From the NCBI RefSeq assembly GCF_020923495.1, contig NZ_CP064048.1, positions 1,552,501-1,616,500 on the forward strand: a stretch of DNA of 64,000 bases. Reading direction: 5' to 3'. The stretch comes from Brevibacillus sedimenti (lineage in GTDB: Bacteria > Bacillota > Bacilli > Brevibacillales > Brevibacillaceae). The translations under genes and the position numbers were made by a program. The notes below the pieces were generated by a model. It was not told where the DNA came from. It made no database searches and saw only the letters and a list, made by a program, of their open reading frames with translations. This document shows, piece by piece, positions 1 through 64,000 of the stretch (position 1 is the first letter of the stretch; every line of letters begins with the position of its first letter).

Positions 1-80
1 GATGGTCATGGACAAGCTGTCAGGCCATTGCGATTGCCGTACTGGACGATAACACGGGAACAGGAGTTGTGTCACCATGA
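1..80 (+). CDS. Possible 3' tail of an upstream gene (partial)
   Basis: The third forward frame is open from the window edge to a TGA at 78-80. That stop overlaps the ATG of the next gene as ATGA, the usual sign of translational coupling in an operon. Only about 25 residues are visible (ending TGTGVVSP) and I do not recognise them, so no function is given. It could equally be chance open frame. Confidence 0.25.
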   Translation, partial: WSWTSCQAIAIAVLDDNTGTGVVSP

Positions 81-1030
81 ATCAAATGAAATTGGAACAG
101 ACTCACCCTGCTGTGGAGAAATTGATTGGGAATATCGAGAACGTGTTGATTGGCAAACGGTCGATCATTGAGTTATGCGTGACGGCCATCTTGGCAAACG
201 GCCATGTATTGTTGGAAGACGTTCCGGGCGTGGGCAAAACTATGCTGGTCCGTGCGTTGGCTCGCTCGATCGGGGGGGACTTCAAACGCATTCAGTTTAC
301 GCCTGACTTATTGCCGACGGACGTGACGGGCGTGGCGATCTATAATCAAAAAAGCATGGAATTTGAGTTTCGCCCCGGTCCCATCTTCGCCAATGTGATT
401 TTGGCCGATGAAATTAACCGGACATCGCCCAAAACCCAGTCGGCCTTGCTGGAAGCAATGGAAGAACGCTCGGTCACGGTAGACGGAGTGACGTATCGGT
501 TGGCGGAGCCATTTTTCGTTATGGCGACGCAAAACCCCCTGGAGTACGAAGGAACCTTTCCGCTGCCGGAAGCGCAGCTGGACCGTTTTCTCCTGCAGCT
601 TCGCCTGGGCTATCCCACAGTGGACGAAGAAATGCGCATGCTGAACCGCTTTGCTGCAGCCAATCCGCTGGAACAGCTGGAGCCGGTGATGACTGCGGAC
701 GATCTGGCCGAGCTGCAGCGCCAGGTCGCCGCTGTCAAGGTATCGGAGTCGGTCAAGGAGTATATCGTCCGCCTGTGCCACCGGACGCGCGATCATCACC
801 AGGTCTACTTGGGCGTCAGCCCACGGGGCGCGCTGGCGCTGTTCCGAGCTGTGCAGGCGCTGGCGTTCGTACGCGGACGGGATTACGTCATTCCCGATGA
901 CGTGAAGGAACTGGTGCCTGTGACCTTTGCCCACCGGATCATTCTCAAACCGGAAGCGCGTCTGGAAGGAGCGACAATCGACCGGATTCTGTCCGCGATC
1001 CTGTCGGAAACTCGCGTGCCGGTCAGCTAG
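77..1030 (+). CDS. MoxR-family AAA+ ATPase
   Basis: This 317-residue protein is a MoxR-type AAA+ ATPase, a family thought to act as a chaperone for partner proteins encoded next to it. The Walker A motif VPGVGKT is near residues 49-55 and Walker B ILADEINR near 108-115, followed by a sensor region (ATQNP) and the C-terminal lid domain. An AGGAG at 62-66 supports the ATG at 77. It is the first gene of a tight three-gene run with a DUF58 protein and a membrane transglutaminase, the standard MoxR companion set. The same order (yeaC-yeaD-yebA, then guaA) is known in Bacillus subtilis. The specific client is unknown. Confidence 0.93.
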   Translation: MNQMKLEQTHPAVEKLIGNIENVLIGKRSIIELCVTAILANGHVLLEDVPGVGKTMLVRALARSIGGDFKRIQFTPDLLPTDVTGVAIYNQKSMEFEFRPGPIFANVILADEINRTSPKTQSALLEAMEERSVTVDGVTYRLAEPFFVMATQNPLEYEGTFPLPEAQLDRFLLQLRLGYPTVDEEMRMLNRFAAANPLEQLEPVMTADDLAELQRQVAAVKVSESVKEYIVRLCHRTRDHHQVYLGVSPRGALALFRAVQALAFVRGRDYVIPDDVKELVPVTFAHRIILKPEARLEGATIDRILSAILSETRVPVS

Positions 1031-1044
1031 AGGCGGTGACGCGT

Positions 1045-2253
1045 ATGAAAGAATTGATATCCGGGAAGAGCAAGGCACTTGTGCTGATCGCGATCACGTA
1101 CGCGTTTGCCAAGTTTCAAGGCGGATTTGCCAGTTGGTTTTTGTTCTACAGCTGCCTGGTATTCTTGGCGTACGAAGTGCTTGCCTTTTCCCTCATGTTT
1201 ACCGGCCTTGAAGTTGAACGTGAAATCGATCGTTCGCGCCTGCAAGAAGGAGAGGACGTGATCGTGACCGTCCGGCTGAAGCGGAGGATTTGGTTTCCGC
1301 TGGGGTGGAACATGGTGATCGAACCTCTGCCCGAACGGCTGGCCGGTGTGTATGAGCCGCACCGTCAGCTTGTCTTTCCCTGGTTCAAGCGCAGCGTGGA
1401 GTTTCGCTACGTCATTCCGGGACTGCCGCGCGGCTACTATCACCTGGAAGCATGCGTCATCAGCGGCGGCGATTTTTTCGGGTTTATCGAGCGGCGGCGA
1501 ACGTTCCCCCTCTCCAACGACTTATTGGTCTATCCCCGCTACCGGGAGCTAAACAGCTGGTCGTTGGGAGACGGCAACTTCAGCGGGACGATTCACGTCT
1601 CGCACCGCTATTCGGATGATGTTGCGGCAGTGCGGGGCGTCCGGGACTATCAGCGCGGCGATCGGATGAGCCAGATTCACTGGCGGGCGTCGGCCAGGGG
1701 AACCGGGCTGAAGACAAAGGAATTCGAGCACCAGGCGATGAACCAGGTCGTGTTTTTTCTCGACGTGGAAAAAGAGCATTATCAGAACAAGCCGTTCCAG
1801 CTGTTTGAAACAGCAGTCAAACTGACCGCCAGCCAGACCGCGTACGCCAACCGCAACCAGTATCACTACGGATTGGTGTACAAGCAAAAGGATCGGGTGG
1901 CCATTCCGCCGGCCTGTTCTCCGACGCATTTTTTCCGGGTATTTGACCAGTTGGCCCGCGTCATGCCGGAGGGGACGGACTCGTTTGTCCGCATCCTTCG
2001 TCGGGAAGCGCTGGAGCAGCCGCCGGGCGTGACGCTGACAGTGATCACGGCCTGCCTCGACAAGGAGCTGGTCGACCTCCTGACCCGGTTGTCCCATCGA
2101 GGCCGGCGCGTCCAACTGCTGTATGTGCACGACGATCCTTTGTTGTCGCTCGACGAGAAGCAGGCCCTGCGGCTGCTGGCATCAGGCAGGGTCACCTGCA
2201 AGGCGGTTCCGATGAGCGATGTCGAAGAATGGAAGCGGATCGGAGGTGCGTGA
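1045..2253 (+). CDS. DUF58 domain membrane protein (YeaD-like)
   Basis: About 402 residues. Two hydrophobic N-terminal segments (roughly residues 10-60) are followed by a long soluble part that carries the DUF58 signature around YQRGDRMSQIHWRASA, then a VWA-like fold region. DUF58 proteins are partners of MoxR ATPases; their biochemical role is not established. The ATG at 1045 is preferred over the GTG at 1036 because AGAGG at 1029-1033 is 11 nt from the former and only 2 nt from the latter. It follows the MoxR gene directly, and its 3' end carries the Shine-Dalgarno of the transglutaminase gene. Confidence 0.88.
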   Translation: MKELISGKSKALVLIAITYAFAKFQGGFASWFLFYSCLVFLAYEVLAFSLMFTGLEVEREIDRSRLQEGEDVIVTVRLKRRIWFPLGWNMVIEPLPERLAGVYEPHRQLVFPWFKRSVEFRYVIPGLPRGYYHLEACVISGGDFFGFIERRRTFPLSNDLLVYPRYRELNSWSLGDGNFSGTIHVSHRYSDDVAAVRGVRDYQRGDRMSQIHWRASARGTGLKTKEFEHQAMNQVVFFLDVEKEHYQNKPFQLFETAVKLTASQTAYANRNQYHYGLVYKQKDRVAIPPACSPTHFFRVFDQLARVMPEGTDSFVRILRREALEQPPGVTLTVITACLDKELVDLLTRLSHRGRRVQLLYVHDDPLLSLDEKQALRLLASGRVTCKAVPMSDVEEWKRIGGA

Positions 2254-2257
2254 CGTC

Positions 2258-4483
2258 ATGAGCGTATGGAAGCGACCCAAAGGATTTGAGTGGATCGCGG
2301 CGCTGCTCTTGTTTCTGATGCTGCGGGAGTGGCTGCTGCCGCTTCAGGAGCTGACTGACACCGGCACCCTGGCGCCGTTTTTGGTGATTGCCGCTGGCGT
2401 ACTGCTGATCGACCTGGTGGTGCCGTACCGCTGGCTGACGTTTCCGGTCAAGCTGGTGGGCCTCCTGGTGATTTTGCACAGCAGTTTTTTTGCCATCTCG
2501 TTTTTCGACGGGCAATGGCTGAGAGAGCTGTTTGTCCGGGTCGTTCACGACCTGCCGCTGGCGCTTCAACAGGAGTGGACGGCCATGACGCCGCTCTCGC
2601 GCAATGCGCTGTTTGATCTGCTCCTCGTGGTGTTGATTTCGATGCTGTCGTATCTGGTGCTGGAACAGCGGCAGGGGCTGTGGTTTGTCTTTCTGACCGA
2701 ACTGTACCTGGCCGTGCTGGATACGTTTATGCCGTATGAAGCAGACGGGGGGATCGTCCGCACCCTTGTGTACGGATTTTTGCTGTTGGCTGTCACCCAG
2801 CTGCTCGTCATGTCCAACAAGGCGCCCATTACCGGCGGTCGGCGCTGGACGCTGTGGAAATCCTTGTTGGCACCAGTGCTGATTGTGGCGGTCACGGTCG
2901 GCATCGCCAACGCGGCGCCGAAAAAGGAAGCTTCCTGGCCGGACCCGATCGCGTTTCTCACTGGACAAAAGGGCGGTCTTGGCGACGGGTTGATGAAAAA
3001 GGTGGGGTACGACAACAACGACGAGCACCTGGGCGGTCCGTTTACGATGGACGAGACCGTGGTGTTCATGGCCATCACCAATGAGCGCTCCTATTGGCGC
3101 GGCGATTCCAAAGACGTGTATACGGGGAGCGGATGGAAAAAAAGGGACGGGGAGTTCGACGAGATCCTGACCCCGAAATCGTATCGATGGAATCACGCGC
3201 TGTTTGAGGGGATGGAGACGAAAGAGGTAAAGGCTTCGCTGGAATTTCAGGGGCCGAAGTTTCCGACCGTCTTTTACCCGGGACAGTTGAAACAACTGAC
3301 GGACTACACCCCGTCGAAGGCGACGCTGGTGTACGACAAGGAACATCAGCATGTGGAAGTGCGGAACGGCACGATCAGACTGGTGAAGCAGTCCGGAAGA
3401 GGAGCGGCGGTGGGCCCCCATACGCAGATGTTGAATCTGGACAATTACCAACTGGTGGCGGAAGTGCCGATCATCAGTGAAAAGGCGATGATCCAGGCGG
3501 GCACCGACTATCCCGAAGCGATCAGGCAGCGCTACCTGCAGCTTCCCGACAGCCTGCCGCCGAGAATCCGCGATCTGGCCCAACAGGTGACCAAGGACGC
3601 GAAAACACCGTACGAAAAAGTGCGGGCGATCGAGAATTACCTGCGCACCAGCGGAGAATATAAATACGAGACCAAGGATGTGCAAATGCCCGCACCGGGC
3701 GAGGATTTTGTCGACCAGTTTCTGTTTGAGACCCGCAGGGGGTACTGCGATCACTTTTCCACCTCGATGGCCGTGATGCTGCGGACGATCGGCATTCCCG
3801 CCCGCTGGGTAAAAGGCTTTGCTCCCGGTCATCGGGTCGGCAGCGACGGCAACGGGAACGAACTGGTGGAGGTGCGCAACAAGGACGCCCACTCCTGGGT
3901 GGAAGTGTACTTCCCGGGTCACGGCTGGATTCCGTTTGAGGCGACCAGCACGTTTGTGTCGCCGATCCGTGTAAAATACGACCGGCAGACGACGGAGCAG
4001 CAAGCGCCGCTCCCGCTGCCAGACCTCGGCGGAACAACGGCCGAGGAGCGGAGAAACGGACGGCTTGACGAATTGGAAGGATCAGTCAGCACCTCTGGCT
4101 CGTCGATTGACATTCCGTGGCAGGTGTACGCGTTTGGACTGGGACTGCTGGCTGTGGCCGGGGCGGTGGCCTGGAAGCGCAGGCGGCACTTTGCGGTCTG
4201 GTGGCTGCAGCAGCAGATGAGCAGCTATCCGAACGGCAGGTACGAGGATCGCTACAGGCTGCTGCTGCGTTTGGTGGAGCACCTGTACAGCAGCCGCCGA
4301 CAGGGGGAAACCCTGCGCGAATACGTCAGCCGCCTGGTCATCTCCGGCGACAAGCGGCAGGACTTGTGGTACCTGACCCATGTGTACGAGCGCATGCTGT
4401 ACGGCTATAAGGATATCGAAGCCAAGGCACGCTCGGTGGCGGAACAAGTGATCGAACGGCTTACCCGTCAACTGAAACCTTGA
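2258..4483 (+). CDS. TgpA-type membrane transglutaminase-like protein
   Basis: About 741 residues: five or six N-terminal membrane segments, an extracytoplasmic DUF3488-like region, a transglutaminase-like core and, after one more membrane span, a C-terminal DUF4129-like cytoplasmic tail. The papain-like triad is visible as Cys in TRRGYCDHFSTSMAV, His in NKDAHSWVEVYF and an Asp/Glu in the strand after it. Homologues (B. subtilis YebA, Pseudomonas TgpA) are thought to act in the cell envelope with MoxR and DUF58 partners; the substrate is unknown. CGGAGGTG at 2241-2248 sets the ATG at 2258 rather than an upstream in-frame ATG at 2219 that would lie inside the previous gene. Confidence 0.88.
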   Translation: MSVWKRPKGFEWIAALLLFLMLREWLLPLQELTDTGTLAPFLVIAAGVLLIDLVVPYRWLTFPVKLVGLLVILHSSFFAISFFDGQWLRELFVRVVHDLPLALQQEWTAMTPLSRNALFDLLLVVLISMLSYLVLEQRQGLWFVFLTELYLAVLDTFMPYEADGGIVRTLVYGFLLLAVTQLLVMSNKAPITGGRRWTLWKSLLAPVLIVAVTVGIANAAPKKEASWPDPIAFLTGQKGGLGDGLMKKVGYDNNDEHLGGPFTMDETVVFMAITNERSYWRGDSKDVYTGSGWKKRDGEFDEILTPKSYRWNHALFEGMETKEVKASLEFQGPKFPTVFYPGQLKQLTDYTPSKATLVYDKEHQHVEVRNGTIRLVKQSGRGAAVGPHTQMLNLDNYQLVAEVPIISEKAMIQAGTDYPEAIRQRYLQLPDSLPPRIRDLAQQVTKDAKTPYEKVRAIENYLRTSGEYKYETKDVQMPAPGEDFVDQFLFETRRGYCDHFSTSMAVMLRTIGIPARWVKGFAPGHRVGSDGNGNELVEVRNKDAHSWVEVYFPGHGWIPFEATSTFVSPIRVKYDRQTTEQQAPLPLPDLGGTTAEERRNGRLDELEGSVSTSGSSIDIPWQVYAFGLGLLAVAGAVAWKRRRHFAVWWLQQQMSSYPNGRYEDRYRLLLRLVEHLYSSRRQGETLREYVSRLVISGDKRQDLWYLTHVYERMLYGYKDIEAKARSVAEQVIERLTRQLKP

Positions 4484-4508
4484 ACATTCACCCGCAGTCT
4501 GTTAGAAT
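4480..4508 (+). promoter_or_regulatory. SigA-type promoter of the guaA leader
   Basis: TTGAAC (4480-4485), 17-bp spacer, TAGAAT (4503-4508). The -35 box overlaps the stop codon of the transglutaminase gene. Transcription would begin just before the guanine riboswitch. Confidence 0.65.
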
Positions 4509-4520
4509 GTCCTTCAATGA

Positions 4521-4590
4521 GACTCGTATAATCTCAGGGATAGGGCCTGAAAGTTTCTACCGCTCGACCGTAAATCGAGCGACTACGAGG
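4521..4590 (+). promoter_or_regulatory. Guanine (purine) riboswitch aptamer upstream of guaA
   Basis: The purine aptamer layout is clear: P1 arm ACTCGTA at 4522-4528 followed by TAATCTC, AGTTTCTACC at the P2/P3 junction, CCGTAAA in the P3 loop, and the P1 closing strand GACTACGAG. The specificity base in the last junction is C (GACTAC), which pairs with guanine or hypoxanthine; adenine riboswitches carry U. An intrinsic terminator follows at 4636-4690, so guanine binding should switch off guaA. Confidence 0.93.
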
Positions 4591-4635
4591 AGAGGACTTC
4601 GGATTTTTGTACATGCAACCGCACAAGTGTACACA

Positions 4636-4690
4636 AACTGGGACTCTGCCTCCGCGTCGGTAAACCGGAGGCGACAGTCCCGGTTTTTTT
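4636..4690 (+). terminator. Riboswitch-controlled terminator before guaA
   Basis: A long hairpin (AACTGGGACT pairing with AGTCCCGGTT, inner arm GCCTCCG with CGGAGGC) followed by a run of seven T. It is the expression platform of the guanine riboswitch just upstream. Confidence 0.88.
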
Positions 4691-4778
4691 GGGGCCGGAC
4701 CTTAGCGGGCCGTACATCCGAGGGCAGGGTGGAAACTTCCGGTGACAACCTGGCGTAAACAGGATAAGGAGGATATAC

Positions 4779-6317
4779 ATGGACAAGCCAATGGAAATGG
4801 TCGTCGTTCTGGATTTTGGAGGGCAGTACAATCAGTTGATCGCGCGGCGTGTTCGCGACCTGGGCGTGTACAGCGAGCTGCTGCCCTACAATACGCCGGT
4901 GGAAAAAATCAAGGAGATGCAGCCGAAGGGGATTATATTCTCCGGCGGTCCTGCCAGCGTGTACGAAGAAGGGGCGCCCAAGGTGGACCCGGCCATTTTT
5001 GATCTGGGCGTGCCAGTGCTGGGCATCTGCTACGGCATGCAGTTGATGAGCCACATGCTCGCCGGCAAGGTGGAGCGCGCCGGGAAGCGCGAGTACGGCA
5101 AGGCTGAGCTTCGCCTGCAGCAGCGACACAGCCTCTATGACAAGTGGGACGAAAACGAAATCGTCTGGATGAGCCACTCCGACAAAGTGGTGGAGCTGCC
5201 GGAAGGGTTCCGCGTGGATGCGGTCAGCGACAGCTGTCCGGTAGCGGCGATCAGCAATCCGGAGCGCAAGCTGTACGGCGTTCAGTTCCACCCGGAAGTG
5301 CGCCATACGGTAAAAGGAAACGAGTTTATCGCCAACTTCCTGTTTCATATCTGCGGCTGTGAAGGCACCTGGAGCATGACCACCTTTATCGAGGACGAAG
5401 TCAAGCGCATCCGCGAAACCGTGGGTGACAAGAAAGTCCTGTGCGCGCTGAGCGGCGGGGTCGACTCCTCCGTCGTGGCGGCATTGATTCACAGAGCGAT
5501 CGGCGATCAGCTGACCTGCATGTTCGTGGATCACGGCCTGCTGCGCAAAGGAGAAGCGGAAAGCGTCATGGAGACGTTCGCCGAGAAGTTCAACATGCGC
5601 GTGATCAAAATTGACGCACGCCGCCGCTTCCTCGACAAGCTGAAAGGCGTCACCGATCCGGAGCAGAAGCGGAAGATCATCGGCAACGAATTCATTTACG
5701 TCTTTGACGAAGAAGCGTCCAAGCTGACCGACATGGAGTTCTTGGCGCAGGGAACGCTGTATACCGACATCGTGGAAAGCGGAACGGCAACGGCCCACAC
5801 GATCAAGTCCCACCACAATGTGGGCGGTCTGCCGGAAGACATGAAGTTCAAGCTCATCGAACCGCTGAAAACCCTGTTCAAGGACGAAGTGCGCAAGCTG
5901 GGGACCGAACTGGGCCTGCCGGACGAAATCGTATGGCGCCAACCGTTCCCGGGACCGGGTCTGGGGATTCGCGTCCTGGGCGAAGTAACGGAAGAAAAGC
6001 TGGAGATCGTTCGGGAATCGGACGCCATCCTGCGTGAAGAGATTGCCAAAGCGGGCCTGGAACGGGAAATCTGGCAGTACTTTACAGCGCTGCCCGACAT
6101 GAAGAGCGTGGGCGTCATGGGCGACGTTCGCACTTACTCCTACACGGTGGGCATCCGCGCGGTCACCTCGATCGACGGCATGACGGCTGACTGGGCGCGC
6201 ATTCCGTGGGATGTGCTGGAGAAAATCTCCACCCGCATCGTAAACGAGGTAGAGAACGTCAACCGCGTCGTGTACGACATCACCTCCAAGCCGCCGGCAA
6301 CCATTGAGTGGGAATAA
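4779..6317 (+). CDS. guaA: GMP synthase (glutamine-hydrolysing)
   Basis: A 512-residue cytoplasmic enzyme converting XMP, glutamine and ATP to GMP. The class I glutamine amidotransferase domain is N-terminal with the nucleophile in GICYGMQ and the His/Glu pair in QFHPEV. The ATP pyrophosphatase domain begins with the PP-loop LSGGVDSSV, followed by the dimerisation domain ending KPPATIEWE, the conserved GuaA C-terminus. Length is typical. A strong AAGGAGG lies just upstream. Control is by the guanine riboswitch and terminator in the 290-nt leader. Confidence 0.98.
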
Positions 6318-6354
6318 CCGGATATTAATCGATAAGGAAAAATTAACGTTCGTA
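6314..6354 (+). promoter_or_regulatory. Paired PurBoxes upstream of pbuG
   Basis: Box 1 ATAACCGGATATT (6314-6326) is an imperfect match to the PurR box AWWWCCGAACWWT. Box 2 is inverted (AACGTTCG centred near 6349). The offset between the two cores is about 30-31 nt, the same as at purE (8090/8121) and purC (60556/60587). PurR control of pbuG is known in B. subtilis. Confidence 0.6.
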
Positions 6355-6361
6355 TTTTCCG

Positions 6362-6390
6362 TTGACATTAAATATTCTTCCTGATACACT
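6362..6390 (+). promoter_or_regulatory. SigA-type promoter of pbuG
   Basis: TTGACA (6362-6367), 17-bp spacer, TACACT (6385-6390). It starts ten nucleotides after the second PurBox core, the same geometry as the purE promoter, so PurR bound there would occlude it. Confidence 0.75.
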
Positions 6391-6416
6391 TCTCGTTGTG
6401 AACAGGTAAGGAAGAA

Positions 6417-6487
6417 GGTTCGTATAATCCCGGGAATATGGCTCGGGAGTTTCTACGAGGTCGCCGTAAACGGCCTGGCTACGAACG
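6417..6487 (+). promoter_or_regulatory. Guanine (purine) riboswitch aptamer upstream of pbuG
   Basis: P1 arms GTTCGTA (6418-6424) and TACGAAC (6480-6486) enclose TAATCCC, GAATATGG, AGTTTCTAC and CCGTAAA, the purine aptamer core. The specificity position is C (GGCTACGAA), giving guanine/hypoxanthine binding. An intrinsic terminator lies at 6552-6582. Confidence 0.92.
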
Positions 6488-6551
6488 AAACGTCAACGGG
6501 ATGCGTCTGCAGATCTTATCATTCTGTTTTGCCCGGTGTGTTTTGTTCGGA

Positions 6552-6582
6552 GTCGAGGCGTTGTTTGCGCCTCGACCTTTTT
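6552..6582 (+). terminator. Riboswitch-controlled terminator before pbuG
   Basis: GTCGAGGCG (6552-6560), short loop, CGCCTCGAC (6568-6576), then CCTTTTTC-like U-rich tail. It is the expression platform of the riboswitch upstream; ligand should favour it. Confidence 0.85.
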
Positions 6583-6617
6583 CATTTGCCGCAAACAATA
6601 CTTGGGGGGTCTATTCG

Positions 6618-7988
6618 GTGCGGAAGTATTTTGAATTTGACAAGCTGGGCACCAACTACCGCCGCGAGACAATCGCCGGCATAACCACGTTTTTGGCCAT
6701 GGCCTACATCCTGGCTGTCAATCCGTACATGCTCAGCGGGGCGGACCTGCCGCCGGAGCTGAAAGCGAACTATCCGGAATTCGGAGCCGTCTTTACCGCG
6801 ACTGCGCTGGCAGCCGCCATCGGGACGCTGGTGATGGCTTTTGTCGGCCGTCTGCCGATTGCGCAGGCGCCGGGCATGGGGCTGAACGCCTTTTTCACCT
6901 ACACCGTCGTGCTGACGATGGGCATTCCCTGGCAGCAAGCGCTGGCCGGCGTATTTCTCTCCTGCTCGATTTTCCTGCTGCTGTCGCTGACCGGCATCCG
7001 CGAAGCGATCGTCAACTCCATTCCGCAGGGGCTGAAAAACGCGGTATCGGCCGGGATCGGTTTGTTTATTGCCTTCATCGGACTGAAAAATGCCGGTATC
7101 ATCGTCGACAACCCGGCAACATTCGTCTCGCTCGGCCATCTGACGATACAGGAAGGCATGAAACCGGAAGAGATTTTGGCTGTGAAAAACGCGCTATTGG
7201 CCGTATTTGGCCTGATTCTCACTGCGGTGCTGATGTCCCGCAAGGTGAACGCGGCCATTTTCATCGGCATGCTGGTGACCGCCATTGTCGGGATGTTCTT
7301 TGGGCTGGTCAACCTGCCGGAGAAGATCGTCTCCATGCCGCCGAGCCTGGCACCTACGTTCGGCGCTGCGTTCCAGTACCTCGGCGATTTCTCCGCGCTG
7401 TTCAGCATGAAGATGCTGATCGTGGTATTCACGTTCCTGTTTGTGGACTTCTTTGACGCGACCGGTACGCTGCTGGGTGTGGCCAGCCAGGCAGGTCTGT
7501 TGAAAGACGGCAAACTGCCGCGTGCGGGCAGCGCCCTCGCTTCCGATGCAATCGCCGGGATGGCCGGTGCGGTGCTTGGCACGTCCACGACGACCAGCTA
7601 CATCGAGTCGGCTGCGGGTGTAGCCGCCGGCGGACGGACCGGATTTGCCTCCGTGGTCACGGGTGCGCTGTTCCTGCTGGCGCTGTTCTTCTCGCCGGTA
7701 CTCGCGGTTGTCACGCCTGCGGTAACGGCTCCGGCACTGATCATCGTCGGCGTGCTGATGGCGTCGCACATGGCGAACATCGCCTGGAGTGAGATGGAGG
7801 AAGCGTTCCCTGCTTTCCTGACGATTCTGATGATGCCGCTGACCTACAGCATCGCGTCCGGGATCGCCGCCGGATTTATCGTCTACCCGATCACCAAACT
7901 GCTGAAAGGCAAAGGCCGCGAAGTGCATCCGGTGATGTACGTGCTCTTCTTCGTATTTTTGGCGTACTTCATCTGGCTGCGGGAATAG
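6618..7988 (+). CDS. pbuG: NCS2-type hypoxanthine/guanine permease
   Basis: About 456 residues and 12 or more hydrophobic segments. The protein belongs to the AzgA-like branch of the NCS2 purine transporters (proton-coupled uptake). Landmarks are AQAPGMGLNAFFTY near residue 85 and the FVDFFDATGTLLG segment. The GTG at 6618 is chosen because GGGGGGT lies just upstream and the protein then starts MRKYFEFDKLGTNYRRE, as in Bacillus PbuG; the longer open frame runs back through the riboswitch and terminator and cannot be coding. The riboswitch and PurBoxes both predict repression when purines are plentiful. Confidence 0.93.
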   Translation: MRKYFEFDKLGTNYRRETIAGITTFLAMAYILAVNPYMLSGADLPPELKANYPEFGAVFTATALAAAIGTLVMAFVGRLPIAQAPGMGLNAFFTYTVVLTMGIPWQQALAGVFLSCSIFLLLSLTGIREAIVNSIPQGLKNAVSAGIGLFIAFIGLKNAGIIVDNPATFVSLGHLTIQEGMKPEEILAVKNALLAVFGLILTAVLMSRKVNAAIFIGMLVTAIVGMFFGLVNLPEKIVSMPPSLAPTFGAAFQYLGDFSALFSMKMLIVVFTFLFVDFFDATGTLLGVASQAGLLKDGKLPRAGSALASDAIAGMAGAVLGTSTTTSYIESAAGVAAGGRTGFASVVTGALFLLALFFSPVLAVVTPAVTAPALIIVGVLMASHMANIAWSEMEEAFPAFLTILMMPLTYSIASGIAAGFIVYPITKLLKGKGREVHPVMYVLFFVFLAYFIWLRE

Positions 7989-8000
7989 AAACAGCATCAC

Positions 8001-8037
8001 AAAGACTGTCGGCGCCTCGGCGCGGCAGTCTTTTTTT
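8001..8037 (+). terminator. Terminator after pbuG
   Basis: AAAGACTG (8001-8008) pairs with CAGTCTTT (8026-8033), with an inner GC-rich arm and a T run to 8037. Confidence 0.9.
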
Positions 8038-8082
8038 GCGTGAGATTGCGCAACGGATATCCGATATTGATCGATTGAATGA

Positions 8083-8127
8083 TTAAAAACGAATGTTTTG
8101 ATATCATGAAATTATTAACGTTCGGAA
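8083..8127 (+). promoter_or_regulatory. Paired PurBoxes of the purEKB unit
   Basis: Box 1 AAAAACGAATGTT (core CGAA 8090-8093) and an inverted box 2 whose reverse complement is ATTCCGAACGTTAAT (core TTCG 8121-8124). Both match the Bacillus PurR box; box 2 is nearly perfect. The core offset is 31 nt. Confidence 0.78.
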
Positions 8128-8133
8128 TCAAGG

Positions 8134-8163
8134 TTGACAGGCGATCGCTCCCCCTGTTACACT
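8134..8163 (+). promoter_or_regulatory. SigA-type promoter of purEKB
   Basis: TTGACA (8134-8139), 18-bp spacer, TACACT (8158-8163), ten nucleotides after the second PurBox core. Confidence 0.75.
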
Positions 8164-8198
8164 GAAGATGTTGATAAGCGTGAGATCCATACTAGCCA

Positions 8199-8248
8199 GC
8201 CCAGGCGATGAGCGGCCAATGCGCGGCCGATGTCGTTTGGGTTTTCTT
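8199..8248 (+). terminator. Possible leader attenuator hairpin before purE
   Basis: An imperfect hairpin: AGCCCA...CGA...CGGCC pairing with GGCCG...TCG...TGGGTT, followed by TTTTCTT. It sits in the purE leader where B. subtilis has a guanine riboswitch, but no G-box core is present here. The stem contains internal mismatches, so attenuation is only a suggestion. Confidence 0.35.
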
Positions 8249-8279
8249 CTGACATTGACAGAGAGGAGCGAAGTGTGTC

Positions 8280-8768
8280 ATGGTCAAACCGTTGGTGGGT
8301 GTCATCATGGGCAGCACGTCGGACTGGGAGACAATGAAGGACGCCTGCGCGATTTTGGACGAGCTCGCAATCCCGTACGAAAAGAGAGTGGTGTCGGCGC
8401 ACCGCACGCCCGACCTGATGTTTGAATACGCCGAGAGCGCCAAAAGCCGCGGCCTTGAGGTGATTATCGCGGGAGCGGGCGGCGCTGCCCATCTGCCCGG
8501 GATGGTGGCGGCCAAGACGGAACTGCCGGTGATCGGCGTACCGGTCAAATCATCCAGCCTGAACGGTTTGGACTCGCTGCTCTCGATCGTACAAATGCCG
8601 GGCGGCGTGCCGGTGGCCACCGTGGCGATCGGCAAGGCAGGCGCGGTCAACGCCGGATTGCTGGCGGCCCAGATCCTCGGCATCAAGTATCCAGAGATCC
8701 AGGAGCGGTTTGTCGCCAGACGGGACGCGATCCGCAAGAATGTGTTGGAGGCAAGTGAATTGGCATGA
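8280..8768 (+). CDS. purE: N5-carboxyaminoimidazole ribonucleotide mutase (class I PurE)
   Basis: A 162-residue cytoplasmic enzyme that converts N5-CAIR to CAIR in purine synthesis. The N-terminal [10 protein letters not shown] phosphate-binding loop and SAHRTPD motif are diagnostic of class I PurE, as is the following [20 protein letters not shown] precedes the ATG. The stop overlaps the start of purK, giving coupled translation. Control should be by PurR at the operator upstream. Confidence 0.97.
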
Positions 8769-9925
8769 CGAACAGAACTCCGATCAAACCAGGCGCAACC
8801 ATCGGGATTCTCGGCGGCGGCCAGTTGGGGCGCATGATCGCGTTGGCCGGCCGGGCCATGGGATACCGTTTCGTCACAATGGACCCGACTGAGGACGCGC
8901 CCTGCGGCCAGGCGGCCGACCGGCAGATCGTCGCCCGCTACGACGACGTGGATGCGGCCATGCAGTTGGCGAAGATCAGCGATGTGATCAGTTACGAATT
9001 TGAAAACGTGGACGCGCGCGTGGCGGAAGTGCTGGAAAGCCAGGCCTATGTCCCGCAGGGCAGCCGTCTCTTGCGCATCACCCAGAACCGCATCCGCGAA
9101 AAGACGGCGATCGCGGAGCTGGGGATTCCGGTGGCGCCGTTTCGCGTGATTGACTCGCTGGACAGCCTGCGGGCGGCGATTGCCGATCTGGGTCTGCCGG
9201 CGGTGATGAAAACAGCTACCGGCGGCTACGACGGCAAGGGACAGTGGGTCCTGAGAAGCGAAGCGGAGCTGGCCGAAGCGTATGATACGTTGTCCAAAGC
9301 GGGCACGGAACTGATCGTGGAACAGTTTGTGCCGTTTCAACTGGAGTTGTCCGTGATCGCGGCGCGCAATCCGTCCGGCGAGCTGGCCGTTTTTCCTGCG
9401 GCGGAAAATGTACACCGGGAGAACATTCTGCACCTGTCCATCGTGCCGGCGCGGGTGCCGGACGACATCCGGCAGCGGGCGGAAGCGATCGCCCGGACCA
9501 TCGCCGAACGGCTGGACGTTGTCGGCCTGATCGCGGTCGAGATGTTTCTCACCGCAAACGGGGAACTCTATGTAAATGAGCTGGCCCCCCGTCCGCACAA
9601 CTCCGGCCACTACACGATGGATGCCTGCGTCACTTCGCAGTTTGAGCAGCACGTGCGGGCCGTGTGCGACCTGCCGTTGGGCTCGACGGAACTGCTCTCC
9701 CCCGTGGTCATGGTCAACATCCTCGGGGAGCACCTGCAGCCGGTGCTGGACCGCATCGACCAGCTGCCGCGGACGGCCAAGCTGCACCTGTACGGCAAAC
9801 ACGAAAGCAAGCCCAAGCGAAAAATGGGGCATATAAACGTGCTGGCGCCCAGCGTCGAGGAGGCGCTGGCGCAGATTGATCGACTGGAAATCTGGACGAA
9901 CCAAGCGGAGGTAAACCATGATTGA
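8765..9925 (+). CDS. purK: N5-carboxyaminoimidazole ribonucleotide synthase
   Basis: A 386-residue ATP-grasp enzyme that carboxylates AIR to N5-CAIR with ATP and bicarbonate, feeding PurE. The N-terminal [11 protein letters not shown] loop, the ATP-grasp core with [12 protein letters not shown], and [24 protein letters not shown] near residue 265 are characteristic. It overlaps purE by four bases and purB by eight. Confidence 0.97.
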
Positions 9926-11213
9926 TCGTTATACGCGACCGGAGATGCGCGCCATCTGGACCGAAGAAAACAAGTTCAAGGCGTGGCTGGAAGTGGAACT
10001 CCTCGCCTGCGAGGCGTGGGCCAAGCTGGGCGTCATCCCGGAGGAAGACGTGAAAAAGCTGCGTGAAAATGCCGGCTTTGACATCAAGCGGATTTACGAA
10101 ATCGAAGAGGAGACGCGCCACGACGTCGTTGCCTTCACCCGCGCCGTCTCGGAAACGCTGGGCGAAGAAAAGAAGTGGGTGCACTACGGCCTCACCTCCA
10201 CCGACGTGGTGGACACGGCGCTCTCCTACCTGCTGCTTCAGGCCAACAAGATTTTGGAAAAGGACCTGGAGGACTTTATCGCCATCCTCGCCGACAAGGC
10301 GCGCGAGCACAAGGACACCGTATGCATGGGACGCACCCACGGCGTGCATGCGGAGCCGACCACCTTTGGCCTGAAGCTGGCGCTCTGGCACGAAGAAATG
10401 AAGCGCAACCTGGCTCGTTTCCGCGCGGCGAAGGAAGAAGTGGCGTACGGCAAAATTTCCGGAGCGGTGGGCACGTACGCCAACATCGACCCGTTTGTGG
10501 AGCAGTACGTCTGCGAAAAGCTGGGACTGAAACCGGCCCCCATCTCCACGCAGACCCTGCAGCGCGACCGTCATGCCGAGTACATGGCGACGCTGGCGTT
10601 GATCGCCACGTCGCTCGAAAAGTTCGCGACGGAAATCCGCGGCCTGCAAAAGAGCGAAATGCGCGAAGTGGAAGAGCCGTTCGCCAAGGGACAAAAGGGT
10701 TCGTCGGCGATGCCGCACAAGCGCAACCCCATCGGCTGCGAGAACATCTCCGGCCTCGCCCGCGTCGTGCGCGGCCACATGCTCTCCGCCTACGAAAACG
10801 TTCCGCTCTGGCATGAACGCGACATCTCCCACTCCTCGGTGGAGCGCGTCATTTTGCCGGATGCGACGCAGCTGTTGAACTACATGCTGCGCCGCTTCAT
10901 GAACATCGTGAAAAACCTGACCGTCTTCCCGGAAAACATGAAGCGCAACATGGACCGCACATTTGGCCTGATCTACTCGCAGCAGGTGATGCTGAAGCTG
11001 ATCGAAAAGGGCATGAGCCGCGAGCAGGCGTACGACACCGTGCAGCCGCGCGCCATGCAGGCGTGGGAGGAACAGCGTTCGTTCCGCTCCATTCTGGAAG
11101 AGGACCCGACCGTGACCGCCACGCTGACCAAGGAAGAGCTGGACGACTGCTTCGACTACCGCTATCACCTGAAGCACGTGGATACGATTTTCAAACATCT
11201 TGGACTGCTGTAA
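9918..11213 (+). CDS. purB: Adenylosuccinate lyase
   Basis: A 431-residue homotetrameric lyase of the fumarase/aspartase superfamily acting twice in the purine pathway, on SAICAR and on adenylosuccinate. The signature loop [11 protein letters not shown] and the TSTDVVDTA and [10 protein letters not shown] segments are visible. It is the last gene of the purEKB unit: in Bacillus purC would follow at once, but here a terminator remnant and insertion sequences follow, and purC lies 49 kb downstream. Confidence 0.98.
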
Positions 11214-11236
11214 TTGCTGCAAGCTGCGCATACAAA

Positions 11237-11246
11237 CGCTCCCGGC
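11237..11246 (+). terminator. Left arm of a terminator split by an IS3-family element
   Basis: CGCTCCCGGC here can pair with GCCGGGGCG at 14713-14721, which is followed by nine T (14722-14730). With the insertion sequence between them removed, the two halves would form an ordinary intrinsic terminator about 25 nt after purB, with AGGAA...CCAGAA as loop. This is inferred from complementarity only. Confidence 0.5.
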
Positions 11247-11327
11247 AGGAATAGAGTGCACCCCTTAAAGTAGACATTGGAAAAACCCCTTGGGATAACC
11301 GATGTTACTTTAAGGGGTGAATTTTTT

Positions 11328-11624
11328 ATGGCTATCAAAGGTCAAAAGTTCAAGCATTATCCTTTGTCGTTGAAAATGGAGGCAATACGATTGCATGTAG
11401 AGGAGAAGTGGACATACAGACGTATCACTGAGCATTTAGGAATCCAGGATAAGGATCGAGTAAAAAAATGGATGCGGAAATACAAACAACTTGGGGAGTT
11501 CGGTCTTTTGGATCAGCGTGGACGACGTCCAGAGTACATCGATCAAGATCGACATGTGAAAAAATTGAAACGGGAGAACGAAATTCTAAAAAAGTGTTTG
11601 GAAATCTGGATGCGGGAGGTGTAA
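11328..11624 (+). CDS. IS3-family transposase OrfA (helix-turn-helix)
   Basis: A 98-residue protein with an N-terminal helix-turn-helix (YRRITEHLGIQDKDRVKKW) and a C-terminal leucine-zipper-like stretch (KKLKRENEILKKCLE), the usual IS3 OrfA plan; it binds the element ends. Near its 3' end the heptamer A AAA AAG (11588-11594) lies in the correct register for programmed -1 frameshifting into orfB, the normal route to the OrfAB transposase. Confidence 0.9.
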   Translation: MAIKGQKFKHYPLSLKMEAIRLHVEEKWTYRRITEHLGIQDKDRVKKWMRKYKQLGEFGLLDQRGRRPEYIDQDRHVKKLKRENEILKKCLEIWMREV

Positions 11625-12420
11625 GAAAAAAGTATCGTGTGATGGAGAATGTGGCAGCATTGTACCCGATTACCGAACTCTCCAAACTTCTTGGTGTATC
11701 GAGGAGTGGGTATTATCGATATCTTGCACAGAAGGAGTGGGATAGAGACGGAGAACTGAAACAGCAGATTCAAACCATCTATGATGAACGAAAAGGAATA
11801 TATGGGTATCGAAGAATTCAAGCGGAACTCCTTCGTCAATACGGCAAGGTTGTGAATCATAAGAAGGTGTTACGGCTCATGCAAATTCTTGGGCTGAAAG
11901 CCATTATTCGTGGCAAACGAGCGTATCGGAGCACGTATCGAGCGGCTGAATCAGATGGTCGTGTTGCCGAAAATTTGTTGAAGCGTGACTTCACAGCCGA
12001 GAAACCGAACCAGAAGTGGGTCACCGATGTTACCCAGTTTCGTGTAGGAGATCAACGTATCTTCTTATCTACGATTAAAGACTTGTTTCACAACGAAATC
12101 GTGGCGCACCATGTGAGCTTACACAATGACAATGTCCTTGTCCTAGAGACGTTTCGGAAAGCATTTGAAAAGCATAAGGACGTGACTGGACTGATCGTAC
12201 ACAGCGATCAAGGCTTCCAGTACACGTCCCATGCATACCACGACATGCTGCAAAAGGTTGGCGCCCGAATCAGCATGTCCCGAAGGGGCAATTGTTTAGA
12301 CAATTCCCCTATGGAGAGTTTCTTCTCGCACTTAAAGGCAGAAGCTCTCTATCCTTATGATATTCGAAGTTTGGATGAGGCGCAAAGACGAATTGAGGAG
12401 TACATTCGTTTTTACAATGA
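11595..12420 (+). pseudogene. IS3-family transposase OrfB, interrupted (5' part)
   Basis: This frame, entered by -1 frameshift from orfA, encodes the DDE integrase. The HTH_21-like region and rve core are intact, with first Asp in WVTDVTQF, second in IVHSDQGFQYTS and Glu in NSPMESFFSHLKAE. Coding stops making sense after IRFYND at 12420, where the IS21-family element enters; the reading frame then runs into element sequence. The missing C-terminus (RLQIKLNKLTPVEYRRQ) is found at 14591-14662. The IS3 copy should therefore be unable to move by itself. Confidence 0.88.
12416..12420 (+). repeat. Target-site duplication of the IS21-family insertion (left copy)
   Basis: AATGA at 12416-12420 is repeated at 14591-14595 directly after the right end of the inserted element. 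Joining the flanks restores the OrfB reading frame (IRFYNEERLQIK). Confidence 0.88.
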
Positions 12421-12491
12421 TGTCAACGCCGACTTTATTTTGACCCACCATCGCCGGTTTAGAATTGACCCACCCGGCGATTTTTTGTTGG

Positions 12492-13259
12492 TTAGGTGGT
12501 AGAGGGGGAGCCGTAGGCTCCAGTCCTCATCTTCTCACGAAGTCGGTAACTATTCCCCCTAATATTGACGATGTGGGAATGGTGTAAGAGCCGATCCAGG
12601 ATAGCCGTAGCAAGTATCGGATCGCCCATCAGTTCCCCCCATTCACCGAAACTCTTGTTGCTGGTCAACAGAATACTCCCTCTCTCGTATCTTGCACTTA
12701 CTACCTGGAAAAAGAGGTTAGCTGCCAAACTGTCAAACGGTAAGTAACCAATTTCGTCAATAATCAGGAGCTTTGGTCGAATATAGATGCGTAGGCGTTT
12801 ATCCAGCCTGTTTTCCGTGTAAGCTTTTCGCAGATCTTCGATGAGTTGCGAGAGACTGACAAAGTAAACGGATATCCCTTGCGAGATGGCTTCTACAGCC
12901 AACGCCACCGCCAGATGACTTTTTCCTACTCCGGGAGGCCCTAAGAACAAGACATTCTCGTGTCGGGTTACAAAAGTCATCGTGGCCAGCTCTCGAATCA
13001 ACCGTTCGTCAATGCTGGGTTGGAAAGCAAAATCGAACTCCTCTAGTGTTTTTCGGTAAGGCAAGTGTGCAAGTTTGGTGCGTACCTCCATATTCCGTTT
13101 TTGACGTTCCGCTATCTCGGCATCAAGGAGCGTGTTAAGAAAGGACAGATAGGTGGGCTGTCCATGACTTGCCGCTTCCAAGTGAGCATCCAAGAGGAGA
13201 GCTGCTTGCTGAAGCCCAAGTTCCTCGAGGCGTAGCCGTGCTTGTTCCAGTTCAATCAT
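12492..13259 (-). CDS. istB: IS21 helper ATPase IstB
   Basis: A 255-residue DnaC-like AAA+ ATPase that helps the IstA transposase choose targets. The Walker A motif GPPGVGKSHLAVALA lies near residues 106-120 and Walker B LLIIDEIGYLP near 165. Its start overlaps the end of istA by four bases (ATGA), the standard istAB arrangement. The reading frame is intact. Confidence 0.94.
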   Translation of the reverse strand: MIELEQARLRLEELGLQQAALLLDAHLEAASHGQPTYLSFLNTLLDAEIAERQKRNMEVRTKLAHLPYRKTLEEFDFAFQPSIDERLIRELATMTFVTRHENVLFLGPPGVGKSHLAVALAVEAISQGISVYFVSLSQLIEDLRKAYTENRLDKRLRIYIRPKLLIIDEIGYLPFDSLAANLFFQVVSARYERGSILLTSNKSFGEWGELMGDPILATAILDRLLHHSHIVNIRGNSYRLREKMRTGAYGSPSTT

Positions 13260-14478
13260 GCTCCCACCCCTGTTAGCTGCTCATAGACATCCAGCGAACG
13301 TACTTCCACTTGCTGCGATGAAATCTGTCGGGCTTGCGGACGTGGATAGGCATATCCTTGAGCGGTCGAAAGACCTGCATACTGGTTTTCGCAAAAAACA
13401 GTTGTGCGGGATCGATAGACCTTTTGGTGTCGAGCAATACATGTGCCGTCGGCCCAGATTTCCACCCACCCATTCACTTCTCGAACGGTTACCTCACGTC
13501 CACTGTACCTCCATGGAACTCCATATCGTACACCATCGTAGCTAACAAATCCGTCTCGGCTGACCTGTCTTGGTTCATGCAAGTATTTTTCCCACCGTTC
13601 AGCTGAAGGGATGGGCGACAGTTTTTCCTCACGGAGTCGGTCAAAGGGACGTTCGCCGGTTGTTCCATGAATACGGCGGTTAATCCGCTCGCACCAGTGT
13701 AGGGCTTGTTGATTGAGATCCTGTAAATCAACGAAGCGTTTGCCAGGAAGAAAGTTGTTTTTTACGTATTGAACGCCTCGTTCCACTTTTCCCTTTGTTT
13801 CGGGGCGTCGAACTTTGCATACTTTTGGAACAAGCCCAATCGCTGCAGCAAAGTCGGCAAAAAGCGGATGCCAGCGAGGTTTTCGATCATCTTCCATGCC
13901 CAGTACGACGGTTTTCATCTGGTCGGTCAGCATTACCTTTGGGATGCCCCCAAAATATTCAAAAGCATGAATCAAGCAACGAAGAAAGCTGTGAATGTCA
14001 CAACGCTTAGTGAACTCTATATAGGTGGAACGAGAGTACCCCAATACCATGACAAATACCGGCACTTTTCGGACTGTACCGTCCAAATCTACGTAATCAC
14101 ACAGTCCCCAGTCGACCTGTGCGTATTCACCAGGTTTCGTCTCGTAACGAAGAACAGCGGGAACTTGTTTGGGAGGACGGAAGTCCTTCACATAGTCTTT
14201 CAAGATGGTACGTCCCCCGGTATACCCCTTTTCTCGTAGAAGATCGAATAAAACCTCGCAGTTATAGATACCTTCTTGAAGACGTTCCTGCAGGAACGGT
14301 TTATACGGATCAAGCTTGGAACCACGAGATTTACGGGTTCCCTTTTCGGGGAGAATTCACCCCGGAGATATCGGCGAACTGTATTTCGAGAATGCCCCGT
14401 TAGACGGGCAATTTCACGAATACTCTTGCCTTCTGCCCTCATGGTATGTAACGATATCACTATCCCACTCCTTAGCAT
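13256..14478 (-). pseudogene. istA: IS21 transposase IstA, single-base frameshift
   Basis: Two overlapping frames make up one protein. The first (ATG at 14478) encodes the helix-turn-helix region (IREIARLTGHSRNTVRRYL) to about GEFSPKRE. The second, from about 14345 to 13256, encodes the integrase core with Asp in YAQVDWG, Asp in MLTDQMKTVV and Glu in RRPETKGKVERG. Adding one G to the GGG run near 14345 joins them as SPKRGTRKSRGSKLDPYKP and gives 1,224 nt, 407 residues, the normal IstA size. A sequencing error in the homopolymer is also possible. Confidence 0.88.
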
Positions 14479-14590
14479 GTGTCTCCCTCCGAAGATTAAC
14501 TTGGCCGTTAATTACGAAGGGGATATATTCGCTATGGGTGGGTCATTTTCTTTCCGGCGAACCTGGGTCAATTATATCCCGGCGGTGACA

Positions 14591-14662
14591 AATGAGGAGC
14601 GTTTGCAAATCAAATTAAATAAGCTGACGCCAGTCGAGTACAGGCGTCAGCATGCGGCCTAA
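14591..14662 (+). pseudogene. IS3-family transposase OrfB, detached 3' end
   Basis: After the right copy of the AATGA duplication, the sequence encodes the missing IS3 C-terminus (RLQIKLNKLTPVEYRRQHAA, stop 14660-14662). LTPVEYR is a hallmark of IS3 transposase tails. The right inverted repeat follows. Confidence 0.85.
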
Positions 14663-14712
14663 CGGCCGGGGGTTTTTTAAGTGTCTACAAAATGGGGTCT
14701 TGACCACCAGAA

Positions 14713-14730
14713 GCCGGGGCGTTTTTTTTT
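14713..14730 (+). terminator. Right arm and T-run of the split purB terminator
   Basis: GCCGGGGCG followed by nine T. Its only good partner nearby is CGCTCCCGGC at 11237-11246 on the other side of the IS3 element. Confidence 0.5.
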
Positions 14731-14860
14731 GTTATTCGCTTGCGAAAGTCTTAAGTCAGTCAAAAAATACCCTTCATATTCCTTATTGTTGTTGATGACA
14801 GTAAATTAAGAAATAACTCTATAATGCGAAATAATAAAAACATTATATGGAAAATATCAA

Positions 14861-14889
14861 TTGACAGAAAATAAAGAATTAAATAACAT
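14861..14889 (+). promoter_or_regulatory. Candidate promoter of the six-cysteine peptide gene
   Basis: TTGACA (14861-14866), 17-bp spacer, TAACAT (14884-14889), in very A+T-rich sequence. Start of transcription would fall almost on the Shine-Dalgarno (14896), so the leader would be very short. A second -10-like TATAAT at 14820-14825 could serve a longer leader, but its -35 is poor. Confidence 0.5.
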
Positions 14890-14911
14890 ACAGACAAGGA
14901 GGTGATTGGGA

Positions 14912-15121
14912 ATGTTTCAAAAAATTTCAAATTTGTTTGGGGTAGCTCCTATGTACGAAGCTTGCGACAGACCTGGATTCATCGGTGGCCCCAAATATGT
15001 ATGCGAGTTGGCCACTTGGTCTGACTGTTTCTCTGATTACGGTACCAAAACGTATATTAAGTACACGTATGACACGAGAAGCGGTGAACGATGTGAGGAA
15101 ACTAAAGTGAGATGCTGCTAA
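14912..15121 (+). CDS. Small six-cysteine peptide, putative secreted disulfide peptide/bacteriocin precursor
   Basis: A 69-residue peptide behind a perfect AAGGAGGTGAT (14896-14906). The first 17 residues (MFQKISNLFGVAPMYEA) have no cysteine; Cys then occur at 18, 31, 39, 61, 68 and 69, enough for three disulfides. A Gly-Gly pair lies at 25-26 but after the first Cys, so a double-glycine leader is doubtful. There is no classical signal peptide, and I recognise no family. The next genes encode two thioredoxin-like proteins, a MauE-like protein and an ABC exporter, so a secreted disulfide-bonded peptide is a reasonable inference. Antimicrobial activity is a guess. Confidence 0.75.
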   Translation: MFQKISNLFGVAPMYEACDRPGFIGGPKYVCELATWSDCFSDYGTKTYIKYTYDTRSGERCEETKVRCC

Positions 15122-15186
15122 CCATTTCATCAGCAAAGATCAGAGGTTCATAGCGCAAACGCCATCAAAATACTTGTGTGGTAGTG

Positions 15187-15224
15187 GAAAAAGGAGGCCT
15201 TTATGAAGGCGACCTCCTTTTTTC
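15187..15224 (+). terminator. Partial terminator between the peptide gene and downstream genes
   Basis: GGAGG and CCTTTATGAAGG form stacked stems with CCTCC, followed by six T. Such a hairpin between a precursor peptide and its biosynthesis genes usually lets the peptide message outnumber the rest. Confidence 0.7.
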
Positions 15225-15265
15225 ACTATCTATGAGCAGACACATATGTTCAGGTGGGGGATGTA

Positions 15266-15799
15266 ATGATTTTTACTTCATATATTGTCTTGGCTTTAGG
15301 ATGGGGGATCCTGTCGGCTCAAATCGTTATGTTCCTCAAAAAGCTAAAAATGGAGATCTCCTTTCTTCCCCAAGCGCGTTACCGGTCGAAGCCCATTCAA
15401 CAATCAGTTGGGAAATCGATTGGTGACATGTTGGCTTTACCGGCTGCCGTAAAAGATAAGATATCTGTTCTGTTAGTATCATCGCCGACTTGCCCGCCTT
15501 GTCATGAAGCATTGTCCGAATTTTTGCGCGAGAATGAAAGATGGCAACTACCGTTTGCTTGTATAACAGAAGCAGATGAAGCGGAATACTTTCAAAAATT
15601 TTATGACGACTATAACCGTTTTGTGGATATTATACCATTTTACAGAAAGAATCTGAAACGGCTCGGTATCACGAAATTCCCTACATTTCTTGTCATTAAC
15701 CAAGAGGGAGTCGTACTTCGCGAATTTTTGCTGGTTCCTTATTTGATGAAATACCTGGCACAAACCATTGGCAAAACAGGTGCAGGAAATGAAAAGTAG
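15266..15799 (+). CDS. Membrane-anchored thioredoxin-like protein (CPPC)
   Basis: About 177 residues: one N-terminal membrane anchor (IFTSYIVLALGWGILSAQIV), a linker, and a thioredoxin fold with active site SPTCPPCHEAL and the cis-proline segment KFPTFLVIN. This is the TlpA/MauD type of extracytoplasmic thiol-disulfide protein. AGGTGGGG at 15252-15259 favours the ATG at 15266 over a GTG at 15254. It lies just after the six-cysteine peptide and overlaps the ABC exporter start by a few bases. It probably makes or reshuffles disulfides in the peptide, though this is inferred from context. Confidence 0.8.
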   Translation: MIFTSYIVLALGWGILSAQIVMFLKKLKMEISFLPQARYRSKPIQQSVGKSIGDMLALPAAVKDKISVLLVSSPTCPPCHEALSEFLRENERWQLPFACITEADEAEYFQKFYDDYNRFVDIIPFYRKNLKRLGITKFPTFLVINQEGVVLREFLLVPYLMKYLAQTIGKTGAGNEK

Positions 15800-17610
15800 T
15801 TATCTTGTGAGAGCGATTCAATTCGTGTGGCAAAGAGGAAAGTGGTGGATGATCGCATCCGTCACATTAAGTATTGTAAACGGTTGCTTCCCGTTTCTAA
15901 CTTTGTGGATTTCAAAAGAGTTAATTGATGAAGTCACTCGTTTTATCCAGAGTGATACATGGGAGTATGTTGCTCTGGTCTGGTTGCTGATCGGACAATT
16001 TTCAATTACAGTTCTTTCATCTTTAAGCAAGAATATTAAGGAATATTTAGATAAACAGATGGTATTTAAAGTAGAATTTGACGTTCAGCACATGATATTG
16101 GCAAACACCTCGTCAGTTCCCGTCATGTATTTTGATCTGGCAGAATATCACAATCATTTGCAACGGATATCGGGGGGAGGATCAAGATTTTTATCACCTG
16201 TACGAACCATGATTGATATGTTTGAAGCTGCACTCAGTTTGTGTTCGTACGCGGCCTTTTTGATTGTAATTCATTGGAGCCTTTTGCTTGTAAGTCTTTT
16301 AGCGACAATTCCCATCTTTTTGGTTCAAGCAAAATATAGTCAACTCAGATACCGTCTCCATGTAAAGCAAAACCCGGTAGCCCGTGAGGCGGAATACTAT
16401 AAATACCTGCTGCAGGATCGAACATCGGCGAAGGAAATTCGGTTGTTTGGGTTGGCTTCCTTCTTTCTCAATCGATGGATTGAAAAATTTGTACAGAATG
16501 CGAGCGAAACGCTTCGATTGGAAAGGAGACAGCAGGGGGGCAGAGGTTGGCATGGAGGCTGTTTCGTCCTTTTTTTACATGGGCATGGCAGTTGCTCTGA
16601 TATGGTTGGCACGCACAACGAAAATGAGCATTGGCGATTTCATTGCTATTATCCAGGCGATACAGGGAACACAAGGAACATTGAACCGTATCTCCACGCT
16701 TCTTGCAAAGTTGTATGAAGAGAAGTTGTACATCAAAGATTTTTATCAATTTTTTGAGATTAAGGAACCGCGCATCGAGATTAACAAGGGTCAAGAACCA
16801 TTTCCTACTCCCATCCAGAGGGGAATCACGTTTGAAAATGTTTCGTTCCGCTATATTCATGGTGACCGGGATGTTTTGTCCAATGTTTCCTTTCATATTA
16901 ATCCCCAGGAGAAGATTGCCATCATAGGGCAAAATGGGTCGGGAAAAACCACGTTGATTAAATGTCTAATGGGCTTGTACCCCCCTCTTCACGGACAGAT
17001 TAAAATAGATGGAAAAAATATCTTTGACATTGACCAAAAACAATTGCTGAGTAACATTACAGTGATTTTCCAGGATTTTATTCGATATCATTTAACGGTT
17101 CGAGAGAATATTGCAGTTGGCGATATTAAGAGAATGGATGATTGGGAGAGGATTCAGGCCGTTGCAAAAGTAAGCGGAACAGACTCCTTCATTCAACAAT
17201 TCGCGCTAGGATATGAGACACCCTTGGGCAGACTACTGGTGGACGGAGAAGACCTCTCAGGTGGGCAATGGCAAAAAATAGCATTAGCGCGAGCCTTGTT
17301 TCGCGACAGTCAAGTAGTGATTCTAGACGAACCGACCGCTTCGCTCGACCCAATAGCTGAAATGGAAATTTTTCAAAACTTTAAACTCCTTGCTGATAAG
17401 AAAATCGCCATTTTTATTTCGCACCGGATGGCAGCATCCAGAATGGCCGACAGAATTATTGTCATGAAGGAAGGAAAAATTGTGGAAATGGGTACACATG
17501 AAGAGTTGATGGAACTCAGGCAAGAGTATTACCACATGTATACCATGCAGGCACAATGGTTTTCCGCAGAAAGCGAATACACGAAGGAAGTGGTAGGATG
17601 GAGGAACTGA
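15789..17610 (+). pseudogene. ABC exporter (membrane plus ATPase domains), one-base frameshift
   Basis: The first frame (15789 to about 16530) gives an exporter membrane domain with five or so spans and no C39 peptidase domain. The second frame (about 16535-17610) completes it with an ATPase domain: Walker A IGQNGSGKTT, signature LSGGQWQKIALARA, Walker B VVILDEPTASLD and switch His in FISHRMA. The break is at a run of six G (about 16534-16539); removing one G joins the frames as RRQQGAEVGMEAV and gives 606 residues, a normal half-transporter. It probably exports the six-cysteine peptide. Whether the lesion is real, a sequencing error or a slippage site is open. Confidence 0.85.
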
Positions 17611-18164
17611 GTTTATTTGCACGAGTGATTCTGGGAACCCTGTTTTTGAGTACAAGTGTCACGAAATTCCGAAAAAAGGAGGAGCATGTAGCCACTGTTA
17701 TCAACTACCGAATCCTCCCTCCTTCTCTCGCATATCCGTTTGCACGTGCGGAGATGGCAACAGAATTGGCGGCAGGGATTCTGTTATGTGTCGGTTTGTT
17801 TCAACAGGCTGCTGCTTTGCTTTGCATATTGCTTCTGGCCGTCTACTCGTGCGCGATCGCAATAAATCTCGTGCGTGGGCGCAGGGAGGTATCTTGCGGT
17901 TGTGGCGGTATTGCAGGCAATCACACCCTGTCCTGGTGGCTTGTGTTGCGCAATTTCACTTTGATGATAATGGGAGGATGGCTTTTCCTTTATCCGTCTG
18001 CGTGGGTAAGTACGGACAACTTGTTGAGAGGAGAGCCTTTCAAGCTTTTTTATCCACGAATCTTTGAAGTCGTGATTGTTTCATGGTTGGTTGTAATGAT
18101 GGTTATCATCTCCAATCACCTTTGGGAATTATCAAAACGAATCAAGAGCTTCCGGAGAAGCTAG
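17598..18164 (+). CDS. MauE/DoxX-like redox membrane protein
   Basis: About 188 residues with four to five membrane spans and a conserved VSCGCGG motif in a loop near residue 108. This fits MauE, a membrane partner that supports disulfide formation in methylamine dehydrogenase, probably by passing electrons to the quinone pool. It overlaps the exporter gene by 13 bases and is followed by a MauD-like thioredoxin, so a MauD/MauE pair is rebuilt here next to a peptide with six cysteines. No methylamine genes are present. The ATG at 17598 follows GGTAGG. Confidence 0.78.
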   Translation: MEELSLFARVILGTLFLSTSVTKFRKKEEHVATVINYRILPPSLAYPFARAEMATELAAGILLCVGLFQQAAALLCILLLAVYSCAIAINLVRGRREVSCGCGGIAGNHTLSWWLVLRNFTLMIMGGWLFLYPSAWVSTDNLLRGEPFKLFYPRIFEVVIVSWLVVMMVIISNHLWELSKRIKSFRRS

Positions 18165-18189
18165 CTTAACTCATGCGGGGAGTGGAAGT

Positions 18190-18735
18190 ATGGATAACAA
18201 ATTGGTAATCTCAAATCTTTTATTATGGGTGGTCGTCTTTATTCAAACCTTTATCCTGTTCGTTTTTGTTCGTCTGGTTGTCCAATTTTTAAATCGTTTT
18301 CGGCTGGGGGACATCCGGTTAGAGCCGCAAACTTTAGCCAAAGGAGACAAAGCGCCTTTTTTCCGGGAAAAGGATCAGCATGGGCAAATCGTAAGAATGC
18401 CGGATGAACAAGAAAAAAATACGTTGATGGTATTTACAAACGACATGTGCGGAACATGCAAACACGTGGTACCTGAATTAGCTCATGTAAAAAGACATTA
18501 CACCGATCTCAGAATTGTTGTTGTGTCCAATCCAATCTACTACGAAGAAGGCTTGCAGGTGCCAGATGGTGTTCATCTCATTCGTTCGGATGGACTTATG
18601 AATACATACCTGATTCATTCGGTGCCAACCGCGATGCTGATCGACCGGGAAGGAATCATTTTAGCCACCCAATCCGTTTCCAGTTACGAGAATATTATGG
18701 ACATGATTGGCCTATCGTCTGAAAAAGTAAGCTAG
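18190..18735 (+). CDS. MauD/TlpA-like thioredoxin (CGTC)
   Basis: A 181-residue protein with one N-terminal membrane span (residues 8-30), a GDKAPFF segment typical of MauD/AhpC-TlpA redoxins, active site NDMCGTCKHVVPEL and cis-proline SVPTAMLID. It should sit on the outer face of the membrane. Together with the MauE-like protein before it, it would complete a disulfide relay for the secreted peptide. The gene ends nine bases before the next ATPase gene, suggesting one transcript. Confidence 0.82.
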   Translation: MDNKLVISNLLLWVVVFIQTFILFVFVRLVVQFLNRFRLGDIRLEPQTLAKGDKAPFFREKDQHGQIVRMPDEQEKNTLMVFTNDMCGTCKHVVPELAHVKRHYTDLRIVVVSNPIYYEEGLQVPDGVHLIRSDGLMNTYLIHSVPTAMLIDREGIILATQSVSSYENIMDMIGLSSEKVS

Positions 18736-18744
18736 GGGGAACCA

Positions 18745-19437
18745 ATGAGTACAGCCATCACACTTGTGGACGTGGAAAAAACCTACCATGGTGACGGTGT
18801 GGTTACCCGAGCGCTTCAATCCGTCACCTTGACGCTGGACAAAGGACAATTTACCGCAATTCTCGGCCCCTCAGGGTCGGGAAAGACGACATTGCTTACC
18901 CTGATCGGCACGCTTGACCGACCGACGGCTGGAACGATCAGATACGGTGACGTGGACGTTCTGGCGTTGAAGGGGAAGCGAATTGCCGATTTCCGTTTTG
19001 AGCACATCGGGTTCGTGTTCCAACAATTTCATCTATTGCCCGCGTTGACCGCGCTGGAGAACGTGATGGCACCGTTGTTTTCGCGAAAGGTTTCCTATGA
19101 CAAAAAAGCGAGAGCACGGGAACTGCTGGCCTGGGTGGGGCTGGAGGCCAAGAGCGATGCACTGCCGTCCCAATTATCGGGCGGGGAACAGCAGCGCGTG
19201 GCGATTGCCCGTGCATTGGTCAATCGTCCGGACTGGCTGCTTGCCGATGAACCGACTGGCAATCTGGATACGAGAAACAGTGAAAACATCGTGAAACTGC
19301 TGCGAACCTATCAGCAGGAGCACGGTAGCGGCATTGTCTTGATCACGCATGATCAAACCTTAGCTGATCAAGCGGATCGGATCATCGAGATGCGCGATGG
19401 GCGAATCGTGTCCGATTCCGGGAAGGAGACGGGATGA
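18745..19437 (+). CDS. MacB/LolD-type ABC transporter ATPase
   Basis: A 230-residue ATPase with Walker [15 protein letters not shown]-loop [18 protein letters not shown], signature [17 protein letters not shown] and Walker [16 protein letters not shown], the wording of the LolD/MacB/FtsE group. These work with FtsX-type permeases as mechanotransmission machines, not ordinary import or export pumps. It overlaps the next gene, a large FtsX-type permease, by four bases. Base composition is higher in G+C than the peptide genes before it. Confidence 0.92.
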
Positions 19438-22400
19438 TTCAGTATATTTGGACACAGTGGTGGCGTCACCCCGAACGCTTTCTCCTGCTGCTGGTCGGAA
19501 TGTTGGCCGTCAGTTCCGTTCTCAGTTACTTTATCGGCGTTACGGAGAGCAGCAGCGGCACGACCCACGATATTTTGCAAAAACGCTGGAAGGCGGCCTA
19601 TCATCTGGTGGTTCGTCCCCCGGATACACGCAGTGTCACGGAACGGGACGGGCTATTGGAACCCAACTATCTGAGCGGTCTGCACGGGGGAATCAGCCTC
19701 GCGGATTACGAGGCGATCAAAAGAATGTCAGATATAGAAGTTGCCGCACCGCTGGCCCCTATCGGATACGACAGGCCCGTTTTTTCGTTTGGGAAGATCA
19801 GCAAGCCCAAACAACCGGGAATCTATCGGCATGTTGTGGAGGTATATGCCAACGATGGTGTACAACCCAATCTAATGATGCAACAGACAAGGTATTACAC
19901 CGTCGGCCCTTGGAGCATGCCGACCGATTGGGAACAGGCGCTGCGTGACTATGGGGTGGAATCATGGATACTAGATGTGGGCGGAGGAATCAATCAACAA
20001 CTGCTGGTTGTTGGCATCGATCCTCAGGCAGAAGCGGCGTTGGTCGGATTGGATCAAGCCGTCTTGCCGATAGGGAAAAGCCGGTATTTTACGGAACAGG
20101 ACAAAGTGACAACGATAAATGTGGGAGACGGACGAAAGGTGATGCATCTGCCCATCCTGATGAGCAGCAGAATGGACAGCGACCTGAAGGTTACTTACAG
20201 GTACGAACGCTTGGATCTCCCGTTTGCGACGAGTGAAGATGCCAACCGGACGATGGAAGAGGTGAAGAAGAACGGAGGGGTTTCCTATCTGCACCAACAA
20301 AAAAGCGCTGGAGAACGGCTGGAATATGAGTTTGACTCTCGGCAGATGCACCAATTGATTATGGCCAGTTTGTCGGGCGTGGACCCTGAAACGGGACAGC
20401 CTTTTTCACGCGATGATCACGGTGGCCAGTCTGCCTCTCTCGGTGGACTAATTTTGGAAAAGCCTTCTTCGCTTTCCCTGCGAAAAGTGAGCAGTCCTTA
20501 CCCAGAACGCTGGCCTTACGGGTACGAGGCGATACCGGTGCAGCCCCATATTCCGGCAGAACTTCAGACATACTTCTTAATGAAGCCCGAGCGATATCCC
20601 AACTCCTTTCGCTCCACCCATTTTTTTGTTGATTGGAAAAACCGGAAAATAACCCCTTACTGGATAGGGTTTTACGATCCCGAAAAGTTGCGTATTTCCA
20701 AAGAACCGGACAGCGAGCTGCCCATGGAAACCTATCGGCCCGCTACTGGGCGGTTGGTGCTGGACAAAAACGACAGACCATTAAATCCCCCGGTACAGGT
20801 GAAACCGACTGACAATCCGTTTGGACTTCTTACCAGTCCACCTCTGCTGTTGACTACCTTGGAAGCGGCAGCAGAGGTGTTGGGTGACAAACCGATTGCC
20901 GCGATTCGGCTGAAGGTAAAGGGAGTGCAGGAGGTAAGTGAAGAGAATAAGGAAAAACTAGAATTATTGGCGAAAGAGATCGAAAACAAGACAGGATTGA
21001 TCGTCGATATCACCCTGGGATCGTCTCCCCAGCCCGTTCTCGTTCACATCCCGAAAAACGGTACGTACGACGAGTCGGGGTGGATGGAGCAGTTTTTTAT
21101 CAAGCTTGGGACGGCTTTTACCCTGGTTCAGGAGACGAAGCTGGGCTTTTCCGGGGTGATTGGTATCGTGATGCTCATAGCTGTTGCCTACGTGTTCGCC
21201 ACCAATCTGGTTACGCTGTACGCCCGGACAGACGAGTTCGGTCTGCTGCTTGCTGTCGGCTGGCGGCCCGGACGCGTGGCGGGCATGATGTTTGTTGAGG
21301 CGGCCCTGTTGGGGGGAGGGGCCGCGCTGGTTAGCTGGGCAATCGCGGGATTTGCTGTATGGCAGCAACAAGCAGCGGTGCCGGTGTGGCGTATTTTTTT
21401 CATCGGTTTGTGCGGTCTGGTCATTTATGTGCTTGCGGCGATTCCGGCTGCATGGCTAGTCCGCAAGATAACGCCGCACGTAATCATGCGGTATGGCGAG
21501 ATGCGTCCCGTGACTCGACGGACCGTGCGGGTGAAGGGAACGTTTTCTCTGGCCTGGGGCCATTTGTTGGCAAGGTATCGCCGCAGTCTGTTGTCCGTCT
21601 TTGCCATGGCGGTGCCCACCTGCTTTCTGGTCTTTTATGAGTTTGTCACGAACCGCCTGCAGGGAGTTCTGTACACGTCGTGGCTGGGGCAGTATGTGGC
21701 CGTTGAGATCGGGGATGTCCATTACATCGCGATGATACTCGCCTTGGCACTGGCTGTGCTGACAACGGCGCAGATCATGTGGCAAAACGTCATGGAACGA
21801 AAAGCGGAACTGCTGTTGCTCAAGGCCGTCGGTTGGCGCAGCGGGGCTATTTTTCGCCTGATCGTATGGGAAGGGGTGATGTGCGGACTCCTCGCTTCCG
21901 GATGCGGGCTGGCTTTGGGATGTGCCTTGATTGCGTGGATGTACCGTCAGTTGCCCGGCCTCGATGTCCTGTGGCTGATGGGGGTCGGCTTGATTCCGAT
22001 ATTGGCAGCCCTCCTCGGGGCTCTTTTTCCGGCGGTAATGGCGATGCGCCTAAGGCCGGCCGCAGGCATTCGCGGATCACAACGAAATCGTCAGCGTACG
22101 GAACGGAAGCTGCAGTTGACGATTGCGGTGCTGCTGGTTTCCAGCCTGTTAGGAGCTGCAATCGGCACGACCCGGTTGTGGCAGATGAATCCCCGCCAGG
22201 AGGCAGATATATCGATTTCTGCATACGCACCCAATCAGTCAACAGGGGACGGAGCCAAAGACAGACCGGGCAAGGTTAGCGATCTGTCCGGATTTGATCC
22301 CCGTCCGGTTCCAGACGGGAGCAAAGGAACGTACCAGTTGGCTTTTCACATGGATCACAGCGGGAAATTTACGGCTGAGGCGACGATTGTGGTGGAAAAC

Positions 22401-23576
22401 CATTCGCCGGATACCTGGGATCGCTTGCTGTTTTACTTTATTCCCAACGCGTTTACCAACGCCAACAAGCCCCATACGGTAAAGGACGCGGCCGACGTGA
22501 AGATCGTCAGCCTCCACCTGGATCGGCAGAAAACGGATTACCAGCTTACACATGATACGCTCACCATTCCCCTGACGGAGGGGATGGCACCGGGCGAAAA
22601 GCGGGAAGTACGCATCTCGTACACGTTTACGGTCCCGAAGGACGGAATTCGTTTCGCCAGGAAAGGGCAACGCTATTACCTGGCCCAGGCCTATCCGATG
22701 CTGGCTACGTACCACAACGGATGGAACAAACAGGATTTCCGGATCAGCAGCGAATCCTATCATACGGGTCATGCTGATTTTACCGTTTCCTATCACATTC
22801 CAACAGGGTATCTGTTCGTCAGTTCGTCTGATCAAGATCCGGTTGAAGCGACAGAGACGGGGCAGGTGACCATTTCTCGCGTCAGAGAAGTGTTTGCTGC
22901 GGTCGTAAACGGCCTTACCTCCGTTTCCGACAACGTAAGCGGAGTACAGATTCGCGTGTTTGGCGAGGAAGTGAACAGGGGGAAAATGGAATCGGTGCTG
23001 GCAGCCGCCAGGGAGGCCGTGCCGTTTTTCATCAACAAGATCGGCAGCTATCCCCATCGGCAACTGGACATCATGCTGGACGATGGCGCCAGTATGGAGT
23101 ATCCCGGCATCGTAACCGTCGCTCCGCAAGACGACCTTGCATCATTGAGAAAAACGGTCGTTCACGAGATTGCCCATCAATGGTTCTACGCTGTTGTGGC
23201 AAACGACCCCTATCACGAGGGCTGGCTGGACGAGGGCATAACCGAATTCGCGGTCTCTCTGTTCTTGCTTGGTCACGACAAGATGACAGAGGAGGAGGTT
23301 TTCGCTCGAGCCAACCGGGCTGGTGAGAAGCCGTCCAATCTGCCGTTGAACCAGTATGACGGCGAAACCTACGGAGCGTTTTACGTCGTTCCGCCACTGC
23401 GGCTGTGGGAGTTGGTCTCCAAGTACGGCGATGTGGAAGAAGGCTGGCGTTTTCTTCGCGCGTATTACGAGAGATATGCCTATCAACAGGTGGACACCAA
23501 GGAGTTTATCCGGTTTGCGACGACCTATTTCCCGGTGACAGAGACGTATTTTTCCTCCTGGCTCAAACTGCAGTAA
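19434..23576 (+). CDS. FtsX-type ABC permease fused to an M1 metallopeptidase domain
   Basis: A continuous 1,380-residue protein. One span near residues 15-35, a large outer domain to about 560, then clusters of spans (about 575-700 and 720-900) form a double FtsX-like permease. After a last span near 885-905, the C-terminal 450 residues form an M1 (gluzincin) peptidase: GASMEYPG at about 1216, zinc site HEIAHQW at 1244 with the third ligand in GWLDEGITEF (HEXXH-X18-E), and a likely catalytic Tyr in YGAFYVVPPL. All catalytic residues are present, so it should be active on the outer face. Processing of the exported peptide or immunity are both possible. Confidence 0.88.
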   Translation: MIQYIWTQWWRHPERFLLLLVGMLAVSSVLSYFIGVTESSSGTTHDILQKRWKAAYHLVVRPPDTRSVTERDGLLEPNYLSGLHGGISLADYEAIKRMSDIEVAAPLAPIGYDRPVFSFGKISKPKQPGIYRHVVEVYANDGVQPNLMMQQTRYYTVGPWSMPTDWEQALRDYGVESWILDVGGGINQQLLVVGIDPQAEAALVGLDQAVLPIGKSRYFTEQDKVTTINVGDGRKVMHLPILMSSRMDSDLKVTYRYERLDLPFATSEDANRTMEEVKKNGGVSYLHQQKSAGERLEYEFDSRQMHQLIMASLSGVDPETGQPFSRDDHGGQSASLGGLILEKPSSLSLRKVSSPYPERWPYGYEAIPVQPHIPAELQTYFLMKPERYPNSFRSTHFFVDWKNRKITPYWIGFYDPEKLRISKEPDSELPMETYRPATGRLVLDKNDRPLNPPVQVKPTDNPFGLLTSPPLLLTTLEAAAEVLGDKPIAAIRLKVKGVQEVSEENKEKLELLAKEIENKTGLIVDITLGSSPQPVLVHIPKNGTYDESGWMEQFFIKLGTAFTLVQETKLGFSGVIGIVMLIAVAYVFATNLVTLYARTDEFGLLLAVGWRPGRVAGMMFVEAALLGGGAALVSWAIAGFAVWQQQAAVPVWRIFFIGLCGLVIYVLAAIPAAWLVRKITPHVIMRYGEMRPVTRRTVRVKGTFSLAWGHLLARYRRSLLSVFAMAVPTCFLVFYEFVTNRLQGVLYTSWLGQYVAVEIGDVHYIAMILALALAVLTTAQIMWQNVMERKAELLLLKAVGWRSGAIFRLIVWEGVMCGLLASGCGLALGCALIAWMYRQLPGLDVLWLMGVGLIPILAALLGALFPAVMAMRLRPAAGIRGSQRNRQRTERKLQLTIAVLLVSSLLGAAIGTTRLWQMNPRQEADISISAYAPNQSTGDGAKDRPGKVSDLSGFDPRPVPDGSKGTYQLAFHMDHSGKFTAEATIVVENHSPDTWDRLLFYFIPNAFTNANKPHTVKDAADVKIVSLHLDRQKTDYQLTHDTLTIPLTEGMAPGEKREVRISYTFTVPKDGIRFARKGQRYYLAQAYPMLATYHNGWNKQDFRISSESYHTGHADFTVSYHIPTGYLFVSSSDQDPVEATETGQVTISRVREVFAAVVNGLTSVSDNVSGVQIRVFGEEVNRGKMESVLAAAREAVPFFINKIGSYPHRQLDIMLDDGASMEYPGIVTVAPQDDLASLRKTVVHEIAHQWFYAVVANDPYHEGWLDEGITEFAVSLFLLGHDKMTEEEVFARANRAGEKPSNLPLNQYDGETYGAFYVVPPLRLWELVSKYGDVEEGWRFLRAYYERYAYQQVDTKEFIRFATTYFPVTETYFSSWLKLQ

Positions 23577-23590
23577 GGATGAAAGATGGC

Positions 23591-23660
23591 CAACCCAGAT
23601 GTTTGCCCCCTGATTGCGTTTTGTTTTGGAGCAGATAGCTTTGACTTCGTTGCTGGCCCG
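23591..23660 (+). repeat. Degenerate copy (R0) of the window's repeat family
   Basis: CCCAGATGTTTG, CCCCTG, GCGT, GTTTTGGAGC and CTTCG follow in the same order and spacing as the core of the long repeats at 56592-56957 and 60021-60397. It lies in the gap after the permease-peptidase gene. Confidence 0.55.
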
Positions 23661-23667
23661 TTTCCCA

Positions 23668-23733
23668 CCTTACAAAAATGTAAGGTTCTTGAAATGTAAC
23701 CCGATAGCTCGGGCAGCCGCCTGCTTTTACAAT
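23668..23733 (+). promoter_or_regulatory. Bce-type operator and promoter before the sigma factor gene
   Basis: CCTTACAAAAATGTAAGG contains TTACA-N4-TGTAA (23670-23683), the published BceR-type binding motif TNACA-N4-TGTAA. TGAAA, CGATAGCT (at the -35 position) and TACAAT (-10, 23728-23733) follow. The same elements in the same spacing occur before the Bce-type ABC genes at 26126-26191. Confidence 0.72.
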
Positions 23734-23779
23734 AAAGACAAATCAATTGCAAACCTTGATGGGGAAACGGGAGAAAACC

Positions 23780-24295
23780 ATGAACACCACAAGCATGCAA
23801 AAACAATGGAATCAGCAGCGCATTTACGAAGAGTATTCCGCCAGCATTTACAGGTATTTCCGCTATCGCGTCAAAAATGTCTGGGACGTGGAGGATTTGA
23901 CGACCACCGTGTTTATCAAGGTGTACGCCAAGCTGGACCAGTACGACGGGCGCCATCCGTTTGGCGCCTGGATTTATCGCATCGCCCACAATACCCTGGT
24001 TGACTACCTGCGCAAAAAGCGGGAGTGCCCGGTCGACACCGAGATGTTTGCGGCGATGAAGGCAAAAGACAAGCTGCCGGAAGAGCGGGTGCTGAGCCGG
24101 GAATCCCATGACACGCTGTGGGAAAACGTGCGGACGCTGTCTGCAGACCAACGCCGCGTCATCTCGCTGCGCTACCTGGCCGGCCTGAAAATGAACGAAA
24201 TCGCGAAAGTCCTGGGCAAGTCGGAAGCGTCCGTGAAGATTCTGCACTTCCGCGGCATCCGCAAACTGCAAAAGCTCATGGCTGCCCAAGGATAG
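23780..24295 (+). CDS. ECF-like RNA polymerase sigma factor
   Basis: About 171 residues with sigma region 2 (SIYRYFRYRVKNVWDVEDLT, then FIKVYAKLDQY) and region 4 (LSADQRRVISLRYLAGLKMN, EIAKVLGKSEASVKILHFRG), and nothing else, as in ECF sigma factors. I see no anti-sigma gene next to it. The ATG at 23780 is preferred to an upstream in-frame ATG at 23747 because a GGGGAAACGGGAG purine-rich stretch precedes it. The BceR-type operator upstream suggests it is induced together with the Bce-like ABC transporter. Its target promoters are unknown. Confidence 0.82.
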   Translation: MNTTSMQKQWNQQRIYEEYSASIYRYFRYRVKNVWDVEDLTTTVFIKVYAKLDQYDGRHPFGAWIYRIAHNTLVDYLRKKRECPVDTEMFAAMKAKDKLPEERVLSRESHDTLWENVRTLSADQRRVISLRYLAGLKMNEIAKVLGKSEASVKILHFRGIRKLQKLMAAQG

Positions 24296-24445
24296 GAACC
24301 CCCCGAGGGATGGACGACAGCGCCATCCCTTTTTCGTGTGCCCGGCAAACGCGCAGGCAAATCCGGCGGGACCCGTCTATTTACTGCCGCTGGAAGTCTT
24401 TTGGTATAGTACAAACTAGGGAGTATAAGAGCGAGGTGTATGCCG

Positions 24446-25144
24446 ATGTCGACCATCATGATCGTGGAAGACGATCCGAAGATTACGAAACTGCTGCAAA
24501 ACCAGTTGGAGAAATACGGCTATCACGCGGTTACGATCGAACACTTTGACCGGGTGATGGAGGTGTTTGGCGAGGTGAAGCCCGACCTGGTGCTGCTGGA
24601 CGTAAACCTGCCCAAGTACGACGGGTTTTACTGGTGCCGGCAGATTCGGCAGGTGTCCAACTGCCCGATTCTGTTCATTTCTGCGCGGGAGAGCAAGATG
24701 GACCAGGTGATGGCGCTGGAGAACGGTGCCGATGATTACATCACCAAGCCGTTTGACTACGATGTAGTGCTGGCGAAAATCCGCAGCCAGCTTCGCCGCG
24801 CCTACGGGATATACGCCGTTCAGGAAGGGGAGCGGACGGTGGAGGTAGCCGGGCTGAAGCTGTTTCCGGAGCGGATGGAGCTGGTGATCGCTGACAGAAA
24901 AGTGGAGCTGAGCAAAAAAGAGGCCCTGCTCCTGGAGGCGCTGATCAACCAGTACCCGCGTATCGTCAGCCGCGAACGCCTGCTGGAGAAGCTGTGGGAC
25001 GAGCAGTTCGTGGATGAAAACACGTTGAACGTGTACATTACGCGCGTGCGCAGCAAGTTGAAAGACCTGAATCTGGACGGAGCGATTGAGACGGTTCGCG
25101 GCTCCGGCTACCGCCTGCGGGTCACCTGGGAGGACGGACGATGA
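24446..25144 (+). CDS. OmpR-family response regulator (BceR-like)
   Basis: About 232 residues: receiver domain with acidic pocket VEDD and phospho-acceptor Asp52 in LLDVNLPKYDG, then a winged-helix DNA-binding domain ending ETVRGSGYRLRVTWE. The neighbours (intramembrane-sensing kinase, ABC ATPase, 10-span permease) make it a BceR-type regulator of resistance to cell-wall peptides. GAGG at 24433-24436 places the start at ATG 24446 more likely than ATG 24440. A -10-like TATAGT at 24405 may drive the regulator-kinase pair separately from the ABC genes. Confidence 0.9.
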   Translation: MSTIMIVEDDPKITKLLQNQLEKYGYHAVTIEHFDRVMEVFGEVKPDLVLLDVNLPKYDGFYWCRQIRQVSNCPILFISARESKMDQVMALENGADDYITKPFDYDVVLAKIRSQLRRAYGIYAVQEGERTVEVAGLKLFPERMELVIADRKVELSKKEALLLEALINQYPRIVSRERLLEKLWDEQFVDENTLNVYITRVRSKLKDLNLDGAIETVRGSGYRLRVTWEDGR

Positions 25145-26157
25145 GGCTGTTTTGGAAAGACCAGATCGTCTTTCTCGTGTTTTTCTTTGTCCAGTTGGCA
25201 TTGCTGGTGCTCATCTTTGCGCTGGCCGGCTACTGGAACCCTTTGCTGACCAGCTACGGGGTGTTTCTGTGCGCGTTTTTTGCCGGCAGCTACCTGGTCA
25301 TCCGCTACCTGTTGAACCGGCAGGTCTACCAACGGCTCAGCAATCCAATCGAATCGCTGGAGGAGTTGAACCAGCACCACGGCAACGCCGCCCTGGGACG
25401 CGCGGTCGACCAGACGTTTCAGGAATTGTACCGGCTGTTTAAGGGACAGCTCCACGCCTACGAAGCGAAGCAGCGGGAGCACACGACGTTTATCCAGCAG
25501 TGGGTGCACCAGATGAAAACGCCGATCTCGGTCATTCACCTGCTGTTGCAGGATGACCCCGATCCGCGGGCGGAGAGTGTCCGCGAAGAGGTGGACCGGA
25601 TCAAGCGTGGACTGGAGACGGTCTTGTACATCGCCCGGCTGGACCGGTTTGAACAGGATTTCCTCATCGAACCGGTTGTGCTTAGGCAGTTGGTCCAGGC
25701 GGTGGTGTCGGAGAACAAGCGAATGTTTATCCGCAATCAGGTGTATCCCGAAGTGAAGGTGGACGAGCGGTTTACGGTGGAGTCGGACGAGAAATGGCTG
25801 TCGTTCGTCCTGAATCAACTGCTGACCAACGCCGTCCGTTACTCCGCGGGCAAAAGCAGCAAAGTGGCCATCCTCGCCTACTCGCGCGGAATGGATGTGG
25901 TCCTGGAAGTGCGGGACAACGGCATCGGCATTCCCCCGCAGGACGTCCACCGCGTGTTTCAGCCGTACTTTACGGGGGAAAACGGCCGCCGCTACCCGGA
26001 ATCGACCGGCATGGGGCTGTATTTGGTCAGGGAAATCTGCGGCCGCCTGCATCACAAGGTGGAACTGGACTCAAAGGTGGGGGAGGGCACGTCGGTGCGC
26101 ATCGTCTTTTCTGCCGTCGTCCCAACCTTACAAGATCGTAAGGAGGATGAAAGCTAA
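25141..26157 (+). CDS. Intramembrane-sensing histidine kinase (BceS-like)
   Basis: A 338-residue kinase with two close N-terminal membrane spans (about residues 12-55) and almost no outer loop, the mark of Bce-type kinases that sense through their ABC transporter. The phospho-acceptor is His123 in QWVHQMKTPISVIH; the ATPase domain shows N box FVLNQLLTNAVRYS, G1 VRDNGIGIPPQ and G2 STGMGLYLVREIC. It overlaps the regulator gene by four bases. Its last codons contain the operator for the ABC genes downstream. Confidence 0.92.
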   Translation: MRLFWKDQIVFLVFFFVQLALLVLIFALAGYWNPLLTSYGVFLCAFFAGSYLVIRYLLNRQVYQRLSNPIESLEELNQHHGNAALGRAVDQTFQELYRLFKGQLHAYEAKQREHTTFIQQWVHQMKTPISVIHLLLQDDPDPRAESVREEVDRIKRGLETVLYIARLDRFEQDFLIEPVVLRQLVQAVVSENKRMFIRNQVYPEVKVDERFTVESDEKWLSFVLNQLLTNAVRYSAGKSSKVAILAYSRGMDVVLEVRDNGIGIPPQDVHRVFQPYFTGENGRRYPESTGMGLYLVREICGRLHHKVELDSKVGEGTSVRIVFSAVVPTLQDRKEDES

Positions 26158-26191
26158 TTCGATAGCTTGACAGCGCGCGTGTCCGTATAGT
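26126..26191 (+). promoter_or_regulatory. Bce-type operator and promoter before the ABC genes
   Basis: CCTTACAAGATCGTAAGG with TTACA-N4-CGTAA (26128-26141), TGAAA, CGATAGCT at the -35 position and TATAGT (26186-26191). The operator-to-minus-10 distance is exactly that of the sigma gene promoter (44 nt between TGTAA/CGTAA and the -10). The operator lies inside the end of the kinase gene. Confidence 0.72.
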
Positions 26192-26249
26192 GGGAAGTGT
26201 GGAAACAGAAGACTGCATGGGAAAATCTCAAACGAAAGGAGACGCGTAT

Positions 26250-27020
26250 ATGGACATGTTGCAAGTCAGGAAACTCAGCAAAATATACGGCGGCAAGGTC
26301 ACGTATCGCGCGCTGACCGACATCGATTTTACGATTCGCAAGGGGGAGTTTGTCGGCATCATGGGGCCGTCCGGAAGCGGGAAAACGACGCTTCTTAACA
26401 TGATCTCCACCATCGACAAGCCCACTTCCGGAGAGGTGCTGTTGAACGGCACCAATCCCCACCTGTTGAAAGGGAGCAGGCTGGCCCTGTTCCGCCGCCG
26501 GGAATTGGGCTTTGTCTTCCAGGATTTCAACCTGTTGGACACGCTGACCATCGGGGAAAACATCATCCTGCCGTTGACGCTGGACGGTGAAAACGTGCGC
26601 GTCATGCAGGAGAAGCTTGAAACCGTGGCAGTCAAATTGGGCATCAGCGACATCCTGGACAAGCGCACCTACGAGGTGTCAGGCGGCCAGCGGCAGCGGG
26701 CGGCCATTGCGCGGGCGATCATCCACTCGCCGTCACTCCTGCTGGCGGACGAACCGACGGGCAACCTGGATTCGAAAGCCTCCCGCAGCGTGATGGAGAC
26801 GCTGGAAGCGATCAACAAGAACGACGGCACAACAATGATGATGGTCACCCACGACCCGCTGGCGGCCAGCTACTGTCACCGCGTCATTTTCATCAAGGAC
26901 GGACAACTGCACAACGAGATGTACCGGGGAGAGAGCCGGCAGGCGTTTTTCCAGCAAATCATCGACGCCTTGTCTCTGTTGGGAGGGAACGCGCATGACC
27001 TTTCGGCAATTCGCGTTTAA
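26250..27020 (+). CDS. Bce-type ABC transporter ATPase (BceA-like)
   Basis: About 256 residues with Walker [17 protein letters not shown]-loop FVFQDFNLLDTLTIGENI, signature VSGGQRQRAAIARAIIH and Walker [16 protein letters not shown]. With the permease it should form a Bce-type detoxification module that protects lipid II cycle targets from peptides such as bacitracin and also signals to the kinase. AAAGGAG at about 26236 fixes the ATG at 26250; longer readings back to 26190 would run into the promoter. Confidence 0.93.
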   Translation: MDMLQVRKLSKIYGGKVTYRALTDIDFTIRKGEFVGIMGPSGSGKTTLLNMISTIDKPTSGEVLLNGTNPHLLKGSRLALFRRRELGFVFQDFNLLDTLTIGENIILPLTLDGENVRVMQEKLETVAVKLGISDILDKRTYEVSGGQRQRAAIARAIIHSPSLLLADEPTGNLDSKASRSVMETLEAINKNDGTTMMMVTHDPLAASYCHRVIFIKDGQLHNEMYRGESRQAFFQQIIDALSLLGGNAHDLSAIRV

Positions 27021-28920
27021 AAACGTCTCCCGCAACAAGCGCACCTATGCCGCGTTTTTCATCAGCAGCGTCTTTTCCGTGATGATTTTCTTCATCTACG
27101 CGATGTTTATCTTCCACCCGGAGATTAAGAACGGAAATATTAACGCCAACGTGAAAATAGGCATGATAGTGGCCGAGTACATCATCTACCTGTTTTCGTT
27201 CTTTTTCCTGTTTTACTGCGTCGGTGCCTTTTTGAAAAAGCGGGAAAAAGAGTTTGGCATCCTGTTCATGCACGGCATGACCCGCTTTCAGCGCAACATG
27301 CTGATCTTCATGGAGAACTTCATCATCGGCTCGCTGTCGATTGTGTTTGGCATTGGCTTGGGGATGGTGCTGTGCAAGCTGTTCTTCCTGTTTGCCGGTT
27401 TCCTTCTGGAAGTGGAGGCGCTGCCGTTTTACTTCCCGCTCAAGGCGATTGCCTTGACGGTGGCGGCGTTCCTCTTCCTGTTTGTCGCCATCTCCGTGTG
27501 CATCGTCCTGTTTTTGAGGCGGAGCAACCTGCTGGAACTATTGCAGGGAAGCCAGCGGCCAAAACGGGAGCCGAAAGCCTCGGTCTTTCTCTCGCTGTTG
27601 GCGGCGGGGCTGCTGGGGACAGCCTACGTTTTGGCGTTTAGGGCGGACGGGATGTTCGTCCCGCTCCTGCTGCTGCCAGTCAGCGCACTGACGATTGCCG
27701 GTACCTACCTGCTGTTCACACAGTTGAGCGTGTTCATGATCCGGCTGTTGAAGCGAAACCGCCGCTTTTACTGGAAGCGCACCAACCTGGTGACCCTCTC
27801 CGATCTGGCCTACCGGGTAAAGGACAACGCGCGCATGTTTTTCCTCGTCTGCATCGTCTCCACGGTAGCGTTTTGCGCGATCGGAACGCTGGCGGCTCTG
27901 GCAAGTTCCATTGAGGAAACAGTGGTCAAGACTCATCCGTTTGCGTTTGAGTATCGGCAGTATGTGGGGAAAAAGGCGGAACAGGAATATCTGGAGAAAC
28001 GTCTGGCCAAGATTGAAACGGCGTTGGCTGAAGGCGGTTTTTCCTTTGAAAAATACGCCCTGACGATGCGCTACCTGCCCGTCCCGGAAAGCGCAGACAA
28101 GCGCTACTCCGCGGTCGCCGTAGTGAAGCAGTCCGATTACAACCGCTTTGCCCGCGCGGCTGGCGCCGAGGAAGTGACAGCAGTCGAGGGAGAAGCAATC
28201 TACTACTCGCGAAGAACCGGCGAAAGGCCGATCAAGAGCGGGACGCTGCAGATCGGAAGCGCATCCCTTCAGCTCAAAAGTGGGGAAGGGGTTCCCCTGA
28301 TGGATCCATTCAGGGGCGAGCCGCTCGTCGTCGTGCAGGATGAGCTGTACGACCAGGTCAAAGCGGAAAAGGAACAGCATAACTATGGCTACGTCGTGGA
28401 CAACTGGAAAGAGACGAAGGTGCTCAGCGAAAAGCTGGATCAGGAATTTAGCGACGAAGACGCCATGTTGAGCGACTTTATCATGAACGACTTTTCCGCC
28501 CGCACTTCGGATTACTACATGTTGAAACAGCTGGCCAACACCAGCCTGTTTATCGGTCTCTTCGTCGGTGTCCTGTTCTTCGTCGCAGCGGCAAGCTTCC
28601 TGTACTTCCGCCTGTACACCGATTTGGAAAACGACAAGCGGCAGTACGGCGCCATCACCAGAATCGGGCTCTCCGAACAAGAGCTGTCCAAAATCGTCAC
28701 GACGCAAATCGCCCTGTTGTTCTTTGCTCCCATCCTGGTGGCAATCGTCCACAGCGCCGTCGCGTTTGTGTCGCTGCAAAGCTTTTTGAAGCTGCTGTTC
28801 ATCGCATCGGTCTTCAAACCGACATTGATCGTGCTGGCAAGTTTTGTGCTGGTGCAATTCGTCTACTTCTGGATTATCCGCAACCGCTACCTGTTCCACT
28901 TGAAAAAAGCGGTTTTGTAA
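26995..28920 (+). CDS. Bce-type ABC transporter permease (BceB-like)
   Basis: A 641-residue FtsX-family permease with ten predicted spans and a large outer domain (about residues 310-510) between spans 7 and 8, the BceB layout and length. The start MTFRQFAFKNVSRNKRTYAAFF is typical of the family. It overlaps the ATPase gene by 26 bases and has its own GGGAGG. The outer domain sets ligand specificity in this family, so the peptide bound cannot be named from sequence. The peptide of the 14.9-kb island is a possible ligand. Confidence 0.92.
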   Translation: MTFRQFAFKNVSRNKRTYAAFFISSVFSVMIFFIYAMFIFHPEIKNGNINANVKIGMIVAEYIIYLFSFFFLFYCVGAFLKKREKEFGILFMHGMTRFQRNMLIFMENFIIGSLSIVFGIGLGMVLCKLFFLFAGFLLEVEALPFYFPLKAIALTVAAFLFLFVAISVCIVLFLRRSNLLELLQGSQRPKREPKASVFLSLLAAGLLGTAYVLAFRADGMFVPLLLLPVSALTIAGTYLLFTQLSVFMIRLLKRNRRFYWKRTNLVTLSDLAYRVKDNARMFFLVCIVSTVAFCAIGTLAALASSIEETVVKTHPFAFEYRQYVGKKAEQEYLEKRLAKIETALAEGGFSFEKYALTMRYLPVPESADKRYSAVAVVKQSDYNRFARAAGAEEVTAVEGEAIYYSRRTGERPIKSGTLQIGSASLQLKSGEGVPLMDPFRGEPLVVVQDELYDQVKAEKEQHNYGYVVDNWKETKVLSEKLDQEFSDEDAMLSDFIMNDFSARTSDYYMLKQLANTSLFIGLFVGVLFFVAAASFLYFRLYTDLENDKRQYGAITRIGLSEQELSKIVTTQIALLFFAPILVAIVHSAVAFVSLQSFLKLLFIASVFKPTLIVLASFVLVQFVYFWIIRNRYLFHLKKAVL

Positions 28921-28939
28921 TAGAAAAAGCGATCTGCGC

Positions 28940-28983
28940 AGATCCCGCGCGGCAGGAGGCCCCTGCTGCCCGGGATCTTTGTT
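28940..28983 (+). terminator. Terminator after the Bce-type ABC genes
   Basis: AGATCCCG and GGCAG pair with CTGCC and CGGGATCT, followed by TTTGTTGTT. Strong GC stem, moderate T tail. Confidence 0.7.
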
Positions 28984-29007
28984 GTTGGAGAAATTTTGCA
29001 AAAACTA

Positions 29008-29036
29008 TTGCAATAAGATGATAATCGTATTATATT
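29008..29036 (+). promoter_or_regulatory. SigA-type promoter of the Lrp-family gene
   Basis: TTGCAA (29008-29013), 17-bp spacer, TATATT (29031-29036). Confidence 0.65.
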
Positions 29037-29132
29037 ATCTAAAAACAGACGATATTCGTCATGAAAATTTATTTTATTGCCGTGATATGTAATGTGTTGC
29101 GGTAAATCTGGTCGAAAAAAGGTAGTGAAGTT

Positions 29133-29609
29133 ATGGACGAAAAATATCATCGCTCACTGTATTCCCAATTGGACGATTTGGATTACGCGATCGCCCGTAG
29201 GCTGCAGGACAATGCGCGTCTGCCGTTTACGCAGATCGCCAAGGAATTGGGTGTCACGGAAAAGACCGTACGGATTCGCGTGCAGCAGATGCAGGACGAG
29301 GGTGTGCTCAGCCTGGTCGGGATCGTCAACCCGGTCAAGGCCGGAATTACGGTGCAGTCCCTGATCCAGGTGGCCGTAGAGGCGGGGAAACTGGATGACG
29401 TGGTGGCGAAACTGCAGGACATCTACGAGGTCAGGCTGGTTGTGCTGACCACAGGCGATTACCAGTTGATGATTCAGGTGTTGAACCGCGATTACGAGGA
29501 ATTGTCGCAATTTTTAATGAACAAGCTCAACAAAATCGAGGGCATCACCAAGGTCAACGTCATCAACGAACTGAAAGTACTGAAATCGCGCTTTCGCTTT
29601 ATTCGTTAA
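29133..29609 (+). CDS. Lrp/AsnC-family transcription regulator (YwrC/ChrS-like)
   Basis: A 158-residue regulator: N-terminal helix-turn-helix (RLPFTQIAKELGVTEKTVRI) and C-terminal RAM ligand-binding domain (residues 75-150). Downstream genes encode a peptide ABC transporter, two chromate transporters and a gamma-glutamyltransferase. In B. subtilis the related ywrC lies with chromate transporters ywrA/ywrB and the glutamyltransferase ywrD, so this gene probably controls the cluster in response to an amino acid or related ligand. A palindromic hairpin at 29614-29639 lies between it and the next gene. Confidence 0.87.
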   Translation: MDEKYHRSLYSQLDDLDYAIARRLQDNARLPFTQIAKELGVTEKTVRIRVQQMQDEGVLSLVGIVNPVKAGITVQSLIQVAVEAGKLDDVVAKLQDIYEVRLVVLTTGDYQLMIQVLNRDYEELSQFLMNKLNKIEGITKVNVINELKVLKSRFRFIR

Positions 29610-29613
29610 AGAC

Positions 29614-29639
29614 AATCGTTCCTGGCAGCAGGAACGGTT
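29614..29639 (+). other. Inverted repeat between the Lrp gene and the transporter genes
   Basis: AATCGTTCCTG (29614-29624) and CAGGAACGGTT (29629-29639) with a four-base loop. There is no T run, so it could be an operator or an RNA-processing hairpin. Confidence 0.45.
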
Positions 29640-29677
29640 GCCATATTCATGCAACCCAAAGAGAAGGAGGAGGACTT

Positions 29678-31231
29678 ATGTTGTCGCAAAAGATGGGAAA
29701 AACGCTGCTGGCAGCACTACTGGGAACAGTGCTGCTGGCGGCCGGTTGTGGAGGAGGTGGCGGCAGTCAGACAGCAGGGACCGCGCCGACCGCCGGCACA
29801 GGCAAAAAAGTGATCACCATCGGGTTGAAAGCAGATCCGCCGACGCTCGATCCAAGCACCTCCACCGCGCTGGTCGACCGCATGGTGTACGCCAGCCTTT
29901 ACGACAAGCTGTTTGACATTGATCCGAGCGGCAAGATCGTGCCGATGCTGGTCAGCTCGTACGAAGTGTCGCCGGACGGCAAAACCTACACGCTCAAGCT
30001 GAAGGAGGGCGTCAAGTTCCACGACGGCACCGACTTTGACGCGGAGGCGGTCAAGTTCAACTTCGAGCGCAACATGAACGGCGAGTCATCCAGGCGCAAA
30101 AGCGAGTTGAAAGTGGTGGAAGACGTTACGGTCGTTGACCAGCACACGGTCCAGATAAAACTGAAGGAACCGTTTGCGCCGCTCATCTCCATCCTGGCCG
30201 ACCGCTCGGGAATGATGGTCTCACCGGCGGCTGTCAAACAGTACGGGGACGACTTCCTCAACCATCCGGTCGGCACCGGGCCGTTCGTCTTCGTCGAGCA
30301 CGTCAAAGGGGACCACGTGACGCTGAAGCGCAACGACAATTACTGGAACGGCAAGGTGAACGTGGACGAGGTCACCTACAAGGTGTTTACCAATGGCACG
30401 GCCAAGGTGCAGAACCTGCGCTCCGGCATGCTGGACATCATCGACGAGGTGCCGGTGAAGGAGATTCCGGCGATCAAGGGAGATGCCAACCTGCAGTTGG
30501 TGGCCGAACCCAGCATGGGCTACATGGGCTTTTATCTGAACAACAGCAAGCCGCCGTTTGACAACAAGTACCTGCGCCAGGCCGTGGAGCGGGCCATCGA
30601 CCGGGAAGCGGTGGTCAAGGTGCTGTTCAACGGCTACGCGCTGCCGGGCCGTTCGCCGTTTGCACCGGGCAATCTGGCGTACAACAGCGAGCTGGACAAG
30701 CCGGTCAAGCCGAATCCGGATGAGATCAAGCAGCTGCTGGCCAAAGGCGGCAAGCCGAACGGATTCAGCTTCAAGATGTATATCGCGACCTCGACGGAAA
30801 ACGAACAATTCGGCGCCGTGATCCAAAACATGCTGAAACCGTATAACATCAACGTGCAGTTGGAAAAGTTGGAATTTGGCCAATTGATTGAAAAAGGTGA
30901 TAACGGCGACTTTGAGGCACTCAACCTGGGCTGGTCCGGACGACAGGACCCCGACCAGAACTTCTACGACTTCGTCGTCACTGGCACTTCCAACAACGAC
31001 GGCCGCATCAGCATTCCGAAGCTGGATGAGCTGGCTGTCGGGGCGCGAGTGGAGATTGACGAAGCGAAGCGCAGGCAGATGTACGAAGAGGCTGTCAAGA
31101 TCCTGCAGGAAGAGGCGGGCTACGTCTACGTCTATCACCAGTACAACCTGCTGGCGATGAACAAGAAGATCAGCGGATTTACCTATGTGCCGGACGGCCT
31201 GATCCGCACGGCGACACTGGACAAGCAGTAA
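29678..31231 (+). CDS. Peptide ABC transporter substrate-binding lipoprotein (SBP family 5)
   Basis: A 517-residue secreted lipoprotein: signal peptide with lipobox LLAAGCGGG (Cys near residue 25), then the OppA/DppA-type fold beginning KKVITIGLKADPPTLDPSTS, with the family hallmark HPVGTGPFVF near residue 190. It delivers peptides, nickel or glutathione-like ligands to the permeases that follow. Ligand cannot be read from sequence; the nearby gamma-glutamyltransferase suggests gamma-glutamyl peptides or glutathione. AAGGAGGAGG precedes the ATG. Confidence 0.92.
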   Translation: MLSQKMGKTLLAALLGTVLLAAGCGGGGGSQTAGTAPTAGTGKKVITIGLKADPPTLDPSTSTALVDRMVYASLYDKLFDIDPSGKIVPMLVSSYEVSPDGKTYTLKLKEGVKFHDGTDFDAEAVKFNFERNMNGESSRRKSELKVVEDVTVVDQHTVQIKLKEPFAPLISILADRSGMMVSPAAVKQYGDDFLNHPVGTGPFVFVEHVKGDHVTLKRNDNYWNGKVNVDEVTYKVFTNGTAKVQNLRSGMLDIIDEVPVKEIPAIKGDANLQLVAEPSMGYMGFYLNNSKPPFDNKYLRQAVERAIDREAVVKVLFNGYALPGRSPFAPGNLAYNSELDKPVKPNPDEIKQLLAKGGKPNGFSFKMYIATSTENEQFGAVIQNMLKPYNINVQLEKLEFGQLIEKGDNGDFEALNLGWSGRQDPDQNFYDFVVTGTSNNDGRISIPKLDELAVGARVEIDEAKRRQMYEEAVKILQEEAGYVYVYHQYNLLAMNKKISGFTYVPDGLIRTATLDKQ

Positions 31232-31262
31232 TCGACACACTGTAGTGCGGGGAGGAATTGTC

Positions 31263-32222
31263 ATGATGTTTGTGGTGAGACGTCTGCTGCTGACAATCCC
31301 GATTCTCCTACTGGTGTCGATCATGACGTTCTCCTTAATCCACCTGATCCCGGGCGATCCTGCCCGGGTCATTTTGGGACAGGAGGCGACACCGGAGGCG
31401 TATCAGGAACTGCGGGCCGAATTGGGGCTGGACAAGCCGGTTGTGGTCCAGTATGTTTCCTGGCTGGGAAAAGTGCTCCAGGGGGACCTGGGCATGTCGA
31501 TTACCGACCGCGTGCCGGTCTCCGAACTGATCATACAGCGGCTGCCGGCTACCGTGGAACTGACCATTGGCACGTTTCTCGTCGCGCTTCTGATCGCTTT
31601 TCCGGCCGGCATCCTGGCAGCCGTGCGGAGGGGAACGTGGATTGACTACACCAGCACGTTTGCCGCGTTGGGCGGCATGAGCATCCCCAGTTTCTGGCTG
31701 GCGATGATGCTGATCATTTACTTCGCTGTGGAAAATCAATGGCTGCCGTCTTCGGGCTACGTGCCGTTCAGCGAAAACCCGGTGCAGAATATCATGGCGA
31801 TGATTCTGCCCTGTCTGGCTACCGGCCTGCGCGAATCGGCCGTCTTGATGCGGATGCTGCGCTCATCCCTGTTGGAAGTGATCAACATGGACTTTATCCG
31901 CACGGCCAAGGCCAAGGGGCTGAACGAGGTACGCACCGTGCTCGGCCACGCGCTGCGCAACGCGCTCATTCCTGTGGTCACCACCTCCGGTCTGATGATT
32001 GCCGGCCTGCTGGGCGGGCTGGTCATCACCGAATCGATTTTTTCCATTCCCGGTTTTGGCCGGCTGATCGTGGAATCGGTGTTCAAGCGGGATTACGTCA
32101 CGGTTCAGGGAGCGATCCTGGTATCGGCCATGTTGGTCGTGGTGGTAAACCTGGCGGTGGACCTCTTGTACGCTGTCATCGATCCGCGCATCAAGGCGGG
32201 GAAAGGGGCGGAAGGATCATGA
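31263..32222 (+). CDS. Peptide ABC transporter permease (DppB-like)
   Basis: About 319 residues and six spans, beginning MMFVVRRLLLTIPILLLVSI as in DppB/OppB/GsiC. The conserved EAA loop (RTAKAKGLNEVRTVLGHALR) that contacts the ATPases is near residue 215. GGGGAGG at 31249-31255 sets the ATG at 31263. Its stop overlaps the next start as ATGA. Confidence 0.93.
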   Translation: MMFVVRRLLLTIPILLLVSIMTFSLIHLIPGDPARVILGQEATPEAYQELRAELGLDKPVVVQYVSWLGKVLQGDLGMSITDRVPVSELIIQRLPATVELTIGTFLVALLIAFPAGILAAVRRGTWIDYTSTFAALGGMSIPSFWLAMMLIIYFAVENQWLPSSGYVPFSENPVQNIMAMILPCLATGLRESAVLMRMLRSSLLEVINMDFIRTAKAKGLNEVRTVLGHALRNALIPVVTTSGLMIAGLLGGLVITESIFSIPGFGRLIVESVFKRDYVTVQGAILVSAMLVVVVNLAVDLLYAVIDPRIKAGKGAEGS

Positions 32223-33049
32223 ACGCATGGCGAAAATTTGTGCGCAACGGCATGGGTGTTCTCGGCGGATTGATCATTCTGGCGCTGATTGTCGTCGCCA
32301 TTTTCGCGGAGCAGATCGCCCCCTACGATCCCAACGAGCAGAACTATGACAAGGTGTTGATGCCGCCCAGCGCGGAACATCCGTTTGGCACGGACGATCT
32401 GGGACGGGACATCTTCTCCCGGGTCATCCACGGCTCCCGCATTTCGATTGAGGCGGCGGTCATCTCTGTCGGCATCGCCATGCTGATCGGTGTGCCCATC
32501 GGCCTTTTGTCGGGATACTACCGCGGCTTCTGGGATGAGTGGGTGGTCATGCGCACCGTGGATGCGATGCAGGCGTTTCCGTTTCTGATTCTGGCACTCG
32601 CCATCTCGGCCGTGCTCGGCTCCGGCTTCGGCAACGCCATGCTGGCGATCGGAATCGGCTTTTCTCCCGCCTTTGTCCGCATTACGCGGGGGCAGGTGCT
32701 GTCGCTTCGCAACATGGAGTACATCCAGGCGGCCCGGGCGGTGGGCGTCAAGGACAGTCGGATCATTTTCCGCCACATCCTGCCCAACGCGCTCAATCCG
32801 ATCGTCATCCAGGCCACGCTGGCGATGGCGGCGGGGATCCTGGCAGAAGCCTCGCTCTCCTATCTGGGATTGGGCGTACAGCCGCCGACGCCGTCCTGGG
32901 GCAGCATGTTGAATCAGGCCCAGACGCTGATGTCCGTCGCGCCGTACGCCACTTTTTACCCCGGCATGGCGATCTTCCTGGTCGTGCTCGGCTTCAACCT
33001 GCTGGGGGATGGTCTGCAGCAAATACTTGATCCGCGGGTGCGGAAATAA
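32219..33049 (+). CDS. Peptide ABC transporter permease (DppC-like)
   Basis: A 276-residue second permease with about six spans, starting MNAWRKFVRNGMGVLGGLII. The N-terminal outer segment PYDPNEQNYDKVLMPPS and GTDDLGRDIFSRVIHGSRIS are typical of DppC/OppC; the EAA loop is AARAVGVKDSRIIFRHILPN. It overlaps the previous gene by four bases (ATGA). Confidence 0.93.
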   Translation: MNAWRKFVRNGMGVLGGLIILALIVVAIFAEQIAPYDPNEQNYDKVLMPPSAEHPFGTDDLGRDIFSRVIHGSRISIEAAVISVGIAMLIGVPIGLLSGYYRGFWDEWVVMRTVDAMQAFPFLILALAISAVLGSGFGNAMLAIGIGFSPAFVRITRGQVLSLRNMEYIQAARAVGVKDSRIIFRHILPNALNPIVIQATLAMAAGILAEASLSYLGLGVQPPTPSWGSMLNQAQTLMSVAPYATFYPGMAIFLVVLGFNLLGDGLQQILDPRVRK

Positions 33050-33067
33050 ACGGGGGAGGAGAGCCTC

Positions 33068-34042
33068 ATGACGACCATACTGGAAGTGGAACAACTGAGA
33101 ACGCGGTTTCGCACGGAAAACGGCGTCGTCAACGTGGTCGACGGCGTCGACTTCTCCATCCGCGCCGGCGAAACGCTTGGCGTCGTAGGCGAATCCGGCT
33201 GCGGCAAAAGCGTCACCAGCCTCTCGATCATGCGCCTGCTGCCGCCCAACGGCAGGGCGGAGGGAACGATCCGGTTCAACGGCACCAATCTGCTGGAACT
33301 GTCGGAAAAAGAGATGCAGGCGGTGCGCGGCAACGACATCTCGATGATCTTTCAGGAACCGATGACCTCGCTCAACCCGCTGCACACGGTGGGCAGGCAG
33401 ATCGAGGAAGCGATCCAGCTGCACTGGAAAGTAAGCAAGGCGCAGGCCAGGGAACGGGCGATCGCGATGCTGAAAGCGGTGGGCATGCCGCGCGCGGAGG
33501 AGATCTACGGGGAGTACCCGCACCAGCTCTCCGGGGGGATGCGGCAGCGCGTCATGATCGCGATGGCGATGGCGTGCGACCCCAAGCTGATCATCGCCGA
33601 CGAGCCGACGACGGCCCTGGATGTGACGATCCAGGCGCAGATTCTCGACCTGATGCGGGAACTGAAGGAGAAGACGGGCACATCAATCATGCTGATCACG
33701 CACGATCTGGGTGTCGTCGCCGAAATGTGCGACCGCGTCATCGTCATGTACGCCGGGCAGGTGGTGGAGGAGACCGACGTGGAAACGCTGTTTGAGCAGC
33801 CCAAACACCCGTACACCATCGGCCTGATGAAGTCAATTCCCGAGCTGGACGAGGAGCGGGAGTACCTGGACACCATCCCGGGCGCGGTGCCGCTGCCCCA
33901 CCAGATGCCCAAGGGGTGCCGGTTTGCCCCGCGGTGCGCGCAGGCCATGCCGATCTGCCGCGAACAGCCACCCGAGCTTTTGCAGTTGGACGGCCACAAA
34001 TGCCGCTGCTGGCTGTACGCAGAAGGGAGGCATGAGGCATGA
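33068..34042 (+). CDS. Peptide ABC transporter ATPase (DppD-like)
   Basis: A 324-residue ATPase: Walker [16 protein letters not shown], signature [16 protein letters not shown], Walker [13 protein letters not shown], and the C-terminal oligopeptide-transporter domain with Cys-rich [17 protein letters not shown], which in relatives binds an iron-sulfur cluster. It pairs with the DppF-like ATPase that starts in its last four bases. GGGGGAGGAG precedes the start. Confidence 0.95.
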
Positions 34043-35022
34043 AGCCGCTGTTGGAAGTAAAAGGGCTTAAGAAACACTTTCCGATCAAGTCCGGCTTTTT
34101 CAAGAAAACGAAGGGATACGTGAAGGCCGTAGACGGCATCGACCTGCAGGTGTTTCCAGGGGAGACGCTTGGTATCGTGGGCGAGTCGGGGTGCGGCAAG
34201 TCGACCACCGGCCGGACCATTTTGCGGCTGCTGGAACCGACCGCAGGGGAGGTCTGGTTTGACGGCAAGGATCTCGCCAGACTGTCCAAGGAAGAGATGC
34301 GGCGCATGCGCAAGGACCTGCAGATGGTCTTTCAGGACCCGTACGCTTCGCTCAATCCGCGCATGACGATCAAGCAAATCCTGATGGAGTCGCTGGCGGT
34401 GCACAACATCGGGACGCGGGAGGAACGGCTGGCAACCATCGAAGAGATGATCGAGATCGTCGGTCTTCGCAAGGAGCACCTGAACCGGCATCCACACGAT
34501 TTTTCCGGCGGCCAGCGGCAGCGCATCGGGATCGCCCGGGCGCTGGTGGTGAAGCCGAAGCTGATCATCGCGGACGAACCGGTGTCGGCGCTGGACGTCT
34601 CGATTCAGTCGCAGATTCTGAACCTGTTGAAAGATCTGAAAAAAGAGTTTAACCTGACCCTGATGTTTATCTCGCACGACTTGTCGGTCGTCAAACACCT
34701 GTGCGACCGGGTGGCCGTCATGTATCTGGGGCGGGTGGTGGAAATTGCCGACAAGCGGACGCTGTTCGACAATCCCAGCCATCCGTACACGCGGGCGCTC
34801 TTGTCTGCCGTTCCCGTGGCCAAGCCGCGGCAGAAGCGGGAACGCATCCTGCTGACCGGCGACCTGCCCAGTCCGGCCAATCCGCCGAGCGGCTGCACGT
34901 TCCATCCGCGCTGCCCGCATGCGACCGACCTGTGCAAGACCAAAGCGCCGAGCCTGGCCGATATCGGGGGCGGACAGTTCGTCTCCTGCCACCTGGTACA
35001 TGCAGGCGAGCTGGCGACCTGA
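34039..35022 (+). CDS. Peptide ABC transporter ATPase (DppF/OppF-like)
   Basis: A 327-residue ATPase with Walker [16 protein letters not shown], signature [16 protein letters not shown], Walker [15 protein letters not shown] and C-terminal Cys motif [17 protein letters not shown]. It is the second ATPase of the five-gene transporter begun at 29678. All five genes are close or overlapping, so they form one transcript. Confidence 0.95.
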
Positions 35023-35043
35023 CGGCGGGACGGAGGCATTCAG

Positions 35044-35625
35044 ATGATCTATTGGCAGTTGTTTCTCGCGTTTTTTCGCATCGGCATTTTCGGCTACGGC
35101 GGCGGACCGACGATGGTCCCCCTGTTTTACGCCGAGTGCGTGCAGAAGTACAAATGGGTAAGTGAAGAGGATTTTACCGACAACCTGGCGCTGGCCAACG
35201 CCCTGCCCGGCCCGATCGCCACCAAGCTGGCAGCGTTTATCGGGTACCGGGTCAAAGGTTGGAGCGGCGCGCTGGTGGCCAACTGCGCGGTGGTGCTGCC
35301 CATCGTGCTGGTCATGATCGCGCTGCTGCAGGTGATTTACCAGTGGAAGGACGCGCCCGGCGTGTACGGGATGATTCAGGCGATCCAGCCGGTGATCGCC
35401 GTCATGACCGGCGTGCTGACCTGGGAGTTTTTGCAGAAGGGCTGGCAGGGAGCGGGCAACAAGAGCGGCGTCGCCCTCATGCTGGTCCTGTCGCTGGTGG
35501 CCCTGCTCTTCCTTGACCTGCACCCCGGCATTGTGGTGGGCATTGCCCTGGCCGGTTCGTTTGCCTATTCCACCTGGGTGCTGCGGAAGCGGAAAACGCC
35601 GGGCGGCAAGGAGGGGGCGGCATGA
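35044..35625 (+). CDS. Short-chain chromate transporter, first half
   Basis: A 193-residue membrane protein with five or six spans and the ChrA-family motif FGYGGGPTMVPLF near residue 17, then NALPGPIATKLAAFIGY. Short-chain chromate transporters are encoded as adjacent pairs, and the second half follows with a four-base overlap. Homologues in B. subtilis (ywrB/ywrA) work together in chromate efflux. In this setting the true substrate may be another anion such as sulfate. Confidence 0.9.
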   Translation: MIYWQLFLAFFRIGIFGYGGGPTMVPLFYAECVQKYKWVSEEDFTDNLALANALPGPIATKLAAFIGYRVKGWSGALVANCAVVLPIVLVMIALLQVIYQWKDAPGVYGMIQAIQPVIAVMTGVLTWEFLQKGWQGAGNKSGVALMLVLSLVALLFLDLHPGIVVGIALAGSFAYSTWVLRKRKTPGGKEGAA

Positions 35626-36152
35626 TTTACCTGCAGCTGTTCTGGGCGTTTTTTATCTCCAACATTCTCGGCTACGGCGGTGGGCCGCCCAGCATCCCGC
35701 TGATCCAGAACGAGGTGGTCGACCACTATCACTGGATGACGATGAAAGAATTCGGGGAGGTGCTGGCAGTCGCCAATGCGCTGCCCAGTCCGATCGCCAC
35801 CAAGCTGGCGGGTTACGTCGGCTACCAGGTGGCCGGCGTGCCGGGGGCGGCGGTCGCGCTCCTGGCGACAATAGCGCCGACGGCTGTCGCCATGATCCTG
35901 CTGCTCAATTTCCTCAACGTGTTTCGCAACGCGCCGCAGGTGAAAGCGATGACCCAATCCGTCCGTCCGATTGTCACCGTGCTTCTGGGCACGATGACGT
36001 ACGAGTTTTTCCTCGGAGCCGTGGAGGGCATCGGCTGGATGCAGACCGGCATCCTGGCCATCGCCTCCTTTCTCCTGCTGGAAAAGTGGAAGCTGAACCC
36101 TGCGCTTGTAATCGCCCTCTCCATGGGTTACGGGTTTTTCTTCATCGGCTAA
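35622..36152 (+). CDS. Short-chain chromate transporter, second half
   Basis: A 176-residue partner of the preceding protein with the same layout: LGYGGGPPSIPLIQ near residue 17 and NALPSPIATKLAGYVGY. The halves have opposite membrane orientation in characterised pairs. The start overlaps the first half by four bases, so the two should be made in equal amounts. Confidence 0.9.
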   Translation: MIYLQLFWAFFISNILGYGGGPPSIPLIQNEVVDHYHWMTMKEFGEVLAVANALPSPIATKLAGYVGYQVAGVPGAAVALLATIAPTAVAMILLLNFLNVFRNAPQVKAMTQSVRPIVTVLLGTMTYEFFLGAVEGIGWMQTGILAIASFLLLEKWKLNPALVIALSMGYGFFFIG

Positions 36153-36179
36153 CGATTACAGTTGATCGGAGGTACACGT

Positions 36180-37790
36180 ATGACACATTTTGACGCAATG
36201 GAGTACCCGTACGCGTCCCGGCGTATGACGACGTATGCGAAAAACGGCATGGTGGCCACCTCGCAGCCGCTTGCGGCGCAGGCCGGCTTGGACATCCTGA
36301 AAAAAGGAGGAAACGCCATTGATGCCGCGATCGCCACGGCTGCCTGCCTCACCGTGGTGGAACCGACGGGGAACGGCATCGGCAGTGACGCGTTTGCGCT
36401 CGTCTGGACCAACGGGAAACTGCACGGGCTGAACGCGAGCGGTCCCGCGCCGCAGGCCATTTCCATCGAAGCGGTGAAGGCGGCAGGGCACGAGACCATG
36501 CCTGCCTATGGCTGGATTCCGGTCACAGTGCCGGGGGCGCCGGCGGCATGGGGGGAACTGTCCCGCCGCTTTGGCCGCCTGCCGCTCGCGGACGTGCTGA
36601 AGCCGGCGATCGAGTACGCGGAAAACGGCTACCCGCTTTCCCCGACGCTGGCCCGCTACTGGGCGGCCGCCTTCAACAAATATTCCCAGGTGCTGAGCGG
36701 TGAGGAATTTGCCCCCTGGTTCGCCACCTTTGCACCGGACGGTCGGCCGCCGAAAGCGGGCGAGATCTGGAGGTCGCCCGGCCATGCCGAGACGCTGCGG
36801 CAGATTGCCGAGACGGGAGCGGAAAGCTTCTATCGCGGCGAACTGGCGGAAAAGATCGACGCGTTTTCCCGGCAGTGCGGCGGGTTCCTGCGCAAAGAGG
36901 ATTTGGCAGCCTACCGGCCGGAATGGGTCAAGCCGATCAGCGTCAACTACCGCGGCTACGACGTCTGGGAAATTCCCCCCAACGGCCAGGGCCTGGTGGC
37001 GCTGATTGCCCTGAACATATTGAAGGGTTTTGCGTTCGGGGAAAAAGAGACAGTTGACACGTACCACAAGCAGATCGAGGCGATGAAGCTGGCGTTTGCC
37101 GACGGGTTCCGCTACATTACGCAGCAGGACAAGATGAGCGTGACCGTCGGGGAACTTCTCTCCGACCGGTACGCCGACGAGCGGCGCCGCCTGATCGGTG
37201 AGCGAGCGCTCATGCCGGAACCGGGCGACCCTCGCTCCAGCGGAACCGTCTACCTGGCGACGGCAGACGGGGAAGGCAACATGGTCTCATTTATCCAGAG
37301 CAACTACATGGGCTTCGGCTCTGGCATCGTCGTGCCGGGAACGGGCATCGCGCTGCAAAACCGGGGCCACAACTTCTCGCTGGACCCCGCTCACGACAAC
37401 CGCCTGGAGCCGGGAAAAAAGACGTACCACACGATTATCCCGGGCTTTTTGACCAAGGACGGCAAGGCGGTTGGACCGTTTGGCGTGATGGGCGGCTTCA
37501 TGCAGCCGCAGGGGCACGTGCAGGTGGTGATGAACACGGTCGACTTTCACCTCAACCCGCAGGCCGCGCTGGACGCCCCGCGCTGGCAGTGGCTGGAAGG
37601 AAAAACGGTGGAGGTGGAGCGCCACTTCCCGGAACATATCGCGCTCGCCCTGGAACAAAAGGGTCACCGGATCAAGTGGGGATCGTTTTCGAGCAACTTC
37701 GGCCGCGGCCAGATCATCTGGCGGGACGAAAACGGCGTGCTGATCGGCGGCACCGACATGCGCACGGACGGCTGCGTTGCTGCGTGGTAA
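36180..37790 (+). CDS. Gamma-glutamyltransferase (YwrD-like)
   Basis: About 536 residues. It is an Ntn-hydrolase that cleaves or transfers the gamma-glutamyl group of glutathione and similar compounds and matures by self-cleavage. The large-subunit part starts near GGNAIDAAIATAACL; the likely catalytic threonine is about residue 356 (SSGTVYLATAD), followed by the small-subunit motif GFGSGIVVPGTGIALQNRG and substrate loop GVMGGFMQPQGH. There is no obvious signal peptide, so it may be cytoplasmic and act on imported gamma-glutamyl peptides. CGGAGGT at 36169-36175 supports ATG 36180 over an upstream TTG. Confidence 0.9.
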   Translation: MTHFDAMEYPYASRRMTTYAKNGMVATSQPLAAQAGLDILKKGGNAIDAAIATAACLTVVEPTGNGIGSDAFALVWTNGKLHGLNASGPAPQAISIEAVKAAGHETMPAYGWIPVTVPGAPAAWGELSRRFGRLPLADVLKPAIEYAENGYPLSPTLARYWAAAFNKYSQVLSGEEFAPWFATFAPDGRPPKAGEIWRSPGHAETLRQIAETGAESFYRGELAEKIDAFSRQCGGFLRKEDLAAYRPEWVKPISVNYRGYDVWEIPPNGQGLVALIALNILKGFAFGEKETVDTYHKQIEAMKLAFADGFRYITQQDKMSVTVGELLSDRYADERRRLIGERALMPEPGDPRSSGTVYLATADGEGNMVSFIQSNYMGFGSGIVVPGTGIALQNRGHNFSLDPAHDNRLEPGKKTYHTIIPGFLTKDGKAVGPFGVMGGFMQPQGHVQVVMNTVDFHLNPQAALDAPRWQWLEGKTVEVERHFPEHIALALEQKGHRIKWGSFSSNFGRGQIIWRDENGVLIGGTDMRTDGCVAAW

Positions 37791-37855
37791 GCGTTTGGGA
37801 CAGGCGGGAACCGGCAGATAACAGAAGACTGGCGAAGATCGCGTGGAGCGATAAC

Positions 37856-37895
37856 AAAGCCAAAAGAACAGCATTGTTCTTTTGGCTTTTTTTTT
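37856..37895 (+). terminator. Terminator after the glutamyltransferase gene
   Basis: AAAGCCAAAAGAACA pairs with TGTTCTTTTGGCTTT across a three-base loop, followed by a long T run. It ends the 29-38 kb transcript. Confidence 0.95.
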
Positions 37896-37966
37896 CGATA
37901 CAGGCCGCTGTTTGGCAAATCCTCCGGGCTGTCCGAACCTTCCAGCAGCCGGACGCAAAAAAACGT

Positions 37967-38060
37967 CTCTGGGTCTTTTCGACCAAAAATTTTGCAACCT
38001 TTTGCTTACAAATTCCGTCAATGACGGAGAAAACACCCACCCCAATTATTGGGAATCGGG
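37967..38060 (+). repeat. Tad-locus leader repeat, copy A
   Basis: About 90 nt that align with 38171-38275: CTGGG, CTTT, ACCAAAAA, CTT-CAAATTCCGT, GAAAACA, CAATTA in the same order. Copy A is more diverged from any promoter consensus. The stretch 38060-38170 between the copies shows nothing I can name. Confidence 0.6.
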
Positions 38061-38170
38061 AACGACAAAAGTCGAACGCATGTTTTCTTCACGAACTGCA
38101 TCCTGGACGCGAGCGGGGCATGGCGGCCCTAACAGATGGCCAGAGGAACATGGAGGCGGCGTGAAAAAAA

Positions 38171-38275
38171 CCTGGGGCTTTGCAACCAAAAAAATTATGA
38201 AATCTTGAAACTGACACTTGCAAATTCCGTAGATAATGGTGAAAACATCCATCACAATTAATTTTTGGAAAGGAG
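38171..38275 (+). repeat. Tad-locus leader repeat, copy B, with possible promoter
   Basis: Second copy of the leader repeat, directly before the prepilin peptidase gene. It contains CTGACA (38211-38216) and GATAAT (38232-38237) 15 bp apart, a weak promoter candidate. A possible 15-codon leader ORF (GTG at 38161, MKKTWGFATKK) lies across its start. Confidence 0.55.
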
Positions 38276-38283
38276 GGCATGCA

Positions 38284-38736
38284 TTGCTGTCCCCGTTCGT
38301 GACCGTTCCCGTTTTTCTCATCATGGCCGTGTCCGTCTACACGGACCTTCGCCGACGCATGATTTACGACTGGCTCACGCTGCCGGGGATCGCGTACTTC
38401 CTCGTCGTTCATGCCATCGCCCACCCCGGTCAATGGATGACATATGCGCTGGGCGTGATCGTGTTGGGCGGGATTTCGCTAGTCATGGCAGTTGTCAGCA
38501 ACGGCCAGCTAGGGGGAGGGGATATCAAGCTGTTTGCGCTTATGGGTTCCGCTGTGGGGTGGCAGGCCGGGCTGCTGATTATGGGCCTTTCCTACATCAT
38601 CGCGGGATTTGTCGCCATACCCCTGTGGGCGATCAGAAAAAGGCGGGCGGCAGCAGAAAAGTGGAAAGAGGTTCCGCTGGCTCCGTTCATCGCCGGGGGG
38701 ACGATTCTGTTGTACATGGCGGCAGCAGCTGTCTGA
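38284..38736 (+). CDS. tadV: Prepilin peptidase, TadV/CpaA type (A24)
   Basis: About 150 residues and four to five spans. It is the aspartic protease that trims Flp prepilin and TadE-type pseudopilins; its catalytic Asp residues are in SVYTDLRRRMI and GGGDIKLFALMG. It is the short Tad form without the methylase domain. The likely start is TTG 38284, six bases after AGGAGGG; the ATG at 38279 is out of frame and longer readings enter the leader repeat. It is the first gene of the Tad locus. Confidence 0.88.
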   Translation: MLSPFVTVPVFLIMAVSVYTDLRRRMIYDWLTLPGIAYFLVVHAIAHPGQWMTYALGVIVLGGISLVMAVVSNGQLGGGDIKLFALMGSAVGWQAGLLIMGLSYIIAGFVAIPLWAIRKRRAAAEKWKEVPLAPFIAGGTILLYMAAAAV

Positions 38737-38840
38737 TCCACCCGAGGAGACGCCGTGTTGCGGCAAGCATTTTCCTTATTTTGTAATTTTATAATTGCTT
38801 CCGAAATCTTTCGACTATCCAAGGAGAGGGAATCATCTGC

Positions 38841-39653
38841 ATGCTGGAATCCAAACGACGTGCCATTATTTTTCTCACATTATCCCTTTTGCTTGCAGTT
38901 CTGGCGGGCTTTCTGTTTCTGAAAAAAATCAAGGATATGAACGCGGAATTGGGGGAAATGGTGGAGATTTACGCGGCGAACGCCGACATTCCGTCCCGCT
39001 CGCTGATTCAGCCGGATCAGGTGACGACGCGGCCCATCCCGAAGAAATACGCGGATCAGTCCTACGTGACCGACAAATTGAGCCTGAAAAACCAGGTGAC
39101 GGTCGTTCCCCTGTCCAAGGGCGACGTCATTACCAAAAACATTCTCAAGCCCGCCAACATCGTCCGGGACCAAAATCACCGTCTGATTACGGTGTATGCC
39201 GGGGGAAACGTCGTCTTCGATCAGGAACTGGAGGCGCTTGACCGCGTGGATGTCATCATCTCGCACCAGGTGAACGGTAAGCCGGTGACGGAAGTGTTCA
39301 TGAAAGATGTGCTGGTGGCGATGGTGGCCAAGTCAGAGGGCAAGTTTAAAGGAGTGGCGTTGGAACTGCCGTTTGAGGACGTGCCCCGGTTCATCCATCA
39401 GCAGAACTACGCAGAGCTCATGCGGATCCTGAAGGCCAATGTCGGCAAAGGCGGAGCGGCCATTTCCGAGCCGTTTCAAGAAACGAAACCCGGCCAGGAG
39501 GAGACGCCTGGCGACAGCGCTGCGCCCGAAACCAAACCGGCCGAAAGTCCGACGGTAAAACCGGGGGCACAGGCGCCGCAGACACCTCCTGCGCCGTCGC
39601 CAAACGCGGGACAGCCCGCGATGCAGCAAGCAGGAACCAAAACCGGAGGGTAA
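38841..39653 (+). CDS. cpaB: Flp pilus assembly protein CpaB/RcpC
   Basis: A 270-residue protein with an N-terminal membrane anchor (IIFLTLSLLLAVLAGFLFL), a SAF domain (about residues 45-110, DIPSRSLIQPDQVTTRPI), the RcpC domain, and a Pro/Thr/Gln-rich tail that is probably disordered. CpaB works with the secretin in Gram-negative bacteria; Gram-positive Tad loci keep it without a secretin, which fits its place here. Confidence 0.88.
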   Translation: MLESKRRAIIFLTLSLLLAVLAGFLFLKKIKDMNAELGEMVEIYAANADIPSRSLIQPDQVTTRPIPKKYADQSYVTDKLSLKNQVTVVPLSKGDVITKNILKPANIVRDQNHRLITVYAGGNVVFDQELEALDRVDVIISHQVNGKPVTEVFMKDVLVAMVAKSEGKFKGVALELPFEDVPRFIHQQNYAELMRILKANVGKGGAAISEPFQETKPGQEETPGDSAAPETKPAESPTVKPGAQAPQTPPAPSPNAGQPAMQQAGTKTGG

Positions 39654-39656
39654 GGC

Positions 39657-40814
39657 ATGAAAACGGAACTCAACATTCTCGTCGTAGCCGATTACGATTC
39701 GGTGAAAGACCTGTTGCGGGAATGGCTCGCTCCTTACGAGCATGTGCAGTACACCACATCGCTGGAAGTGAAGAAAGAGATTGACCGGATTGGCCCCGAT
39801 ATCGTCCTGCTCGTGCAGCCTGAGGACGGGTCGGGCGTGGAACTGGTCCAGTATATACAGGCCGAGCTGCCCGAGGGCATTGTGATCTTTCTCACGGAAG
39901 AGCAGGATTTCGTCCTGCTGCGGGATGTCGTCCGCGCCGGTGCGATTGAGTACATCGTGATGCCTGACGAACTGGCGCTGTTGACGGACCGGCTTGAGAA
40001 AATCTCCGAGCTGGCGCAGATACAGCAGCGGAAAAAGGGAGCGAACGCGTCCGGCAAGGCGTTGGTCCGCGGCCGGGGAAAAGTGTATTCCTTTTACAGC
40101 GGAAAAGGGGGCAGCGGCCGCACGCTGCTAGCCACTGGCTTTGCGCAGGCATTGAAACTGGAATCCACCGCCAGCGTCCTGCTGATCGACCTCAACCTGC
40201 AGTACGGCGGTGTGGAAACCTTTCTCTCATTGGACAGCAATCGCACGCTGGCCGATCTGATGCCGGTCATGCACGAGATGAACGAGAACCACATTCGCAA
40301 TGTGGCACAGCGGGAACTCCATTCCAAGCTGGAAGTCCTGGTCAGTCCGCGTGATGCGGAAATAGCAGAGCAGATCCCGGAGGAATTTATCACCCGGTTA
40401 ATCCGCGCCAGCCGCCGCAGCTACGATTTTGTCATTGTCGACCTGCCGGCGCACATGAACGAGCTGACCTACGCGGCGCTGACGGAGTCGGACCTGATCT
40501 GCTACGTGATGAATCTCGACACGCCTTCGGTTCAGATCTACCGGCTCGCGGAAGAGTTGTTCCGACGGCTTCGGATCGATACCGCAGGCAGGCTGGAAGT
40601 GGTCGTCAACCAGGTGGGCAGGGACAACGAACTGGCCGTTTCCGACCTGAAGGGGTTGATCACCGCCCCGATCACCGCTGAAATCAGCAGGGATCACCAG
40701 GGCGTTCAGGCGGCCGTCAATCAGGGCAAGCCGCTGCAAAAGGAAGCCAACGAGAAAAAGCTGTCTCCTGCGGCGAAGGACATTCGCAAATGGGTGCTCA
40801 GGAAATTGTCGTAA
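39657..40814 (+). CDS. tadZ: Tad pilus localisation ATPase TadZ/CpaE
   Basis: A 385-residue protein with an N-terminal receiver-like domain (residues 1-120) and a MinD/ParA-type ATPase domain carrying the deviant Walker A YSGKGGSGRTLLA near residue 144, then FVIVDLPAHMNELTY. TadZ places the pilus machinery at specific sites, often the pole. The start follows the cpaB stop by three bases. Confidence 0.9.
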   Translation: MKTELNILVVADYDSVKDLLREWLAPYEHVQYTTSLEVKKEIDRIGPDIVLLVQPEDGSGVELVQYIQAELPEGIVIFLTEEQDFVLLRDVVRAGAIEYIVMPDELALLTDRLEKISELAQIQQRKKGANASGKALVRGRGKVYSFYSGKGGSGRTLLATGFAQALKLESTASVLLIDLNLQYGGVETFLSLDSNRTLADLMPVMHEMNENHIRNVAQRELHSKLEVLVSPRDAEIAEQIPEEFITRLIRASRRSYDFVIVDLPAHMNELTYAALTESDLICYVMNLDTPSVQIYRLAEELFRRLRIDTAGRLEVVVNQVGRDNELAVSDLKGLITAPITAEISRDHQGVQAAVNQGKPLQKEANEKKLSPAAKDIRKWVLRKLS

Positions 40815-40826
40815 GGGGGGAGTTAG

Positions 40827-42212
40827 ATGGCATTATTCCGACGCAGGGATGAAAAGACTCCGCCTGGCGATGAGGCGCCCCGGACCATCGCATCTTCGCT
40901 TGCGGCTCCTTCCTGCAATCCGTACCTGGACGAACTGGCGGAACATTACAAGGCGCGACTCTTGCGGGAGACCAACCTGGAACGGCTGACCAGCCTGCCG
41001 TCGAGCGAGATGCGCCTGGCGATTGAGCGCCTGGTATCCCAATACATGTCCGAAGAAAAGGTCGTCATCCCGCGAAACGAAAAGGAACTGCTGCTCACCC
41101 GCCTGATCAACGAATCCGTCGGTCTGGGCCCGCTGGAGCCGCTGCTGAACGACCCGGAGATCACGGAAATTCCGATCAACGGCCACAGCCAGGTGTACGT
41201 CGAGCGGAACGGCCGCCTGGAACTGACCGACCTGAAGTTTCGCGACGAGGAGCATCTGCGCCACATCGTCGACCGGATCGTGGCGCCGCTCGGACGGCGG
41301 ATCGACGAAAGCTCGCCGATGGTGGACGCCCGGCTGAAAGACGGCAGCCGCGTGAACGCAGTGATTCCGCCGATCAGCCTGAATGGCACGCTGGTCTCGA
41401 TCCGGAAATTCCGCAAAGAGCCGTACACCATGGATGACCTGATGCGGTTTGGCTCGTTCAACGAGGCGATGTCCCGCTTTCTGCAGGCGGTCGTGGAAGC
41501 GAAAATGAACGTGCTCATCTCCGGCGGCACCGGGAGCGGAAAGACGACGCTGCTCAATGCCGTAGCCTGCGCCATCCCCCACTATGAGCGCGTCATCACG
41601 ATTGAGGATTCGGCAGAACTGAGGCTGGCCCACCCCAACTGCGTCGGGTTGGAGGCCCGCCCGCCCAACATGGAGGGAAAAGGGGAGATCACGATTCGCC
41701 AGCTCGTGAAAAACTCCCTGCGGATGAGGCCGGACCGGATCATCGTCGGGGAGGTGCGGGGCGCCGAAGCGTTTGACATGCTGCAGGCGATGAACACGGG
41801 GCACGAAGGATCGCTCACCACCGTTCACGCCAACTCGCCCCAGGATGCGTTTAACCGGCTGGAGGGCATGGTCGTGATGGCCGGCATGGATTTGCCGTCT
41901 TCCATCATTCGGGAGTACATTGTCAGCGCCCTCGACATCATCGTGCAGGTGATGCGTCTCTCAGACGGGAAGCGCAAGATCGTCTCCATTTCGGAGGTGG
42001 TAAAAACCGAAGAAAAACGCGTGGAAGTAAACGAAATCTTTCGCTTTCAGCGCACCGGCATCGGAAAAAGGGGGGAAGTGTTGGGGTACTTTACCGCAAC
42101 CGGCGTCGTGCCCCGTTCGCTGGAAAGGCTGAGAACGTTTGGGATCGAGATAGACGAGTCGCTGTTTGCGGCAGGAGAGGTGAAACGACGTGAGCATCTC
42201 TATTCTGTTTAG
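40827..42212 (+). CDS. tadA: Tad pilus secretion ATPase TadA/CpaF
   Basis: A 461-residue hexameric secretion ATPase of the GspE/CpaF group, powering pilus extension and probably retraction. Walker A is [15 protein letters not shown] near residue 232, the Asp box [10 protein letters not shown], Walker [14 protein letters not shown] and the His box [20 protein letters not shown] lies just upstream. It overlaps tadB by 23 bases. Confidence 0.96.
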
Positions 42213-43116
42213 TCTCTCCGTTCTGCTCGGAATATGGGGGATCTATGAATACCTGGGCTATCGGGCGAAAAAGACGGAATGGAAAAAACGGGTGGAAGAG
42301 TGGTACGAGGTCAAATCCCAGCGCAAAAGTTTTCTCCTCGAATGGGGGGATCGCTTCGACCGTACCCCCCATGCCAAGCAGATACGAAGCAAGCTGATCA
42401 AAGCAAACATTCCCCTTGCGCCTTCCGAGTATTACGGCATTTTGCTGGTTGGCGCGTTCGGGCTGGCCTTCTTTTTCAACAACGTCGTCGGGCTGCCGTT
42501 TCCTTACAATATCGCCGCCGGCTCTGCCTGCATGTACCTGCTGCAGAAGCTGCTGTTTCTCGTGCGGCGAAACAAGTACCAGGAGCGCTTGAACGACCAG
42601 CTGTCAGAGGTGTGCCGCCTGCTTGCCAACTCGCTGCGCGCAGGGCTGACGCTGACACAGGGGATCGAACTGGTGGCCAGGGAAATCCCGCAGCCAGCCG
42701 GGCAGGAGTTTGCGCGCATGGCGCGTGAAATGCGGTTGGGCGTCAATTTTGACAAGGCGCTCGCCGATATGGAAAAGCGCATTCCGACCCGGGATTTTCG
42801 GATCTTTGCGGCCACGCTGTACATCCAGCGGCGCGCCGGCGGGAACCTCAGCGAAGTGCTGCAGGAGATGGCACAAACGCTGGAGGATCGGCGAATCGTC
42901 AACCAGGAGATCAAGACGATGACCGCCGAACAGCGCTACGTCTCCATTCTGGTACCGATCATGCCGATCGCCCTGGTGCTGATGATGAACACGATCAACA
43001 AGGGGTTTATCGATCCGCTGTTCTCCGGCTTCGGACTGATCCTGCTGGCCGTGTTTATCCTGGGAACGATCCTGTCCTATCTGCTGGTCCGAAAAGTAAC
43101 AAATATAAAGGTGTGA
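42190..43116 (+). CDS. tadB: Tad pilus inner membrane platform protein TadB
   Basis: A 308-residue membrane protein: an N-terminal span, two spans near residues 80-115, a type II secretion F domain (residues 140-260, LTLTQGIELVARE and RAGGNLSEVLQEMAQTL) and two C-terminal spans. It forms the platform with TadC on which TadA acts. Its start lies inside the end of tadA. Confidence 0.92.
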   Translation: MSISILFSLSVLLGIWGIYEYLGYRAKKTEWKKRVEEWYEVKSQRKSFLLEWGDRFDRTPHAKQIRSKLIKANIPLAPSEYYGILLVGAFGLAFFFNNVVGLPFPYNIAAGSACMYLLQKLLFLVRRNKYQERLNDQLSEVCRLLANSLRAGLTLTQGIELVAREIPQPAGQEFARMAREMRLGVNFDKALADMEKRIPTRDFRIFAATLYIQRRAGGNLSEVLQEMAQTLEDRRIVNQEIKTMTAEQRYVSILVPIMPIALVLMMNTINKGFIDPLFSGFGLILLAVFILGTILSYLLVRKVTNIKV

Positions 43117-43120
43117 GACG

Positions 43121-44051
43121 ATGGACGCGCTCATGGTCACCTGTTTGTTCTTATGTTTGTTTTTTTTTTGCCATTTTTTTGAAAGAATCCTACCGCTATT
43201 CCGTCGAGAGGGAAAAGCTGCTCACCCACATTCACGAAACCACGGGAAGGCCGGGATACGAAATCCGCAAGCGGGAAACGACTTCCGAAAAGTGGTTGAA
43301 AAAACTGCTGCAGTACAGCGACGATTACGCGGCACTGGGGCAGAGGATCAACTTCTTCAGCGAGTCGCACGAGGTGGAGGAGTGGCTGCTGAAAGCGGGC
43401 CGCCCGTTGGATTTGAGTGTGGAACGCTTCCAGGGGACAAAAATCCTGCTCGCCCTGATTGGCGTCATCGTCGGCACCGTGTTCTTTGTCCTCGGCTTTC
43501 CGCTCGCCCCCTACGGCCTGGTCGTCTGGCCGATGGTCGGCTACTTTTTGCCGATCATCCTGCTGAAAAGAAAGGCGAGGGAGCGGCAGGAGCAGATTCG
43601 CTACGATCTGCCCGAATTTCTCGACACGGTAAGCGTGACGCTGCAGGCGGGCGTCAGTCTGGACCAATCGCTGCGCTCGGTAATCCAGTTTTTTCCCGGG
43701 CCGCTGCAGGAGGAGTTCGCCCGTTTCAATCAGGAGCTGGATCTGGGGGTGCCGCGGGAAAAAGCGTACGAGAATCTGCTGCGGCGCAATGACAACCCGG
43801 AGTTTCAAATGCTGATCAAAGCGCTGATACAAGGGATGCGCCTCGGCGTTCCGATCGCGGTCACGTTCAAAATCCAGTCCGAGAACATGCGGCGCATACG
43901 CAAGGAACTGATCAAGGAGAAAGCGGCGAAAGCCTCACCAAAAGTAACCCTGATCACCACATTCGTCGTCGCGCCCACCGCGATCGCCCTGATCGGCGGT
44001 TTGATGGTGCTAAACATCCTGGAGAACGCCACGATGTTTTCCGCATGGTAA
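43121..44051 (+). pseudogene. tadC: Tad pilus platform protein TadC, likely one-base frameshift near the start
   Basis: The body (from about 43175) is a clear TadC with T2SF domain (FLDTVSVTLQAGVSLDQSLR) and C-terminal spans. The best start is ATG 43121, eight bases after AAAGGTG, giving MDALMVTCLFLCLFFF, a good membrane segment, but this frame leaves the TadC frame within a run of ten T (about 43157-43168). Removing one T joins them (FFFAIFLKESYRYS) and gives 309 residues. Alternatively translation starts in the correct frame at GTG 43113, overlapping the tadB stop, with a poorer ribosome site. The gene may therefore still be functional. Confidence 0.75.
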
Positions 44052-44173
44052 GCAAATAACACATGGCCTTTAAAGGGGGTGATCCCTTTCTCAGTCTGGC
44101 AGTGTAAATAATCGGGAAGTTTGCAAGTATGCGGAATCAAAATCTTTTATATCCATGAAGGAGGATTTGTAAC

Positions 44174-44386
44174 ATGCTGACAAACACGATTCAAAAATGG
44201 TATGCCAAAATGCTGGTTTCCCTGAACAACCAAAAAGGGGCCCAGGCAATTGAGTGGATTGCGCTGGCCGGGGTGATTCTGGCGATTTTTGCGGCAATTC
44301 AGTTGTACTTTAATAATGGTGAAGAAAGCGTGGGGGAAGCTATTTCCAAAACGCTGTCCAATATCATTAAAAAAATTGGACAATAA
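44174..44386 (+). CDS. flp: Flp-type major pilin
   Basis: A 70-residue prepilin. The class III cleavage site is clear: a 22-residue basic leader ending NNQKG, then AQAIEWIALAGVILAIFAAI with Glu at +5 and a long hydrophobic stem. The mature pilin is about 48 residues, typical for Flp. GAAGGAGGA precedes the start. A stable hairpin follows, which would favour accumulation of pilin message. Confidence 0.92.
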   Translation: MLTNTIQKWYAKMLVSLNNQKGAQAIEWIALAGVILAIFAAIQLYFNNGEESVGEAISKTLSNIIKKIGQ

Positions 44387-44400
44387 TAGATCAGTCGGTG

Positions 44401-44433
44401 AAGATGCAGGCGACATCTTCATGCCTGCATCTT
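44401..44433 (+). terminator. Hairpin after the pilin gene
   Basis: AAGATGCAGGC pairs perfectly with GCCTGCATCTT. The tail (GCTATAC) is not T rich, so it may be a weak terminator or a 3' stabiliser between flp and the lipoprotein genes. Confidence 0.55.
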
Positions 44434-44492
44434 GCTATACATAATTAGGCTTTATTATTAATCATTATTGCTGATAAAGGGAGGTTTCGGTT

Positions 44493-45911
44493 ATGAAGGC
44501 ACACGCGAATAAGCTGCTCTCTGCCCTCCTGGCGTGTTTGCTTGTCTTGTCAGCCTGCTCATCCGATCAGGAGAAACAAGCCGATGCCAACGCGCCAGAT
44601 GCCCCCACGCACCATTCTGTTGCGGATCATCAGGCAGGAGAATCACCAGTGGACATGCCAAAAAGCCGGGAGGAAAAAATACAGCTGCTCAAGTCAATGA
44701 TCCCGGAAGGCCTGACCAAGCTCCCGGAGACAGCGGAGGAGTTTTACAAGCAGCAGCCGGGGCGTTTTGCGGGTGTCGCGTACGGTAAGCAGAGTGAGGA
44801 AATCAAAAAGGTACTGCGGCAATTCCCGAACATTGAAAACCCCGATGAAGAAATCATCCAACTGTACTATCTTGCCCTCCTTGGGCTGTTTGCCGAAGAT
44901 TACCCGGACCCGGAGGAAATCATAAACCAGATCAAGCTGTCCTCGTTTGGCAGCCCGGACATGGATGATCCGCGCTATCAGTTCAAGGAGCAGTACAACG
45001 TGATGATCGTGCTGGACGCAAGCGGCAGCATGGGCCATATGGCGGGGAGCAAGACGAGGATGGAAGCGGCCAAGGAAGCGATCCGCTCGTTTGCTGCCTC
45101 CCTGCCTGTCGGTGCGCGGGTGGGACTGCGCGTCTACGGCCATGAGGGGACGGGATCGGAAGCAGATAAAGCGCGCTCCTGCAGCAAAAGCGATGTGATG
45201 TATCCCCTGCAGGCGTACGACAAACAAAAGCTGGACAGTGCGCTCTCTCAGTTCAAGCCGGCGGGCTGGACGCCGATTGCCCTCGCTCTCGAGCAGGCGC
45301 AGAAAGATTTGCAGGCGTACAAAGGAGAGAAGAGCACTAACATCATCTACCTGGTCAGCGACGGGATTGAGACGTGCGGAGGAGATCCGGTACAGGTGGC
45401 CAAACAGTTGGCGGACTCTGACGTGACGCCGATCGTAAATGTTGTTGGCTTCGGAGTGGATGGAGAAGCACAGCGCCAGCTCAAAGCGGTAGCAGAAGCG
45501 GCAAAAGGCCGTTATGTGCTGATCCAGGATCAAAAGGAACTGGAGAAGGAATTTGAGCAAGCTGAAAAGATTGCTGATAAGTGGTGGAAATGGAAAAGTG
45601 GTGCTTCTTATGATGCCTTTTCCAAACATCTTTCTCAAAGTTTGGAGATTCTTCATTTTGGATTTATCTGGGATGAAAGGAGAAGTCGGGAAAGCTATAA
45701 TTTATTCTCTGCCTTTTTACACATGGAAGGGAAAATTTTAGATAATAGCACCATTGCCAAACTGGAAGAGCTCGAAAAAACCCAAAACCAATTGAGCCAG
45801 CAGCGAGGACGCGAATTAGAGACGTTCCTTGAAAGTTTGAACGACAAAACATACAAAGAAGCCATTGACGCGATCAACCAGAAATATAACGCAAATGTAA
45901 AAGAAGAGTAG
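44493..45911 (+). CDS. VWA-domain lipoprotein 1 of the Tad locus
   Basis: A 472-residue lipoprotein: signal peptide with lipobox LSAC (Cys22), a short variable linker (residues 25-60), a conserved helical segment (residues 65-150) and a von Willebrand factor A domain with MIDAS motif DASGSMG from Asp175, the Thr in GWTPIALAL and Asp in VSDGIETCGGD. A variable C-terminal coil (about 365-472) follows. VWA domains bind ligands through a metal ion; in Gram-negative Tad loci TadG carries one. It is one of four close paralogues in this locus, sharing its first 30 codons almost exactly with copy 4. Confidence 0.88.
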   Translation: MKAHANKLLSALLACLLVLSACSSDQEKQADANAPDAPTHHSVADHQAGESPVDMPKSREEKIQLLKSMIPEGLTKLPETAEEFYKQQPGRFAGVAYGKQSEEIKKVLRQFPNIENPDEEIIQLYYLALLGLFAEDYPDPEEIINQIKLSSFGSPDMDDPRYQFKEQYNVMIVLDASGSMGHMAGSKTRMEAAKEAIRSFAASLPVGARVGLRVYGHEGTGSEADKARSCSKSDVMYPLQAYDKQKLDSALSQFKPAGWTPIALALEQAQKDLQAYKGEKSTNIIYLVSDGIETCGGDPVQVAKQLADSDVTPIVNVVGFGVDGEAQRQLKAVAEAAKGRYVLIQDQKELEKEFEQAEKIADKWWKWKSGASYDAFSKHLSQSLEILHFGFIWDERRSRESYNLFSAFLHMEGKILDNSTIAKLEELEKTQNQLSQQRGRELETFLESLNDKTYKEAIDAINQKYNANVKEE

Positions 45912-45930
45912 CTGATTCCCCAGCGGTTGC

Positions 45931-46100
45931 AGACCGCAAGGCCTGCACATTCAACCGAAGGTGGAGATAAAGTACCTGGCGTGGAGTGATGGGTTCCCTG
46001 CCCGCGTCACATTTTGAAGCGGACATATCCACTTTAGTGCTGGTCTTCAAGAGAGCGAAAGGGCCCATCACCCATGCACTGCGGACTTTATCTACACGCT
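45931..46100 (+). repeat. Short repeat copy R1 between VWA genes 1 and 2
   Basis: Shares GGCCTGC-CATTC-AACCGAAG, CCCTGCCCGCGTC, TTTTG-AGCGGAC, GGGCCC and GCGGACTTT-TCTA with the long repeats R3 (56592-56957) and R4 (60021-60397), but lacks their central part. It is nearly identical to R2 (47561-47730), so it was duplicated with the lipoprotein gene. Confidence 0.75.
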
Positions 46101-46119
46101 ATAAGGAAGGTCGCTGTTT

Positions 46120-47541
46120 ATGAAGACAAAAGCGAATAAGCTTCTATCTGCTCTCCTGGTATGTTTGTTGGTCTTGTCAGCTTGCTCATCCGATCAGGAG
46201 AAACAAGCCGATTCCAACACGCCAGATGCCATCACGCACCAACCTGCTGCCGATCATCAGACAGGTGATTCAACAATTGCGGAAACGCCAAACAGCCGGG
46301 AGGAAAAAATACAGCTGCTCAAATCCATGATCCCGGAAGGCCTGACCAAGATCCCGGAGACAGCGGAGGAGTTTTACAACCAGCCGCCGGGACGTTTTGC
46401 CGGCGTCTCGTATGGCAAGCAAAGTGAGGAAATCAAAAAGGTACTGCGGCAATTCCCGAACATTGAAAACCCCGATGAAGAAATCATCCAACTGTACTAT
46501 CTTGCCCTCCTTGGGCTGTTTGCCGAAGATTACCCGGACCCGGAGGAAATCATCAACCAGATCAAGCTGTCCTCGTTTGGCAGCCCGGACATGGATGATC
46601 CGCGCTATCAGTTCAAGGAGCAGTACAACGTGATGATCGTGCTGGACGCAAGCGGCAGCATGGGCCATATGGCGGGGAGCAAGACGAGGATGGAAGCGGC
46701 CAAGGAAGCGATCCGCTCGTTTGCTGCCTCCCTGCCTGACGGTGCGCGAGTAGGGTTACGGGTCTACGGCCATGAGGGGACGGGATCGGAAGCAGATAAA
46801 GCGCGCTCCTGCAGCAAAAGCGATGTGATGTATCCCCTGCAGGCGTACGACAAGCAAAAGCTGGACAGTGCGCTCTCTCAGTTCAAGCCGGCGGGCTGGA
46901 CGCCGATTGCTCTCGCCCTGGAGCAGGCGCAGCAAGATTTGCAGGCGTACAAAGGAGAGAAGAGCACCAACATCATCTACCTGGTCAGCGACGGGATTGA
47001 GACGTGCGGCGGTGATCCGGTACAGGTGGCCAAACAGTTGGCGGACTCTGACGTGACACCGATTGTAAACGTCGTCGGCTTCGGAGCGGATGGAGAAGCG
47101 CAGCGCCAGCTCAAAGCGGTAGCAGAAGCGGCAAAAGGCCGCTATGTGCTGATTCAGGATCAAAAGGAATTGGAGAAGGAATTTGAGCAAGCTGAAGAGA
47201 TTGCCCGCAAGTGGTGGGAGTGGAAAAGAGGTTCCTCTCATGATGCTTTTTCCAAGTATCTTTTTCTAAAAGGGGATATTCTTCATTTTGGATTTACCTG
47301 GGATACAAAGAGAAAACGGGAAAACTATAATATCACCTCTGCCTTTTCATACATGAGTAGGGAAGTTTTAGACGAAAGTACCATTGCCAAACTGAAAGAG
47401 ATTCAAGAAACCCAAAACCAATTGAGCCAGCAGCAAGGAGATGAAATGAAGACGTTCCTTGAAAATTTGAACGACAAAACATACACAGAAGCCATTGACG
47501 CGATCAACCAGAAATATAACGCAAATGTAAAAGAAGAGTAG
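46120..47541 (+). CDS. VWA-domain lipoprotein 2 of the Tad locus
   Basis: A 473-residue paralogue of lipoprotein 1 with the same lipobox (LSAC), helical segment and MIDAS residues (DASGSMG at about 176). The middle is almost identical to copies 1, 3 and 4 at DNA level, whereas the N-terminal linker and the C-terminal coil (from about residue 365) differ, with ILHFGF...W and ASAINQKYN-like tails retained in outline. Its 5' end and upstream region match copy 3 very closely, marking a recent 1.63-kb tandem duplication. Confidence 0.88.
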   Translation: MKTKANKLLSALLVCLLVLSACSSDQEKQADSNTPDAITHQPAADHQTGDSTIAETPNSREEKIQLLKSMIPEGLTKIPETAEEFYNQPPGRFAGVSYGKQSEEIKKVLRQFPNIENPDEEIIQLYYLALLGLFAEDYPDPEEIINQIKLSSFGSPDMDDPRYQFKEQYNVMIVLDASGSMGHMAGSKTRMEAAKEAIRSFAASLPDGARVGLRVYGHEGTGSEADKARSCSKSDVMYPLQAYDKQKLDSALSQFKPAGWTPIALALEQAQQDLQAYKGEKSTNIIYLVSDGIETCGGDPVQVAKQLADSDVTPIVNVVGFGADGEAQRQLKAVAEAAKGRYVLIQDQKELEKEFEQAEEIARKWWEWKRGSSHDAFSKYLFLKGDILHFGFTWDTKRKRENYNITSAFSYMSREVLDESTIAKLKEIQETQNQLSQQQGDEMKTFLENLNDKTYTEAIDAINQKYNANVKEE

Positions 47542-47560
47542 CTGATTCCCCAGCGGTTGC

Positions 47561-47730
47561 AGACCGCAAGGCCTGCACATTCAACCGAAGGTGGAGATAA
47601 AGTACCTGGCGTGGAGTGATGGGTTCCCTGCCCGCGTCACATTTTGAAGCGGACAGATCCACCTCGGTGCTGGTCTGCAAGCGAGCGAAAGGGCCCATCA
47701 CCCATGCACTGCGGACTTTATCTACACGCT
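47561..47730 (+). repeat. Short repeat copy R2 between VWA genes 2 and 3
   Basis: Nearly identical to R1, exactly 1,630 bp downstream of it; a few substitutions (for example ACATATCCACTTTA versus ACAGATCCACCTCG). Confidence 0.78.
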
Positions 47731-47749
47731 ATAAGGAAGGTCGCTGTTT

Positions 47750-49174
47750 ATGAAGACAAAAGCGAATAAGCTTCTATCTGCTCTCCTGGTATGTTTGTTG
47801 GTCTTGTCAGCTTGCTCATCCGATCAGGAGAAACAAGCCGATTCCAACGCGCCAGACGATCCCACGCACCAACCTGCTGCGGATCATCAGACAGGAGAAT
47901 CAACAGTTACGGAAATGCCAAAAAGCCGGGAGGAAAAAATACAGCAGCTCAAATCCATGATCCCGGAAGGCCTGACAAAGCTCCCGGAGACAGCGGAGGA
48001 GTTTTACAAGCAGCAGCCGGGACGCTTTGCCGGTCTTGATTATGGCAAGCATCATAAGGAAATCGAAAAGGTACTGCAGCAATTCCCGAACATCGAAAAC
48101 CCGGATTCGGAAATCATGCAACTGTACTACTTCGCACTGCTCGGGCTGTTTGCCGAAGATTACCCGGAACCGGAGCAAATCATCAATCAGATCAAGCTGG
48201 CCTCGTTTGGCAGCCCGGACATGGATGATCCGCGCTATCAGTTCAAGGAGCAGTACAACGTGATGATCGTGCTGGACGCAAGCGGCAGCATGGGCCATAT
48301 GGCGGGGAGCAAGACGAGGATGGAAGCAGCCAAGGAAGCGATCCGTTCGTTTGCTGCCTCCCTGCCTGACGGTGCGCGGGTGGGACTGCGCGTCTACGGG
48401 CATGAGGGGACGGGATCGGAAGCAGATAAAGCGCGCTCCTGCCGCAAAAGCGATGTGATGTATCCCCTGCAGGCGTACGACAAGCAAAAGCTGGACAGTG
48501 CGCTCTCTCAGTTCAAGCCGGCGGGCTGGACGCCTATTGCTCTCGCCCTGGAGCAGGCGCAGCAAGATTTGCAGGCGTACAAAGGGGAGAGGAACACCAA
48601 CATCATCTACCTGGTCAGCGACGGGATTGAGACGTGCGGCGGCGATCCGGTACAGGTGGCCAAACAGTTGGCTGACTCTGACGTGACGCCGATCGTAAAC
48701 GTCGTCGGCTTTGGAGTGGATGGCGAAGCACAGCGCCAGCTCAAAGCGGTGGCAGAAGCGGCAAAAGGCCGTTATGTGCTGATCCAGGATCAAAAGGAAC
48801 TGGAAAAGGAATTTGAGAAGGCCAAAGAGATTGCCCGCAAGTGGAGGAAGTGGAAAAGTGGCGCCTCTCATGATGCCTTTTCCAAGCATCTTTTTCAAGG
48901 ATTGGAGATTCTTCATTTTGGATTTGACTGGGGAAAAAAGGGAAGTCGGGAAAGCTATAATATCACCGCTGCCTTATCATACATGAATAGGGAAGTTTTA
49001 GATAAAAACACCATTGCCAAACTGGAAGAGATCAAAAATAAACAAGACAAATTGATTCAGGAGAGACGAAACGAATTGGAGACGTTCCTTGAAAGTTTGA
49101 ACGACAAAACATACACAGAAGCCATTGACGCGATCAACCAGAAATATAACGCAAATGTAAAAGAAAAGAACTGA
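47750..49174 (+). CDS. VWA-domain lipoprotein 3 of the Tad locus
   Basis: A 474-residue paralogue with the same domain order, lipobox and MIDAS motif. The helical segment differs more from copies 1 and 2 (GLDYGKHHKEIEKVLQQF; SEIMQLYYFALLGLF), while the VWA core again is almost identical. The stop codon overlaps an in-frame ATG of the next reading frame, though that gene more likely starts at GTG 49195. Confidence 0.88.
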   Translation: MKTKANKLLSALLVCLLVLSACSSDQEKQADSNAPDDPTHQPAADHQTGESTVTEMPKSREEKIQQLKSMIPEGLTKLPETAEEFYKQQPGRFAGLDYGKHHKEIEKVLQQFPNIENPDSEIMQLYYFALLGLFAEDYPEPEQIINQIKLASFGSPDMDDPRYQFKEQYNVMIVLDASGSMGHMAGSKTRMEAAKEAIRSFAASLPDGARVGLRVYGHEGTGSEADKARSCRKSDVMYPLQAYDKQKLDSALSQFKPAGWTPIALALEQAQQDLQAYKGERNTNIIYLVSDGIETCGGDPVQVAKQLADSDVTPIVNVVGFGVDGEAQRQLKAVAEAAKGRYVLIQDQKELEKEFEKAKEIARKWRKWKSGASHDAFSKHLFQGLEILHFGFDWGKKGSRESYNITAALSYMNREVLDKNTIAKLEEIKNKQDKLIQERRNELETFLESLNDKTYTEAIDAINQKYNANVKEKN

Positions 49175-49194
49175 TGCAAGGAGGAGCAAAGTTT

Positions 49195-50349
49195 GTGAGG
49201 AGTAGAGGAAGAAGAGCCTGGTTCGCTGGTATCTTCGCCTTGTTGATTCTGTTGATGAATGTATTCCCAGTGGTTGCAGTGGCGCGGCCGTACGTACCAA
49301 ACCTGGGAGGGGGAACGTATGATGTTCCCAAACTGCCAGTTCCCGATTTGCAGGCTCCCCAATGGGACGTGCCAAAATTGGAAGCACCGCAATGGGACGT
49401 GCCGCAACTGGACGTACCGAAATTGGAAGCACCGCATTGGGATGTTCCGCAATTAGACGTACCGAAATTGGAAGCACCTCGATGGGACGTACCGCAACTG
49501 GACGTGCCGAAATTGGAAGCACCTCGATGGGACGTACCTGACTTGCAGCCGCGAAACGGCACAGTACCCACATTGAAGCCTCCTACCATGGATGTGCCAG
49601 ATCTCCGCCCGCCTAACATCAGCGTGCCTGACCTAACGCCCCACAGTCTGAAGCAGGACGGGCGGTCAGCTAAACCCCAGCCCTTTACCGAGACATTAGC
49701 ATACAAGTTGGCGGAGTTGTCCTACAAGGAGATCATTGGCGGGACTCTCAACTATTCCAAAGAACTAGTGGAAAGAGGAACGGTAACGGCTGGGCAGGCA
49801 GGAGCCAGCTATGGCAAAGTTTTATTCAGAGTTGGCGTAAAAGGACTTGATATCGCCCTCCAGGATACACCGTATAGCGATCTGCCTGGACTCACGTTGG
49901 ATGGTCTGGATGCCAAAGGGGCGTATGACAGTTACAAATTTGTTTTTCAAAGATATGCACCCGCTAATGCTGGTACTGTACGAGTGCCTGGCGTTGTAAC
50001 TGGCTTAAACGTCGCTGTTGCAGCAATCAGTTTGCCATTTGACTTCTTTAACATGGTCGGCCAATTTAGGCAGGCGTACGATCCCGATTTGGGTGAGGAA
50101 AAACAGAATGAGAAGTTTGTGGACGGGATAGGCAACCTGGGAAGCACATTGATGGACATAGGGGTGATCACCTCCACTATTCCTGGATGGCAGGCAATAG
50201 CATTTGCATGTGTCGCGACAGGGTTCGTACTCTGGGCAGGAGCCCGATTGGTGAAATGGTACAACAAAGCCTCGGGAGGAGCGCTGTCAAAACGCATCAG
50301 CTCGGTTCGCAAAGGTATTGGCAAGGTACTTGGATGGTTTTCCTCTTAA
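49195..50349 (+). CDS. Secreted repeat protein with Val-Pro-Leu repeats and C-terminal membrane segments
   Basis: About 384 residues from GTG 49195, eight bases after AAGGAGGAG. A basic signal peptide (GRRAWFAGIFALLILLMNVF) ends near VAVA. Residues about 35-150 are low-complexity, built on xVPxL, including three exact-length 15-residue units DVPQLDVPKLEAPxW (45-bp DNA repeats at 49396, 49441, 49486) plus partial units. The rest (about 165-384) has no family I recognise; two hydrophobic segments (VVTGLNVAVAAISLPFDF; AIAFACVATGFVLWAGA) and a basic tail are visible. A surface spacer or stalk made with the VWA lipoproteins is a guess. Confidence 0.75.
   Translation: MRSRGRRAWFAGIFALLILLMNVFPVVAVARPYVPNLGGGTYDVPKLPVPDLQAPQWDVPKLEAPQWDVPQLDVPKLEAPHWDVPQLDVPKLEAPRWDVPQLDVPKLEAPRWDVPDLQPRNGTVPTLKPPTMDVPDLRPPNISVPDLTPHSLKQDGRSAKPQPFTETLAYKLAELSYKEIIGGTLNYSKELVERGTVTAGQAGASYGKVLFRVGVKGLDIALQDTPYSDLPGLTLDGLDAKGAYDSYKFVFQRYAPANAGTVRVPGVVTGLNVAVAAISLPFDFFNMVGQFRQAYDPDLGEEKQNEKFVDGIGNLGSTLMDIGVITSTIPGWQAIAFACVATGFVLWAGARLVKWYNKASGGALSKRISSVRKGIGKVLGWFSS
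49366..49530 (+). repeat. 45-bp tandem repeats inside the secreted repeat protein
   Basis: Three 45-bp units at 49396-49440, 49441-49485 and 49486-49530, preceded by a 30-bp partial unit at 49366-49395. Each encodes DVPQLDVPKLEAP-x-W. Near identity of the units points to recent expansion or active recombination. Confidence 0.9.
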
Positions 50350-50491
50350 CGGAGGAAGCGGCACTGCTCAATGACCGATGTAAAAAATGAAACAAGCTTT
50401 TGAAGAGAAAAACAGGGAGATTATGCAGTCTGAAGTTTTTGACACTCTGCGCAATCCCTGAGCGGACAGGAACACAAGGAGGTGCAGATCA

Positions 50492-51198
50492 ATGAATCCG
50501 CTGAAAGAAAGCATACGCTTTTACGCGCGACATATCGAAGCGCTGCTGCTTCTGTCGGGTGTGATTCTGCTGCCGTTTTTGCTGGTTCATAATGTTACGA
50601 TCAATTACGTCAGTTTTCTGGCTGCGCTGGCCGGAGCCCCGGTCGTGTCCAGTTTTTACAACTTATTTCTGATGCTTGTGTTTTTGACCGTTGTGCAGAT
50701 TGTGTTTGTCCAATACGTGAAAAGCCAACTGGAGGGGAGGAACGGCCGCTTCGCCATGCGTTCCGTACCTTCTTTGAGAACGGCTTCTCCGTGTTTCTGT
50801 TCGGGATCGTCTATGCGCTGGCAGTGTGTCTGGGGATGGTGCTGTTTGTCGTGCCGGGGGTGGTTCTCTTGATCCTGTTTTGCCTTACGCCGTTTCTGGT
50901 CGTGCTGAAAAAGAGATCCCCCTGGAAATGCATGCGTTCCTCCTTTGAACTGGCAAAGCGGCATTTTGTGCCGCTTCTCGGCCTGATTCTGCTGGCAAGT
51001 GCCGTCCAGTGGCTGATCAGCATGGCCGGGTTTGCCTCCGTCATCTACATTACGACCAGTTTTGGGGCGGTCTGGTTTACGCAGCTTTTGCTCAACGTGA
51101 TCGTATTCCCGCTGATCACCGTAATTTTCACCATGTATACCCATCAATGGATCAGCGAACCAAGCGAGGTAAAAGGGTTGGAACCAGTGGAAGGCTAG
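50492..51198 (+). pseudogene. Polytopic membrane protein of the Tad locus, one-base frameshift
   Basis: Two frames together encode about 235 residues and six hydrophobic segments. The first frame (from ATG 50492, after AGGAGGTG) gives three segments up to FVQYVKSQLEG; the second (about 50740-51198) continues HAFRTFFENGFSVFLFGIVY with three or more spans. Adding one G to the GGGG run near 50737 joins them as LEGEERPLRHAFRTFF and gives 708 nt. The pattern resembles uncharacterised DUF975-like or YciC-like membrane proteins, but I cannot place it firmly. Confidence 0.7.
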
Positions 51199-51227
51199 CA
51201 TCAATTAGGTGAAAGGAGCGAAATGTC

Positions 51228-51407
51228 GTGTCGCAGCGGTTTTGGAACATTGCAGGAGTCATCATGTATGGTGTCATGCTGCCGCTTTCTTGTCTCTTTA
51301 TCGTATTGGGGGAGCCGATTCCATTCGCGCTCTTTGCAATCTGGATAACCTTTCCATTTATTGAACAGTCGGCTATGGAGCAGCTTCGCCGAAAAAATGC
51401 GCAGTGA
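51228..51407 (+). CDS. Small membrane protein (59 residues)
   Basis: From GTG 51228, nine bases after GAAAGGAG: MSQRFWNIAGVIMYGVMLPL, then a second hydrophobic stretch (IPFALFAIWITFPF) and a charged tail ending QLRRKNAQ. Two membrane spans are likely. It lies between the frameshifted membrane gene and another small gene of the Tad locus, with good ribosome sites throughout. Function unknown. Confidence 0.6.
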   Translation: MSQRFWNIAGVIMYGVMLPLSCLFIVLGEPIPFALFAIWITFPFIEQSAMEQLRRKNAQ

Positions 51408-51443
51408 TAATGCTCCAATCATTGCGGAGGGAAGGTGTGTAAC

Positions 51444-51644
51444 ATGTCCAAGTCGGTACAAAACTGGCAGCGTTTTTGGAAGTTCATGGTGATCTACTTT
51501 TATGCCTTAATCGTTCCCGCCACTGCTTTGATGGCGATTATCCGGAAAGAATTTCCCCTTGATTTGCTCATTCTTGCGGCTGTGTTGCCGTTTATCAAGC
51601 GAAATCACCTGAATCTCGTCAAAAAGAAACATGCGACAAACTAG
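51444..51644 (+). CDS. Small membrane protein (66 residues)
   Basis: ATG 51444 follows GGAGGGAAGGTG. The protein starts MSKSVQNWQRFWKFMVIYFY, has two hydrophobic segments (FMVIYFYALIVPATALMAII; LDLLILAAVLPFI) and a basic tail. It resembles the preceding 59-residue protein in plan but not obviously in sequence. Function unknown; it may be an accessory of the pilus or lipoprotein system. Confidence 0.6.
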   Translation: MSKSVQNWQRFWKFMVIYFYALIVPATALMAIIRKEFPLDLLILAAVLPFIKRNHLNLVKKKHATN

Positions 51645-51730
51645 ATTCGCCAACGACTGAAACGGTGTGATCAAGGGAAGAGGGGAGCGGACTGCTGATT
51701 GATTTTTGCGAAAAAAGGAAGGTTTCGGCT

Positions 51731-53152
51731 ATGAAGGCACACGCGAATAAGCTGCTCTCTGCCCTCCTGGCGTGTTTGCTTGTCTTGTCAGCCTGCTCAT
51801 CCGATCAGGAGAAACCAGCTGATCCCAAAACGTCAGGTGCCCCCACGCACCATTCTGCTGCGGATCATCAGACAGGGGAATCTACAGTGGACACGCCAAA
51901 AAGCCGAGAGGAAAAAATACAGCTGCTAAAATCCATGATCCCGGAAGGCCTGACCAAACTCCCGGAGACAGCGGAGGAGTTTTACAAGCTGCCGCCGGGA
52001 CGCTTTGCCGGAGTCCCGTATGGCCATCAAAGTGAGGAAATCAAAAAGGTACTGCGGCAATTCCCGAACATCGAGAACCCCGATGCAGAAATACTCGAAT
52101 TGTACTACCTCGCGCTGCTCGGGCTGTTTGCCGAAGATTATCCGGAACCGGAGCAAATCATCAATCAGATCAAGCTGGCCTCGTTTGGCAGTCCGGACAT
52201 GGATGATCCGCGCTATCAGTTCAAGGAGCAGTACAACGTGATGATCGTGCTGGACGCAAGCGGCAGCATGGGCCATATGGCGGGGAGCAAGACGAGGATG
52301 GAAGCGGCCGAGGAAGCGATCCGTTCGTTTGCCGCTTCCCTGCCGGACGGTGCGCGGGTGGGACTGCGCGTCTACGGGCATGAGGGGACGGGATCGGAAG
52401 CAGACAAAGCGCGCTCCTGCAGCAAAAGCGATGTGATGTATCCCCTGCAGGCGTACGACAAACAAAAGCTGGACAGTGCGCTGGCACAGTTCAAGCCGGC
52501 GGGCTGGACGCCGATTGCTCTCGCCCTGGAGCAGGCGCAGCAAGATTTGCAGGCGTACAAAGGGGAGAAGAACACCAACATCATCTACCTGGTCAGTGAC
52601 GGGATTGAGACGTGCGGCGGCGATCCGGTACAGGTGGCCAAACAGTTGGCAGACTCTGACGTGACGCCGATCGTAAACGTTGTTGGCTTCGGAGTGGATG
52701 GAGAAGCACAGCGCCAGCTCAAAGCGGTGGCGGAAGCGGCAAAAGGCCGTTATGTGCTGATCCAGGATCAAAAGGAACTGGAGGAGGAATTTGAGCAAGC
52801 CAAAGAGATTGCCCGCAAGTGGAGGAAGTGGAAAATTGGCGCATCTGATGATTCCTTATCAAAATATATTTCTCAAAAAAGGGAGGTTCTTAATTTTTCA
52901 ATACACTGGAAAAATATGGGGATACAGGAAAGCAATAATTTTTCCTCTGCCCTTATAGACATGAAAAAGAAAGAGATATTGGATAAAAGAACCATTTCCA
53001 AACTGGATGAGATGGAAAAAGCACAGTACAAATTGATTCGGCAGCGAGGAGACGAATTGGAGACGTTCCTTAGAAATTTGAACGTGAAAACATACAAAGA
53101 AGCCATTGAGGCGATCAACCAGCAGTACAGCAAAAACGTGCAGGCACAGTAA
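51731..53152 (+). CDS. VWA-domain lipoprotein 4 of the Tad locus
   Basis: A 473-residue paralogue with lipobox LSAC, helical segment and MIDAS core nearly identical to copies 1-3. Its 5' end and upstream ribosome site match copy 1, not its nearer neighbours 2 and 3. The C-terminal coil (after KWRKWKIGASDD) is the most diverged of the four (EVLNFSIHWKN; ending QYSKNVQAQ). It sits after the small membrane genes and before tadE, so the paralogues are not simply one tandem array. Confidence 0.88.
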   Translation: MKAHANKLLSALLACLLVLSACSSDQEKPADPKTSGAPTHHSAADHQTGESTVDTPKSREEKIQLLKSMIPEGLTKLPETAEEFYKLPPGRFAGVPYGHQSEEIKKVLRQFPNIENPDAEILELYYLALLGLFAEDYPEPEQIINQIKLASFGSPDMDDPRYQFKEQYNVMIVLDASGSMGHMAGSKTRMEAAEEAIRSFAASLPDGARVGLRVYGHEGTGSEADKARSCSKSDVMYPLQAYDKQKLDSALAQFKPAGWTPIALALEQAQQDLQAYKGEKNTNIIYLVSDGIETCGGDPVQVAKQLADSDVTPIVNVVGFGVDGEAQRQLKAVAEAAKGRYVLIQDQKELEEEFEQAKEIARKWRKWKIGASDDSLSKYISQKREVLNFSIHWKNMGIQESNNFSSALIDMKKKEILDKRTISKLDEMEKAQYKLIRQRGDELETFLRNLNVKTYKEAIEAINQQYSKNVQAQ

Positions 53153-53215
53153 CAAATCGACGGGAGAAAAAAGGTGTGCGAAGGCAGTAGCCAGCAAACG
53201 GAGGTGACATTACAA

Positions 53216-53629
53216 ATGAGGAAATCAATCCGCTGTCTGAACAATGTAAAAGGCTCTGTCACCGTGGAGTTTCTCGGGATTTTGCCGCTTGTCTTTCTCA
53301 TTCTGCTGATTCTCTGGCAGTTTTTAACCGGTGTCTACGCCGTCATCATCGCCCAGTCGGCTGCAAATGAGGCGGCCAAAGTATATGCTGTCACGAGAAA
53401 TACAAACGAGGCGATGAGCGCAGCGGAGCGAATTGTACGTTCTGCTGGAGGGGGCATTTCCTATGACAGCGGCGATTCACACATTTCCGATGAAGGCAGC
53501 TACTTTACGGCGAGAATCGGTGTCAATCTCGACCTGTTTTTCATTCCTGACGTAATCAAACAGCACATGGCGGAGAAAGACAAAGTCATTTCGCTTGGCC
53601 GCGAGGTACGGGGACGGGTGGTTCATTGA
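53216..53629 (+). CDS. tadE: TadE-like pseudopilin
   Basis: About 137 residues. A prepilin peptidase site is visible: leader ending NNVKG, then SVTVEFLGILPLVFLILLIL with Glu at +5, the TadE arrangement. The remainder is a short outer domain. GGAGGTGA at 53201-53208 selects ATG 53216. TadE-type minor pilins are needed for pilus assembly. Its stop is directly followed by the start of the TadE/G-like gene. Confidence 0.85.
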   Translation: MRKSIRCLNNVKGSVTVEFLGILPLVFLILLILWQFLTGVYAVIIAQSAANEAAKVYAVTRNTNEAMSAAERIVRSAGGGISYDSGDSHISDEGSYFTARIGVNLDLFFIPDVIKQHMAEKDKVISLGREVRGRVVH

Positions 53630-54295
53630 ATGGAACAGGTGAAACAGCTGCTTGGCAACCAACGGGGTAATATGACTGTTTTTGTTCTGACGATTTTTTT
53701 CTTTTTGTCTCTTGTCATGTTCACGCTGCTTTTCAACATGTCCACGATCTTTGTGGACAAGGAAGTGGCAGCCAACAGCGCGCAGCAGGCGAGCATCGCA
53801 GCCGTGCAAATCATTTACGAAGAGGCGGAGGAAGCCATCCGTGAATACGACAGTTCCATAGCTGGCATGCTGGACCCGGACTTTATCATGGTGAAAGTCG
53901 ATTTGGAAACGATGCGGCTGCGCAGCATTCATCCTGATTGGTCGGAAAGCGAGGTCCGCTACCGTGCCATTGATAACGTGCTGCTTTCACATGTACCGGC
54001 AAATGGTGTGCTGTATGGTTATCTCTATCAAGGTTTGGAGTCTGCACAACGGAAAATTCGCGAAGCAGCAGGAGAAATTTTGCAAGCCAACGGTGCGACG
54101 CGCAGCGGATCGGTCGTCACCATGTTTGACAGCGACATGCGGATTGAGGTGGAGACATCGGTCCGGTACCAGAGCGATACTTTTGGATTGGCATTTCTAA
54201 ACACGGTTACGGAAAAGGTGAAGCAGACGGCGAAAAGCAGGCGGATCGCTTTTGCCGAAGTAATGGGATGGGGCGGAAAACGCATCACCTTGTAA
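53630..54295 (+). CDS. TadE/TadG-like minor pilus protein
   Basis: A 221-residue protein with an N-terminal NQRGNMTVFVLTIFFFLSLV segment like the TadG/Tad putative pilin family, followed by an outer domain. The +5 Glu of prepilin peptidase substrates is replaced by Phe, so processing is doubtful. It lacks a VWA domain; in Gram-negative TadG the VWA domain is on the same chain, whereas here it seems to be supplied by the separate lipoproteins on either side. Confidence 0.72.
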   Translation: MEQVKQLLGNQRGNMTVFVLTIFFFLSLVMFTLLFNMSTIFVDKEVAANSAQQASIAAVQIIYEEAEEAIREYDSSIAGMLDPDFIMVKVDLETMRLRSIHPDWSESEVRYRAIDNVLLSHVPANGVLYGYLYQGLESAQRKIREAAGEILQANGATRSGSVVTMFDSDMRIEVETSVRYQSDTFGLAFLNTVTEKVKQTAKSRRIAFAEVMGWGGKRITL

Positions 54296-54343
54296 GCATG
54301 ACGACACAGCAGACTTACAAAAGCCGGGGAGGAGAATCACTAC

Positions 54344-55654
54344 ATGACGTTCATTAACAGATGGACTCGTATGCTGGGCGGCTTGATTCTGATTATGTCC
54401 CTTGGCGGCTGTTCATGGGGGACGGCCGTTACAGGCTCAGCGCCGGACACTTCCCGCTTGCCGCAGACGACGCAGGAATTGATTGCCGCACAACCGGGCC
54501 CGCTGGCCGGCACCCATTTTTATCTGACCAACCATCCTCAGCACAGTGACATCGCGAAGATACTGGATCGCCTGCCCCTCCTGGTAGACGGTGTGGATGA
54601 AGCGATGGTGCAAGTGTACGGGGAGAAACTGCTTGCCCTGTTTGCCGAAGACTACGCGAGCCCCCAGACTGTTGTGGACCGTTGGCGTGTGGCGTCTTTC
54701 GGCAACCCCGACATAGAAGATACCCGGCTCCAGTTCAAGGAGCATTTCAACGTGGAGATCATTTTGGACGCGAGTGGAAGCATGGCCGGAAAAATCGGTG
54801 AAAAGACCAAAATGCAGTTGGCCAAGGAAGCAATTCAAGCATTTGCCGAAAGCCTCCCTGAGGGAGCGAGGGTTTCCCTGCGCGTCTATGGACATAAAGG
54901 CAGCAATGCTGATAAGCACAAACAGCTCTCGTGCGGCAGCAGCGAGCTGGTCTATCCGCTGCAGCCGTTCGATGCGCAGAGGCTGGAGGAGGCGTTGCAG
55001 CAGTTTGAACCGACCGGCTGGACCTCGATTGCCCGCTCTTTGCAGTTGGCACAGGCGGATCTGGCCACGTACGGAGCCGAGAACAATACCAACGTGATTT
55101 ATCTGGTCAGTGACGGGATTGAGACGTGTGACGGCGATCCGGTTGCCGCGGCCAAGGAACTTTCCAACTCGCATGTCATGCCACTTTTGAATGTCATCGG
55201 GTTCGACGTCAATGCCGATGGGCAGAAACAGCTCAAGCAAATTGCCCAGGCGGCCGAAGGGTTGTACGCGAATGTGACCAATCAGGAGCAGTTCCAGGCG
55301 GAGCTGGAGAGAGCCCGGGAGATCGCGGAGAAGTGGGATATGTGGAAGCGGGACGCGCTGACAGAGGCGGAAGCTGTGCGCATCGACAGGCACAAGTGGA
55401 TCGATATGTACGACCGTGATTGGTATGAAAAGAACTGGCGGGAAAGTCTGAACGTGGGGGCGGCAATCGAGTATTTGGCCGCCACCGGGAAGATTGGCAG
55501 CCAGGCAAAAACGTACCTGACCCGGATGCGGCAGGAGCGCGAGGCGTTGGTCACCCGCTCAAAGGAAGAGCTGACCGACTATCTGCTTAACCTGACCGAG
55601 GAATCGTTTGAAGAGATGAAGGAGGAAATTGAGCGAAAATACCGGGGAGAGTAA
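54344..55654 (+). CDS. VWA-domain lipoprotein 5 (divergent)
   Basis: A 436-residue lipoprotein with lipobox SLGGCSWG, the same order of helical segment (LFAEDYASPQTVVDRWRVAS) and VWA domain (MIDAS DASGSMAG; GWTSIARSL; VSDGIETCDGD) as copies 1-4, but only moderate identity to them and a different C-terminal coil. It is probably the older member from which, or alongside which, the others were amplified. It follows the TadE/G-like gene with a GGGGAGGAG ribosome site. Confidence 0.87.
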   Translation: MTFINRWTRMLGGLILIMSLGGCSWGTAVTGSAPDTSRLPQTTQELIAAQPGPLAGTHFYLTNHPQHSDIAKILDRLPLLVDGVDEAMVQVYGEKLLALFAEDYASPQTVVDRWRVASFGNPDIEDTRLQFKEHFNVEIILDASGSMAGKIGEKTKMQLAKEAIQAFAESLPEGARVSLRVYGHKGSNADKHKQLSCGSSELVYPLQPFDAQRLEEALQQFEPTGWTSIARSLQLAQADLATYGAENNTNVIYLVSDGIETCDGDPVAAAKELSNSHVMPLLNVIGFDVNADGQKQLKQIAQAAEGLYANVTNQEQFQAELERAREIAEKWDMWKRDALTEAEAVRIDRHKWIDMYDRDWYEKNWRESLNVGAAIEYLAATGKIGSQAKTYLTRMRQEREALVTRSKEELTDYLLNLTEESFEEMKEEIERKYRGE

Positions 55655-55701
55655 AGCAGTTGGTCGCGTCACACTTACATAGAATAGCGGAGATGGTCAA
55701 A

Positions 55702-56478
55702 ATGGAACAGTTTATTGTCTGCATAACCTCTTCAATTCCATTGTTGTTTGTAGTTTTTGGTATTAAGTACTCGTCACGTGTACTGAAACGCATCGGCTTG
55801 TATTTGTACCTGGCCATGCTGGGGATCGTTGTTTCCGCCCATTGGCATTTCCAATCCGTCTATGGACTCCCTTTTTTTTCTTCTCCATCAGAAATGGCGA
55901 TTATGGCTCTTGTGCTTATGTTGTTAGGCTTCTTTTTATTAGTTGCTGTACTCTTCGGTTTAATCCATGATTACTTTAAACACCCAGAACGGTTTCACCA
56001 AACCAAACAGGGTGCCTTGTTCATATTGGGTTTACTTGCACACTTGGGTGTGTTGGGATTTCTCATGTATCCTTTGTCCGGTAAATGGGAATATGTCAAC
56101 ATATTGAAGCACGCCGAGAAAGTGTTTGCGAAGGACGAGAACATCAGGGATGGAAAGATACGTGTAGAACTGGTGTTTTCCTCTCCGCTACCGTGTTGGC
56201 GGAACTGTTCCAGCGAAGATTACCGCCATCTGTTTATGGTGAAAAACTATACAGACGAGCCGATGAAAGTACGGCTGAAGATTGAATTGTTTGATGACCG
56301 GAAGGAATCATTGGACACGATTGCATCGCTTCCCATCGTTGTCCAGCCCGGTGAATACCGCCCGGTGATAACCAAATGGACCGATGAAAAGAGCAGCGTA
56401 TGGGATCAATGGTCGTATAGATCAGAAGAGCCAATCGCTTATTTTCGATACTGGTATGACGCCAGACCTGTACGATGA
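55702..56478 (+). CDS. Membrane protein of unknown function at the end of the Tad locus
   Basis: About 258 residues: four membrane spans in the first 140 residues (IPLLFVVFGIKYSS, YLYLAMLGIVVSA, LVLMLLGFFLLVAVLFGL, LFILGLLAHLGVLGFLM) and a soluble C-terminal part (about 145-258) with a CWRNCSSED motif and an Ig-like sequence pattern. ATG 55702 is preferred (GCGGAG eight bases upstream). I do not recognise the family. Confidence 0.65.
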   Translation: MEQFIVCITSSIPLLFVVFGIKYSSRVLKRIGLYLYLAMLGIVVSAHWHFQSVYGLPFFSSPSEMAIMALVLMLLGFFLLVAVLFGLIHDYFKHPERFHQTKQGALFILGLLAHLGVLGFLMYPLSGKWEYVNILKHAEKVFAKDENIRDGKIRVELVFSSPLPCWRNCSSEDYRHLFMVKNYTDEPMKVRLKIELFDDRKESLDTIASLPIVVQPGEYRPVITKWTDEKSSVWDQWSYRSEEPIAYFRYWYDARPVR

Positions 56479-56591
56479 CGAAATGAGCTGTGTAAGAAAG
56501 AAAGATCACCCTGGCACTCTATTATTCGGTGAGTTGCTTTGCAATCGAGTCTTTTGAGCGAATTTTTTTATTTGCAGATGGCAGGCGCAGA

Positions 56592-56957
56592 CACCTGCGG
56601 TCGCAGACTGAAGACAAACGATTCATTGAGTTAGCGTCCACAAAAATTGATCTCCAGGCCGGAAGGCCTGCCCATTCATCAACCGAAGCAAAAGACAATG
56701 GGCATCGCATGGTGGGATGGGCCAAGCGAGCTCCTTTGACGACCGGCTCAGCGGAAAAACGCTAGACGCGGGAATCAACAGGGGACACAAGTCTCACTTC
56801 CTCGAAATTCCCAGATGTTTGTCCCCTGCCCGCGTCTCGTTTTGGAGCGGACTTCATCCGCTTCTGTGCGGGGCGTCAAGCGAGCGAGCGGGCCCGATCT
56901 CCCAGGCGCAGCGGACTTTGTCTAACGCTGAGACCGCAGGTGCAAACACCTGCGGTC
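56592..56957 (+). repeat. Long repeat R3 (about 366 bp)
   Basis: Nearly the same sequence as R4 (60021-60397) in opposite orientation. It is bounded by CACCTGCGGTC (56592-56602) and the hairpin GACCGCAGGTG/CACCTGCGGTC (56932-56957). Inside, GACGCGGG and CAGGGGACA pair with TGTCCCCTG and CGCGTC to make a long stem, and AGCGGA/TCCGCT makes another. A short frame (KRFIELASTK, GWAKRAPLTTGSAEKR) is shared by both copies but is broken downstream by an indel, so I treat it as non-coding. It fills most of the gap 56479-56967; I see nothing else there. Confidence 0.82.
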
Positions 56958-56967
56958 TTCATCATGC

Positions 56968-58083
56968 TTACACCAGATTCTCCGGGTTGAGTCCTTCCAG
57001 CTCCGGCAGGACAAACCGGCCGTCTTTACGGATCAGGACATCGTCAAACCAGATTTCGCCGCCGCCGTACTCCGGACGCTGGATCTGCACCATGTCCCAG
57101 TGGATGGAGGAGCGGTTGCCGTTGTCGGCCACGTCGTAGGCGCTGCCCGGCGTGAAGTGGAAGCTGCCGGCGATTTTTTCGTCGAACAGGATGTCCTGCA
57201 TCGGGTGCAGGATGTGCGGATTGAAGCCGATGGCAAATTCGCCGATGTAGCGGGCGCCTTCGTCCGTATCGAGGATTTCATTCAGGGCTTTGGTGTTGGA
57301 GCTGGTCGCCTCGACGATTTTGCCTTCCTTAAACGTAAGCTGCACGTCGGTAAACGAGGTGCTGTGGTAGTTGGTCGGTGTGTTGAAGTAAATCGTGCCT
57401 TCCACGGAGTCGCGAACCGGCGCGGTGTACACTTCACCGTCCGGGATGTTCCGCTTGCCGTCGCACTTGATAGCCGGGATTCCCTTGATGGAGAAGCGCA
57501 GGTCTGTTTTCGGGCCGATGATGCGGACGCGGTCGGTCTTTTCCATCAGTTCCTTGAGCGGGTCCATCGCCTTGGACATTTTTGCGTAGTCGAGGTTGCA
57601 GACGGAGAAGTAGAAATCTTCAAAACCCTCCAGGCTCATGTTGGACAACTGCGCCATCGACTTGTTGGGATAGCGCAGCACGACCCAGCGTTTTTTCGGG
57701 ATGCGCTCGCCGAAGTGCACCTGTTTGTAGTAAATGCGGGAGTAGAGGCCCATCTTTTCTTCGGGAATGTCGGAAAACTCGTTGATGTTTTCAAACGCGC
57801 GCACCGCAATGTATGCGTCGACGTCCTGCATGCGCGTCAGCTCGTGTTTGGCGATCAGTTCCATGTGTTCCTCGTTGCTCCCCTGGATCAGCGCCCGGAG
57901 CACTTCCTGATCCTTCAGTGTCACCAGCGGGAGGGCGCCTACGGCAAACGCCTCGCGGACGAGGGCGCGCACCAGCGGCACCTGCACGCCGATATTTTCG
58001 ATCAGCACTTTTTCTCCTTTTTGCAAATTAAGCGAATAGCGGATGAGACGGCTGGCCAGTTCGTTAATCCGTGGATCTGCCAT
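56968..58083 (-). CDS. Aminopeptidase, M29 family (AmpS/PepS-like)
   Basis: A 371-residue metallo-aminopeptidase of the thermophilic M29 group, which releases N-terminal residues from peptides in the cytoplasm with two metal ions. Recognisable pieces are the N-terminal MADPRINELASRLIRYSLNL, the metal-ligand region EFAIGFNPHI and SAYDVADNGNRSSIHWDMVQ, and the end FVLPELEGLNPENLV. CCCTCC at 58093-58098 (GGAGGG on this strand) supports the ATG at 58083. An inverted repeat of A and T (TAGTAAAAA/TTTTTACTA, near 58101-58121) and a TATAGT-like -10 lie upstream. Confidence 0.93.
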   Translation of the reverse strand: MADPRINELASRLIRYSLNLQKGEKVLIENIGVQVPLVRALVREAFAVGALPLVTLKDQEVLRALIQGSNEEHMELIAKHELTRMQDVDAYIAVRAFENINEFSDIPEEKMGLYSRIYYKQVHFGERIPKKRWVVLRYPNKSMAQLSNMSLEGFEDFYFSVCNLDYAKMSKAMDPLKELMEKTDRVRIIGPKTDLRFSIKGIPAIKCDGKRNIPDGEVYTAPVRDSVEGTIYFNTPTNYHSTSFTDVQLTFKEGKIVEATSSNTKALNEILDTDEGARYIGEFAIGFNPHILHPMQDILFDEKIAGSFHFTPGSAYDVADNGNRSSIHWDMVQIQRPEYGGGEIWFDDVLIRKDGRFVLPELEGLNPENLV

Positions 58084-58156
58084 CGTGTGGAACCCTCCAG
58101 TAGTAAAAATTTTTTTACTATATCTGCAAGTATAGATTTTCTTCCGTCTGTATGCA

Positions 58157-58191
58157 AGCCAAGCCCCGCCACATGCATGGCGGGGCTGGCT
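58157..58191 (-). terminator. Hairpin between the dehydrogenase and aminopeptidase genes
   Basis: AAGCCCCGCCA pairs with TGGCGGGGCT. It lies downstream of the dehydrogenase on the minus strand; the tail (TTGGCTT) is only moderately T rich. Confidence 0.6.
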
Positions 58192-58306
58192 GATTGGATG
58201 AACGCACACGGTCAACCGCCCGAATGTCCGGCCAGACCGGCATTCGGCCAGGCAGTCGTCCGGGAGGGGAGGCGGACCGCTTCGCAAAGGTGACGCAGCC
58301 CAAGTG

Positions 58307-59506
58307 TCACAGGCAGGCTTCGTAGATGGCGATGACATCCTGCTCATGCAGCGGACGGGAGCTTGCCAGATGGCCGGCACCTCGACCGCCGATCTGCACT
58401 GCATCCCGTGCCAATTCCGGCAGGGCGTCGCGGGTGACGCCAAAGTCGGAGAGGCGCTGCGTGATGCCCATCGCTTCGTACCAGCTGCGGACGGCTTGGA
58501 TCGTCGCCCGTGCGGCGGCATGGTCGTCTGTTTCCGTGACCCCGAAGCACTGACGCCCCATGCGCGCCAGCCGCTCCGGGCGGTCGGGCAGAATGATCTG
58601 TTCAAAGTACGGCAGGGACAAGATGGCCAATCCCCGCCCGTGGGCCATGTCGTAATAGCCGCTCAGCGGGTGCTCTACGCCGTGAAGCGGATAGCCGGCT
58701 CCGCGCCCCGACAGGGTAAACGGGCTGATCGCCAGCGTACTTGCCCACAGCAGCGTGGCGCGCGCTTCTTCGTGATCGGGCTGGCGGATGGCCGTGAGCG
58801 AGTGTTTTGCAACCAGCCGGATCAGCGTCTCAGTAAAGCCGTCCTGCACATGCGTGCCTTCCGCGCTGATCAGATACGATTCAAACAGGTGGGCGAAGAT
58901 GTCGGCGCACGCTTCCGCGGTGACGTGCGGCGGCACCGTGTAGGTAAGCGCCGGATCGAGGATCGCCACCTTCGGATACAGACCCGGGCCGTTGATCGAC
59001 GATTTTTCGTGGGTTTCCCAGTGGGTCAGCACGCTGATGTTGTTCGCTTCCGACCCGGTCGCTGCCACGGTGGGCACGGTCAGCAGCGGGAGGGCTTCCT
59101 GCACGGGCACCAGCTCTTTGGCCGTACCAGAGGGATTGCCGCGCAGGTAATCGTAGATCGGTCGGCCGGAGAGGGCCACCGTCGCAATCGCTTTGGAGGC
59201 GTCCATCACCGATCCGCCGCCGAGCGCGATGACAAAGTCGCAGCCGTGTTCGCGGGCGAGAGCCGCTCCTTCGTCGACGGTAGTGGTGCGCGGGTTGGGT
59301 TCTATCTTGTCAAACAGCACGTACTCCACCTGTTCTTCCGCCAGAAGCGACTGCACACGGTCCAGCAGACCGGTCCGTTTGGCCGAACGGCCGCCGGTGA
59401 CGAGCAGCGCTTTGCGGCCGAGCGCTTTCGCTTCCCGCCCCAACCGGGCGATTTCGCCGGTGCCAAAGAAAATCCGGGTCGGGAATAATACCTCAAACGG
59501 AAACAT
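58307..59506 (-). CDS. Iron-containing alcohol dehydrogenase
   Basis: A 399-residue group III NAD(P)-dependent dehydrogenase resembling butanol dehydrogenases. The nucleotide loop FVIALGGGSVMDASKAIA is near residue 93; metal ligands include Asp and His in the segment ending GVEHPLSGYYDMAHG, with the conserved GxxHxxxH layout. The start MFPFEVLFPTRIFFGTGEI is typical. AAAGGATG lies upstream on this strand. Substrate is not fixed by sequence; primary alcohols or aldehydes are usual. Confidence 0.93.
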   Translation of the reverse strand: MFPFEVLFPTRIFFGTGEIARLGREAKALGRKALLVTGGRSAKRTGLLDRVQSLLAEEQVEYVLFDKIEPNPRTTTVDEGAALAREHGCDFVIALGGGSVMDASKAIATVALSGRPIYDYLRGNPSGTAKELVPVQEALPLLTVPTVAATGSEANNISVLTHWETHEKSSINGPGLYPKVAILDPALTYTVPPHVTAEACADIFAHLFESYLISAEGTHVQDGFTETLIRLVAKHSLTAIRQPDHEEARATLLWASTLAISPFTLSGRGAGYPLHGVEHPLSGYYDMAHGRGLAILSLPYFEQIILPDRPERLARMGRQCFGVTETDDHAAARATIQAVRSWYEAMGITQRLSDFGVTRDALPELARDAVQIGGRGAGHLASSRPLHEQDVIAIYEACL

Positions 59507-59748
59507 GTGGACTCATCCTTTCCCCGATAAATTTATCCTCTACCAGTGTAGCATAAAAAAGGAAAGCCGCCGCAGTTTAAGCGTAAGTCACCCGGCTGCC
59601 CTCAAGCTGAGACAAGTCGCTCTGTACCACTTCAGACCTGGGGGGCGGCTGTGCACCAGATGTAAAAATCAGGGATTTTGGATTTTTTTCGTCAAGCTGG
59701 TCATCCTACATCGTAACAGCATTCCATGAAGACTGGAGGGAACTGCAG

Positions 59749-59940
59749 ATGACTGCGGAAAACCGGTTTCCGCCCGCCATGCGAAATGTCGGCGATCCGG
59801 CCGAGATGAGCCTGCTGGAGAACGAAAGCGCCGCTCCGATGGTGGAGATCAGACCGCCGCTGCAGTATGGCGAAGCGCTTGAACATCGCGACGCGAAATC
59901 TGTTGCCGAAATGCGTGAAGAGCGGTTGAAAATGGAGTGA
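59749..59940 (+). CDS. Small hypothetical protein (63 residues)
   Basis: ATG 59749 follows TGGAGGGAACTGCAG, a good ribosome site. The product is hydrophilic and acidic (EMSLLENESAAPMVEI, ending VAEMREERLKME) with no signal peptide, Cys or membrane span. I recognise no family. It stands alone between the dehydrogenase (divergent) and repeat R4. The 240 bases before it hold only a weak T-rich hairpin near 59662. Confidence 0.5.
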   Translation: MTAENRFPPAMRNVGDPAEMSLLENESAAPMVEIRPPLQYGEALEHRDAKSVAEMREERLKME

Positions 59941-60020
59941 ACGCGGTGTCATGGTGATGGTGCCCTGCCGGGAACCGATGGGAAGATCGGTTCCTGGAAA
60001 ATATTAATGAAAAATGCAGG

Positions 60021-60397
60021 TTGTCTTTAGTCTGAGTCCGGGAATCCGGACTCAGCGTGTAGACAAAGTCCGCGGCGCATGGGAGATCGGCCCCGCTCGC
60101 TCGCTTGACGCCCAGCAAAGAAGCGGATGAAGTCCGCTCCAAAACGAGACGCGGGCAGGGGACAAACATCTGGGTATTTCGAGGAAGTGAGACTTGTGTC
60201 CCCTGTTGGTCCCCGCGTCTTCGTTTTTCCGCTGAGCCGGTCGTCAAAGGAGCTCGCTTGGCCCATCCCTCCATGCGATGCCCATTGTCTTCCGCTTCGG
60301 TTGATGAATGGGCAGGCCTTTCGGCCTGGAAATCATTTTTTGTGGACGCTAACTCAATGAACCGTTTGTCTTTAGTCTGAGTCCGGGAATCCGGACT
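60021..60397 (-). repeat. Long repeat R4, flanked by 32-bp direct repeats
   Basis: Inverted copy of R3; the two are alike along their length with scattered substitutions. It is bounded by two identical 32-bp direct repeats at 60021-60052 and 60366-60397, each containing the hairpin GTCCGG-GAAT-CCGGAC. The same internal stems as in R3 are kept. Between 60398 and 60505 I see nothing. Confidence 0.85.
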
Positions 60398-60504
60398 TTT
60401 CTTCTTTTCTGCTGCGGCAGCCAGCGGCTGATTGGCTTCGCTTCTCTTGAGGGCGGAGCGCAGACTGAACCTCCCGGGACAGGGAAAGAATATGGCGTAC
60501 ATGA

Positions 60505-60593
60505 TTGTTTGCCGAATGTTAAATTTGAGTGGTCGGGGAAAATTGCATAAATTACCGAACGTTTGTCGAATGCTAATCTGCTCATTTTCGTTG
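60505..60593 (+). promoter_or_regulatory. PurBox cluster upstream of purC
   Basis: ATTACCGAACGTTTG (core CGAA 60556-60559) matches the PurR box well. An inverted partner core TTCG lies at 60587-60590, an offset of 31 nt as at purE. Extra box-like sites are at 60512 (GCCGAATGTT), 60566 (TCGAATG) and, inverted, 60631 (TGTTCGTGT). It implies that purCSQL has its own PurR-controlled promoter. Confidence 0.7.
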
Positions 60594-60602
60594 ATAAATG
60601 CG

Positions 60603-60608
60603 TATAAT
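60603..60608 (+). promoter_or_regulatory. Candidate -10 box of purC
   Basis: TATAAT downstream of the PurBox pair. The matching -35 (CTCATT near 60581) is poor, so the exact promoter is uncertain. Confidence 0.4.
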
Positions 60609-60684
60609 TGTGTTTTAATTGAGTTGAAATGTTCGTGTATATTACGCATTACGCAACCTTTGCTCGGGGAAGGTGACTCCGGAA

Positions 60685-61404
60685 GTGGAAAAACGGGAAC
60701 AACTCTATGAAGGTAAGGCAAAGCGCATCTATCGTACGTCTTTGGCCGATCAATACTGGGTGGAGTACAAGGACGATGCGACCGCGTTCAACGGGGAAAA
60801 GAAAGGCACCATCACCGGAAAGGGTGAGCTGAACAACCGCATCACCGCCATCTTTTTCACGCTGTTGAAAGAGCGGGGCATCGACAACCACTTTATCCGC
60901 CTGCTGTCGCCCACGGAACAGTTGGTCCGCAAAGTGGAGATCATTCCGCTGGAAGTGGTCGTCCGCAACATCGCGGCCGGTTCCCTGGCCAAGCGGTTGG
61001 GGATGGCGGAGGGAACGGCCCTGCCGCACCCGGTCGTGGAGTTTTACTATAAAGACGACGCACTGGGCGATCCGCTGGTCAACCACTCGCACATCAAGGT
61101 GCTCGGAGTCGCCAGCGAAGACGACCTGGCCGTGCTGGAGCGTATCGGCCTGCAGGTAAACGAGGTGCTGCAGGAGTACCTGCGCGAGCGCGGCGTGATT
61201 CTCGTCGACTTTAAACTGGAGTTTGGACGCACGCCGGAGGGAGAGATTCTTCTGGCGGATGAAATATCGCCGGATACGTGCCGGTTCTGGGATGCCGAGA
61301 CTATGGAGAAACTGGACAAGGACCGTTTCCGCCGCGATCTCGGCAATGTGGAAGAAGCGTATCGGGAAATGCTGAAACGATTGGGAGGAGAAGCACATGT
61401 GTAA
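60685..61404 (+). CDS. purC: Phosphoribosylaminoimidazole-succinocarboxamide synthase
   Basis: About 239 residues. It joins aspartate to CAIR using ATP to give SAICAR. The N-terminal [40 protein letters not shown] and [12 protein letters not shown] motifs are diagnostic. GTG 60685 is preferred: GGAAGGTGA lies eight bases upstream and the protein then starts [16 protein letters not shown], close to other Bacillus PurC. GTG 60673 is the alternative. It is the first gene of the second purine unit and overlaps purS by eight bases. Confidence 0.95.
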
Positions 61405-61645
61405 AGCTGTTGTATACGTGACGCTGCGCCAAAGCGTGCTCGACCCGCAAGGACACGCAGTCAAGGGAGCGCTGCACACCCTTGGGTTTGACGAAGTAAA
61501 AGACGTGCGCATCGGCAAGTACATGGAGTTGGTGCTGGACACGGCCGACCGGGCGCAGGCGGAGGAGCGCGTCCGCGCGATGTGTGAAAAACTGCTGGCC
61601 AACACCGTGATTGAAGACTACCGCTTTGACATCGTGGAGGGCTGA
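61397..61645 (+). CDS. purS: FGAM synthase subunit PurS
   Basis: An 82-residue subunit of the three-part phosphoribosylformylglycinamidine synthase found in Gram-positive bacteria. The [20 protein letters not shown] segment is typical. It bridges PurL and PurQ in the complex and has no catalytic site of its own. It overlaps purC and ends three bases before purQ. Confidence 0.95.
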
Positions 61646-61648
61646 GCC

Positions 61649-62341
61649 ATGCGAGTAGCCGTAATCGTCTTTCCCGGTTCCAATGCCGACATCGACTTGT
61701 ACAACGCCGTTGAAGACGTGATGGAAGTGCCGGTGGATTACGTCTGGCACGCACAGACCGACCTCTCCGCCTACGATGTCATCCTGCTGCCGGGCGGTTT
61801 TTCCTACGGTGACTACCTGCGCTGCGGGGCCGTCGCCCGGTTTTCGCCGGTGATGGAACAGGTGGTCAAGGCAGCTGAGGACGGCAAGCTGGTGATGGGC
61901 ATTTGCAACGGCTTCCAGATCCTGACCGAAGTCGGACTGCTGCCGGGCGCCCTGCTCCGCAATCGTTCGCTGAAGTTCCGCTGCAAGCTGTCGCCGCTGC
62001 GCGTGGTCAACAACGACACGCCGTTTACCCGCGACTACGCTGCGGGTGAAGTGATCCGGATTCCCATCGCTCACGGCGAAGGCAACTACTACTGCGACGA
62101 CGAGACGCTGGCACGGCTGCAGGCCAACAACCAGATCGTCTTCCGCTACGAAGGGGAAAACCCGAACGGTTCCATAGATGACATCGCCGGCATCTGCAAC
62201 GAACGGGGCAACGTGCTCGGCATGATGCCTCACCCGGAGCGGGCCGTGCACGAATGGATGAGTTCCGCCGACGGCCGGCGCCTGTTTACCTCGATTCTGA
62301 AGACATGGAGGGAAAAAAACAGTGTCACAGCTCACTCGTAA
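61649..62341 (+). CDS. purQ: FGAM synthase glutaminase subunit PurQ
   Basis: A 230-residue class I glutamine amidotransferase supplying ammonia to PurL. The nucleophile is Cys in [11 protein letters not shown], and the His/Glu pair is in [10 protein letters not shown]. The start [19 protein letters not shown] is typical. Its end overlaps the purL start by 20 bases. Confidence 0.96.
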
Positions 62342-64000
62342 CGAACCGACCGCTGATCAAATCGCCGACCAGCGCCTGTACCGGGAGATCGGCTTGACTG
62401 ACGAAGAATATCAGCGCGTCGTGGACATCCTCGGCCGCAAGCCGAACTGGACGGAGACAGGACTCTACAGCGTGATGTGGTCGGAGCACTGCTCGTACAA
62501 AAACTCCAAGCCGGTGCTGCGCCGCTTTCCGACCAGCGGGCCGCGCGTGCTGCAGGGACCGGGCGAAGGGGCCGGGATCGTCGACATCGGCGACAACCAG
62601 GCCGTCGTCTTCAAGATCGAAAGCCATAACCATCCCTCCGCCATCGAGCCGTACCAAGGGGCGGCAACCGGGGTGGGCGGCATCATCCGCGACGTCTTTT
62701 CGATGGGCGCCCGACCGGTGGCGCTTTTGAACTCGCTGCGCTTTGGGGAATTGACCTCGCCGCGCGTGAAATACCTGTTTGAAAACGTGGTGGCGGGCAT
62801 CGCCGGCTACGGCAACTGCATCGGTATCCCGACCGTGGGCGGCGAAGTGAACTTTGACGCCACCTACGAGGGCAACCCGCTGGTGAACGCGATGTGCGTC
62901 GGCCTGATCGACCACGACAAGATTCAAAAAGGGGTGGCGACGGGCGTCGGCAACCCGGTTATCTACGTGGGGGCCAGCACCGGCCGGGACGGCATTCACG
63001 GCGCGACATTCGCCTCCGAGGAATTGAACGACGAGTCGGAGAAAAAGCGGCCGGCTGTACAGGTAGGCGACCCGTTCATGGAAAAACTGCTGCTGGAAGC
63101 ATGCCTGGAGCTGATCGACACCGGCATCGTCGTCGGCATTCAGGACATGGGCGCGGCTGGTCTCACCTGCTCCAGCGCGGAGATGGCCTCCAAGGCGGGC
63201 AACGGCATCGAGATGAACCTCGACCTGGTCCCGCAGCGGGAGGCGGGCATGTCCGCTTACGAGATGATGCTCTCCGAATCCCAGGAGCGCATGCTGGTCG
63301 TCGTGGAAAAAGGCAAGGAAGCAGAAGCGATCGCCATTTTTGACAAGTGGGGCCTGGCTTCGGCAGTTGTCGGCCGTGTGACGGACGACGGCATGCTGCG
63401 CCTGCTGCACCACGGCGAAGTAGTGGCGGAAGTGCCGGTCAAGACCCTGGCGGATGACGCGCCGGTCTACCACAGACCGTCGGCTGTGCCGGCGTACTAC
63501 GAAGCGAACGCCAACGTCGATCCGGTGGCGGCCATCCCCGAACCGGCTGACGCCAACGAAACGCTGAAAGCCCTGCTGTCTCAGCCGACGATCGCCAACA
63601 AGGCGTGGGTATACGAACAGTACGACCACATCGTCCGCGCCAATACCGCGGTCAAACCTGGTTCGGACGCGGCCGTGGTAATGATTCGCGGCACCCGCAA
63701 GGCACTGGCGATGAGCACGGATTGCAACGGCCGTTACGTCTACCTCGACCCGCAGGTGGGCGGCGCAATCGCCGTGGCGGAAGCGGCCCGCAACGTGGTA
63801 TGTTCCGGTGCCGAACCGCTGGCGATCACCGACTGCCTCAACTTTGGCAATCCCGAGAAGCCGGAGGTGTTCTGGCAGTTTGAAAAAGCGGTCGACGGCA
63901 TGAGCGAAGCCTGCCTCGCGCTGAACACACCGGTCATCGGCGGTAATGTGTCGTTTTACAACGAACGCAGCGGCGACGCCATTTACCCGACGCCGACCAT
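62322..64000 (+). CDS. purL: FGAM synthase large subunit PurL (partial, cut by window end)
   Basis: Small-type PurL, the ATP-dependent synthase subunit of the PurSQL complex. About 560 residues are visible and the frame is open to the window edge; the full protein is usually 735-745 residues. GTG 62322 follows GGAGG (62308-62312). Recognised pieces are [40 protein letters not shown] and [14 protein letters not shown]. In Bacillus purF-purM-purN-purH-purD follow; they would be expected beyond the window. Confidence 0.96.

Follow-up and report, generated by a model that had tools for sequence, protein, structure and literature searches.

Laterosporulin and laterosporulin10 are class IId, defensin-like bacteriocins of Brevibacillus (NF033806, PF17861; PDB IDs: 4OZK and 6LWZ), and laterosporulin is antibacterial according to the accessible part of its description (PMC3293901). 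The laterosporulin locus encodes a CxxC protein, an ABC transporter, a redoxin-like protein and a MauE protein (PF07291), the thioredoxin-like proteins falling below Pfam cut-offs or being judged by their CxxC motif. Another defensin-like bacteriocin, actifensin, has three disulfides and is encoded near ABC transporter genes; thioredoxin, oxidoreductase and MauE are absent from the portion of the actifensin text available to us (PMC6989792). For Streptomyces, decRiPPter has predicted Cys-rich RiPP candidates whose precursors lie next to MauE, joined by MauD in one of the families, and a role in modifying the precursor was proposed (PMC7794033, accessible part). By their description these candidates differ from the locus studied here in host (Streptomyces), in precursor (at least eight Cys) and in being computational, and the same part of that text connects them with neither laterosporulin nor Bacilli (PMC7794033). 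Our literature search found no published connection of a MauE cassette to either.

The window analyzed here, a stretch of 64,000 nucleotides of Brevibacillus sedimenti contig NZ_CP064048.1, contains a locus on the plus strand headed by a gene for a 69-residue peptide (14912-15121) with cysteines at positions 18, 31, 39, 61, 68 and 69 and about 14 leader-like residues ahead of the core. The ORF lies behind a ribosome site, AAGGAGGTGATTGGGA, as the initial annotation had described, and a sigma-70-like promoter match (TTGACA-17-TAACAT, 14861-14889) precedes it in a consensus scan that returned 4 promoter-like sites in the region against 1.8 expected from shuffles. Ahead of the cassette, the stretch that follows the peptide gene folds into the anticipated hairpin with a T-rich 3' arm (15184-15226; −22.9 kcal/mol, z −5.5), a possible terminator or attenuator; the terminator scan listed a minus-strand site alone in this region. 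Hairpins are also present in all five other loci folded, including the laterosporulin locus; these were picked by eye from a set of eight, with L045 and L062 left unfolded.

The peptide is short and matches no family model in Pfam or NCBIfam, as would be expected if the ORF had arisen by chance and the cassette served another substrate. Against this, six cysteines are retained in homologs from Brevibacillus and from a plasmid of Exiguobacterium, and 18 of 20 aligned members follow the pattern C-x7-13-C-x4-8-C-x17-23-C-x6-7-C-x0-1-C, the alignment (A5) being built without the near-identical P0008, P0011 and P0019 with incomplete Cys sets, and P0028 with a doubtful start; two of the 20 have a seventh Cys. 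Between the window and B. borstelensis, pN for the peptide is 0.152 and pS 0.783, and across seven gene segments pN is well below pS, with pS near saturation. Because relatives keep the six cysteines and pN lies far below pS, 14912-15121 is, on comparative sequence grounds, a real gene. A chance ORF was rejected on pN/pS together with the strong enrichment of such ORFs at MauE cassettes described below, and we regard it as extremely improbable.

Behind the hairpin follow a membrane-anchored thioredoxin-like protein with a CPPC motif (15254-15799; Thioredoxin_2 at 21.2 bits against a cut-off of 27), an ABC exporter gene, a MauE-like membrane protein with CGCGG (17598-18164; PF07291 at 90.1 bits against a gathering cut-off of 27) and a membrane-anchored MauD-like thioredoxin with CGTC (18190-18735; AhpC-TSA at 27.6 bits, cut-off 26). 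The mauE ORF opens at 17556, and the start at 17598 was placed from relatives (alignment A2). Both thioredoxin-like proteins and MauE had been named in the initial annotation, as had the A+T-rich character of this part, which we find at 42-47% G+C from the peptide gene to mauD versus 54-60% in purB, macB and FtsX-M1. The exporter gene, named there as well, proves not to be intact and is split over two frames, a 5' piece with the membrane domain (15789-16718; PF00664, 30.9 bits) that leaves frame near 16535, and a 3' piece with the ATPase domain (16384-17610; PF00005, 118.8 bits; 73% identity to the B. borstelensis gene). The 5' piece shows a membrane domain from residue 21 and no C39 peptidase domain by Pfam, which sets it apart from the double-glycine (C39) exporters. 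The locus resembles the maturation system of methylamine dehydrogenase in its MauE and MauD-like proteins, but the MauD equivalog TIGR02661 was scored far below its cut-off (42.7 versus 188.6 bits) and no methylamine dehydrogenase was found among the window proteins scanned. In sublancin-type glycocins, too, a Cys peptide and its exporter are accompanied by dedicated thiol oxidoreductases; the present locus differs in that no glycosyltransferase or C39 domain was found among the eight window proteins scanned.

The closest likeness is to laterosporulin, the sole characterized peptide that we found in a MauE/thioredoxin/ABC cassette. Both loci have a small six-Cys peptide, then a hairpin, a CxxC protein, an ABC exporter without C39 peptidase by Pfam, a redoxin-like protein and MauE, and all components of the laterosporulin-type cassette (thioredoxin-like protein, C39-less ABC, MauE and small Cys-rich ORF) were found in the window. 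They differ in Cys spacing (12-7-21-6-0 in the window versus 1-13-14-7-7), in the N-terminal leader-like segment of the window peptide, in the order of the MauE and thioredoxin genes, in a LuxR-type regulator upstream of laterosporulin, and in the lack of any FtsX-M1 match in the 15 kb examined at the laterosporulin locus. The window peptide (P0001) gave no match to NF033806 or PF17861 at E up to 1, whereas the laterosporulin of L060 scored 116.6 and 140.8 bits on the two models; judged by its sequence, the peptide is not a laterosporulin. Nor does its spacing fit the actifensin-type motif C-X5-12-C-X3-C-X9-10-C-X4-5-C-X-C (PMC6989792, accessible part). The system had been put forward as undescribed, but it has precedents in laterosporulin, through the shared cassette type, and in the Streptomyces candidates.

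A homologous peptide heads the same thioredoxin-ABC-MauE order in B. borstelensis and G008, and in an uncultured Brevibacillus up to a contig end inside mauE; in other Bacilli the same cassette type surrounds varied unnamed Cys-rich peptides. Among 39 MauE loci, an exporter is present in 37 and a thioredoxin-like protein in 38, and MauE is accompanied by an exporter and at least one thioredoxin-like gene in 37; these loci are partly redundant (L046-L048, L049-L055, L060/L061/L108 and L062/L063 are close copies). A Cys-rich ORF with a ribosome site occurs in 32 of the 39, the one in L049 probably being a chance ORF. Intergenic DNA inside the cassettes holds 37 such ORFs in 32.1 kb, compared with 3 in 56.0 kb outside, and a stricter filter on 38 loci gave 27 in 31.2 kb versus 1 in 55.6 kb (L022, where the contig ends inside mauE, is outside both tallies; L098, anchored on its ABC in the 39-locus tally, was dropped from the stricter one). 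Of the seven loci without a qualifying ORF, a peptide was seen by other views in L057 (just outside the span), L061 (laterosporulin) and L105, and none was found in L053, L104, L109 and L111. Cys-rich peptides, whether homologous to that of the window or different, thus recur at further cassette copies, which was the refutation test posed in the initial annotation. On this ground we conclude that the peptide and the thioredoxin, ABC, MauE and MauD genes belong together, in agreement with the linkage first proposed.

Many cassette peptides with otherwise unrelated cores have an amphipathic N-terminus in common. In a leave-one-out profile, 17 of 23 peptides ranked within the top 1% of 600 control N-termini (misses: G008, L098b, L103c, L105, L112 and L114); four of 27 N-termini were too short, and the 23 include several that stem from a single locus or family. 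A 100/100 branch separates 27 cassette ABCs, two from laterosporulin loci among them, from three other exporters of the genome, with the qualification that two of these three outgroup rows are long and a fourth exporter was left out. It is marginally favored, in our assessment, that the locus belongs, as a single branch, to a large and as yet unnamed group of Bacilli peptides with disulfides. Their precursors would have in common a short amphipathic N-terminus, with cores of 4 to 10 Cys that vary freely, and all would be oxidized by one thioredoxin relay built around MauE and linked to a C39-less ABC exporter; the laterosporulins, without the N-terminal segment, would be the sole characterized branch. 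If so, this relay would serve generally to make disulfide-rich peptides with many different folds, and, provided that it accepts such cores, it may be of use in their production. The combination of MauE, thioredoxin-like protein and C39-less ABC offers a genetic handle on Cys-rich bacterial peptides overlooked by family models.

We propose that the locus probably encodes a secreted, putatively defensin-like bacteriocin with three disulfides, oxidized at export. The peptide would be made in excess owing to the hairpin after its gene, and be led to the ABC exporter by its amphipathic N-terminus. At the membrane's outer face, MauE and the pair of anchored thioredoxin-like proteins would pass electrons from the six cysteines to the membrane, yielding three disulfides. 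This chemistry is suggested by MauE/MauD and by laterosporulin, a three-disulfide product of the same cassette type; the gene linkage itself is observed. The proposal ties an orphan gene set to a characterized antibacterial and gives a testable route for the oxidation of three-disulfide peptides in Gram-positive bacteria. A peptide exported and oxidized alike could instead serve in signaling, sporulation, adhesion or metal binding: the full-length window peptide is slightly acidic, MauE is related to DoxX (PF07681, 33.1 bits), P0003 weakly matches the copper-RiPP maturation protein HvfX (20.9 bits versus a cut-off of 80), and L098 and L103 have more than one peptide per cluster. We consider such a role unlikely, given that laterosporulin is antibacterial (PMC3293901, accessible part) and that the distribution is patchy and extends to plasmids in two further genera, a pattern that fits peptides used in competition.

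Next to mauD lie a MacB/LolD-type ABC ATPase (18745-19437; PF00005, 122.5 bits; best NCBIfam model LolD, below its cut-off) and an FtsX-type permease fused to an M1 metallopeptidase (19434-23576; PF02687 and PF01433, the latter at 31 bits versus 27.7), whose zinc site HExxH-x18-E (HEIAH-x18-E, residue 1244 of P0006) is intact, as first annotated. Of 26 genomes of the genus, six encode a full-length FtsX-M1, and these are the same six that have the window peptide family (five by peptide, including the decayed G022, and G010 by its cassette), and on a purB tree this label requires at least three changes. We describe the FtsX-M1 transporter as a module separable from the cassette, although its distribution follows that of the peptide family. 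This co-occurrence, together with a second FtsX-M1 copy beside the cassette of G008, would fit trimming of the N-terminal segment by the M1 domain after export, as would one Exiguobacterium plasmid on which a peptide without that segment adjoins a permease without M1. The missing M1 on this plasmid says little, however, because chromosomal permeases of the listed Exiguobacterium-like genomes match residues 1 to about 880-947 only; the notion that the plasmid permease is a truncated M1 fusion was rejected on the same ground. The N-terminus is common to many cassettes, yet the surveyed MauE neighborhoods of about 10 kb showed no M1 gene outside the window peptide family, so trimming lacks support as a general step and FtsX-M1 was rejected as an obligatory cassette part. 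Moreover, G008 and G010 have a macB/FtsX-M1 pair next to purB at a site where the cassette is absent. Trimming thus appears doubtful; protection of the producer is the likelier and, in our model, the most likely role of the pair.

Whether the window copy is functional is a separate question. Compared with the uninterrupted B. borstelensis gene (L021), the exporter has an extra base in a G run at about 16535, and this copy may be dead or misassembled. We see an even chance that it is a decaying remnant, with the peptide unsecreted and macB/FtsX-M1 kept for resistance to neighbors; this concerns the window copy alone and is compatible with the bacteriocin proposal for the system. The sister genome G022, with a broken peptide gene and a large deletion beside intact macB (99%) and FtsX-M1 (94%), points the same way, as do insertion sequences adjoining the cassette. 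On the other side, the peptide gene, both thioredoxin-like genes and mauE are all open, and a one-base change within a G run is a typical assembly error. Unless the extra base is such an error, the frameshift makes production in the window strain doubtful.

The insertion sequences, which supply IS3-type and IS21-type transposase genes to the interval from purB to the peptide gene (11468-14478), had been noted and read as a sign of transfer. Whereas 3,699 bp separate purB from the peptide gene in the window, the distance to this gene or its remnant is 289 bp in G024, 653 bp in G023 and 288 bp in G022. The elements therefore inserted once the cassette was already in place, and IS-borne transfer was rejected. 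Downstream, the Bce-like module recognized earlier (24440-28920, plus strand: response regulator, histidine kinase, ABC ATPase and FtsX permease) is a neighbor and at most a candidate member of the locus; in L056, L126 and L127, FtsX-M1 is likewise followed by ORFs that resemble this series on the criteria of size and similarity alone.

The 3.93 Mb genome that carries the window belongs to the genus Brevibacillus, and the closest locus found among named records is that of B. borstelensis NRRL NRS 818. Read rightward from purB (9918-11213), the order comprises IS3-type and IS21-type transposase genes, a 69-residue peptide gene (14912-15121) with a full ribosome site upstream and a strong hairpin directly after it, a thioredoxin-like protein with CPPC, an ABC exporter in two pieces that lie in different frames, MauE with CGCGG, a MauD-like thioredoxin with CGTC, a MacB-type ATPase, and a fusion of an FtsX permease to an M1 peptidase with intact zinc motif (FtsX-M1, 19434-23576), downstream of which lies a Bce-like module. 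The IS21-type transposase gene is apparently split into a 315-residue rve/Mu-C ORF and a preceding, separate 92-residue ORF (13256-14478, minus strand).

The 69-residue ORF is a real gene. Homologues were returned by single-sequence and profile queries alike, records named Brevibacillus and Geobacillus among them, and 18 of 20 aligned peptides have in common the pattern C-x7-13-C-x4-8-C-x17-23-C-x6-7-C-x0-1-C, the other two having a seventh Cys. Comparison of the window with B. borstelensis gave a pN of 0.152 and a pS of 0.783 for the peptide. Shorter relatives were found on an Exiguobacterium plasmid, in genome G150 and in the database; five of eight start with MKY[VI]PC, one each with MKYEPC and MKYTSC, and in one MKYIPC stands behind a longer start. 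In the alignment, the first ∼14 residues of the window peptide thus form a segment absent from some relatives. The Exiguobacterium plasmid has a second six-Cys peptide gene (L106, 3276-3449), ∼6 kb from the first. A structure model built from 20 sequences (pLDDT 74) has three strands, at 25-33, 46-54 and 60-68, and the predicted core is compatible with a defensin-like fold.

The initial annotation had taken the peptide and the relay genes (MauE and the thioredoxin-like proteins) as one unit, and this was borne out: other copies of the cassette carry homologous or different Cys-rich peptides. MauE relatives occur in 13 of the 26 Brevibacillus-genus genomes (E up to 1e-8) and, besides homologues of the window peptide, the genus has two further peptide types, each with Trx-ABC-MauE: one of 49 to 51 residues with four Cys, read away from the cassette, and one of 32 residues with four Cys, downstream of MauE. 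The 32-residue peptide (MFKKLLQKLGASAFAGCQKGCVRNGPLCECPW type) is nearly invariant after MauE in six Brevibacillus loci, L049 (7745-7840), L050, L051, L052, L054 and L055. Across Bacilli, a MauE profile from ten proteins matched 30 of 398 genomes (E up to 1e-15); by neighborhood reading, most of 20 fetched loci have the same cassette with differing small Cys-rich peptides, and the cassette is also present on Priestia and Exiguobacterium plasmids. Of 39 loci tallied, 37 have an exporter, 38 a thioredoxin-like protein and 32 a Cys-rich ORF preceded by a ribosome site; these 32 include L049, whose ORF is probably a chance one beside the real 32-residue one.

The neighborhood survey that had been proposed at the outset found small Cys-rich ORFs concentrated at cassettes: intergenic DNA within cassettes (32.1 kb) contained 37 that have a ribosome site, and that outside (56.0 kb) contained 3, of which two (L057, L106) are related in sequence to the peptides. 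With a stricter filter (38 loci), 27 ORFs lay in 31.2 kb inside versus 1 in 55.6 kb outside. No peptide was found at L104, where MauE occurs without exporter or thioredoxin, nor at L053, L109 and L111, where the cassette genes are present. One cassette (L103, 7581-10063) has three different six-Cys peptides, each with an MLNQLMKMLG-like N-terminus, and a ten-Cys peptide lies beside a distant cassette in genome G183 (L115, 9421-9606).

The peptides appear to share an N-terminus, with a consensus of approximately M[FLI]xK[LFI]xK[LM][LFIM]G. Using a nine-residue profile with the tested sequence left out of training, 17 of 23 peptide N-termini fell within the top 1% of 600 control N-termini; among the six misses, peptides L098b and L103c resemble the motif displaced by one residue. 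This evidence is strong but not formal, since the peptides are not fully independent and the controls were first-start ORFs. Variable cores behind a constant N-terminus would be expected if the latter were a leader read by a common exporter.

One branch of these systems is already characterized. We sought the gene for laterosporulin, a defensin-like, three-disulfide bacteriocin of Brevibacillus, by a pattern from its published N-terminus (given in the portion of PMC3293901 available to us), and found it in 2 of 39 family genomes. The L060 peptide matches laterosporulin models and PDB 4OZK; around it lie a LuxR-type regulator, a CxxC protein that Pfam does not match, an ABC exporter, a redoxin-like protein that scores under the Pfam cut-off, MauE (PF07291, 78.5 bits) and another small protein, which lacks both CxxC and a Pfam match. 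The same neighbor order, with a laterosporulin-family peptide, recurs in a third genome, G036. In the accessible part of the original paper, the neighbors are named as a hypothetical protein, an ABC transporter and a dehydrogenase gene (PMC3293901), which suggests that the relay went unrecognized there. In a tree, 27 cassette ABC proteins, including two of laterosporulin loci, were separated from three other exporters of the window genome (branch 100/100). A hairpin follows the laterosporulin gene, as it does the peptide gene of the window; however, judged by its sequence the window peptide is not a laterosporulin, because it has no match to laterosporulin models and its Cys spacing is different.

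The lone candidate of the initial annotation thus becomes one member of a broad kind of system. The sections of the decRiPPter study available to us describe MauE in three candidate RiPP families of Streptomyces, accompanied in one by MauD; their precursors have at least eight Cys and are proposed to be modified by MauE/MauD (PMC7794033). No description of this cassette for Bacilli, or of its link to laterosporulin, turned up in the literature searched. The cassette peptides as a whole stand a fair chance of deserving recognition as a class.

The ABC exporter noted at the outset is not intact in the window, its halves being out of frame with each other: when aligned with the B. borstelensis gene, which is uninterrupted, it has one additional base in a G run at ∼16535. 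Unless this base is an assembly error, the system is dead in the window strain. The sister genome G022, in which the peptide has decayed and a deletion runs from the first thioredoxin gene into mauD, retains intact macB and FtsX-M1 genes (99% and 94% identity). The insertion sequences had been read as a sign of transfer, but they are not the cassette's vehicle, since the peptide gene or its remnant lies close to purB in G024 (289 bp), G023 (653 bp) and G022 (288 bp), versus 3,699 bp in the window. The low G+C noted for the first part is real (42-47% from the peptide gene to mauD versus 54-60%) and cassette G+C is below that of the flanks also in B. borstelensis, G008 and an uncultured Brevibacillus, so the cassette may be an older acquisition.

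Full-length FtsX-M1 occurs in 6 of the 26 genus genomes (G000, G022, G023, G024, G010 and G008), the same six that have the window peptide's family, five detected by search (decayed in G022) and the divergent one of G010 via its cassette; the M1 part alone is present in four or five further genus genomes. This co-occurrence does not follow one unbroken clade, because FtsX-M1 requires at least three changes on the purB tree (one gain and two losses may suffice) and the tree neighbors G009 and G003 are without both. Two genomes, G008 and G010, have a macB/FtsX-M1 pair next to purB with the cassette absent there, and in G008 a second FtsX-M1 copy adjoins its cassette elsewhere in the genome. The two G008 proteins (L126, 10633-15553; L023, 12463-16602) are 60% and 45% identical to that of the window. 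M1 peptidase relatives also lie upstream of the pur genes, two in G010 (L127, 3556-6640) and one in G008 (L126, 5229-7076).

Other Bacilli commonly have the permease part (some portion of FtsX-M1 is matched in 58 of 398 genomes), and on one Exiguobacterium plasmid a permease without M1 adjoins the peptide. The macB/FtsX-M1 pair, which in Brevibacillus is fused to an M1 domain, is likely to serve in producer protection. The initial annotation had suggested that the M1 domain perhaps trims the peptide: the fused domain and its intact zinc motif stand, and trimming may occur for the window peptide but is not supported as a general step.

Further along the window, five von Willebrand type A proteins (44493-55654; four of 472-474 residues and one of 436) are encoded close to two ATPases, one AAA_31 and one of type II/IV secretion (39657-42212); the region resembles a Flp/Tad pilus locus in which von Willebrand type A genes are repeated.
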